Below, in pieces: positions 1 to 64,000 of a stretch of DNA of 64,000 bases. The DNA is taken from assembly GCA_963513935.1 (NCBI GenBank), contig OY740766.1:4543861-4607860 (forward strand), in the 5' to 3' direction. The DNA comes from Aphrophora alni (taxonomy: Eukaryota > Arthropoda > Insecta > Hemiptera > Aphrophoridae). A program made the translations under genes and the position numbers. The notes beneath the pieces are model-generated. The model was not told the DNA's origin. It saw only the letters and a program-made list of their open reading frames with translations, and searched no databases. Positions within the stretch are counted from its first letter, which is position 1. Every line of letters starts with the position of its first letter.

Positions 1-68
1 CCAACTGCAAGTTGAAAAAAAACTTATTACTGTTTCTAAATGCTTAATTTCGTCTTTAGTGTTATATA

Positions 69-1939
69 CAGTGTGTCCCAAAATTCTTTCACCTCTCACA
101 TATTCGGCAGGGGTGAATTTAGAAACACTAAATACTTGGCAGGTTTATTTGGCACCAAAAAATAAAGTTTGAAATTCATAATTAAAATCTGGTATATAAG
201 GCAGTTTAGTAATTCTCTCAAAAAAGGTTTTAAGAAAAAAATTATAAAATTTTAATTACAATACAACATATGATATGCCTCCTATAAATTACAGTTGAGC
301 TAGTATTATTATATTAAGTGTAACTACAGTCGGTACTCGGTGAAATGCCATAATAAGGCAAAACCAAAATGATAAGGCACTTATAATTTCACAAACAACA
401 ATTTATTGCTACAGCTGTTTCGCCGTTCTTGGTTCTTATTTGTCTGACGATACCTAACGGCGAAACAGATGTAGCAATAAATTGTTGTTTGTAAAATTAT
501 AAGTGCCTTATCATTTTTGTTTTGCCTTAGTATTATTAAATTAGCTACTTGGCTGTTTTTTATCACTATATTTTTATTAAAAATCATTTAATCTTCATCC
601 TGGGTTAAAATGTGATACTGTTTGTAAGGTTTTAACAGATCCCAATTTTCTTTTCTTCACCATAGAAACTTCCTTTTCCTCCTAAGTGATAATTTACCTT
701 CATTCTTTTAGTTTTTGATTGGTGATAATGAATGTGTTTAGTTGGGTAATTTTTTGTTATGTATGCATGATGTTATAGCTTTGGAATTTCAGTATCGTCA
801 GTTCGTTATAATAGCAACAAAATAATTCTGTAATCTATAAATAATATTTGTTACAAGCAATGTTCTATGGAATTCACAAAAGTAAAAAGTTACCCTAGGT
901 AGTCTGATATCTAAAAGAATTATATATTGCTTTTAATTATTGTGTATAACATTTTAACTCATATTTAACAATATTCGGAGATAACTATCGATTCGGAACT
1001 CGCTAAAATCTACTTATTCCAAATGTTGAGCGTTAAAAATACAGAGAATAACATATGTTTAAAATAATTAACTGCAGTAAACTATAAAGAAGTATGAAAA
1101 TCAACTATCAGGTGACATTTTATTTTCCTAAGCTCTCTACAATAAATGTATACTAATTAAAGTGTAGTGTAGTTATTTTCAATATTTTAATGTTGTTTCC
1201 TGGCATTATAGAACGCCATCTTAAGATATTAAACATAGACTTATTAAGTTATTAACTTAATAAGTTAACTGGTGACTGTTAATTAGCATGTGCATTTATT
1301 CATTTTACTATCGAAATTTACTTTTAGGTTGTAATAAATTCCAAGTAATCAATGTTGTGATGTGCAATGTGTAAAGAATATTCTTATACATTAACTAGCT
1401 TGAAAATTCCACTCATAGTGTATAAAACATGTTGCGATGATTAAACAGAACATAATGAAGACTTTTGTCAACTCTAAAAGAGAGATATATATATTTATAA
1501 ATAATTTTATCAATAAACAGTTCATAAGTAAAGAACAACAACAATAATAAATCTATTGTAACAATATTAGTTTATATTTTTGTCATTATTGACATACTTT
1601 TATTTTCTCTAATTTATATAATCTGTAAAAAAAATATTATAATAATGAAATAATGTAATGTCATTTCTTAGGATTTTCAAAGAATGTATAACAAATTTCC
1701 TCTTTTAAGATTATATCACATCAAAAAGTTTAGTCGAGTGACAACCTTTTACGTACTTAAAAACCATTTATTGTCTTAATTGCTTAGATAGACGAGTGAT
1801 AGAAACTTAAATTTATAAGGGGTGGGGGGAGGTTTCCATAACGTTAATTCCAGGTGATTAATAAGTGGAAAAAACATCACTTTTTTTCTAATTTAAACCA
1901 ATCAAAGTTAGATTTGGAGAGTATTTTTGGGACATACTG
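69..1939. mobile_element. Mariner-like terminal-inverted-repeat element, non-coding
   Basis: The left end TA|CAGTGTGTCCCAAAA and the right end TTTTGGGACATACTG|TA are inverted copies (one mismatch) flanked by TA, the Tc1/mariner target-site duplication. No transposase is readable in the 1.87 kb interior, which also hosts a nested Penelope-type inverted repeat at 354-529. Confidence 0.5.
354..529 (+). repeat. Inverted repeat with hammerhead-like core (Penelope terminus)
   Basis: Arms 354-427 and 456-529 are inverted copies with a few mismatches. The spacer and right arm contain CTGACGA (444-450), a weak stem II (CC/GG), GAAA (462-465), CAGATG and TA (472-473). Stem I can pair TTGT with GCAA. 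This resembles a Penelope hammerhead with a poor stem II. Confidence 0.45.
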
Positions 1940-2141
1940 TATGCATTTTAAAAATTGTAATTTAATTCTAATGTGTTCAATTACACACAGAGAATGTATA
2001 AGAGATTACACACAGTAATTTATATATGATGATAAAATTATAAGGTTTTAAAACTAATAAAAAAATAAAATAAAAAAACTATAGCTCGCTTAAACTAATA
2101 ATATTAAAACTCATTGTGTTTGTATCCAAGTCACTCTTTTT

Positions 2142-2489
2142 TATATAATAAAAGAACAATAATGTCCGTCTATGTGACTTTTTTAATAATAAAGTAGTTA
2201 CTTACTTTATAATCATATGACGCGTTTCGGAACTCGTTCCATCTTCAGAAAATCGCTCTGCTGAGGTCGTTAAAATATAAAAATAAATTATTACACAACA
2301 CATATATCGCAACACATATACACATACACGCGCACATTAACACAGAAAATATCAACGCGTGTGCCCACACCATCGAATACGTTTAATACATGGACGAGTT
2401 CCGAAAAGCGTCATATGATTATAAAGTAAGTAACTACTTTATTATTAAGAAAGTCACATAGACGGACATTATTGTTCTTTTATTATATA
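2142..2489 (-). repeat. Inverted repeat with Penelope-type hammerhead motif
   Basis: Arms 2142-2242 and 2391-2489 are about 95% complementary. The left arm end on the minus strand (2248-2219) reads CTGAAGA, T, GGAAC-GA-GTTCC, GAAA, CGCG, TC: a full hammerhead core with a GTC-type cleavage site. The right arm keeps only stem II, GAAA and the cleavage site. The spacer (AC-rich, 2255-2340) resembles the sequence beside the Penelope remnant at 35.5 kb. Confidence 0.55.
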
Positions 2490-2784
2490 ATAATATTGGG
2501 TACAATAATAATTAAAGTTAAATTACAGTTATCCAGTTTCACAAGAGAGTGATAATGTTACGTCTGGTAACATAACTTGCGTTCACGGTTATTTTGTGAT
2601 TCAGTTAATTAAAGTTTTTAAAACACAATTAAATTGTCAATTTGTATGTTTGTAATTTCAAAAACTACTCAAGCGATTCGGAATTCATACATATGTCTAG
2701 CAGTATTACAATTATTTACCTGCTAATTTGGCCACTCTACTCTAATTAGCTGTTACAGAGTAAAGAGTTAAATGGGAATAGGCT

Positions 2785-2889
2785 CATGTTTAAATATCTT
2801 AGTTATTAACAAAGTTAAAGGAGGGTGTGAGGGCCTTTTTAACTCACACCCTCTTTTAACTTTGTTAATAACTAAGATATTTAAACATG
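2785..2889. repeat. Near-perfect 47-nt hairpin with 11-nt loop
   Basis: 2785-2831 and 2843-2889 are reverse complements with one mismatch. Both arms start and end with CATG and meet at GTGTGAG/CTCACAC. No target-site duplication or coding sequence is attached. It could be a foldback or MITE relic or a hairpin RNA source. Confidence 0.8.
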
Positions 2890-4213
2890 GTTTGGGATAA
2901 ACTTCTTTATAGTGACCGCACTGCTTCTTGCATATCAATTTTCGACGTCAGAGGGTTGGAAAACAGAGGTTAAGTAAGCAATTTTAAATAGGACATAAGG
3001 TTATGTGAAGCACAATTTTATAAAGCTCGATAAGGTATAAAAATTAAATTAAGACGTTTTTATTAATCGTAATAAAATAAATAAGATTTTTAAGTTGTTC
3101 GAGGATAAATGCAATGTTAAAATTTTATATAAATTTAATGTATAATCGTTAAGGACATTATGTGGACTTATGGTGTTATTCAAAACCTTACATTTTGTTT
3201 TTAGTTATTGTGAATTTCATATAGCCTACGTATACGAAGACACTGACGGAGATTTTTGTATTGATCTAATATTTAAGATAAAATGTTATGTGATGTAAAA
3301 TTTAAATAAATCAGTATAAAAAGTAATTCAAAATAAAACATTACATCATAGATAACTAATACATTTTGAGTTTCAAGTAAAAGAAATTACTTGATACAAA
3401 TATTTCCAATTCGTATTCAAAAACGATAAATTCAATTTTTCCAGAAAACTATTTATTGATTAAATAACGTATTACTGACTTTCCTAGCTGTTTAAGTTGC
3501 CGCTAAACAAAATCACTATACATTAACTTTACCAAGGTAGTGATTTGCTTTGACAAGAAGATGTGGTTTTACTTCACACTCAGTGAGTTCGGTGTTGAGT
3601 TACTGTTTATTATAAATTCGCAAATTAAAACGCAATCTTGGGTAGTGAATACAGCTAGTAATTAGTTTTATATTCTCAAACATTGGCATAAAACCATCAA
3701 CAATATATTAATGTACGTGTACATATTAGCTACCAAAATGTCTCAGGTAAAACTACCTGTTAAAAATAAATGTCATTGTTATTATTATAGATTATTATTC
3801 TATTTCTCATGGAAGTTAAGTGGTTATAGAAGGTACCCTAAATTTTATAAAAATGCTCTTTTCATTCTTTTTTTTTTTAATAAGACGACGATGATCCAAA
3901 GGTTTCTCAGACCAGAAATATTTATTAAAACCAATGAAAATTTTAAAAATTACGCTTATTATGTATATCTGAAATTAAAAATAATTCAAAGTAAAATGGA
4001 AGCACACATAATGACCTAAAAATAACGATGGCCTGGAAAAACAACTTGTGTACTGAGTTTTATATAAAAATTTGTCTTCTTTCATAATTTTCATTTAACT
4101 CTTGACTTCGTAACAGCTTATCATCACTTCAGCTCTAAAGCAGTGTTCCCAAAATAATAGTTAAAATAATTAAATAAAATACTTGTATAGAAATGTTACA
4201 CATTAAACATATA

Positions 4214-5565
4214 CAGGGTGTTTCACAAAGTACTACCGGCACTCTCAGTTCTATAAATAAAACAAAGATAAAATAATATACGGAAACTCTACGTTTTTTT
4301 CGGTTATTGACTAATTTCTTTTTATTTAAAAAATCATGAGTTTAGAAACAGATAAGATATTGGAGGTCAGATTTCGCATACACATTTTACAATAAATGTT
4401 TAAAAATCCAAGGAATTTATTTCAAATATTTTCAAAATGGCAACCGTTTATAAATATTAAATTCATTTATCTCAAAAACCGTTAAATTTATGAGAGGGAA
4501 AATATTTTCCTATTGTAATGACAAACATTACAATCTGTCGCTGAAAAAATAACTGAGTTATCGACGAAAACTAAAAATTTAATTTCTTAATAATTGTCTA
4601 CAAGAAAAATAATGATGAAAACGAAACATTTTTGAAATCTGATAATTGTTATCATACGCAGTTGGTATGAATACTGGGAAGTGAACCAGTTTCCGAATGT
4701 TTTTGGAATGTGTCACTAATTGTTTTATAATCTGGAATCCTGCGGTTGGGCTTACTCATTTCATATTCTAGATTAGCTACTGTATCATTACCATTGCAAA
4801 CACAACATAAAAACCATATCAGCGTGTTCCCCGGTTGTAAATAAGTACGGTATTACTACAATAACTCACTAATCACAGTTAAATTAAAATAAATTCACAG
4901 AATTCTTCCACTACTAACAGTAGCGACTCAAAATACACAGTAATTGATAAACAACCTCACAAAATGATTCAAATAAAGTACAATTCAAAAAAAAACCTAA
5001 TTGTTGATCAGCTGTTTTACTTTATTGCCAACCTATGAAATGAAGATTTCTAAAATATTTCTCTTGTTCATTTATTAGACAGTTTTTGAAATGATTAGTT
5101 ATTATCTTTAAATTTTATTTATTTAGTTTTTTGGTGTGGTAGACAATTACCAAGAAAATAAATTTGTAGTTTTTTGTCCATAACTTTTAAACTACAAAAA
5201 CAAATTGAAAAAAAAAAATTAGTTCGTTATTAATATACAAAAATATTCTCTAGTAAACTTTATTAAAGTTAACGATTTTCAATATATGTAACTTTAAAAT
5301 TTTTAAACTCTCGTCATTTTGAAAAAATAAAAATAAATAAAGTCCTGGTTTTTGGTACACATATAAACCGTTACATTGTAAATGCGTATACACAATCAGA
5401 ATTCAATATCTTATCCATTTCCAAAGTTATACCTTCTATTATTAAAAAATGACGGATAGCCGGAAAATGAATTGTTCCCGTACACTATTTTACGGACTTT
5501 TTTTCATTGTGTTCAATTAGAAAATGACCTCTGAGATTCCCAAAAGAACTTCACGAAACTCCCTG
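4214..5565. mobile_element. Foldback-type mariner-like element with long inverted repeats
   Basis: The ends TA|CAGGGTGTTTCAC and GTGAAGT-related CTCCCTG|TA are inverted and TA-flanked. Similarity between the two halves continues inward for several hundred bases: for example GATAAGATATTG at 4351 is mirrored near 5410, and AATTGTCTAC at 4591 is mirrored near 5140. The 1,352-bp unit is therefore mostly two diverged inverted arms. No transposase frame is present. Confidence 0.6.
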
Positions 5566-8500
5566 TATGTCTTGAGAAGAAGTTTCAATAACTGAGTCTT
5601 CCTTTATTTATGTACATTTTTTTTATTTATGAACATGCAATAACTGAAGATGATGTCTAAAAGAACTAAAGTATTTACTGTGGAAAATTTTGTTTTATTT
5701 CATTTGTTGATTAAAGATTGCACAATTGAACATAATTTTTGTTCTGAGTACTAAATGTAGGTATATGTTTGCTGTTAACCCCTATTGTTTCTATAGCGAA
5801 GAAATAATCTTTTCAATGATAAATTATTTTTCCAAACGATTATAGTTGTTTTTGAAATTACCAACTTATAAACTTACAAACCTATTCTCTTTATAATATT
5901 AGTATAGATATTGATAGGATAATAACAGCAGGCCTATATATTGTTGTTTTTAACTACTCAATCTTCCAAATACTCGTTTAACAATTTACATCTTGTTATG
6001 CGATGCTTTTCTAATTTAAAAATAATAAAACTCGAGTTGGTTTAATTACACTTCGATTACACGTTTGTAATCACTTCATATAATAATAAACTAACTTTAA
6101 TTACAGCATCCAGTAAAGGTTACATCATTCGCTCCAGCAATAGCAGTGTCGTGACAGCGTTTAGGTATTCATGGAAAGTTGTTTGCTTGGGTGGAGTTGT
6201 ACACATGCGTAGTCATAGATTCACTTGTATGTAATGTGTCATGTTAAAGGATGGATTATAGCACAGAGACACTCATGCAAACACGCAATAAGTGTTACTT
6301 AATTGTAGGGGTATGGAACACTCATTATGTTGTGTTGTTGGAAACGGGGAGTCCAGTTTTGGTGAAGATATGGAATTACTTACCAACTCGTTACCGTATC
6401 ATAGACTGACTGATAGATTGTCGGAATGATAATATACTGATTGATTAATAAACAGGCTAATATATTAACCGATAAACAACTGATATACCGACTTACTAAT
6501 TGATAGACTGATAAACTAACTGTTAATCTGATTGACTGTACACTGACTAATGAACTAACTGATTGATAAACTTACTAAATCATAGACTATCTTTAAAACT
6601 CACTGCCTTATTGACTGATAATATAAAATAACTCACAGCAAAACTGATCAATATATTGACTGATAACTTTCTGGCTAACTAATATAGACGTATTCACTAA
6701 TTTATTAAATGTGTAGACTTATAAACCTATAAATTAAGTAACTGATGGAATGCTGACTAATTGATGAACTGACTGACTAACTAATAGACTGACTGATATT
6801 TTGATTGCTGGAATCAATATAATGACAACATATTGATTGACATAATTAATATACAGTGACTGATCTACTGATAAATTACTAATCTAAAACTTGTTTAATG
6901 TATTTATTCGGGGTGATTTTCATAAATTTAAAACATTTATTATATAAAAGACGGAAAGAGATATGTAAAATATGTTCTAGGGAACATTTACCTTTAAGCG
7001 GAACCTTAGAAAACCTATTTAAAAAATCTTAAATCCCTTCCTCCTTCTTCCACTCCGTCTCAAAAAAGTGTAATTGCCACGTATAGCTTAAAGGTCTTTA
7101 AAAAGGATGAATTTACTGTGGTAAGTTAATAAAAATGGGTCAGTGCATTCGTTCTCTACGAAGAAAAATGTTATTTTGTAAACTGTTTTGTATAAATTTA
7201 AACAATAAGTATCGCAGTATTAAAATAGCTTAGTTGATGACACTAAGGTAAACTAACTTCTTTTTTCTTTTTGACTAATTGGAATGTAAATTTCTCGCAA
7301 AAATAAAATTACCATACCAGTTCTGACAACGTTAATAAATTATTGTTAATTTTAATATCTTCTTATCAGGGCATAATATAAGTGGTTCTTTTTTTATCTG
7401 TGTACAAGAAAACCTGGTTCATGTCCAGAGAATGCTTTTAAATGTGTTCAATCTTAAATATTGAACTTTGTAATAAAGATTATTTTCAATAATATAAAAT
7501 TATCCCATTATAACTTACCCTGCAACAAGTTTAGTTAACAGAAAGTTTTGAAGAGCGTTAAGAATGATCTTAAAATGTCACCTGTAATTAGGGATTACTG
7601 ACTTTGTTTCCAGTATATAATGGGTCTCAGGTCTTTCATTGGTTGAACTACATTTACGAACGTAACTTTTTTTTTTATATAAACTTCAGTTTCAGGTATA
7701 TTGGATTGTAAAGTTAATAATATTTGAACTCTTTAAGTGTTCATTACTTTATTTACAATCTGAAACGGCGAGTTAACTTATTTGTAATTGTTGAGTGAGC
7801 GATGGAACTTAATTAAACTTCAAGTAATATTCTAATTGGAGTGCTACCTCTAACTTACATAACGTGTTCGACAATATTATAGAAGAACTGCGTGAAATGA
7901 AACATCATGTACCTCAGGATTGGGTCACAATACTGGAGGATCTAATCCTAGCATACGTTTATTCTTATAGGATATTATACGGTGCTGATATTTTGGTGGA
8001 CGAGTTCAAAACGAAAAAGTACAAAAAATAAGAAACATTTATCTTCTGTGCAAAGATTAATACTTTACTCGTATCACACTGTGTCAGAATTTGCACTATT
8101 CTTGTGGTAATACGAATTATTGTTACTGATATACTGCCATTTAATAGAAAAAGTACGTTTAAACAATAATTAAAAAATGCAGGACCATTCTATTACGAGA
8201 CCATATTCATGGTTTAGTTAAACATATCAGGCTTATAAAATATATCAAAATAATATCTATATGAGACACTCAAACACACTAAAACATGCAATAAACAATA
8301 ACATATAAAACAATATTACACACATCGAAACCTAACACAAAACACATTTGTTTAACAGTAAATACAATACAAAAACTAATATTTATAACAATATATGTTA
8401 ACAATTATAATCAGGTAATATGAAATCACATTCAAATGTACCGAAGCTAAAAAATCACCGTTTAAGAAGGAACTCCTCAAAAGGTTTCAAAGAATAAAAT

Positions 8501-11500
8501 TGTTCTAAGTCCCTACTTAAAAGTGATTTAATTTTCTGTCGTTTTTATACTATGAGAAACCCAATTCCAAACTTGCTAGTTGTATAGCGCGATTAGTAAA
8601 TTAGCACGAAAATTACTAGCTTGTTTCGTACTATAATTGTGAATGTACTTATTTTGGACATGATCACACTTAAATTAGAAATAGCGTAACACTTCAAGTA
8701 TACACATACTAGGAAATGAACAACTAAGCATCCTGAGAGAAATTTTACAAGTTTGAGTTGGTTTTAGTCCTGTTAGCTTTCTCGTGACCTGCTGCGTTTC
8801 CTCAAAAGAGAATTCAGTAGTTGAGATAAGGAACAAATTAATCTTAAATTTTGAGTGACAGTATTATATTTTCTATGGATGAGAAAGTTATTGCTTGTTT
8901 TAAATGGTCTTTTAACGTTCAAATGATTGAACCAATATGACTTGCAGAACTTTGTGTACTTAAGTTGTCGCTAGATTTAACAAACTCTTTACTAATCGTC
9001 GGCTATAGTCTCACTGACCGATGTGAGTTCCAGGTTTCTATTATTCTTAATCTTCAAGTTGAGAACGTAGAGAGCCCTTCACAAGAAAGTCAATATAATA
9101 TTTGAAGAGTGAAAGTGGAAGAAAATATTTTTGGGTATTGAATTCATTGTAATTAGTTCACTTCCTGCCATAAACCAGACGTTGCTCATTAGAGGCAATG
9201 GAAGTTTGCGTGAAAAGAAAGCAAAGCTTAGTCTTCAGTTGAGATAGTGATGTAAGTGAATACAGGTATAATGTTACGTTATATTTTATAATTGAATTTC
9301 CAAATAAAAATAAACTTATTCATTAATATATTTGAGATTTATGTATTATTTCACAAATAAAACAACACATCGTCGTAACAATAAAATCCAATTTACTCTA
9401 CAAACAATTAAAAAAACTCACAGTATGTTATATAAACAAAATATACTCAAAATTAATAGAAAATTAAATAATACTGAAATTTGACAGACAGTTATAAAAC
9501 TATTAGAATTATTTAAATATTTTTACTTTGAAAATACAAAACTACAAACAATACATACTATGAGTAACAAACAATGTTTTCCCACTCGTTCAATACTTTA
9601 CAGAAAATTAGACGTTAGAAAAAAATAATATTACTGGAAAAATATATTTCAAAATTTAAGTTGTTATATTACTTGTGGGGTAGGTATCTCGCGGACAACA
9701 TATTTTGAACGATATTTGATTTGATAGAGAATCAGGTAGCAAACTGGAACTTAAATAAACTGTGAATAGTAAACAATATTTTAGGAAACAAATTTTAAAT
9801 TATTTAACGTCAACTATTTTACAGAATCATAGAAATTCACAGTCGCATACTCGCGCACACCAAATTACTAACTATCTACAAAGTGTCATGTCTCTATTTA
9901 AAGTACGAATCAATATTGTTCTGTTATTGGTAACAAACACTGAGTAAAGTAAAAAATGTATTAGATTATTGAAGGAAGTTAAATAAAAACCTGTTATTTA
10001 TAACGCAGTCCTCACCGTCAGCTTCACACAGTCATTACAACTATTTCAAAATTTAGAATGAACTTTTTTTCATTCCAAGAAACTGTTCTTCCTTATTAAA
10101 ATATTATCTATTGCCATACCAAATTCTATTACAAACATTCCCTTCTTCTTTTAAGTCGTAGAACTATTCCTTCTTTTTTTCTTTTCTCTTCTGATTTCAG
10201 TGAGTAATTTATTTATTATTAATTTTTATCTTTTAAAATTTATCTTCATGATTATTTGCTTAATTTTAATCTATTTCCATAATTAGCTTTATTAGCGTAG
10301 TCTAGAAATCGTTGGTTCAACTGCATGGCCCCTCCATTAAATGTTTTTATGATCGGCTTTAAGTCACTGCTCTGTACATTGCCCTTTGTACATCCTTGTA
10401 CTTTTCGCCTATTTTTTCCTTAAAACTCCCCTATCTTCTTGTAGGAATATGGGATTTTCTCCTGAAGACGTTCTTCTTTCTCTTTTCGCTTTGGTGCATT
10501 TTTGGGATTTCAATTCTTCGTCATGGGACTTCCAATTCCCGAGAAAATCGACTTTTGCTCACATCGTATAGTGTTATGATTCTAATTTTCACACCTTGAG
10601 AGTTTTATGTCTTTTGGTCACTTTATTTTGGCGATTTTAAATCTGGACAAAGTTTCTACCCGTACTGTTGAGCTCGTACGTAATCTGCGATTTTGCACAC
10701 CATACACTCTATTTAACACTTCTGATTTTAGGACTAATTAAATTATGATTTCTTTAACTAAGTTCTCTTGATTTACAATCTCTTCCAAACTACACTTCGC
10801 ATCTACTAATCAATTTTTATTTCTTTACCTTTACTGTGAAATAAATTATTGCGTAATTTTTTCTCACCTTTATCCAATAATTAAAATTCAATATCTCTTA
10901 ACACGGTTCAATTTACTTAGCTTTAATGATTAAATTGTATTAGTTTATTGTAAAAAAATGTATTTTTATTTTCTTTCCACGCTGATTTTTATGTCTATCG
11001 TAAGTAGAAGAAAATTTTGGTTCTGGTTCAAAATAAATTTACACTTAGAACGACTTATGGTCCACAACTATACTATCTTAAGCTGTATTTATACAAATTT
11101 TTATAATTATATATATTTTTAAATACAAATACTTTAATAGAAACCATCTTAACTTCTTCTAAGAAATACACGAGGAAAAACCCACTGTTAAATTTAATTT
11201 GTACAATGTATCAGCGCTGTTTATTTAAAAGAAATTTTTTAAACCTGCAAAACACACATGCACGTCTTTATACTGGACGTGACAAAAAACCGTTTTCATG
11301 CAGAGAAGATAAATCTGTTATTCCAAGTAACGCTGGAAACTGTTTTATTTGTCATTCACGACATTTTCTCTTTACCATATATAAGAATAGATAAACTAGA
11401 AATGCAAGGATTGAATCCGATACGTTTAACGTGAAAGCATACTCGGTAAAAGAAGCTTAGAAAGCAAGTGTGGAATGATGTAAGCGGTGTGACCTTGGCT

Positions 11501-12700
11501 TTATGTAACGCTCCTTCACGCGGTAATCAAATACCTAATAAAAATAATCCATATAAATGTTGCACTAATTTTCTCACATATAAAATGTATTTGAATCTGT
11601 TACATAAAACATCGATTGGGGAGTTATCGATAACAATGGTTAAATGAACTATAGACCGTCCAAAAAGATCAAATAAATATATCTATTTCGGCAACAGTTG
11701 TTAAATTTTTGAGGAAATGTGAAGCTCTAAACCAATTGACCAAACCAAAAAAAAAAAGAAAGTTTTTTGCTAGTAATTTGGAAGAAAAACGGACTATTTT
11801 AATGTTCTTTTTATTCAATAATGTTTTTAATAATATTATGGGATAAGTTTATAGAGTTAATCTCAAACGCTATTCAACCAAATTTGAATATTCATTAAAA
11901 AAAATTATCGAATATCTCATCAAACACAACATAAAAGATAACATATGTAAGTAAAACACAATTATATAACAAAATAAAATTAAAAAACCAAACATTTAAA
12001 ACGTACTTAAAATTAAACAATGAGCGTAAGTTGAAATACATTTCACTTATGATTTATATTATGGGAAACGAGCTATCTTGGACAAAACTTTAGCATCGGC
12101 TCAAAATTAATGAACAATTCAATCACCCATTCCCGAAATGTAACAAAAAAATAACCGTCAGCAAAACTTATATCAGTCCAGCAGTTGACAATCAAATGAT
12201 GAAAATGACCCATGGATTCCGTCTTAAAAAATATTTTTAATAAAGGGCAAATATTGCTTTACTTGTTCCTTGGTGAAAATTGTATTTGATTAAAATCTAG
12301 CTTATAAGGACGTTTTTCATTGTTTGCCAATTGTTCCTGAACCGTAATATCTGAAACTCAAACCAATGTGAAAATTTGCAAATAAAACAAATACAGTATC
12401 ATTTTGACCAAACTTACGCTTTGAAACTTTGACTCTAATACATCTTTTATCACAATGAACAGACATTTCGGTTTAATTAACTACTTGTATTTGATTAACA
12501 TTGTCACGATTAACCCGGGCTTTCTTGAGGTTATCGATAAATAATTAGACTAATTTGTTGTATTTGCCAAGAGATTGGGGGAGGTGGCTTACGCCTCATT
12601 AGTCATCTCCCATTGTTGCCTACACTGTTTTAGTTACAGTTCAGTGATCAGGTGACGTTCATCATTGTAAAAACCTAATACAGATTAAACTATTGGTACT
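5566..12700. other. Gene-free A/T-rich DNA
   Basis: Apart from the tetranucleotide tract at 6.4-6.9 kb I see no gene, RNA or recognisable element. Open frames are short and lack family motifs or plausible splice context. Confidence 0.5.
6395..6870. repeat. Degenerate ACTG/ATTG tetranucleotide-type tract
   Basis: Repeated, irregular ACTGATxGAxTGACTAACTGAT motifs occur across about 475 bp. This looks like an old, mutated microsatellite. No gene is seen. Confidence 0.55.
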
Positions 12701-12727
12701 ACAATTTTTGGTATGTATTTTTCTGAA

Positions 12728-12753
12728 ATATATATATATATATATATATATAT
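12728..12753. repeat. (TA)n microsatellite
   Basis: An uninterrupted alternating AT run; a similar run lies at 13163-13192. Confidence 0.9.
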
Positions 12754-13161
12754 GCAAAATGTTCAAGTTGTTCTTTATAATAGCCGATATAATGTGGTTC
12801 CATATTAGATTTTAATCCCATAGGAGTAACATTAAAAAAACTTAAAATCTTCAAGTAATAAAATTCCTTAATAATAATTACAAATTAAGCAATTTTGTTA
12901 TTGCGGTTACGAATGAAACGATTTCTGAAACATTATCTCTGCATCTCTAAAATTAGTGTGCAGTCTTCTTATTTAACCCCTTTTACATGTCAAAGCCTAT
13001 TTGTGCTCCAAAACAGATTGTTTGATCACTCTAGATATCCTCAAGGAAACCAGTACTTTAGAACTCTCCTGATAAAGTAGTATAAAGGTTTTGACTGTCC
13101 CTTTGTCTCGGAACTTTCGAGATTGAGACTTCGAATTATTTTACTTTGTAAGAAATCAACC

Positions 13162-13162
<1 letters not shown>

Positions 13163-13192
<30 letters not shown>
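13163..13192. repeat. (TA)n microsatellite
   Basis: An uninterrupted alternating AT run in non-coding DNA. Confidence 0.9.
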
Positions 13193-13196
<4 letters not shown>

Positions 13197-14202
13197 ATTT
13201 TTACCCAATTTAAGACGTAGGTTGTTATAAAACGCGGTATCTTGTATGGTAAATCGTTGCTTTAGAACTTACAAACATAAGTAACGCTTAAGAAATTTAA
13301 TATTTACGATAGACACAGAGTTATAACATAAATTCACAGGCAAATACCCATAATTTTAAATGTACAATTTTATTCAAGGACGTCAGGTTTACCAATAACT
13401 TTATTATTTCATAAAGCAAAGAGGTGGACACCAACTTGTAATAGGCCAATAAATAAATAAATACACTCTTATGTAAAGCGTTAAGGTCTCCAAGATTCAC
13501 GTAATTCAGAACACTATAACTTATATATAGGCGGGACTCTAATGCCAGAGCTAGTCTCGATGGGATCCCACGTGTTTGTTACATATTGCAAAATGGAGTT
13601 TAAAATATAAGTTTACAATTATTTTGGTTTTTCAAAACCTACGCTTCGCTCTGCAATAAGTGAAGAAACTTAAGCATCTTTTATCCTCAAATAACGCCAA
13701 GAATTTCCCAAATTAACAGGAATTATATTATACAGACTTTTATATTTGTTTCTTTGTTTTTTTAAGGCAACCTTGCGGTTGTCATCACCAAGATAAAAGT
13801 GTTAGAAATCTTGTAAACCTTCAATCTATTCTTAAATGAACCATAAATTAATTTTCTTAAAATAAGAATATCTATTTTTCAATAAGGAATGTTATTTTCA
13901 CAAGACATTTATCATACTCTAGTTTTGAACTTTTTTCCAAGTAATTATTCAAATTTAAATTTTGCACTTCAATTAAATTGTTATTAATAACAAAGTTTGG
14001 ACAGATTTACTTCCAAACTAGTAATTAACCTCTAATTGTCTAACGTAACACCTTTTAATTTTTACAATCTGTGATCATTTTTAGTTACGCAAGTACATTC
14101 AAAGTTTACATTCATAGTAAGATGTCATTTATCTAAAATAGCCTAGAAATATCGGTTAGTCAGAATACTTTGAATTAAATTCCACATACACTTTAATTAA
14201 AC

Positions 14203-14240
14203 CCACCCTAACCTAACCTAACCTAACCTAACCTAACCTG
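14203..14240 (-). repeat. Short interstitial (CCTAA)n telomere-type block
   Basis: About seven CCTAA units (TTAGG on the minus strand), bounded by CCCACC and TGTCCTGCC. Confidence 0.85.
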
Positions 14241-15371
14241 TCCTGCCCTCAGAAGAAAAAATATTGCTTCTAAGTATCCAAACGAAAGTATTGTTTGCCT
14301 ATTCCTTAAAAATAAAAATTTATGAATATAAAAAAAAAAATCATCCATGCATCATCTGTTATAAAAAACGTTATTCTGTTCAAATTTTGATGAAATCAGG
14401 TAAATAGTTATTCAAACTAGTATTCCATAGCACAATAAATTAAATGTCCGATTTGTGATAATTTACAAACATTGGTAAATTTAAATATAAATCTCAATTA
14501 AATACAATTTACGCTTAGGACGAGTTTATGTACAAGGGAATCAAGTTGGGTTTTTATTACTTTTTTTCGAAATTAAAAAGAAAGTAAATTTTACAAAAAG
14601 TTAAAATGGGTGAAATTCAATACAAACTAAAGAAATGTGTGTAAAAAAACTCGACAATTGTGTAACATTTGATTCTATACATGTAATTAGTACAAAGTTA
14701 TATTTTTGTTATTATTTTGGGTTGTGGAGTGTGTCAGAAAGACAGTGCAATAATTTGAACAGTTTATTCTTTATAACTTCATTATACTGGTCTTTTATTT
14801 ACTTTGCAATACATATAAATATGATTGTTTGAAAACAACTAAACCAAGTAAGTTTTACTAATAAAATAATAAAGTTTGAATACCTTAATAGGGTAATCCT
14901 CGACAACCAGAGCTATCACACTTAAGACACCTTGCACTCACAACGACCAAGCTGTACTGAAGAATTACCGGTCCCTATAACTACCGGTCCTTCCCCTCTC
15001 TTCTCCACTCTTTGGAAATTAATTCATTTAACGTGTGTTTAATATGCTGCAGGTGCTTAAAGAAAGTTTTAGATACAATACACAATCGAATTGGTAACTT
15101 TATCGATGTCGAAATAGTAGGAAATCGATCGAGCACGAGTCAAAAAAAAATGTGATCTACATTGAACTTTGTGAAAGTATAACTTATCTATAACAGGTTT
15201 TGGTCTCAGCTTAAGCTTGTACAAGAATGACGAAGTTGTACAAACAGGTTGAGTTAAATGTGTAAAAAATATAATATAATGAAATCAAACGTTTTATAGT
15301 TAAATCTATTTTGTTTTAGTGATTGTTACTTCAACACGTATTTGTAGTACACAGAAAAACACAGTGGCTAT

Positions 15372-15581
15372 GAATAAGGAAGAACCCCAAACCACAAAAT
15401 AATACAACTACACAAAACTGTATAATGCGTTTATATTACTTTATGTACATTTCGATAGCTCTGCTATAGTGTACACTCTGAAGATGATAGCAGAGCTATC
15501 GAAATGTACATAAGGTAATATAAACGCATTATACAGTTTTGTGTAGTTGTGTTATTTTGTGGTTTGGGGTTTTTCCTTGTT
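15372..15581 (+). repeat. Inverted repeat with the best-formed hammerhead motif of the window
   Basis: Arms 15372-15467 and 15486-15581 are about 95% complementary. On the plus strand at 15478-15512: CTGAAGA, T, stem II GATAGC-AGA-GCTATC (six perfect pairs), GAAA, TGTACA (self-complementary short stem III) and TA. The left arm carries only the stem II to stem III part. The layout matches paired Penelope pseudo-LTR ends; no Penelope ORF is nearby. Confidence 0.55.
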
Positions 15582-15734
15582 CATATACAATCAACACAGT
15601 GCTCTAGTGATTTACATAGTGGCTACTAGATTGTGTTATTTGTAGATATCAGTTTTGAGATTCTCACAAGAAAGTGGTTTGACTTTATCACTTTTACGTA
15701 GTATGGATATATTTGATGTTCCCTGAGTCTAAAA

Positions 15735-16480
15735 AAACCGATTTTAATCAAATTTGACGTGTGCTCATATTCATTGCCTTATCATGAAGGAACTTTTAAT
15801 ACATTATTAATTTTATAAATTCAAAATATCCATTAGAAAAACAATAAACTTATGATTCTTTTCAAAATGTGCACTAAATATTTCGATAAAATTTATTGTG
15901 TGCTCATATTTGTGGCCATAATGTTGGGTCGTTTATTAATTTATTGTTTTTAAAATAATTACTCTAAGAAAAAAACACAAAATATTGTTTTTTTTTTTTT
16001 TCAAAATGGGGACGAAAGATATTGATCAAATTTGGATTATGGACATATTTTGAGTCATATTTCAGGATGATTATTAAATTTATTATATATGGTTTTCAAC
16101 TTATAATTACCAAAGAAAAAACCAAAAATTATGATTTTTCAAAATGAGCACTATAGATTTCGATCAAATTTGGAATGTGGTCACATTTTTCGTCATATCT
16201 AGGGAAAATTGTTTAATTTATAACCTAATTTTAAACTTAAAATTGTCATTAGAAAAGTAACACAAAAATATGATTTTTTTAATGGGCACTAAAAATTCTA
16301 ATAAAATCTGGTGTGCCGTCATATTTTTAGACATTCCAGTAGCTATTTAAAACTTATTTACTTTTTAAACTTGAAGTTGCCATAAACGCGCACTAAACGT
16401 TTTGATCACACTCGATATTGTGTCAGATTTTTACCCATAACTCGTGTCGAGTTCCTAATTAATTGTTTTAAAGTTAAATT
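15735..16480 (+). repeat. Degenerate tandem repeat, period about 100-145 bp
   Basis: A motif of the type AAAATGxGCACTAAAxATTT, then CGATCAAATTTGG and GTxxTCATATTT, recurs near 15740, 15867, 16001, 16139, 16283 and 16384. The copies are strongly diverged, with A/T-rich spacers. No coding sequence. Confidence 0.6.
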
Positions 16481-16589
16481 TCTCACGAAAATTTAATTGA
16501 AATCGGTTGATAAAGGCGATAATCAATTATCGTTAAAGTTTGTTGACCTATTCATGAACCGTCAGCTGTTTTTATTAGGGTCCGTAGGT

Positions 16590-17560
16590 AAAATCAAGGA
16601 CCCGTATAATTTCACGTTAGTATATGTCTGTCTGTCTGTCTATAAGTTGCAACCCCTCTACACAGACAAGACGAAATCCTGTACATTTCAAACTTTGTAA
16701 TTATATTTTTACGTATTTTCCCATATCTAAAAAATATAACAGTAATTACATTGGGTAGTTGGGTAAAAACTAGAGATGAAATATATTTTTTTGAAAATAT
16801 TATTTGTGCCGTACCAAACTAAAGTATAAATTATTCTGATTAAGAATCGTTCAATTGACGAAAAAATTAATATGTTAGCACTAGGTCATATTTAAAGGGT
16901 CAGATGTCATGTACCCACCCTTTTAACTTACCAACTTACACAACTACCAACCTAGTAACTTACCTTCTAACACGGTGTGACCAACAAATCTTACAAAAAA
17001 ATGGATTTGAAATTCAATTAGGGTGTGAAAACATATATTATAGTATTTATTTTGTATGACGAATACAACTTAATTATCCCAAACCACGACATATGCTTAC
17101 CGTATAAGTTTTAATAGCAGTATATTTGAGATTTGATATAAACAATTCAATAGCCATTAAAAGATGGATTGTATTTTCGTTGATTTCTCTTTTTTAGGGA
17201 CATTTTTTTTCACTCGCATGTCCGTCTATTTTTGTGTAAGTTGCAACACGTCTACAAAGACAAAACGAGAAATCCTCTCTATTTCAATCTTTGCAATTTA
17301 AAATATTTCTGTTGTCCCAAATATAGGAAAAATTATAAGTGGTAACAAAAAAGACCCTTGGTTGTTTAGGGGCATAAATTACTGAGTTACAAATTTTATT
17401 TTTGAAAATATTATGTCTGGTTTGTTAAATAAAACTAGAAGTTATTCTGATTACGAATATTTATGTTTATTTGACGAAGAAATTATTACATTGCCTCAAG
17501 GTCGTCTAAAAGACTTGGAGTTTATAAAAGTAAGTGTCACTAACATGTCTACCAACCTTA
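16590..17560 (+). repeat. Two diverged copies of a dispersed repeat about 600 bp apart
   Basis: Copy one (about 16590-16880) and copy two (about 17200-17500) share TGTCTGTCTGT-type leader, GTAAGTTGCAAC, CTCTACA-AGACAA-ACGA, TTTGAAAATATTAT, TTATTCTGATTA-GAAT and TTGACGAA blocks in the same order. This is non-coding mobile DNA of unknown class. Confidence 0.6.
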
Positions 17561-19649
17561 AGCCGTGTGGTTTAAACACACGCTTTCCTTTTATTGTATA
17601 ATAATAAACACGGGTTTGAAGGATTAATCTTTACATTTACCAGATATTGATTGAAATAGTAAAACTGGTTGTGAGAAATTAGGTCTTTTATAACAGTTTC
17701 ATATATAAATTGTTGTTTTTTTATACCAATACCTCCCGAAAAGTCATTTTTTAGAAATATAGCAATAAAAGTGTTTTGTTTTGATTCTCAGAAACGGTAT
17801 TTTGTGTTTTTATTTATTTTATAGTAGCTACTCCCTGATCTCTTTTAATTAGTTTTATTTATAAAATGTAAAATGTATATAAAGTTTCTTCAACTTTAGT
17901 AAACTCATTTTGGCTGAAAGACAGATAGATATCATTCTAATAACCACTTTTTTTTTATCATCAGAGCATATTCCTGTGAAAAATTCAAATTTCCACATTT
18001 TAATCCTCACATAATCCTCACTTTTTTAATCCTCACTTTCTCTACACTACATATGTCAGTAAATACGGTAAAATAGGCTTGGTTTTAGTCGAGGAACAAA
18101 ATATATTTTAATATATCTTACTGACAACGACGTAATCACTAAGCCGAGGAATTATAGAAAGTTGGAAAGTTTCACATAAAATATTTTTAAAGTTAATTTT
18201 TCGAAATACTTAAAATGTATGTCAACTGGTGAGGTCATATAAACAAGTTCAATTTGAGACCTGTTATTATATAACAGTGTCCCAGTTACGGACAACACGT
18301 TTTGTTAGGAATATCATCTGACAATAAATATCTGTGTGGATGTCTAGACGGGATTTTATAGTTCTGTTATATCAACGAAAATCAAGTTACCAGTTGTTTT
18401 ATTTGCGAGTTTAATTATCCTGTCTGAAAACATGTGTTATTTTATGACGTAACATGCAAACTTGCTTCTTTTATTAGTTTTTACAAGTATTTAAATTTAT
18501 TTAATATAAAAAATACTTAAGACAATTTAAATATAATTTATAGAATTATTAAAACAACGAAATTTAAATGGTTATAATCGTTTAGGAAATCCTATACCAA
18601 AAAAGTTTGAAATCCATGATTAATTTACTGTAAAGAAATTACGAAACAGAACGTAGTCAAGAAGGAATGAAATGTAGCTAAAATCTAAAAATCAGAGATT
18701 GTTCATTTTAAACAGCACAATTATAGATTAGGTTGTAGATACGATATTTCAACAGCATAATTTCTAAAAGGAGTGGGGCAGAGAGTCTTTGCTACAAAGA
18801 ATAAAAAACAAAGGCGGTTTTAGCAAATTTTATAGTACTAGTTGTAATAGTTTGAGAAATCGTAAGGAGATATATTTTGCCTTATGATCTATAACACAAG
18901 ATATATTGTAAAACTGTATGTAGGTTTAAAGATTTAAAAAAATAACAAACTTAAACCCCCAAAAAATTTAGAGAAAGTCCTAAATGTAAATGGTAAAACT
19001 ATAGACCAAATGGAGCAGTTCCAAATCCCAATACTTTGAATTATGATTTGCAAAAGGAATGGCAAGGAAAGGGGACTTTGTAAAAATAAGCCTTTTTCAA
19101 ACGAGGCTTCAAGTGACTCGAGTTTCGCTATACAGTTGTTTTATATGTTCAACAGTGTGTTAGCTCTCCAAGTAGCGATACTGTGTTCTTATGTTAGTAT
19201 AGTATTGTCACACAAGACGACAACATCACAATGTCCTGACAGAACTGGGTGTACAAAAAAATCATTTATAATATTGAAAACAACATATAGCACATGATTG
19301 CCATCTGTCTGGAAATCGGAAAATAAAAAGATGAGTACGGTTTCTTGTTATAGACGTAATAATTTAAGACAAATACTACAAATAAACACTGTCTTCTTTT
19401 TGTACATGTTTTAAAAGAAACTAGTTAAAGTTTTATCGTGCAGAATCGGGTGGACAATAATTCATTTATTGCTTTTTTGTTTAGATGGATAGTAGGTTAT
19501 CTATATAAATCCTTATTAGTTCATTTGTAACTGGAATGATACTCATCCGAACTTATTTGTAGCTAAGGAAACAAGGGGAGTTGTCATATAACTTATGCTA
19601 AGGGTTGGAGTTATAATGAAAGTCAAAGAGTACCGAGGTTTTTTAATTA

Positions 19650-20390
19650 AGAGAAAGATGAATTTTTAAACGATTTATGCCTTATAACCTATATCTTGAC
19701 AGAAGTGGTGGGAAACGTAGAAGAGAATTGACTAGAAGAAATAAAAGTGTCTATAGACAAAACTAAAACAATAAGATTAAACGTTAAAAATTAGAAAGAC
19801 TGAACTATAAATGACACAAAGTTCCAATATTTTGGCAATATGGTTTACAATCAAACTGGCGCGGAAAAGGACGTACAAGGAATTAGGAAAGCAAAATGAT
19901 TGTTAATATATCTTGGATCTACATGGTGATCCCTAGAAATAAGAAGAAAAACGTTGGCGGTAATTTTATAAAGCACCGTAAAGTCTGAGCTAATGTATGG
20001 AAACTTGAGTATCATAGGAAAATTACACAAAATGTAATGCTCATGAAAAGTAATGTAAAAAGTCGCAAATTATTTTGTACTAATGAAGAAGTTTAAAAAC
20101 ATCATGGGGAAATGGTAGAAACCATCTAGAGGGAGGGGAAAAAACTTTTTTTAATCGGATATAACCTCGGGAAGGACAATATTGATAAAGCCTTGGAGTG
20201 GTATCAGAATTCAAATAAATAACCTGATATATAAATCACTTAAAGGAGAATTAAGGGAATAAAAATAAAGGCAAGATGGACGTGGAAGATAATTTCTTGA
20301 GATCCTGAGGAATTCTTAAGGAGTAAGGCAACAATGGATTTTTTTAAAAGTTACTGAAAAAACATTATATCAAATTATTAGTCTGAGTGA
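19650..20390 (+). pseudogene. Decayed LINE reverse transcriptase 3' end
   Basis: One frame with several stops reads IDKTKTIRL, DTKFQYFGNMVYNQTGAEKDV, GIRKAK, LGSTW*SLEIRRKT, STVKSELMYGN, then ILIKPWSGIRI. This matches the non-LTR retrotransposon order INxxKTK, FxYLGSxVTxxG..DI, RIxKAR, LxxIWxSxxIxxxTK, STVxxxLLYG and the C-terminal ALxWNPQGKR region. The catalytic FADD block lies upstream and is unreadable. Confidence 0.65.
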
Positions 20391-20399
20391 TTTGTAATA

Positions 20400-23300
20400 T
20401 ACTTGGTCATATCTCTAAGTATAAATAAAACTTGTTTGACATACAAAATTTAGGAGCGTCTTTCATTAGACAAGAGCACAAAGTTTGTTTCTTTGTTTGT
20501 TTTTGTTTTTTTCAAATTGGTTATTATTTTAAATCGTTACTACAACCCTCGAAGGGTATAAACAAAATGTATTGGGTTCCATCTCCTCAAAAATATAGGT
20601 ATCTGAGTTCCTGAGCAGTTCAACTAAACCACAGAAAGCCGTCCTACTATTTTAATACATCTAAATATCGGTTAGAACTACTTCAACAAAATGTTAGTGA
20701 AACGTGAAATGAGAAAATGTATGTGCCGATAATAAGAAACAAAAATTCATAACAACTTACGAACGCACTACATTAAACTATGTTCACCTTCAGGTCTATG
20801 TTAAAAAAAAATGGTTTCTAATTTGACATAATATAATAAAACTTCACATTTTACGAAATTATAATCGAAATGTCGTTGGCAGGTTATACATTCTACTTTG
20901 TTAATTTCTATTTCTTAAGTTATAGTTACCATCTTAGATGGGGACAAACACTTTTCGTCTAGGTCTATGGGTGTGTGAGAGACACCAATACTTCCGCCGG
21001 TCCGCTTCAGTAAGTCACTTTCACCGGTTCAAATATTTGAGTAACACTTTATGAATAAAACATCCCACGAAGTAGGACTTGAGGCATATTTGGAAGATGT
21101 CCAAACAGCAAGACGCTTGTTAAGTCATCGATGTACTGTTGTGTAATGAACATGGTTAGGAATGTGTATTATAGTTTTAAGTGAAATATGAGCCAAGGTT
21201 AAATAATACATATTATTTGTTATATATATATATATATCGTGCCAGGTAGGTCAATACATGATGGGTAAGGGAAGATACGTTTTGAATTTCATTGCAAGAA
21301 ATCGATTCAGATGTTTCGGCTATAAAACTGTGTACAGAGAACAGACACCATTTCATAATCACTTTTTTTTCGACTCGGAGCAGGGCTATCTCAAAAGTTT
21401 TTACATCCTAGAAAACTGGACATCGATTTGTAGATTCATCACGTAACTTTCTCCATACCGAATATAATCTGGAAAGCAAAATGAAGTTTTTAAGTATTTA
21501 GAGAAATATACAATATCTTCTACTTCAGTCGAATTTCTCAACGTTTAACTTTGCAAGAAAAGCTCACAATGGTCTCACTTCCCAACTTATGAATTATAAA
21601 ACGAATATCTGATCGAATTGAGTTCGAAAATATAGTTTTTGGAATCATGTCTGTCTGTCGTTCGTTCAGCGATGTGTAGCCCAAACTATAGGTCTACTTA
21701 AAATAAAAGAACAAGCCTATACATATGACCAATCTCCTCCCACTCTATTCTTTTCCGATACTCAACACCACTTCTCTAACCTATATTGTTATACAACTTT
21801 TGCTCGTCAAGTCAGTGAAGGGGCGGGGGAGGGGTTCTCCCCCTCAATTCCACAATTTGTTATTTTGTTTTTCGGAGGTCTATAGTGGACTAATTTCCAT
21901 TAAATTTTGGTCGGATTTTAAGATGATTTAAAAAAACTTTAACTCAAAACTGGCTCTAAAGATTTTAACTAAATTTTGCTAAAATGTATCATCTAATGAC
22001 TCAATTATAAAATTGTTTGTCGTTATCGTAAGTAAAAGAAAATTACGCTACAGGAAATATTTAAATTAAAAAAAAACAATTACTGTCATCATTATAAATT
22101 TGTTTTCAAACAATTAAAGCCTGACGTCGAGAAAGATTATAGCACAAGTGGAGATAGCACAAGCTCTATTTAAATATATAATTATCTTGAAAAATGTTTT
22201 GCGTTTTTATTTTACAAAACATAAAATGATACTATAGGACCAACTTATTGGTCATACTTATTATTGTACTAACTTATCTCACATATGAAAAAAATATTTT
22301 TTTAATTTTATTTTTACGCATTGACACATTTTTGAGGAGATGAAAACAAATGTTTATTGTTTGGATTTTTGGATGAGAAAGTTACTGTAATATTTAGACA
22401 CCTTAACATAAAAGCCAATAAATTCAGTTGCACTAAAAGAACTCCTGAGATTTATCTCTCAAGTGTTTTTTTTTTTTTTTTTTTAACTTGAAAATTAACT
22501 ACACCAACTTTGATGACAACAGGTTTCTTGTTGATTGTTGCAACCGCTTGACAAAAGTCGTGAAAAATAACATTTCCTAACGAAAACTTTCTAAATGTGT
22601 TGAATACAGTTTACATAAGCCTGTGGATACTTACTGAATTGTTGATGAACAATTGTTACAATCCACAAAGAAGAACAATGGCGTCAAGTTGAATCGTAAT
22701 TGTGAAAAGGCTAATGACAATGTGTGCAAATATATTTCTTAAATACCTGCCATTGTTTAGACTTTGAGTAATTTTAAAATAGCATTAGTTAATCAGGAAA
22801 ATAATTTTTTATAACACCTACCTATACATTGCTATACTTATCCCTATAGTAACAATATCCCAAGTTAGGTTACAGTACTTATATATTATTGTATTGTTAT
22901 GGTTTCTCCCTTCATGTATTATAAATGGATTTTTGGAAATTTTGAACAATGGGTAGATTCTTTTATTTAATTTATGGGTAAAAGTATATTTTTTTTAACC
23001 TAAAAATCTTTATAATGTTAAAGTTAAACTCTTGTAAAAATTTTAAATTAATAGAGAATTTTTTTTTTTAATAATACAAAAGAACAATAATCGTTTTACT
23101 ATTTTAAATTATTTCTTACTATATATATATATATATAGCCTTCTGAGAAATATAGATAATTTTATGGCATGTGTTGGAGAAATCCTCTCTAAAATTAAAA
23201 AGAAAAAAAATAATGCCTCTGTTTTAACAACACAAAACACATATAACTAAACAATACAATAACACAATCATAATTACATAAAACTAATTTCTAAAACTAA

Positions 23301-26300
23301 AATTCTCACATTTACTTTCAAACACATTTATACATCCAGATTAATACATACATATACAAAATAAGGTATACATTCATACCTAACACATGTAAGTAAATAT
23401 AGACCTAATAATATATAACTATCTTGAACATGAAACTTTTTTATATTGCGTTTGTTTGATGACGATTATTTTAGTTGGTTTGAATAAATAAGTTTTGTAT
23501 ATTTTCACTATTTAATATTTTCTGATGTGCAGTGAAAAGGTTTTGAAACTACTGTATAATAAATAGTGTCTTCTAGAATGTTCTGAAGAGAACCTGGTAA
23601 CATTGTATCTGTACAGTGATTTTAATTTAGATGCAAACAGACAAATATTTTTTACAGTATTAAATTTGTCTGTGGATGGAAAATACGAAAGCAATCATTA
23701 GTAACAAATAAATGAATCAAAGGTAATTTTAAAATTTTTGAAACATTATATTCTACATTGCTACTACAAACTATTATGCAATTATTTTGAGTAGAATATT
23801 CAGCAGTTTTGTTATTACTAATTAGTTTTTACGTATGTGAGTATATTATGAATTTTTAAAGATGGAGAAACTCTGAAATGTGTCAATAAATAATAACATT
23901 GATTTTACATAAAAATAAATAGGCCTTCTTTATGAATGGCGAGCGACTTTTTCTATTAAGTATCAATGGTATTAATAAGGAGAAAAGGTTAGAATTTATT
24001 GCAAATTTTACTCAACATACTAACGATAATATATTTATATAGCTAAATTAAAACGTAATGATTAGAAAACTTAAATAAGCAACCTATTTTTTTAAATATA
24101 TGACGATAAACCACCTATCTTCAAAAATTTTTTGAGGACAAATAAATTGCACAAAATAGAAAGATAAAAAGAAATGTCTGTTAGATAAACGTCCAAAAAG
24201 GAACATATTTCAGTTTATTAATTAAGAAAAATAATAAATATGTACAAAATGGAGAAAATTTCTTAACTGTATTTTGTTAAATTTTAATCAGTATATTCAG
24301 GATAAATAATAATTTGACTGCGTGCAAAAACTAGAAAATTATTTTTTTCATTATATACGTTATATATCACTCACACAAACAATAACGTGACTTGTAATTT
24401 AAAACTTACCTGTGTTATTTCTATAGAAATCTTTCAGAATGTGTTCCCTCTGAGGCTAACCATTGTGCTAATTTGAATTAATAATTCACCACTACTTGTA
24501 ATAATGAAGAATTTCGGTACAGAACTAACACAGCTTAATCTGTTGTTAGAGTACTCGGCTCTTTCAAAATTGTGTTTGGTTTAATAAACCATGGCTTTCT
24601 GATGATTTACTAAAACATACATTAATTCGACATAACATTTGAAAAGGAAAATCAAAACCATAAACCATGAATATGAAGATATAGTAATTTAAATTCCATA
24701 AATATATACAGATCTATAAAAATACAAAAGTATCGAGTAAAATAATAACAAAAAACCAATAAACAAAATTAAAAGTAGGTATACATATTATTAAACTATG
24801 AATATAAAAACTAAACAAGAAGAAACCACCATGGAACCACCTTCGAAGCTGACAAATATATTCAGTGTACACAATGAAATTCTAAGAACAAAGTGTAAAT
24901 TTTAGGAAACTCTTTTGTGATAGAACAGATCATATAATACAAGTGATGAGTTGAGCAGAGATGTAGTATGAATATCTGGTGTAACACGCTTTTATATAAG
25001 AGCCTTTTGATCTTTCCAATATAAACAGGAATATGTTCAACAGTTTCAGGGTAATCAAGCTTTCCGTTCACAATTTAAGTCGTAAATAATTAATGTAATC
25101 GAATTAATTTTTAAAATCCTCACTAATTCTCGATATTTAGTTACAGAAATTTGTTGCAATACAACACGCTTAAAACTTCCTTCCATAGATTTGAAATAAA
25201 ATAATATTTTGTTGGTGGAGTAGAGACGACACTCCAGAGTTTTCTAACTAAAACATTAAACATACCTTCTGAATTTCAATATCATGGACAGTTCTACATA
25301 ATTCACAAATAAAACAAAAGCGAAATAATCTTTTTTTTAACGTTATTTACAACATGATTATTGAAAAGTATAAAATAATATTGTGTATTCTCAGGAAAAA
25401 AATAATACAATAACTTTCACAAAGTTAATTTTATTCAGCTACATGTTTCACCTTAGTCATCATTAGGCAATTGAAATAAAACATACATCTAACATTTTTA
25501 TAGTGACAAGAACAAAGAAGGAAAAGAGGGTTAAAGTAATATAAGCAAGGCTGTACAAGAGGGCATGACCCAAACAAATTACAAAGAGACAGTGTTCTGT
25601 GGAGGCTGCAATCTTAAAGACTAAGTCGTAATTTCAAAAATAACCTGATGAAACCTTTCGCTAAAAAGTACGAAAATTAAAAAGTTTTTTTTTTTTAACT
25701 TACTGTATTATACAATAATTTCATTCCCTTAATTTGATGTTTTAATAAACACTGTAATTTTTATTTTTTTAAAGTTAACATTTTTCTAAACGAAAACATA
25801 AAAGTATAAAACTACATTGATACCAAAATAATGTTACAAGAATCAACTTATTTCCTGATTTTCCTCCTGAATAAAAAGACATGTCCTTCACATAGTACGG
25901 AAGGTAATTTATTTTGCTGACCCTTAATCTTTGACCTTACTTTGTCCAAAGTGAGCGTAAATCAGTGAGAAACTACTTGTCGTGACGTAAATACATGTTA
26001 ATACTTCATGATACCAACTGCTTTTTGTTTGAATTAGAAAGTAAATTTCCTTAAATAAAAAAAACGTTCAGAAGTGTGTGAAATAAAAACAGACTTTATA
26101 TAAACAAAATTATTCTTTACTAAAAATACCAGTTCGATAGTTGTAAATCTAAACTGACCCAGGTGCACAGTTTTTGAACAAATTTTTATATATTTTATTA
26201 AACGACAAACTTGCTTAGTATGTACAATAAACATATTCTCAGTGTAAAATTTGATGATAAAAATCACTTAAAACCCTTAATTTTGTAGGTTTTCTATTAT

Positions 26301-26700
26301 GACAGATAAACGTTTTGAGTTATCAAAAATATCAATAAACCTCCCGAGATAAGGCCGAAATTTGACCTTAAATTTGATTAAAATCGTTCCAGTATATTTA
26401 TATTTCACATAGAGTTTAGTAATGTAAAACCACACAGACGGTCCATAAGTGTAATCCAACGTGGCCCTACTAACCGTAAATAAAACATCCTTTACCTTCT
26501 ATCACTGTTCTATCACTGGTCGTTACTTCCGTTTCATTACTGTTTTCTAATAGGATGTTCCATTTAGAAGTTCATTACGATAATAGTGTTTATATTTTCC
26601 CGTTAGATACCGGCACATGAAGGTAAATAAATATATTAACTCTGCCTGTCTAGACACAATCTTTTCACGCCATCGGTTTAACTGTACAAGAAGAAAACAA
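20400..26700. other. Gene-free DNA with dispersed non-coding repeats
   Basis: Short open frames have no recognisable domain. A stretch at about 22905-23000 resembles 34850-34940 (TTTGAAC-TT, ATTTAATTTATGG), indicating an unclassified dispersed repeat. Short TA runs lie near 21220 and 23121, and the Penelope relic lies at 25.4 kb. Confidence 0.5.
25440..25466 (-). ncRNA. Hammerhead-like Penelope relic
   Basis: On the minus strand: CTAATGA (CTGATGA with one change), T, a short stem II ending AGGT, GAAA, CATG, TA. The flanks contain inverted AACTTTGTGAAAGTT-type sequence. The core G is mutated, so activity is unlikely. Confidence 0.4.
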
Positions 26701-26720
26701 TACTGACAACAACCTCTACT

Positions 26721-27177
26721 CTAACCTAACCTAACCTAACCTAACCTAACCTAACCTAACCTAACCTAACCTAACCTAACCTAACCTAACCTAACCTAAC
26801 CTAACCTAACCTAATCTAACCTAACCTAACCTAACCTAACCTAACCTAACCTAACCTAACCTAACCTAACCTAACCTAATCTAACCTAACCTAACCTAAC
26901 CTAACCTAACCTAACCTAACCTAACCTAATCTAACCTAACCTAACCTAACCTAACCTAATCTAACCTAACCTAACCTAACCTAACCTAACCTAACCTAAC
27001 CTAACCTAACCTAACCTAACCTAATCTAACCTAACCTAACCTAACCTAACCTAATCTAACCTAACCTAACCTAACCTAACCTAACCTAACCTAACCTAAC
27101 CTAACCTAACCTAACCTAACCTAACCTAACCTAACCTAACCTAATCTAACCTAACCTAACCTAACCTAACCTAACCT
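26721..27177 (-). repeat. Interstitial (CCTAA)n telomeric-repeat block, 457 bp
   Basis: About 91 units of CTAAC in one register, with CTAAT variants at 26811, 26876, 26926, 26956, 27021, 27051 and 27141. The G-rich strand is the minus strand. Unique DNA flanks both sides, so this is not a chromosome end. Confidence 0.95.
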
Positions 27178-27904
27178 CAAAATATACGTTGATACATATG
27201 TATAAAGAGTTATAGTACAATTTAAATCGCATCAACTGCGCGAGTAGGACACAATGCTGAGTACATCTATTCCAAACTCAGATTGTACGATTATAGCCTA
27301 CATCTGTTTATAGAGTAAACGCACAGTAAAATTTTGTTTACATCCACGAATGTGAGAAAAGACAGAAGAGTTCTATATTTTTATTAAATAATTTGAATAT
27401 ATATAACTTCTTGAGTCGAATACAGTCCTTTTTAGTCCAATTACAGCACCATGTTTCGCGTACAAACCCTAACTATAAACTAGTTATTACGAAGTAAGCA
27501 GTAACATTAATGACTGTCTCATAATCAACAAGTCCAACATATTAAGTATTCAAGTTTGTTCGTTGACTCCAGGCTGTCCTCAAAGGCACATTAAACCAAT
27601 GTAAAAGATAATTGATTAATTATTTAAGAGCATTATATTTGCTTAGGTAAATTTGTAAATTTAAAATATTGGAAATGTTTTATTATGCTCTCGTTAGCTC
27701 AAAGATAGAATATGGACTTTAATTTGGAGATTGTCATTATGTTGGGAATAGGCTTATTATACAATAAGATGATCGCATTATAAGATGATTATACAATAAG
27801 GTGTAAACAAAGATGATCGGCAGTGTGTCGACAAAGATAAGAGTTAAGTAAACAAAGTTAAGAAAATATAGTATTAATATGGTAAATATGCAAAATATAA
27901 AATA

Positions 27905-28165
27905 GTTGTGGTTTATCAGGTTAATCTATGATCGGTCAAACTCCAACCTGGATTCACTGAGGTTTTTCCGACTTCACACTCACTATTTTTAAATTAGTCG
28001 ACATGTAACATATTGTTTTGAACTTCGAATTGTCATTTTTCAACCCTGATTCATCTAGATTTTCTTTGACGTTATACGCGCTATTTTTAAATAAGTCGCA
28101 GTGTTAGTAGACATGTCACATATTTGTTTAGACTATGAACGGCCAATTTCCACATGTTAGTTGAT
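27905..28165. repeat. Diverged tandem duplication, about 110-bp period
   Basis: TATTTTTAAATTAGTCG, then GACATGT-ACATATT, recurs as TATTTTTAAATAAGTCG, then GACATGTCACATATT; matching CAACC-TGATTCA leaders precede both. Confidence 0.5.
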
Positions 28166-29029
28166 AGTTTGTATTTTATATCAGATTATTTCTTTTTTTT
28201 CTGAAAATTAGTATTTGTTTATGAGTATTAAAATCTAAATTCCAACAAATAATCTTTCATGTATTTTTTATGATCTGACAAAGGGTAGACATGAGCTTAC
28301 CAGTAAATATTTGTTTTGCACTGATTTTGCACTATCCTTACGAAATATTTATTTTATTGTGGCTAAAGCGATTCAAGCGATGTAAATTATTTTTTAACAT
28401 TTTCTTTAGTTTAATTATTTTCAAAGATCAAACAGTAAAGTTCTTTCTTTGATGTGACTGATAGAAAGAAAATTAATAAAAGTTTTACTGCAGTTGAACG
28501 GGCGTGTTAATTTCCTAATTCTTTACTCTCTGTAATATTTCTCAACTAATATTACACAAATAACATTTCAAGAAATAGTGAAATATTCATACTTTCTTAC
28601 TAACTATTTTATAGTTTAAATTTAAAATATATTATATCTAAAAGAATTCAAGGTATAATCTTGTAAATAAAATTTATATACCCGCTTCTTTTATTATTAA
28701 AAGAAAATGGAAATATGGTTTAAACCAGCCCCATACACTATTAGGGAATATATGTTAGAATTTGTAATCCTTTTCGAATTATTTTATTACATAAATTAAA
28801 AAAGTAAAGTAATGACTCTTATTACCCAAAAAAATAAGTGATGGTATAATTTTCAACATAAAGGCTTTACTTCTCAACCCAATCTTGTATACCTTCTGTA
28901 AGATTTGGATTACTAAAAAAAAATAATAATAAGAATAATAGTAAATAAAAACTATTAGTCTCGTATACTTTGATTTGAAAAAACATATACTTTTAATTCG
29001 AAATAGTAAAGAAATAACTGAAGGAGATT

Positions 29030-29785
29030 GTCAAACGTCTTAGGTGGAAACATAGGTGGAGAGTTGGGGGAGTGACTAATCAGAAACAAGCTAAACGAGT
29101 TTTAAAGAGGCCAAAAGAAAGAAAACCGAAAAAATTGGTGGAGAGATGAGGGAGTGACTAATCAGGAACAAGTTAGACGAGTTTTAGATAGGCCAATAGA
29201 AAGAAAACCGACTACATGGGTGGAGAGAAAGGGAAGTGACTAATCAGAAACAAATTAAACGAGTTTTAGATAGGCCAATAGATAGGAAACCGGAAACATA
29301 ATATATGTAGAGAGAAAGGAGAGTGACTAATCGTAAACAAGTTAAACGAGTTATAAATAGGCCAAAAAAAAAAGAATTCTGAAAACATGGGTGGAGAGAG
29401 GGGGAGTGAATAATCAGAAACAAGGTAGACGATTTTTAAATAGGTTAATAGAAAGAAAACCGAAAACATGGGTGGATAAAGGGGGAAGTTCTAATCAGGA
29501 AAAAGTTAAACGAGTTTTAGATAGGCCAATAGAAAGAAAACCGACTACATGGGTGGAGAGAAAGGGGAGTGACTAATCAGAAACAAGTTAAACGAGTTTT
29601 AGATAGGCCAATACAATAATTCTGAAAACATGGGTCTCCAGAAAGGGGAGTGACTAATCGTAAACAAGTTAAACGAGTTTTAGATAGGCCAATAGAAAGG
29701 AAACCGAAAACATGGGTGGAGATATTTGGGAGTGACTAATCAGAAACAAGTTAAACCAGTTTTAGATAGGCCAATAGAAAGTACT
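29030..29785 (+). repeat. Minisatellite, nine units of 81-87 bp
   Basis: The landmark AGTGACTAATCAGAAACAAG recurs at about 29074, 29152, 29235, 29320, 29406, 29488, 29568, 29650 and 29732. Five of the spacings are 81-82 bp (27 codons), so part of it stays open and translates as repeats of KRVLDRPIERKPTTWVER. No start, signal or flanking exon supports a gene. Confidence 0.85.
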
Positions 29786-30615
29786 TTCGGACATGCAAGT
29801 ACATACTTGACGAATATGACAAAAATATCTCTTCTTCTTACGTAAAACCATTTAGGTTTTAATTTGAAAGTTTCGAAATATTGTACATTTTATAACAGTA
29901 TAGACTACTGTAATTGTCCTCTTATAGCAATCAATGAACCGGATTTATATTCAACCGTCACGCTCGGGTCGGTTACGCTGAATCGGGTTTACTCGGCTCC
30001 ACTCGACATCAAGCCCGCTCGGGTTATTGACACAGTGAATCGTCTATACCCGGTTCCAGTCGTCATCAGCCACGTTTACTGTTAAAAATGGAAAATTAGT
30101 AATTTTCACTTCTATCGTGTGGTCATAAGAACACACAAATGTCTTTTTTAAAGAAATAAAAGTATTGTGGGTAGTTAAATAACTTGTCGGTGGACTAATA
30201 TTCCAAACATGTTAAAATCCAAGATAAGCCTTCAATTCCTTGTACGTTATAAATCTCTCTGGCGTCACGGTACTGTACTGAGTTATTAAAATAGAAATGA
30301 CGAATATCACTATCTTGATTCATCGTTTGACCGATAAAACATACGTTTAAAATCACATGTAACACTGGATTTTATAAATAACAATGAGTAATAAATACTG
30401 TTTTTGGCTACAAATATCTCAAAGCTTGTACGTGGTTCACAAAAAAAATTAGATTTTGACATATTTACACAAATGGAGGAGATATTAATAGCAAGTAAGG
30501 GTTGTAGTAGTTAGGTGTTTTATACATTCTTCTCCACTTTAAAGTGACATAACTTAAAACTGGATATGAAGAGAGAACTTTAGTAATTCTCATGCCACTG
30601 ATATTGAGAGAATGA

Positions 30616-30724
30616 CAAAGAAGAAGAAGAAGAAAAAGAAGAAGAAGAAGATGAAGAAGAAGAAGAAGAAGAAGAAGAAGAAGAAGAAGAAGAAGAAGAA
30701 GAAGAAGAAGAAGAAGAAGAAGAA
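30616..30724. repeat. (GAA)n microsatellite
   Basis: A nearly pure AAG/GAA triplet run with three interruptions. It creates an artefactual poly-leucine frame on the minus strand. Confidence 0.95.
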
Positions 30725-31823
30725 AATGGATTACTGGAGCAGCCTCCCAAAGCGTTAGGAGGGGAAGTGGGTACTCTTCTTTTGATGACGATCTATACAA
30801 TTCGTTTATACCTGGCAAACTTGTGTCTCCATCACATCCCTCTCTGTCTATTATAGAATCTGAAACAGGAACTGATCCTGTATGAATTTGTACAACCACA
30901 CTAATTAATACATACACAAGAAGACAAAAGTAGAAATTATTTGGATTTTCTGAAGAACAAAACTAAAATGACCACCAAATATCGTTGTTTCTTATTTCTG
31001 TCTAAATTGACAATTAATAATGATTCGAATTTACCCCTAACCACAATCACTAGAATCTTTAAAATAAAACACAATTATTTGATTAATTAATTGTTCTTTA
31101 TTTATTCTTTCCACTAAATGCCCTGATGTACATTTCTATAACATGGTTATCATCATCGGAGGGTCTTGCTTCTGAACTAAATCTAAACTTACATATCTAC
31201 TTGTGAAATAAAATAAACCTAAAACTATAATAACCTGAGTGCAAGCTAAAATCCCTCCCACTCAGATAAAAATAACAAATAACAGTAAGAAGACACTGTA
31301 GTAGATTTTTAAAATCTGCAAAATATGAGCTCCTCATTACCGCATTACCGAATAAACTTTGCTCAGAACATATAACGCTATTTCACTTTAACACTATTTC
31401 CTCAAACAGATGTCACTAGAAACACACAAAGTCGCCATCTAGTTGATACTAGTTAGTTATAGTTTAGTTATTGTAACATTTATAAATAATCACAATTTTA
31501 TTAACAAACAAGGATTTTAATTATCGTTATCAAATTCCATCTTTTAATAATACCAAATACTTTCGTTTATTTCTATTAATAAAAGCGATAATAAAAATAA
31601 ACATATCTGACACATTGTTTATCATATTATACTAAAGTATGTGTTATATGTAACAAATAAAATTCACTTTTTATAGCACTTCTCAGAGTATTTGACTAAA
31701 TTGTCCAATACGTGATTCATAACTATATTTGCCTTGTGATATCACAAGAACTATTGAACAAATTTATAGATCGTACTTGATATACGATAGCAAAGGTACA
31801 TAATCTTCAAGTATAGTAGAAGC

Positions 31824-32257
31824 CCAAGTTAAAGGTAAAGGGTTCAGGTAGACCTTGACAGCCCTAATCCTGTGTTGTCAAAACATTCGTATTGTTGTGA
31901 ACCCAAGCGCCTAACCACCCGGATGCCACTGGTCATTAGCGCCCATTCTATTAAATTCTTGGAAATAACAAGGTCCAATACAAATGCTATAAATTGAACT
32001 GCTGATCGAATATAATTAAGAGTCGGGTCATTTTTCTCATCTGGTTAGGACCTTTATTACAAAACTTGAATCATAGTTTTACGACGCTCCGTTGAATTGT
32101 TATGACAAAAGACTTGCCACTTACTTTAATGGATTCGGTGCTAATGACCGGTAGCATCCGGGTGGTTAGGCGCTTGGGTTCTCAACAATATGAATGTTTT
32201 GACAACACATGATTAGGGCTGTCCCGGTCTACCTGGACCCTTTACCTTTAACTTTGG
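31824..32257. mobile_element. Foldback element with about 130-bp inverted arms
   Basis: Arms about 31824-31960 and 32120-32257 are about 88-90% complementary, sharing TTAAAGGTAAAGGG, CAGCCCTAATC, TTGTCAAAACATTC and AAGCGCCTAACCACCCGGATG. The spacer is about 160 bp with no ORF, and no clear target-site duplication was found. Confidence 0.75.
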
Positions 32258-32356
32258 CCATTACTATATGCATACTATTCTTTCGAAGTACAAAACTATA
32301 ATAAAATATTGTTCACATACTGAAGATTTTTTTGTTGTTGAGATGATTTAAATTTC

Positions 32357-32651
32357 CTATAGCCCGTCTCAAGGTAAGTTGAGGCAGGGTACCTGGCTGG
32401 AGGGTTAGGGCGATGAATAGCTGGAGTGGCCCGGCCAGTAAATCCCAATAGTCACGCCTCACCGAATACTCCACTTAAGAGCGGAAATGTAATAAATAAT
32501 CATTATTTAAGAAAATACGCGATACTGTATTGTTAGTTATCATAATACAAACAATTGTGTGTTTGTCCCGTGCTAATCGGCCGACTTAAAGTATTGTAAC
32601 ATACTGTTTTGTTATATATTTTATTTATACTTACCTTGAGACAGGCTATAG
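32357..32651. mobile_element. 295-bp MITE-like element with 23-bp terminal inverted repeats
   Basis: CTATAGCCCGTCTCAAGGTA at 32357 is matched by its complement ending GACAGGCTATAG at 32651, with one mismatch over 23 bp. The interior is non-coding. Confidence 0.65.
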
Positions 32652-33277
32652 TAGGGGCCTACTGAAGTTTTACCTGAGTACAGTACACCTCCTCGTTTCA
32701 ATATGAATATATAGCTAATTTGCATCAAACAATCCTCGGTGAAAAAATAAGTTTACTTCAAGTCGTTACATTTTCGTAATGACCTCAACTTGTATGAAAT
32801 TTACAGTACCGTAACTATTTCCTTACTATTCCACCTTATAAAATCTGTTTTGACACTGTAGCCAACTTTTTAGAATAACTTAATCACGTCTAACTAAATT
32901 TTAAAGCATACAACAGTGTTTTGTTTTGTTTATACTTATGACCGACGGTACCTGATAGAATTCCATGTTTTATTCCAAAGTCTTTGTATAAGCCTCGTCA
33001 ATGCCGTAACTGGCGAAATCATGGTCGGCTAGACCAATAAATTGTTGAATTAAACTAGAGAATTTGTGTGTGTTTTATTTCTATAACAGTGTTTTGTATA
33101 GCCCATTTAAAAGCGTCAATTTAAAAATGTTTTTTTTGGAATTAATTACGATGTATTTTATTTGTGCATCTGAATAAATTGAGGTTTTGAGAGAAAGAAT
33201 TATTTAATTTTTTTATTGACATATTTTTATTGAAATACTGGATTATTACAATCTTAAGCTACTGCTCAAATAAGTAA

Positions 33278-33988
33278 TACAATATACAAGAAATCGAGAT
33301 ACATGAAGATAAAAAATATTGTTGTGCTGTTTTTCTTGATGCTGCACAGGCTTTTGACAGGGTGTGGCATGAAGGCATTGCTATTAAGCTTAGTGGATTA
33401 TTACCAGATAATTACTGTAGACCGTTAGAATCATATCTTGTGGGTCGACTGTTTTGCGTTGTTTTTGGGGACGCTAGATCAACCTTCTATCCCATATGGG
33501 CTGGAGTGCCTCAGGGCAGTGTTCTCGAACCAATTTTGTATTTGTTATACACAGCAGATATTCCTACCACTAATAATAATACAACTGTTGCCACGTTTGC
33601 GGACGACACAGCAATATTGATCAATGGTGAGACTCAAGCTCAGGCAACTGACCATCTTCAAAGTTGTCTTGACCGGGTAGCGGAATGGACTTGTGACTGG
33701 AAAATCAAACTCAATGAACAAAAATCAACACATGTTACATTTGCTTTGCGACACGTAGATAATAGGCAATGTGTTTATATAAATAACAAGCTAATACCGC
33801 AACATGATTCGGTCAAAAAAGTAGAAATGATTCACCTTAAAATACGTCAAATGTACTGGCTAATTGTCAGGAAATCGCAACTGGACCTTTATAATAAGCG
33901 ACTACTTTATTTAACAATAATCAGACCAATTTGGACATACGGAGTGGAACTTTGGGGATGTACAAAATATTTAAATAGCGATAAATAG
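33278..33988 (+). mobile_element. Jockey-type non-LTR retrotransposon reverse transcriptase fragment
   Basis: An open frame runs from after a stop near 33275 to TAA at 33988. It shows the RT blocks FLDAAQAFDRVWHEG (first catalytic Asp), GVPQGSVLEPILYLLYTADI, TFADDTAIL (catalytic Asp pair), WKIKLNEQKS and, at the end, IIRPIWTYGVELWG. Between SVKK and KIRQMYW the usual YLG...W..H block is missing in frame, which indicates an internal deletion. Both ends are truncated, with no endonuclease, no ORF1 and no poly(A) tail. PQGSVLEP has Glu where Gly is normal. Confidence 0.88.
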
Positions 33989-35443
33989 GCCTACATTTAC
34001 GGTGTAGCTAATTATTAAACTTATGATAAAGTGTAATAGAATAATAAACTTTAAATGTTATTTTTGACATTAAAATTTTAACAATAAAAATGGTAAAACA
34101 TCACTGCAGAAGCTTGGTCCTCCAACTCCAAAACCAAATAAAAACCAACCAAAATTAATATTCACCAAAAATTTCAGTTAGATCAATTAAAAGAACTAAG
34201 GACGACGGTTTTGAAAAAAAAAAAGAAGTTTTTATTTCAACAAGGGTCAAAACTTGTACCATAAACATTTCCACAACGTAAACAGTATTTGTTAACATCA
34301 TGGTATTAATGCATCAATACAACTCATTTTTTACAACTCACGAGCAAACTGTTTTTATACAATATTAACTTCAGAAGATTATACGATTAATTTTAAATCG
34401 TAATATAATTCTAAAGTTCATGGCTAATTGGAAACTCTTAGAAATGTTAAACAAGAGTGTAAGAAAAACCTTAGATTTAATTTAATAATAAATTTAAATC
34501 AGCTGTTTAAATAGTTAACACTGAGCTAAACTTTGTTATATACTGGATGACTCTGATAATTCTTTTGATATTAATTAATGCACTCCTTTCTGCTCATATG
34601 TTTCGAACAGAATTTTCAAAACATTGAGGAGATGCAAAGTGTCCACTTACCTAATTTCATTAAGTTTATTCTGTAACCATATTAGAGTGTTTCTGTGAAT
34701 AAGGGAAAGTTTTGGGCTATATATTTGTGTATTTATTAATACTATAATTTCAGTTGTGTATATTAAAATAAATTAGATTTTGTGGTTTTATTAAATTAGT
34801 CAGTTCTTTTTGTGTATACTAACCACTATGATATTATTAACGTTTCTCCATTTATTTAAATGGAAATTTGTTTGAACTTTTGAGGAATCTGTAGACTAGA
34901 ATTTGTTATTTAATTTATGGACAACGTATATTTTTTACATCCCCACAATAACTAGATAATTTGAAATGCTGGTTTAGAATTGTTTAACAAACGTAACGCT
35001 TTTAAAATTAAATATAATATACAGGTTATATTTTATACCACACGGGTGGTGTACGTCAATTTCGTCCATAATACCACCACGACTTCTGAAATGATTAGAA
35101 ACTTTTATTTCAAAGAAAGGGGATGAAATAGTTTTACATTTCACCATTAGAATCAGCACTGTCCTAACAATCAGTATTGATATTCCTTTTTGTATGTAGC
35201 TTTAAACTAATGACGCCAGATAGTAGCAGCATTCAGGAGAAGGTAATAAATCTTCACAAGTTAGTGGAGTCCAAGAGGTTTACTTCGCTCAGATAAAAAT
35301 AAAGTAGAATATGTTGTTATATTTGTTACCTTTTGGGTTCCATCATTCATCCTTTTTAAAATAAATTAAATATTATAAGTAATAAAAAAGTAATAATTAA
35401 ATTACCTTTGGTTTCCGTCAGGTGACTTCTTTTTATATACACT

Positions 35444-35475
35444 TACGCGTTTCGAAGCGTACGCTCCATCTTCAG
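35444..35475 (-). ncRNA. Hammerhead-ribozyme-like motif in Penelope 3' end
   Basis: On the minus strand: CTGAAGA (CUGANGA core), a T, a self-complementary stem II centred on GCGTACGC, GAAA, then CGCG and the TA cleavage step. The A-T pair closing CGCG makes the very short stem III typical of Penelope hammerheads, which act as dimers. Stem I is only about 3 bp (ACT/AGT). Confidence 0.55.
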
Positions 35476-36200
35476 AGTTCTATTATCTTTTTCACTCGAT
35501 TGTGGTCGTTATACATTAAAATAACACATAAAAAACACACGGACACTACATATAATATGTTTATAAATTAATGCATCGCTTATGATAACGCGACACTTGC
35601 GATGCGTATCACATCAATGTCCTAGGACAACTAACGTCTCGTATTTATTGTATGTTTATTTAAGAATACTTCTTGGACCTTAATTGCCGTGTCGTATATC
35701 TTGTTGGAAGAGAAGTTTAGTTGGTCGTTCAACAGGTTGTGTGAGTTATACTTAAATGATTTATATATCTCATATTCTTCAAGCGCGTCCATATATTTCC
35801 CCTTTCTGCATATATGTAGCGGTTCTAAGTTGGTTTCAAAATCTGTATAGGAGTGGTTTTCGTCAATGAGGTGTCTTGCAAAATTTGACTTATTGCTGTT
35901 AATATTCTTTTTTGGCAGATGTTCTTTAAACCTTTGGCGAAAAGCTCTTCCCGTTTGGCCTATATAGAACTTATCACATTGGTCACATTTCAGTCTATAA
36001 ACTCCCGTTTCTAGCTGCAGATGTTTGTCATGTTTATGACTGAGCAATTTCTTAATATTGTTGTGGGTTCGAAATGCCATAGTAAGATTGAGTTTTTTAA
36101 AAAAATTTTATAATATTGCTGGTGGTATATTTCCGTATTCACTTGCTATGAAGGTCTTCTTATCTTTATGTTCAAGTGGTCGTCTAATTTTCTTTTGTTT
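35444..36200 (-). mobile_element. Penelope-like element remnant: GIY-YIG endonuclease end plus hammerhead motif
   Basis: The minus-strand frame (36080 to 35631, extended upstream through one TAA near 36105) reads TFIASEYGNIPPAIL, stop, then NFFKKLNLTMAFRTHN, the RT-endonuclease linker of Penelope-like elements. The GIY-YIG domain follows: GVYRLKCDQCDKFYIGQTGR, FRQRFKEH and FARHLIDENH. The RT upstream is degraded beyond recognition. Downstream at 35475-35444 is a hammerhead-ribozyme-like core, as found in Penelope pseudo-LTRs, followed by A/C-rich DNA resembling 2250-2340. The element is non-autonomous. Confidence 0.85.
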
Positions 36201-36499
36201 TTTACTTAATAATTAATTTATCGATCATGTGACTTGTAAAACCATTGGTTAGGTTAGACTGTCATGTTCGGATTTTACCTAAAAAATACAAGTAGTTGTT
36301 TTTATGGGTCTGTATAGGAATGTTAAATTGTCTTGGCAGATTAAAGGGTTTTATTCAGTAGAATTAGTTTGTTTGAAACAGTTGATATCACTACTTTTTT
36401 GACGTCGTTTAGGCCCCAACAGTTCTCGTCAATGTGTAAGTATTAAAAGTTTCCACTTGCTTCGCTCATACAAGTGTCATGGCGTAGTGGGCTTCGATG

Positions 36500-39400
36500 C
36501 TCTACTGGCAAAGCTTATATTGCTGACTAGGTCCTGTTGGATCTAGTACTTATTCAAATAATGTTCTTGTACATATTGAGCCACAACACTCACTCCCATG
36601 ATAAAGTTAATGTGCCTATATTTATTGTGTGGACACCAACGTGTTTTTATACTTTGTATATACGAGTAAAAGAACAAATAAAAACTTCTTACTCTGTCAC
36701 AAATACTTAGTATAGAGGAAGTTACATATTTGGTGAAATATAGATATAGTGTCCAGTGAATAATATACGTTTTGGGTTAGTCAGATGTCAAATAAACCTT
36801 CTTGTCGTTATCTATGCAGTGCCAAACCTCGAAGTACGATTTTAATTATATTTGGTTGGTATTTTGGGTCATTTTATTTTATTTTTTTATAGATGACTCA
36901 AAATTTATCCATATGGGAAAACAATAACGAATTTCTCAATATTGGCTCTACCGATTTCAGCAAAATCTGAAGCTGGATTACCACTAGTGTACAAAATCAC
37001 AAGTAAAAAACGATTACGCTTTAATGATAATCGAGATAAACTTACAAATTGACCTTGAAATTGTTTTACGTTGAGGAGACGTAACGACACAAGAAAAAAG
37101 CTAGGTTAGGTTTTAATTAAATAAATAAAATTATTTTTCTAAATCGACGTCCTTTTCTCATTTCCCTTTTGACTCACAGGGAATTTTTCATTTCAATTTT
37201 GTTTTGAGGAACGGTAGAATGTCTAACGATATATTTTCTATTCACCAACATAGTAGTTTTACTTGTTTACCTGAGGATTGACATGCTTTACACCATTCTC
37301 TCAGGTATCGATTTCAGAATGTTGAACAAGGCTCAATAGTTAAATATTTGTTGATACTGAGATTGCATTCCAATAGATTTACAATATTTTGGTATAACAC
37401 TTTTATAAATATTGTGGCTTATAATGGTCAAATACATCCCGATTTAGGACTTTTTTTAAATTGTTACTTTCCCAAAAAATTGTCCAACTCTGTTATTATT
37501 AGGAAATTGGGAAAGTGGAAATTTAAAAAGTCTCAAATTTAACAAAAGAATAAATTTCCATAATAAAAATTGGGGGTTAAAATTTAAAAAATAAAACCCC
37601 TATATTTAATGAAACTTAACACTATTAAAATTGATTTCCATGTCATTTTAGAGCTTACAAAAATAAGAGGAGTTCCCTATTAAAACTTTTTGTACCCCCA
37701 ATGGTTCAAAAGTTCGCTATTGTAACATTTTTAGGTGGGAATCAATTTTTTGTAGGCCTATCAAACGTTTAATTTTCTGAACTTTAACGGCATGTAAACT
37801 ACCAAGAATAAAATATTCCTAAAATATTGTTTTACACCTGAAAAGACCATAAAATACATAGTGTTCCATAAAAAATTTCAAAGTTGGTCGTCATATTGGA
37901 AAATGGCGGCAAGTTTCAACATTTGACAAAACGGATTTTTAAACTTCATTGAAAAGAAAGGAAAGTCCCCCATTTAAAGTACTCTATCATATTTATATTC
38001 AAAAGTTAGCTATTGTAACATTTTACGTGAGGCACCTAGTACATAATAAATTTGTATGCTATTTTAAACTCAAATCTGCTTACGAAGCAAATACAATTTA
38101 AATTTAATTATGAAAGAACAATTACCAATTTAATACCCAATTATTAATCCACACTTAAAAATAACAAAGGGTTTTAAAGTTAAATAGCAAATCTCAAGGT
38201 TTAATATGTCAGTAATAAATGTAATTTGAATGTTATCGAAAAACGAAATTTATTGCAATATTTGATTTTATGCATAAAACTCCTATAAATTAGACACGAA
38301 ATGCCTTAATCCCACTTTCTAATATAGATTGGTCCACATCAGTGTTTTTAGGTAAGACGAATTTTTGTTTCAATTTAACATTTATGGGTAATATTCTATA
38401 GCCTGGTAAGTAAATTCTGTAGCCCGGTAAAGCAAATTCTATAGCCTGGTAAAACAAATTAAAATTTCGATATATTTTTCAGGACAATCCAATATTAAAC
38501 ATATATTTATGTCTCTAGTTTAACTAACTTTTGTGGATCGTTTATTAATATATTGTCAAATATGTAATATTTTTGTTTCTTCTTTAATTTTTTTCTTAAA
38601 CAGTATAATGAGTATTGTGTATATATGTGTGCAAATAGGTTTGGGTGTGTGTTTGTGTGAGTGGTATTTTCACTTTACAAGGTTTATAAAGTGGTCAAGT
38701 AATAACAATTTTTTTTTTATATTATTGTTATTTTAGTCCTAAAATGTGTTTTGGAAAGTTCAATATGGAAGTCATTTGTATTTAGTTGGATAATTAAAAA
38801 ATTATTATTATTTTGGTTTCAAGTTGTTTTGGAAAGTGTTTTAAGTATTAAAAAAAAGTTATCACCTCAGTGTAGTTTAACTTACCATTTAAGTCAAATT
38901 ATGTGATTTCTAAATATGTTTTTAAAAACAATTACTTTACATAAGTGGGACTTATGGGCTGATGGTTTTTCTTGAGCTAACTTTTGATCAAGACCAGGTT
39001 TTGATCTAGGGGTAGTATTATTTCAACGTAAAAATCATTAGAAAGATCAAGATGTGTTTTTAGTTTTGTTGAGACAATTTTTTATTTAATGTTGAAAGAA
39101 TTGTTTGTAATCAACTCATGTTTTGTAATGGATTCGTAAAGAAGGAACAATAAATTTCATATTATTTCTTCACATCTATATTAATATTATAAATAGACGA
39201 ATTTTGCGCGTTTGTATGAATCATCTTAAAACTATTAAATTGACTTCGAAAAATCCTTCACAGTTGGAAAGTTGATTTATTTCCATAAAACTATATTAGT
39301 TTAGTTTAAAGTAAATACTTCAAAACCATTGCACTCACCTGTAAAAGTTTAAAAACTAATTGTCACGTAAAATACTCGTTCTATAGCAGTTAATCGAAAT

Positions 39401-41100
39401 CCAAAAATGAACCACCATTCGGTTCATTGAAAAAATATTCATATATTTAAATAAGAGCATAAACTTGCTGCACTTGTGTCATTAATATGTCCTCGTCATT
39501 GATTAAAATATTGTTTTTAATGACGGATGATTATTTTTAGTTATTTTGTCATTTATTTCAATTGCAATTTTGCTCATGGGTTTGGGTTATTAATATACAC
39601 GCTTCACTAAAAGAAATCGGTATGGCCGAATGACATACCAAATTTTATTACAATCAGTTGACTACAAAGCACGCACTTACGACAGACAGATAAGATGAAA
39701 ACAAATATTATTCCAAAAACCAATGGCCGTCAAAACGGGTGTATATTCAAAAACAAGACAGATTTTTCTTAAATCCATAACTTGCTCTATATTTGAGAAA
39801 GTAAAAATAGGGATAGACTGGCAAATATTATGTGAAACACAATACGATAATTTTGTTCTAGAGATGAAAGGAGTGTTAATGAAATGTGATACGTAACAAT
39901 TGGGTGGGGGGGATTTTGTTTTCTGATCATTAATATATTTTTTTTAATGTCAAATTTGTTAATTGTTACTGAAACACTAAAAATATTATCAACAAATATT
40001 CACCGCCATGTTTTGAAAAAAAAATAAATTATTTAAATATTTTTTCCTAATAGAAATTAATGTTTTCAACTTTTTGTTGTTTTTAATTCTTGTTATTTGT
40101 ATTACATTTTAAAATTTGTTTTAATATTTGTATTATTTTAATATGTATACTTTTAGATATACTAATGTCAATAAAAATAAAATATTCGTGTTAATTTTAT
40201 TGCTTAACTAGAACTCTAAAGTTTGAAGATTTTTTACTAGATAAGTTTTTTATTTCTTACATAAACGTGGTATAGAGAAGGTATAAGATGGGTCAAACAG
40301 TCATGTCGAGTTATTGTGAGTTTATCTGTTGGTAGGTCCTTCTAGTAAAAAAAAGTAGTTTTGTAATTATTGTCGGTCTGTTTGTCATCAATTTCTGAAG
40401 TCTGTGAAAGTATCTACAGTATAACCGATTTTAATCAAATCATATTTTTGTCATATCTCGGAACTTTTTTTTCCATTTTATTCATAAGTCAATATTTGAG
40501 GGTAGCCGTCGTAACAAACTACAAAAATACATTTCATCAAAGTTTGTTCAAGTGTTAAAAAGCTTCAAACAAAAACAATGTCGTTATATTTCGACAATTC
40601 CCAGTTCGTCAGTTATTGGTAAACAGCAAAAACATCCGTTGTTAGAAAAGTTGTAATTGTTCAAAATCAGCTCAACCGATTTCATTAATTTTAGTAAAAT
40701 GTAAAAATCTAAAGACCTTAAGTTGTCTGTAAAATTGCAATATTTTGATGTTTCAGGGATAATTGACAAAGAAATTTTAATGAAGTTCAATCGTCGACGT
40801 TATGTTTGATAAAAACAAAACAAAAATACAATTTTGATCAACATGGTTCATTTTCACTCTGTGATTGACAAATACCCTACTGATATATTTGTTTATGATT
40901 AGCTTTGGATAATTTATATTTGGTTTTGGGTAAATCTTATTAAGGAAGTTTGTGCAGCTTTTATTGTTTGATGATGTTGTAGGAGAAAAACAAGGTACTG
41001 TATCAACAAGTTTTTATGTTAACTGTTAACAGAAAATTATAGTTTTATTTTGTCAAAAAAACTTTTAGCATTAACAACAATCTTACTCTTTATGATTTCA
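36500..41100. other. Upstream region of cathepsin B-like gene 1
   Basis: No supported gene. The 5' UTR exon and promoter of gene 1 should lie in or near this stretch, since a splice acceptor sits immediately before the start codon, but neither could be identified. TTCAAAAGTTxGCTATTGTAAC occurs twice (about 37700 and 37995), marking a diverged duplication. Confidence 0.45.
38392..38460. repeat. Three-copy tandem repeat, about 22-25 bp
   Basis: ATTCTATAGCCTGGTAA recurs three times with small changes. Confidence 0.7.
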
Positions 41101-41104
41101 GACA

Positions 41105-48868
<7,764 letters not shown>

Positions 48869-48927
48869 TTCCATTGTATGATTAGATGTTACAGGTTATG
48901 AACTTAGTATTTAATTAGCAAGATTGC

Positions 48928-48933
48928 AATAAA
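48928..48933 (+). promoter_or_regulatory. Polyadenylation signal of cathepsin B-like gene 1
   Basis: AATAAA lies 60 bases after the stop codon, followed by a second A/T-rich AATAAATA copy and a T-rich stretch around 48955. This is the normal distance for a short 3' UTR. Confidence 0.6.
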
Positions 48934-49141
48934 AATAAATACATAATTCACTGATGTTTTTTATTATTATTTGATATTTCGTTCTGTTTAAAGTTTATTG
49001 CACTCTGTAATATAAGTTAAGGGTGACGTATTTCTTTCCTTGACGATCCTTCAAAACATTTGCCAATGGTCTAAAAAAATTGCTATCACTTTCTCAGACA
49101 CATAGAGAAATACATGGTGTAAAAACATTGCGCAATCTCTC

Positions 49142-49156
49142 TCACACACGCGCGCG

Positions 49157-49196
<40 letters not shown>
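49142..49196. repeat. (CA)n microsatellite
   Basis: A CACACACGCGCGCGCACG start followed by a pure CA run, about 270 bp after gene 1. Confidence 0.9.
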
Positions 49197-49198
<2 letters not shown>

Positions 49199-50069
49199 CA
49201 GAAATACACGGTAAAAACATTTATCTATCTATTACATACACTCTCTATATAATCAAAATATTAACCAAACAAAACTATTGTTGTTGTTAAAAATATCAGT
49301 TCTGTAGTTGTAGGTGAAATAGTGAAAATAAACCATGGACACCGTCTAAGGTTTTGTACATTATTATTGTAAATCATATTTAAACATGGTCAAATTGCTT
49401 AAATTGTGTTATAAGTCTTCTATGTATAAATATTACTCGAGTATCGGGACTGGTGCACTTCGTTATATGCACAATTGAATATGATTTCAGAAAGTATGAG
49501 CATTATTTGTGAATGTTATATATTGTGGAGCGAGAAGTTTTTGAAGTACGGCTTCTTGTAAACTAGATTTTTAGTTTTCCTGTCTGATGATAAAAATACT
49601 CTGTATTTTTTCCGGACTCTTGAACCTACTAAAGGATGGCCATGAAGCAAAAAGTGCACAAATTAAAACCAACAAATAATGTTTCTTGTTTAGGCTTTAA
49701 TAATTAAGTTAGCAAAACAAACGTTTATAGAGCATTTCAGTCTTCTAAATTCAAAGGGATAGTCATTTGGGATCATAGGAATGCATGGAGTACAGTTTCA
49801 CCTTTTGCAAATTCAGTTATAAACGCCTCTGTAATATTGGCTTGCTATGCTGAAATTCTAAAACAGGCACCATTACAATGTTTTGGAGATCTTAAGTTTC
49901 GTAGGAAAATTATTCCCGTGTCCTATTTAAGAATCATTTTATGAGGGGGAATTCCAGGAGAGTTAAAGAAACTTAGAAATTACTGATGGCTTCTTTTTAA
50001 ATTTTAAATTAAATTTTCAAAATCTGAAAATTACAAATATATAAAAACTCACTGAAAAATTGAGTTTCA

Positions 50070-52450
50070 TTTACCACAGTATCTCTTTCTGAACAACTTT
50101 TGTGGTTCCTTTAGGGATTAAGATGACCAGATTAGTGGCAGAGGTAACTTTGTAACACGGACGTAGAAATGTCCATATGAGAAGAGTCCTTTCTAAAGTC
50201 GATGCCAATTTTGATAGTGGCTCTTCTGAGGTTTATTGATAGTCATGTCAAAGCACACCTGAGGAATGTATTCTTTTAAACTCAAACGGATATTCCATTG
50301 GTATTAGCGGTATTCTTGGGATAAAAACTATCACCTCCGACAATTTCTAATCATCACTGTGCTTTTATTGTAGTCTAGTTCCATTGCATAATTTAAGCTG
50401 ATTAAAACGGATTAAGTAATAATACAAGTGCTCCGATTTTAAGAAAAACTTGATGTTATGGAAGATCAGAAGGATTCAGAGTATTAGGAAATTCTACGGA
50501 GTAGTGGAGGGCACGTCTTGTCCTCCGAAAGCCTTTAATGAAATGTCATTACTTGCACTGATTTATCGTTCTTCGGAGTTAAGATGGCACCCTCACACAA
50601 CCGTTCCATACTTCTATCAGGATATATTCTACCAGTTAGCTCTAGAAAGAAGGTATCTACTGAACCCAAATCTTAAGGAGGTGACTTTACCTTCCAATGA
50701 AGGGTAATTTCCATCGCCTATTTTGAGTGCGGATGTATCACCTATTAAATGAACCCTCATAGTTTTGTGAAGTGCAAAATTCCGGATATGTGTTCACAAA
50801 TATGAAACCTTTAAGTACGATGATTTTAGTTCATCTACAATTTTACCACTACATATGACGGGTGAAGTTTGTCAAAAATCTCCAGCTAACAGTCCACTGA
50901 CAACTTTTATCAAACTATGGTTTTCTCTTATACCTTTTAATGTTCTGTTGAAAGCCTCGAATCCGCCATTGTGGGCAATTGTGCATTTATTCCTAAATTT
51001 ACACTCTTTCTAAACTTGAGCTATGTTACTCTGTTTGGACTCAAAGCAGAGGTTTACCTCCTTAAATCAATGTAGCAGCAATACATGAAGAAGTAACATG
51101 TAAGACTATATCACAATGTTTTAATATTCTGACAGTAAGATATTTATTAAAAATGTCTTATCGTCGCCCCCAGTACAGTCTCTAAGACAAATGAATGACC
51201 AATCTCCAGTATGTAGTCTCTATTTTGTAAGGCAAAACATATTGATAGCTGAGGTAAAACATACTGTTGTAAGCTTTACCTAACAAAGATAGCACTATAT
51301 TTACAAGAAAAACTAAGCATTTATTCCATACTTCCCTGAAAATTAAGTGAAAATCCTCATGTTGTATTCTAACTCCACTCCATGCCGTATATCCTCTGAA
51401 TGTCTATCTTTATTTCTACCCCTAATTCTTAATCATCTGAATATTGACATGTTATCAACATAACTTCAAAAAGTTATATTCTGATAAATGGAATATCACA
51501 ACATGCAGCTTCTTCCATAGTTACTTCCTTTCGTCTTTTAGCAAGCTTACATACTGACTGGTATGTTGGTTGAATTGTACCATTAACAGTCTTTAATTCT
51601 AAGAAAGATGTTGGGCCTCAGACTTTATGAAGAATAAGGAGTAGTAAAACGCTTATTATACTCGGTGTTATTGAGGTGGGTGGTTTTTACTATGCAGCCT
51701 TTGAAGTCATTTCGACTTTTTTTCTCTCAACTCTTTTATTTTACTATTCATAATAAGATGGAACTTCAACATAAAGAAGTAATTTTTGCAAAATCATCCG
51801 TTTTGGATAAATCAAAAAATCCTAAAAATGTTTTTTTTTGGTGAATAAATATTAACCATATTTGTCAAGTGATTGAAATTATTCAGGTTAAAATAGACAG
51901 TCTGGCCATTTTATAAACGCACGGCTAGATAAAGGCTGTCGGGAATCGCTCATGGGTTGGAAAAGCCAGAATTATCCATACAACCTCTGAGGTGCTGATA
52001 TATAGACCACTTTCATACAATTTGATTTCATCCTTTTAATATTAAAGACAAATTTTACAACATAACTTACTTTATTAACATATTTACGTATATATTTCAT
52101 AGATTTTACAGAGGTACAGCACTTCACGTTAATAGGAGCACCGAAAGTGAGTGAAATCACAGGGTTACTGACACTACTTAACAATTACCAAAGACCACAC
52201 CATTGATTTCAACAGTAAAATCGCAATCCCCTGGAGCTCTTCGTTGATACTTTAGGTAATCTGTCTTCTTCTGTTTGAGTTTCTTGAATGAGAGATCGAG
52301 GGACATTTTGATTGTTTTCGTACAGAGTGATCTGTTATTTAAATTACCTTAATACCCGTGGACCACATTGCCCTTCATAATATCACTAAGAAGAGGTATT
52401 TTCGCACAAATACCACTGTCTAATATATCGGGAGATTTGCGTTGCTGCAA
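50070..52450 (-). pseudogene. Broken Helitron Rep/Pif1-type helicase
   Basis: Reading the minus strand from about 52450 down, several frames give consecutive Helitron polyprotein landmarks. First come AKIPLLSDIMKGNVVHG and YQRRAP (MVHGPCG/YRRR region), then SVKSMKYIRKYVNKV at 51972-52184 (Rep C-terminal block), then GPTSFLELKTVNGTIQPTY (pre-helicase block). Next are SSCIAATLI (SSGIAATLL), CTIAHNGGFEAFNRTLKGIR (DECTMAHKxALEALxRTL), LLAGDF*QTSPVI (LLAGDFRQTLPVI), MRVHLIGD, LKIGDG, LCNGTRL, VFIPRIPLIPMEYPFEFKRI and CFDMTINKPQ. Many stops and frameshifts interrupt it, and the Walker B Asp-Glu is lost. It is a non-autonomous relic; the Helitron termini were not located. Confidence 0.85.
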
Positions 52451-53970
52451 CCAAAAAAAATTAGTAGATGAGGCAAACAAAGCTTTTACCATTCGACAGA
52501 CTATATGTAACAACGCATTTCCCCAAACAAATACCCCTTGGTTAGCAATGCCAGTAACATCTTAACTTTTGTGCAAATACCCCATCGTGACGATCGTGGA
52601 GCTTTTTCTCGGATAGTAATACATTTGCAATAGCTTTCCATTGAGCGATGGAACTGCATTTTTTTTATAAAGCGATGATGACCTAACGGTTTTTCAATTT
52701 TACACTTTAAGATAAAAATAACCTTTGTTGTCTAGAACGATAACCATAGATTGCCTTTGCTATAATTGTGTATGACAATATCATCACACTTAATTTAAAA
52801 TAGAGTAACAATTCAAATATGACAAATCACTCAGACCTTGAAAACATTTTTACAACTTTTCTTTTACACTTGTTTTTTTTTGCAGGATAAATACTCTATG
52901 CATTTTCATAACTGACTAGTTTCCTCAAACTTGTAATTTCAAAAATCAGACAGTTTTAAAGTTTATTTAACGTAATATCTCAAGTTACAATTAATGTGCA
53001 ATAAATGCAATGCTGATAACACATAGGAGCAATAATACTTTCAAACAATAGACATTGTAAGTTGTTATTAGATTGATATTTTTAATTATTGTTTCATTAT
53101 AATTTCTCCACTAAAGTAAATACTATACTAGCTTTTTATTGCAGGTAGATTTTTTATAGTTCAATGCAACTTTAATTTGTCATTATGAAAACTTACATCT
53201 GAATACGTTGTAAAACGTTCAGTTCAACTAAATGCATCATGTAAAAGAAATCACGATAAAGTGGTGCTTAAAAACAATCAATAAGAAAGTTTTTATTTTA
53301 GCGATTTTTTTCTAGACGAATGAGTAGCATAGAGACTTTATTTTCTCACATGTACGTAGAAGTAAAGACTAACCAAAAACAGTGTGCAAAATATCAAATA
53401 GGACTATATTTGACTCTGGAATAATGAGGCAAAATACGTGAAAATTAATTCTGATTGGCGTCTAAAATACTCGATTTATTTCAAATACAAGTACGCCAAT
53501 CGAGATTGGATTCTGTGTCTTCAGTAGTGCAAATATCGGATTAGTGAGATCCAACAAAATTTCTTAATTGATTCCAAGAGAATCAAAAGTTTTGGCCGTC
53601 CTGAAATATCCCATTTAAGAGGTCACACCGTGTTCACGACCTACTACGAAGATCAGCGACAAAGATATCTCGAGTAAGCCCAAATTTCGAGGCACTTTTG
53701 AGATCACCAAAGTAAGATGGACGTTTCAAAAATTTATATTCCTTTGAATTACTGTATTAGAAAATACAAGATATTAGTTTAGAAATTTAAAATGGTAAAA
53801 GCGAAACGTTTTTGTTAATAAAAAATAAGGTTTATATTTATTTAAGTTTAGAAGATGAAAACAAATAGGAGGGGAGAGATGATAAATTGCTATAAATATA
53901 AAATATATAAACTACAGAAATTAAAGTGAAATATCTTCAAACTCGAGACGCAATAAAAATTCCTTCCATC

Positions 53971-55974
53971 AACGATAAATAAACGTTTAACGTAACGTTC
54001 AATAAACGTCCTATCGTTCAATGAAAGTTCAACGTAATGTTCAATAAATGAACGTTAAACGTAATGTTCAATAAACGCTCTATCGTTCAATAAACGTTTA
54101 ACGTACCGTTCAATGAACATTAAACGTTATGTTCAATAAACGTCCTATCGTTCAATAAACGTTTAACGTAACGTTCAATAAACGTCCTGTCGTTCAATGA
54201 AAGTTTAACGTAAAGTTCAATAAACGTCCTATCATTCAATGAACGTTAAAAGTACTGTTCAATAAACGTCCTATCGTTCAATAAACGTTTAAGGTAACGT
54301 TCAATAAAGTCCTATCGTTCAATAAACGATTACGTAACGTTCAATAAACGTCCTATTGTTCAATGAAAGTTCAACGTAATGTTCAATAATCGTCCTTACT
54401 TTCAATGAACGTTAAACTTAATGTTCAATAAACGCTCTATAATTCAATAAACGCCCTACCGTTCAACAAACGTCCTATCGTTAAATAAACGTGATGTCGT
54501 TCAATAAACGTTCAACCTAATGTTCAATAAACGCTATCGTTCAATAAACGTTCAAAGTTACGTTCAATAAACGCCCTTTCCTTCAATAAATGTTTAACGT
54601 AATGTTCAATTAACACCTTTTCGTTCAATAAACGTTCTAATTTACGCTCAATAAACGCCCTATCGATCAATTAAAGTTCAAAGTTACGTTCAATAGACAC
54701 CCTTTCGTTCAATAAACGTTCAAAGTAACGCTCAATAAACGCCCTTTCGTTCAATAAACGTTCAAAGTTACGTTCAATAAACGCCCTATCGTTCAATAAA
54801 CGTTTAACGTAATGTTCAATAAACGCCCTTTCGTTCAATTAACGTTCAAAGTAATGTTCAATAAACGCCCTATCGTTCAATAACGTTTAACGTAATGTTC
54901 AATAAATGTTTAACCTCATGTTCAATAAACGCCCTTTTGTTCAATTAACGTTCAAAGTAATGTTCAATAAACGCCCTATCGTTCAATAACGTTTAACGTA
55001 ATGTTCAATAAACGTTTAACGTAATGTTCAATAAACGCCCTTTTGTTCAATTAACTTTCAAAGTAATGTTCAATAAACGCCCTATCGTTCAATAACGTTT
55101 AACGTAATGTTCAATAAACGTTTAACGTAATGTTCAATAAACGCCCTTTCGTTCAATAAACGTTCAAAGCTACGTTCAATAAATACCCTTTTCGTTCAAT
55201 AAACGTTCAAAGTAACGTTCAATAAACGCCCTATCGTTCAATAAACGTTTAACGTAATGTTCAATAAACACCCTTTCGTTCAATTAACGTTCAAAGTAAT
55301 GTTCAATAAACGCCCTATCGTTCAATAACGTTTAACGTAATGTTCAATAAATGTTTAACCTCATGTTCAATAAACGCCCTTTCGTTCAATTAACGTTCAA
55401 AGTAATGTTCAATAAACGCCCTATCGTTCAATAACGTTTAACGTAATGTTCAATAAACGTTTAACGTAATGTTCAATAAACGCCCTTTCGTTCAATTAAC
55501 GTTCAAAGTAATGTTCAATAAACGCCCTATCGTTTAATAAACGTTTAACGTAATGTTCAATAAACGCCCTTTCGTTCAATTAACGTTCAAAGTAATGTTC
55601 AATAAACGCCCTATCGTTCAATGACGTTTAACGTAATGTTCAATAAACGTTTAACGTAATGTTCAATAAACGCCCTTTCGTTCAATTAACGTTCAAAGTA
55701 ATGTTCAATAAACGCCCTATCGTTCAATAGTCGTTTAACGTAATGTTCAATAAACGCCCTTTCGTTCAATTAACGTTCAAAGTAATGTTCAATAAACGCC
55801 CTATCGTTCAATAAACGTTTAACGTAATGTTCAATAAACGCCCTATCGTTCAATAACGTTTAACGTAACGTTCAATAAACGCCCTTTCGTTCAATTAACG
55901 TTCAAAGTAATATTCAATAAACGCCCTTTCGTTCAATTAACGTTCAAAGTAATGTTCAATAAACGCCCTATCGT
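53971..55974 (+). repeat. 2-kb minisatellite built on TTCAATAAACG
   Basis: The 11-12 bp core GTTCAATAAACG recurs roughly every 20 bp, alternating with linkers such as TTTAACGTAAT, TTCAAAGTAAT and CCCTATC. Combinations of these form larger periods of about 80-120 bp that become more uniform toward the 3' end. Each core contains AATAAA on the plus strand. No ORF runs through it. It ends abruptly at a CT microsatellite. Confidence 0.92.
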
Positions 55975-56141
<167 letters not shown>

Positions 56142-56210
56142 GGGTTAAGTGGAAGAGAGGACCTGATGGTCCTAACTTCGCCCAGAATAAAGGCTCAAAT
56201 CAAATCAAAT

Positions 56211-56214
<4 letters not shown>

Positions 56215-56290
<76 letters not shown>
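56215..56290. repeat. Compound (CT)n(AT)n microsatellite
   Basis: About 19 CT then about 18 AT units, preceded by CAAAT repeats (56198-56215). Confidence 0.93.
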
Positions 56291-56292
<2 letters not shown>

Positions 56293-56769
56293 AGGAGATG
56301 GAGAATCAAAATATTATTATAATTAAGGAACAATGGCCGATCAAAACATAGTCAAAGCTATTGAACAATTCTGTGAATTTTTACAAAATAATTCAGATTG
56401 ATAAATTTAATTCAGATTGATGTATAGCTAGAAATTAAATTTAGAAAATGTGTACTTTCTTGGTTTAGTTTGAAATACTCTCCTTTTGTTGGTTCAATAC
56501 AATACGTCAGCTTTGTTATGATTATAACCGTATAAATTAGCGATGTAATTGAGTTATTCCGCTTCAACATTTCCAACAAAACATTTTAGTTCAGTGAAGT
56601 GTTTTAGTGAAATTGAAATGGAAACTATTCGTATTGAGCTTGAGGATTATTAAGTGAACTTTAATCAAAATGTAATATTAAATGTGTTAAATTGTTATCA
56701 ATGTGGTTATTTGAAACTAGAGAATGGTAATTTATAGTCTAATAAAACAAAAATTATCATCTTTTTTGA

Positions 56770-57115
56770 AAAAAACTTTAAACTGCAATTTTTCGTAAAC
56801 GCTTTGAGATTTTAAAGTGATTTTTTTCAGGGTTTACTATCTTTTAAATTCTGCATCTTGTTGTACATATAATTATTAGTGTTAAACTTTGAAATTTTAT
56901 TAAAAAATTACATCGAAATGTAATTACTATTACGATGAATCGGTAAGGAGATAAAGGCGTTTTAAAAAGTAATTACAAGACTTAGTGTGAAACGTTAAAT
57001 GTTAAAATCTGGCAATATAAACTGCAATTTATCGTAAACCATTTAAAATTTCAAAACGATTTGTTTCAGGGTTTACTCATTTTGAATTCTGCATCTTTTG
57101 AGACCCATATCATCG
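56770..57115. repeat. Diverged tandem duplication, about 235-bp spacing
   Basis: AAACTGCAATTTxTCGTAAAC, then TTTCAGGGTTTACT and AATTCTGCATCTT, occurs at about 56778 and again at about 57018. Non-coding. Confidence 0.6.
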
Positions 57116-58263
57116 GTTAACGTAAAGATTAAAAGTTTGTGTTTGTTCGTGGTGGTTTTGATAGTTAAAAGTGAAAACTGTACTAATATGAATTATTATG
57201 AAAAATTTGATTTATTTCAACATTTGTATTTGTGGATGATCGGATTAAAGTTTCCGATATAATTTATAATAATGTTTTAGAGCTAATTAGCTCAGAGCCA
57301 TAGTTGCGTCTTTGTAGCAGTAACAACGTTGCTCTGACGTGTTACCATTTTGTTATTTATTACCCGGCCATACTTGCTGCGTTTCTGGACCCAATTGGAT
57401 TCGTCTTTATCATCGGTATTAATTAAGATAGACCACAAAGTTTTGCAGAATTCTTCCCTCAGTAACCCTCAGGGGTTCACGTATAGGGAGTACTAGTGTA
57501 ACAATCCTGAACTGACTGGATGTATATATAGTACTGCATTCATTATATAGTCTTGTGTTAGAAAACTCGATTTCATATTTCTTGTTAGAACTCTCTAGGA
57601 AATTTCCTGTTGTCGCCCAGTGAAGTAATTGTAGTTTAGAGGTCTCTATTGTTTGATTTTTTCTTCCTTTTTCAAACGGTGACCGAAAGGTTTTTTCTGT
57701 TAAATGAGAAGAAAAAATGTAGTTCACGGCTGTTTGTATATACTCACCTTTTGTAAATTAAGATTTCCAGGAAGTGGGAGAGCAGGCAGTAGGTACACAA
57801 TTTTAAGTAGAACACATTATAGTGGTGTATATAATATGTATTTTTAAACATCTCGACGATACAAACAAAATTACATAAAGGAGATTTTTCTTAGACCTAT
57901 CTCTCTAAGTCTTAATTTTGGTTTTGAGTTATTAACGAAGTGGAAATTATTCAAGATTTGTAAAAAGATGTATGGTATCTGTTTTCCTTATTTCAAATGT
58001 TTGGGTACATTTACACAATAAACATTAAAAACTATTAAATTCCTATCAATAAACCAAATGACGATTGATTGTGTTAAGAAATATTGATGACAAAATTCTT
58101 AAATTTTAATGATATTTTGTAGTTGATAATTGAGATTTTTCCTTTCATCTCAAATTTTTGTTTCATTTATCTTGTTTTATCTAGCTGTTTAAAATTATGT
58201 ATCTCAAGACAAAATGTTCTATTTTAAATGTTTGACCTCCTACTCTTTCACCCTTGAAGTCCA

Positions 58264-58268
<5 letters not shown>

Positions 58269-58324
<56 letters not shown>
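58269..58324. repeat. Poly(A) tract, 56 bp
   Basis: An uninterrupted A-run, possibly the tail of an old retroposed copy, though no recognisable body precedes it. Confidence 0.9.
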
Positions 58325-58326
<2 letters not shown>

Positions 58327-59115
58327 TGACCTCATAGAAATATTCCTTCACTACAAATAAGATTGATGCAAACTGTGTTTAGCTTTCTTAATCAATAAGT
58401 TTTAAAAAATATGGAAGTTTCTATTCAGCTATTTTTATATAAGACTATAACTCTGCAGTGAGAAAATGGTGACAATTTATTCCTGAGGTAGGATCTATGA
58501 ACTGTCCATAGTCTTAGGTGATGTATCTATGGGAGATTGCTATATCCATAATTTATTCATTAGATATTGAACATCTTCAATCGACGCCATTTACAATCAA
58601 CTAGCAAACTCAGTACTTATACTTTTACGTTTATAACGAGGTCGCAACTTTAAGGAGTTCCTCACAGAAAATATACTCATGCATACAGCTATCCTTATTA
58701 TAATGTTCAATTAGTTTCTCTAATAGTTGTGTAGGACATTCGTGGATGCTCAGAAAGTGGGCGAAGAAGAAACTGAACATATCAATGGTGTAGGTAATCG
58801 CCTATCATTCTTCCTTAACATACAATGACATTTATTTGTACCCTTAGTGATACGATACCAATTGAGTCTCATTCGTTGTAGTAGTTTTGCAGAAGTATGG
58901 ATAGATTACTGTAAACAGATGCGTTGATCTAGTTGCTATGGTGATTTTTATACAAATGTAGATTTATTTCAAAGGCGCATATTTAAAATTAAAACTTACT
59001 TTTAGGTATATTTAATGTAACAGCAGATATTTCTAGTTGAAACTCCATATTCAAGGATTAAATAAAGCAATAAAGCTAAAGTTTCAAAAATATTTTAATA
59101 ATATAGTAAATGAGC

Positions 59116-59154
59116 TACAATTGTTTCGCCTTGCGGCACCATAGGGCTACTCAG
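59116..59154 (-). ncRNA. Degenerate hammerhead-like Penelope relic in the 5' region of gene 2
   Basis: On the minus strand: CTGA, an irregular insert, GCCGCAAGGC (stem II with GCAA loop), GAAA, CAATTG, TA. The second part fits the Penelope hammerhead; the CTGANGA box is disrupted. It lies about 90 bp before the splice acceptor of the giant exon, probably in a 5' UTR intron. Confidence 0.35.
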
Positions 59155-59244
59155 CATAGTTGCTTTATTTAATACTTACTTTTAGATTGAAAAAAAAAGA
59201 TTATTGTGGTTAATTGAAGTTTTTTGTTTTATTTTTTTCAGAAA

Positions 59245-62200
59245 ATGCAGCAGATGTTTGTCCTGAGTTTTTGCTTATTTCTAGTTTTGAAACAGAAAGT
59301 TGAAGCAGATGATATAACATCTGTAATCGATAACATATCTTCAACCAATTTAATACCTCAAGGTAATGAAACATCTGCAGCCAATATATTACCTATAACG
59401 ATTGAGCCACCTTCAGTCAATCTAGTGTTTCAAGCCAATGAATCATCTACAACCAATTTACTACCCAGAGCCAATGAAGTAACAAAATTCAATGAAACTT
59501 CTTCAGCCAATTTAGTAGCTCGTGCCAGTGAATTAGATGAAGTCAATACAACATCATCAGCTAATCTAATGCCTCCCATGAATAAAATACCTAAAATCAA
59601 TGAAACATCCTCAACCACTGAAGTACCTAAATCCAATGAAGTGTCTAAAGCCAATGAATCTTCAGCGAACCTAGTACCTCAAGCCAATGAACTAAATAAT
59701 ACCAACGAAACATCTCTAGATAATATAGTACCTCGAGCAAATGAACTAACTAAAACCAACGAAACTTCTTTAGATAATCTAGTACCTCCGGCCAATGAAG
59801 TACCTAAAATCAATGAAATATCCTTAACCACTGAAGTACCTAAATCCAGTGAAATATCTACAGCAAATATAGTACCTCGAGCCAATGAATTAACTAAAAC
59901 CAACGAAACTTCTTCTTCTTCTCATCTAGTACCTCCGGCCAATGAAGTACCTAAAGTCAATGAAACATCATCAACCACTGAAGTACTTAAATCTAAAGAA
60001 ATATCTTCATCCAATATAGTACCTCGAGCCAATGAATTAACTAAAATTAACGAAACATCTTCATATAATTTAGTACATCCGGCCAATGAAGTACCTAAAG
60101 TCAATGAAACATCATCAACCACTGAAGTACTTATATCTAAAGAAATATCTTCATCCAATATAGTACCTCGAGCCAATGAATTAACTAAAACCAACGAAAC
60201 TTCTTCTTCTCATCTAGTACCTCCGGCCAATGAAGTACCTAAAATCAATGAAACATCATCAATCACTGAAGTACCTAAATCTAATGAAACATCTTCAACA
60301 AATATAGTACCTCGAGCCAATGAATTAACTAAAATCAACGAAACATCTTCATATAATTTATTACATCCGGCCAATGAAGTACCTAAAGTCAATGAAACAT
60401 CATCAACCACTGAAGTACCTAAATCCAATGAAATATCTTCAACAAATCTAGTACCGCGAGCCAATGAATTAACTAAAATCAACGAAACATCTTCATATAA
60501 TTTAGTACATCCGGCCAATGAAGTACCTAAGATCAATGAAACATCCTCAACCACTGAAGTAACTAAATCTAATGAAAGATCTTCAACAAATCTAGTACCG
60601 CGAGCCAATGAATTAACTAAAATCAACGAAACATCTTCATATAATTTAGTACATCCGGCCAATGAAGTACCTAAGATCAATGAAACATCCTCAACCACTG
60701 AAGTAACTAAATCTAATGAAAGATCTTCAACAAATCTAGTACCGCGAGCCAATGAATTAACTAAAATCAACGAAACATCTTCATATAATTTAGTACATCC
60801 GGCCAATGAAGTACCTAATATCAATGAAACATCCTCAACCACTGAAGTACTTATATCTAAAGAAATATCTTCATCCAATATAGTACCTCGAGCCAATGAA
60901 TTAACTAAAACCAACGAAACTTCTTCTTCTCATCTAGTACCTCCGGCCAATGAAGTACCTAAAATCAATGAAACATCATCAATCACTGAAGTACCTAAAT
61001 CTAATGAAACATCTTCAACAAATATAGTACCTCGAGCCAATGAATTAACTAAAATCAACGAAACATCTTCATATAATTTATTACATCCGGCCAATGAAGT
61101 ACCTAAAGTCAATGAAACATCATCAACCACTGAAGTACCTAAATCCAATGAAATATCTTCAACAAATCTAGTACCGCGAGCCAATGAATTAACTAAAATC
61201 AACGAAACATCTTCATATAATTTAGTACATCCGGCCAATGAAGTACCTAAGATCAATGAAACATCCTCAACCACTGAAGTAACTAAATCTAATGAAAGAT
61301 CTTCAACAAATCTAGTACCGCGAGCCAATGAATTAACTAAAATCAACGAAACATCTTCATATAATTTAGTACATCCGGCCAATGAAGTACCTAATATCAA
61401 TGAAACATCCTCAACCACTGAAGTACTTATATCTAAAGAAATATCTTCATCCAATATAGTACCTCGAGCCAATGAATTAACTAAAACCAACGAAACTTCT
61501 TCTTCTCATCTAGTACCTCCGGCCAATGAAGTACCTAAAATCAATGAAACATCATCAATCACTGAAGTACCTAAATCTAATGAAACATCTTCAACAAATA
61601 TAGTACCTCGAGCCAATGAATTAACTAAAATCAACGAAACATCTTCATATAATTTATTACATCCGGCCAATGAAGTACCTAAAGTCAATGAAACATCATC
61701 AACCACTGAAGTACCTAAATCCAATGAAATATCTTCAACAAATCTAGTACCGCGAGCCAATGAATTAACTAAAATCAACGAAACATCTTCATATAATTTA
61801 GTACATCCGGCCAATGAAGTACCTAAGATCAATGAAACATCCTCAACCACTGAAGTAACTAAATCTAATGAAAGATCTTCAACAAATCTAGTACCGCGAG
61901 CCAATGAATTAACTAAAATCAACGAAACATCTTCATATAATTTAGTACATCCGGCCAATGAAGTACCTAATATCAATGAAACATCCTCAACCACTGAAGT
62001 ACTTATATCTAAAGAAATATCTTCATCCAATATAGTACCTCGAGCCAATGAATTAACTAAAACCAACGAAACTTCTTCTTCTCATCTAGTACCTCCGGCC
62101 AATGAAGTACCTAAAATCAATGAAACATCATCAATCACTGAAGTACCTAAATCTAATGAAACATCTTCAACAAATATAGTACCTCGAGCCAATGAATTAA

Positions 62201-62973
62201 CTAAAATCAACGAAACATCTTCATATAATTTATTACATCCGGCCAATGAAGTACCTAAAGTCAATGAAACATCATCAACCACTGAAGTACCTAAATCCAA
62301 TGAAATATCTTCAACAAATCTAGTACCGCGAGCCAATGAATTAACTAAAATCAACGAAACATCTTCATATAATTTAGTACATCTGGCCAATGAAGTACCT
62401 AAGATCAATGAAACATCCTCAACCACTGAAGTAACTAAATCTAATGAAAGATCTTCAACAAATCTAGTACCGCGAGCCAATGAATTAACTAAAATCAACG
62501 AAACATCTTCATATAATTTAGTACATCCGGCCAATGAAGTACCTAAGATCAATGAAACATCATCAACCACTGAAGTACCTAAATCTAATGAAATATCTTC
62601 AACAAATCTAGTACCGCGAGCCAATGAATTAACTAAAATCAACGAAACATCTTCATATAATTTAGTACATCCGGCGAATGAAGTACCTAAGATCAATGAA
62701 ACATCCTCAACCACTGAAGTAACTAAATCTAATGAAAGATCTTCAACCCATGAACTACCTAAACCCAATGAAAAAGCCTCTGCATATGATACATCTCTGA
62801 TAACTGAAACACCTCCCAAAAACGATATATTGGTAGAGAGTAGGATATCTCCTTTCATTGAAAAAATTTCAAAGAAAGAAAAGATTTCTGCGTTCATAAC
62901 TTCAACTCAGAAAAAACTCGGATGTAATAGAATCGCGTATATTATAAACACTAATCGAAAGAACAAGTGGAAG
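59245..62973 (+). CDS. Cathepsin B-like gene 2, giant repeat-encoding exon (1,243 codons)
   Basis: The start ATG at 59245 follows an acceptor (TTTTTTTCAG ending at 59241) in an AAAATG context, the same layout as gene 1. Residues 1-21 form a signal peptide (MFVLSFCLFLVL core). Residues of about 22-1170 are low-complexity tandem repeats of 48 residues, each made of 18+18+12 blocks such as NLVPRANELTKINETSS. They are rich in Ser, Thr, Asn and Glu, lack Cys, Trp and Gly in the core, and carry about two NET sequons per 48 residues. The last 70 residues return to a cathepsin-type propeptide (FIEKISKKEK...LGCNRIAYIINTNRKNKWK), equivalent to that of gene 1, and splice out in phase 0 at AAG|GTAATA. 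I infer a secreted, heavily glycosylated mucin-like arm ahead of a cathepsin fold. The single open frame of 3.7 kb argues for coding. Confidence 0.87.
59310..62757 (+). repeat. In-frame 144-bp coding tandem repeat with 576-bp higher-order period
   Basis: The basic unit is 144 bp (48 codons). Units at the 5' end (to about 59900) and the last few are diverged. The middle consists of near-identical blocks whose equivalent landmarks recur at 60930, 61506 and 62082, that is every 576 bp (four units); the block before them, from 60210, is 720 bp (five units). No frameshift occurs in about 24 units. The pattern indicates recent duplication of whole four-unit blocks under selection for frame. Confidence 0.9.
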
Positions 62974-63629
62974 GTAATAAATAGTCTACAAATTATCAGA
63001 ATTATAAGAAATATTAAAATATTTCATTGAATTTTACTTTTTGTAAATGTTGGAGCACGTTCCTAAAACTGCCATTGACGCAAATAAATGGTAGATGATA
63101 AGTTTAAATATTTTAAAATTATTGAAGTTTGAAACTTGTGATATCCTATTTTAAGATGAGGTGTCGGACAAATTGTAAAACTTATACGCAACAAGGCCAA
63201 AGTATGCACTTATCAAGTTTGATCCAAATAGTTCTACTCGTTTGGACTGAACAGACATTAAATAGACATCATTTTATAAAAAAGCCGACTTTTTTTGTTC
63301 TGTTATAAAGTTTCTCTTTATAATTCAAATAATTTCACAGCTCTACATAACTTCATGTAAGTGTTTTTTAAGACAACCTTTATTTCGATAAAGACGGGGG
63401 AGTAAATAAAGGAATAATGGCCATCAAAATAGCTCAATCTCACGTAACTTTTACTTGTTTACTAGTCCAAACGTCTGTACGTTTAAACCAATTTAGCTAC
63501 ACCTTTCCCCTTTATGCGTTAAAGAGTCAAGAGATATAAAATAATTTACAACATCGATATTTAAATTATGTTAAACACTAACACGTTCATATTAGTCTGA
63601 GAATTTATATTATGTTATTTAAATTCCAG

Positions 63630-63839
63630 GCAATTCCAGATCTGCACGTTCCAGTCTACTCTAAAGTCGGTTACCAGGGACCTAGTGGACTAGTGTTGGA
63701 TATTCCTGAGGGAAATGAACTTGAATGTCCTCCAATAGGCTGTGTATTACCACAATTTTACGATAGTCGCAAAGCCTACCCGATGTGTACAACTCTTCAA
63801 GAACCTACTGACGAAGGCTGTGGTTGCCGTGCCAGTTGG
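63630..63839 (+). CDS. Cathepsin B-like gene 2, exon with dead active site (gene continues past window)
   Basis: The acceptor is ATTCCAG|GCA and the donor is TGG|GTATAG. Both are phase 0, at the same boundaries as exon 2 of gene 1. It encodes AIPDLHVPVYSKVGYQG, aligned with AIQEPYIPPYSKIGYVK of gene 1, then CPPIGCVLPQFYDSRKAYPMC and TDEGCGCRASW. The catalytic Cys is Ser as in gene 1. The oxyanion-hole Gln of the QG motif is Glu here. Exons for the rest of the fold must lie to the right of the window. Confidence 0.87.
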
Positions 63840-64000
63840 GTATAGAATATAACACTTTATGTATTACTAAATGTATTACATTTTGCTGGATTGAATAAGT
63901 AGGAAAGACCTCATGGTCTCGTCATTGGTGGACATTAGATGTATGAATAAGAATTGCTGTGATCAACGTAGTGAGATAAACTCGAAATTAAAAACAAAAA

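Follow-up and report, generated by a model that had tools for sequence, protein, structure and literature searches.

A putative cathepsin B-like pseudoenzyme gene of Aphrophora alni with a long, sequon-rich repeat arm in a single exon

Cathepsin B carries an occluding loop with a His-His motif. The TINAG and TINAGL proteins, which are secreted and cathepsin B-like, have Ser for the catalytic Cys and a somatomedin B domain that precedes the cathepsin part. According to the excerpts of published reports on which this work draws throughout, gene expansions across 47 hemipteran species are more numerous for cathepsin B than for any other cathepsin (PMC12653315). The cathepsin B genes of Myzus persicae lie in tandem arrays and one of them, CathB9, has no catalytic Cys (PMC5304397, PMC12266115), and most copies of one CathB clade in the pea aphid A. 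pisum and in D. noxia have an incomplete peptidase domain (PMC5304397). Aphid CathB3 and CathB6 in oral secretions raise aphid fecundity even with the catalytic Cys changed (PMC12266115), indicating that non-catalytic roles of cathepsins exist. In the oral secretions of Myzus the authors saw only peptides of the mature CathB domain; the same paper cites another study in which a propeptide was detected, and the propeptide of another aphid CathB was reported to be active in the plant (PMC12266115). In the weevil Sphenophorus levis, Sl-CathL-CS has Ser at the active Cys, shows no protease activity and is expressed mainly in the midgut; it binds a sugarcane cystatin, relieves the inhibition of the true protease and increases substrate breakdown by that enzyme (PMC8583781). 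Plasmodium SERA5, a member of a clustered gene family, combines a papain-like domain in which the active-site Cys is replaced by Ser with N-terminal octamer and serine repeats; it is cut by PfSUB1, and a disulphide joins processed pieces (PMC7132891). The overall plan of repeats on a dead papain fold is therefore not unprecedented.

We analyzed a window of 64,000 nucleotides from Aphrophora alni (contig OY740766.1), meaning the whole stretch of DNA presented here, which holds two related plus-strand genes. Gene 2 is known here from exons 1 and 2, as its exons 3-6 fall past the window end. The first coding exon (59242..62973) begins directly after the acceptor TTTTTTTCAG with 3 nt, followed by the ATG at 59245, and runs for 1,243 codons with zero in-frame stops to AAG and the phase-0 donor GTAATA. 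It encodes a hydrophobic leader, read by eye as a signal peptide (59245..59310, residues 1-22); a low-complexity, degenerate proximal part of the arm (59311..59724, residues 23-160), which has 9 sequons and a truncated repeat unit at 59671; 21 full units of 48-49 residues (59725..62751, residues 161-1169); a distal unique stretch (62752..62856, residues 1170-1204) with the exon's one PKPN motif at residue 1172; and a propeptide resembling that of gene 1 (62857..62973, residues 1205-1243), where Cys1227 is the sole Cys of the exon beyond the leader. The arm comprises about 1,180 residues within this one exon. An earlier sequence-only reading of this DNA had described a long open exon with a leader, repeats and a cathepsin-like propeptide at 59245-62973, and all of these elements were found there. 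The 1,572-nt unique part of exon 1, taken with the homogenised copies omitted, was open in 0/20000 mononucleotide shuffles, and the remaining two plus-strand frames across the long exon had 89 and 225 stops. Three donor patterns were tried inside the exon and none matched. Minus-strand open reading frames over the arm (just 9 stops fall in one of these frames) were read as a by-product of the repeat. The second coding exon (63630..63839, 70 codons, phase 0) is bordered by an acceptor ending in TTCCAG before GCAATT and by a donor at which AGTTGG is followed by GTATAG; it encodes the end of the propeptide and the start of the mature fold, with the motifs CPPxxC and GCGC. Rfam and tRNA scans gave zero matches.

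The paralogue, gene 1 (41105..48868, 420 aa), has six coding exons (41105-41368, 42625-42846, 43609-43815, 45283-45415, 46856-46975 and 48552-48868) and every intron is GT..AG. Its product matched the Peptidase_C1 profile with an E-value of 1.9e-39 and a PDB cathepsin B entry with 1.4e-54. Its first coding exon encodes a leader, a linker of ~40 residues in place of the ~1,180-residue arm, and the propeptide. In both genes this exon begins 3 nt before the ATG, directly after the acceptor, and closes on Trp-Lys followed by a phase-0 donor. The C-terminal 39 residues encoded by the arm exon aligned to the gene 1 propeptide with a score of 58, as against 19.9 +/- 4.2 for shuffled sequences (0/2000 reached it), and the earlier statement that the propeptide splices at the same site as in gene 1 is thus borne out by a common donor, a common phase and a homologous propeptide. 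Residues N80 and W87 of gene 1 align with propeptide columns that are invariant or almost so; Pfam Propeptide_C1 (PF08127) matched neither gene 1 nor the pieces of gene 2. Exon 2 of gene 2 is 42-43% identical to that of gene 1 at the protein level, and its 70 residues gave no Peptidase_C1 match; PDB cathepsin B entries matched them weakly, with E-values of 0.053 and above. The "cathepsin" label for gene 2 thus depends on the propeptide, the 70-residue exon 2 and the paralogue, and is to be taken as provisional. A blastn comparison of 34001-49000 with 49001-64000 found no match at 1e-3, suggesting that the duplication is probably old.

We found four cysteines common to both genes: C72, C125, C130 and C156 of gene 1 correspond to C1227, C1276, C1281 and C1307 of gene 2. 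None of the 40 other cathepsins compared, which were hand-chosen from 114 matches, has Cys in these columns, but the C72 and C156 columns are gaps in 40/40 of them and the C125 column in 34, so part of the four-Cys signal reflects shared insertions. When we looked within four columns of C72, C125 or C130, leaving out C156 because a conserved Cys adjoins it, only the Bemisia protein had a Cys, near C125. Of the shared cysteines, one is encoded upstream of the junction and three downstream, an arrangement suggesting that the arm exon and exon 2 belong together. On these grounds of homology we predict that the arm exon is very probably spliced to 63630 as one gene.

Gene 1 retains the cathepsin B sequence pattern and the catalytic Asn (N350), and has Ser161 at the catalytic Cys and Lys329 at the catalytic His. 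Exon 2 of gene 2 ends in GCGCRASW, which places a Ser at the catalytic Cys position, with the His and Asn positions falling past the window. The "pseudoenzyme" of the earlier note accords with this Cys-to-Ser change as read in both genes, and the gene 2 product likely lacks cysteine-protease activity. No HH pair was found in gene 1, whereas 27/40 of the compared sequences have HH somewhere, and gene 1 is shorter in the occluding loop. It has 17 cysteines, an odd number; C312 and C418 are at positions where 0/40 other cathepsins have Cys, and one loop Cys present in relatives is absent, so that the disulphide pairing is not deducible. A somatomedin B domain, the TINAG/TINAGL trait, was not found in gene 1 or the gene 2 pieces at E up to 1.

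Loss of catalytic residues recurred in the comparison set, in which 8/40 sequences lacked the catalytic Cys and 5 of those aligned at the His column lacked His; both were lost in the Bemisia and Adelges proteins, in two Caenorhabditis proteins and in P0059. The tree grouped gene 1 with the pseudo-cathepsins of Adelges and Bemisia (84/74); gene 1 lies on a long, unsure branch, and the bootstrap of the tree was unsettled. In the enclosing group of eight (91/94), all five members that carry an organism name are hemipteran (Adelges, Bemisia, Parthenolecanium, Cimex and Riptortus), and gene 1 and two further proteins complete it; the hemipteran Daktulosphaira falls outside it on a very long branch. 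By E-value the best matches of gene 1 were P0001 and P0002, followed by Riptortus and Cimex, and none of the homology-search matches was more than 43% identical to gene 1.

The arm is built of nested repeats. Tandem Repeats Finder reported a 144-bp period at 59722-62747 with 21.0 copies and 92% matches, and 18-bp periods (6 residues, for example ANEVPK) nested inside it. The earlier estimate of about 24 repeats of 48 residues was right in unit length and too high in number: we counted 21 full units (20 of 48 aa and one of 49 aa), representing 10 distinct sequences, plus one truncated unit of 18 aa. At a higher tier the units are partly grouped in 4-unit blocks of 576 bp. Among four such blocks compared, the two that begin at residues 546 and 738 were identical (0/576 differences) and the other pairs had 4 or 8 mismatches. 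Where units were seen to differ in length, the difference was a multiple of three. Elsewhere in the window the repeat had just three matches, of 14-19 bp (E 0.37). Among the repeat units pN/pS was 0.56 (20/21 units, the 49-residue unit excluded; 9 distinct units), and variable columns were spread over the three codon positions as 11/12/11. This indicates mild constraint, under which the amino-acid sequence may drift. We also compared the gene 1 linker, which has a PKPN motif, with the repeat as its possible seed; at the protein level 21% of shuffles scored as high, and at the DNA level 0.9% of codon shuffles did. That the linker motif seeded the repeat is only a suggestion. The repeat search of the window additionally reported arrays of TTAGG, the insect telomere motif.

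Gene 2 exon 1 contains 54 N-x-S/T sequons, 49 of which are NET. Sequon 1 is kept in 21/21 full units and sequon 2 in 20/21, in line with the two NET sequons per repeat noted earlier, while the third NEx site forms a sequon in just 4/21. Over the whole arm the 54 sequons compare with 41.4 expected from composition shuffles, 1.05% of which were as high. With copies collapsed the excess was weak (20 versus 15.1; 8.9% of shuffles as high), and within a single block there was none (8 versus 7.3; 47%). In the degenerate proximal part, the 9 sequons, a number reached in 3.1% of shuffles, compare with an expectation of 5.0 and take the varied forms NIS, NET, NES, NTT and NNT. Given the weakness of the excess once copies are collapsed, together with the mild constraint, selection on the arm for glycosylation is no more than suggested. 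Mucin repeats are rich in Ser, Thr and Pro, with Ser+Thr above about 40%. Over residues 23-1185 Ser+Thr makes up 27.9% and Pro 7.7%, so that the arm, though it has tandem repeats, falls short of a mucin composition and the label "mucin-like" given to it earlier was loose. By charge-hydropathy the whole arm is barely on the disordered side (0.419 versus 0.429), and residues 23-142 are on the ordered side (0.453 versus 0.434). In view of the sub-mucin Ser+Thr content and this borderline result, we refer to it as a sequon-rich, Asn/Ser/Thr/Glu-rich repeat arm.

We searched ~5.8 billion proteins for armed relatives. With the gene 1 exons as stand-in queries, the 2003 candidates included no eukaryotic cathepsin B relative in the length range 866-2756 aa. 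The single candidate within that range, bacterial P0115 (PF00112 plus an fn3 domain), was set aside on its annotation. No homologue of the arm was found among the best 7979 candidates by shared words. Both protein searches require shared 5-residue words and the gene 1 exons stand in for gene 2, so a diverged orthologue may be missed by them. Viral contigs gave 8 pattern matches, with zero confirmed, and in the literature titles and abstract openings listed we found no repeat-bearing or armed cathepsin B. The arm matched no protein in the searches made. The earlier statement that no described cathepsin is known to have such an arm stood for cathepsin B within these searches; it did not extend to the papain fold, as the excerpt on SERA5 demonstrates (PMC7132891).

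We tentatively propose that gene 2 encodes a likely secreted, likely non-catalytic cathepsin B fold that acts as a binding module, with the arm as an attached, probably N-glycosylated tether, and we rate this proposal as possible though short of an even chance. Joining of the arm exon to 63630 would place the leader, arm, propeptide and cathepsin B-like fold in one protein. An enzyme that lacks its catalytic Cys would not remove its own propeptide, which would stay uncut, and the arm would then be retained unless another protease cuts. The four shared cysteines could clamp the propeptide to the start of the mature part by disulphides, even after a cut. Retention of the arm on the mature protein appears almost as probable as its loss; the odd cysteine number of gene 1 led us to judge both retention and the whole proposal somewhat less likely. 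As to origin, a 6-residue motif in an ancestral linker may have given rise to 48-residue units and these to 576-bp blocks via unequal exchange; the nested tiers of this model are directly seen in the arm sequence. The arm may retain the dead fold in the saliva, the sheath or the gut secretion, where the fold would bind a partner, a role that we regard as rather doubtful. It is less likely still that gene 2 typifies a new secreted class, in which a dead cathepsin B fold, its propeptide locked by lineage-specific disulphides, uses that propeptide to anchor a giant N-glycan brush, perhaps as a building material of the salivary sheath or gut lining, as a convergent insect counterpart of SERA5.

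A challenge to a retained arm is that another protease may cut arm and propeptide off together, giving two products, a repeat glycopolymer for the sheath or gut lining and a separate pseudo-cathepsin. The mature-domain peptides of aphid CathB in oral secretions (PMC12266115) indicate that propeptides can be lost and that another protease could cut here; the propeptide of the other aphid CathB said to act in the plant (PMC12266115) and the cleavage of SERA5 by PfSUB1 (PMC7132891) point the same way. However, the propeptide Cys and the three exon 2 cysteines would tether the pieces if disulphides form, and we consider two separate products unlikely, if by no means negligible. Alternatively, the dead cathepsin could act as a decoy, capturing cystatins of the plant or host and so sparing active cathepsins, with the arm adding only solubility or lifetime. 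Sl-CathL-CS, with the same Cys-to-Ser change and its binding of sugarcane cystatin, is a precedent for such a decoy (PMC8583781), and the cleft could open in the way that the missing HH pair and shorter loop of gene 1 suggest, but this evidence comes from gene 1, the loop exon of gene 2 falling past the window. A retained propeptide would moreover cover the cleft, and the arm would be left unexplained, so we regard a decoy as improbable.

A third possibility concerns the arm itself, which may be a product of slippage or unequal exchange, of little function and tolerated in the flexible linker of a relaxed pseudoenzyme. The three nested tiers, the two identical 576-bp blocks, the pN/pS of 0.56 and the weak sequon excess are what such an origin would leave. 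Yet 3.7 kb stays open with unit lengths differing by multiples of three, two sequons are kept in nearly every unit (21/21 and 20/21) whereas the third NEx position is variable, and the degenerate part carries varied sequon forms; an arm of little function is accordingly quite unlikely. The identical blocks could also reflect an assembly error in copy number. That the array was mis-assembled, or that the arm exon is unjoined to 63630, is very improbable: propeptide homology, phase, acceptor position and the cysteine set span the junction, and none of the donor patterns tried matched inside the exon.

Gene 2 is a real, unusual variant in a setting where dead cathepsins with non-catalytic roles are already known from plant-feeding insects. 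The two paralogues lie ~10 kb apart and have, in the same exon, a linker of ~40 residues in one and an arm of ~1,180 residues in the other, illustrating how a large secreted extension can arise by growth of a propeptide exon. Aphid copies act without catalysis; the pair bears on the way in which a catalytically dead protease acquires a new function, and the shared cysteines offer a direct biochemical handle on whether the arm stays attached.

Compared with known systems, the closest hemipteran cases are pseudo-cathepsins of Bemisia tabaci (P0041), Adelges cooleyi (P0017), Parthenolecanium corni (P0047) and Daktulosphaira vitifoliae (P0088), in which the catalytic Cys is replaced by S, D, D and G, respectively; those of Bemisia and Adelges, like gene 1, also lack the catalytic His. 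Unlike gene 2, all four are proteins of 336-356 aa with no long arm, and they lack the four cysteines common to genes 1 and 2. Myzus CathB6 has its mature domain from residue 61 and, in contrast to gene 2, the excerpt of its description mentions no repeat arm (PMC12266115). Sl-CathL-CS shares the Cys-to-Ser change with genes 1 and 2; it is of the cathepsin L type, and the excerpted report mentions no arm (PMC8583781). SERA5 differs from gene 2 in having repeats of its own kind and an extra C-terminal fragment, and we treat the likeness as analogy and claim no kinship; as far as the excerpted account goes, it shares with gene 2 a papain fold, the change of Cys to Ser, N-terminal repeats and membership of a clustered family (PMC7132891).

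Within gene 1, the cathepsin B-like paralogue, we found that the end of exon 3 (43609-43815) and its donor region were present a second time at 43951-44048 (81% over 98 bp), and this duplicate sits in the intron just after that exon. Another intron of the gene, between 45415 and 46856, holds an interstitial array of TTAGG-type repeat (46028-46247; 44.0 copies), and a second such array of 91.4 copies was located at 26721-27177. A big degenerate minisatellite with units of the GTTCAATAAACG type (53978-55974) lies between gene 1 and gene 2, the armed cathepsin-like gene. A minisatellite at 29048-29781 comprises 8.9 copies of an 82-bp unit.

A reverse transcriptase fragment on the plus strand (33278-33985; RVT_1, E 3.6e-23) and a GIY-YIG fragment on the minus strand (35631-36104; E 2.6e-5) are likely pieces of mobile elements. 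Opposite the sequon-rich repeat arm of gene 2, the minus strand carries four open frames of 191-274 aa each (60210-62906), which are probably a by-product of the repeat.
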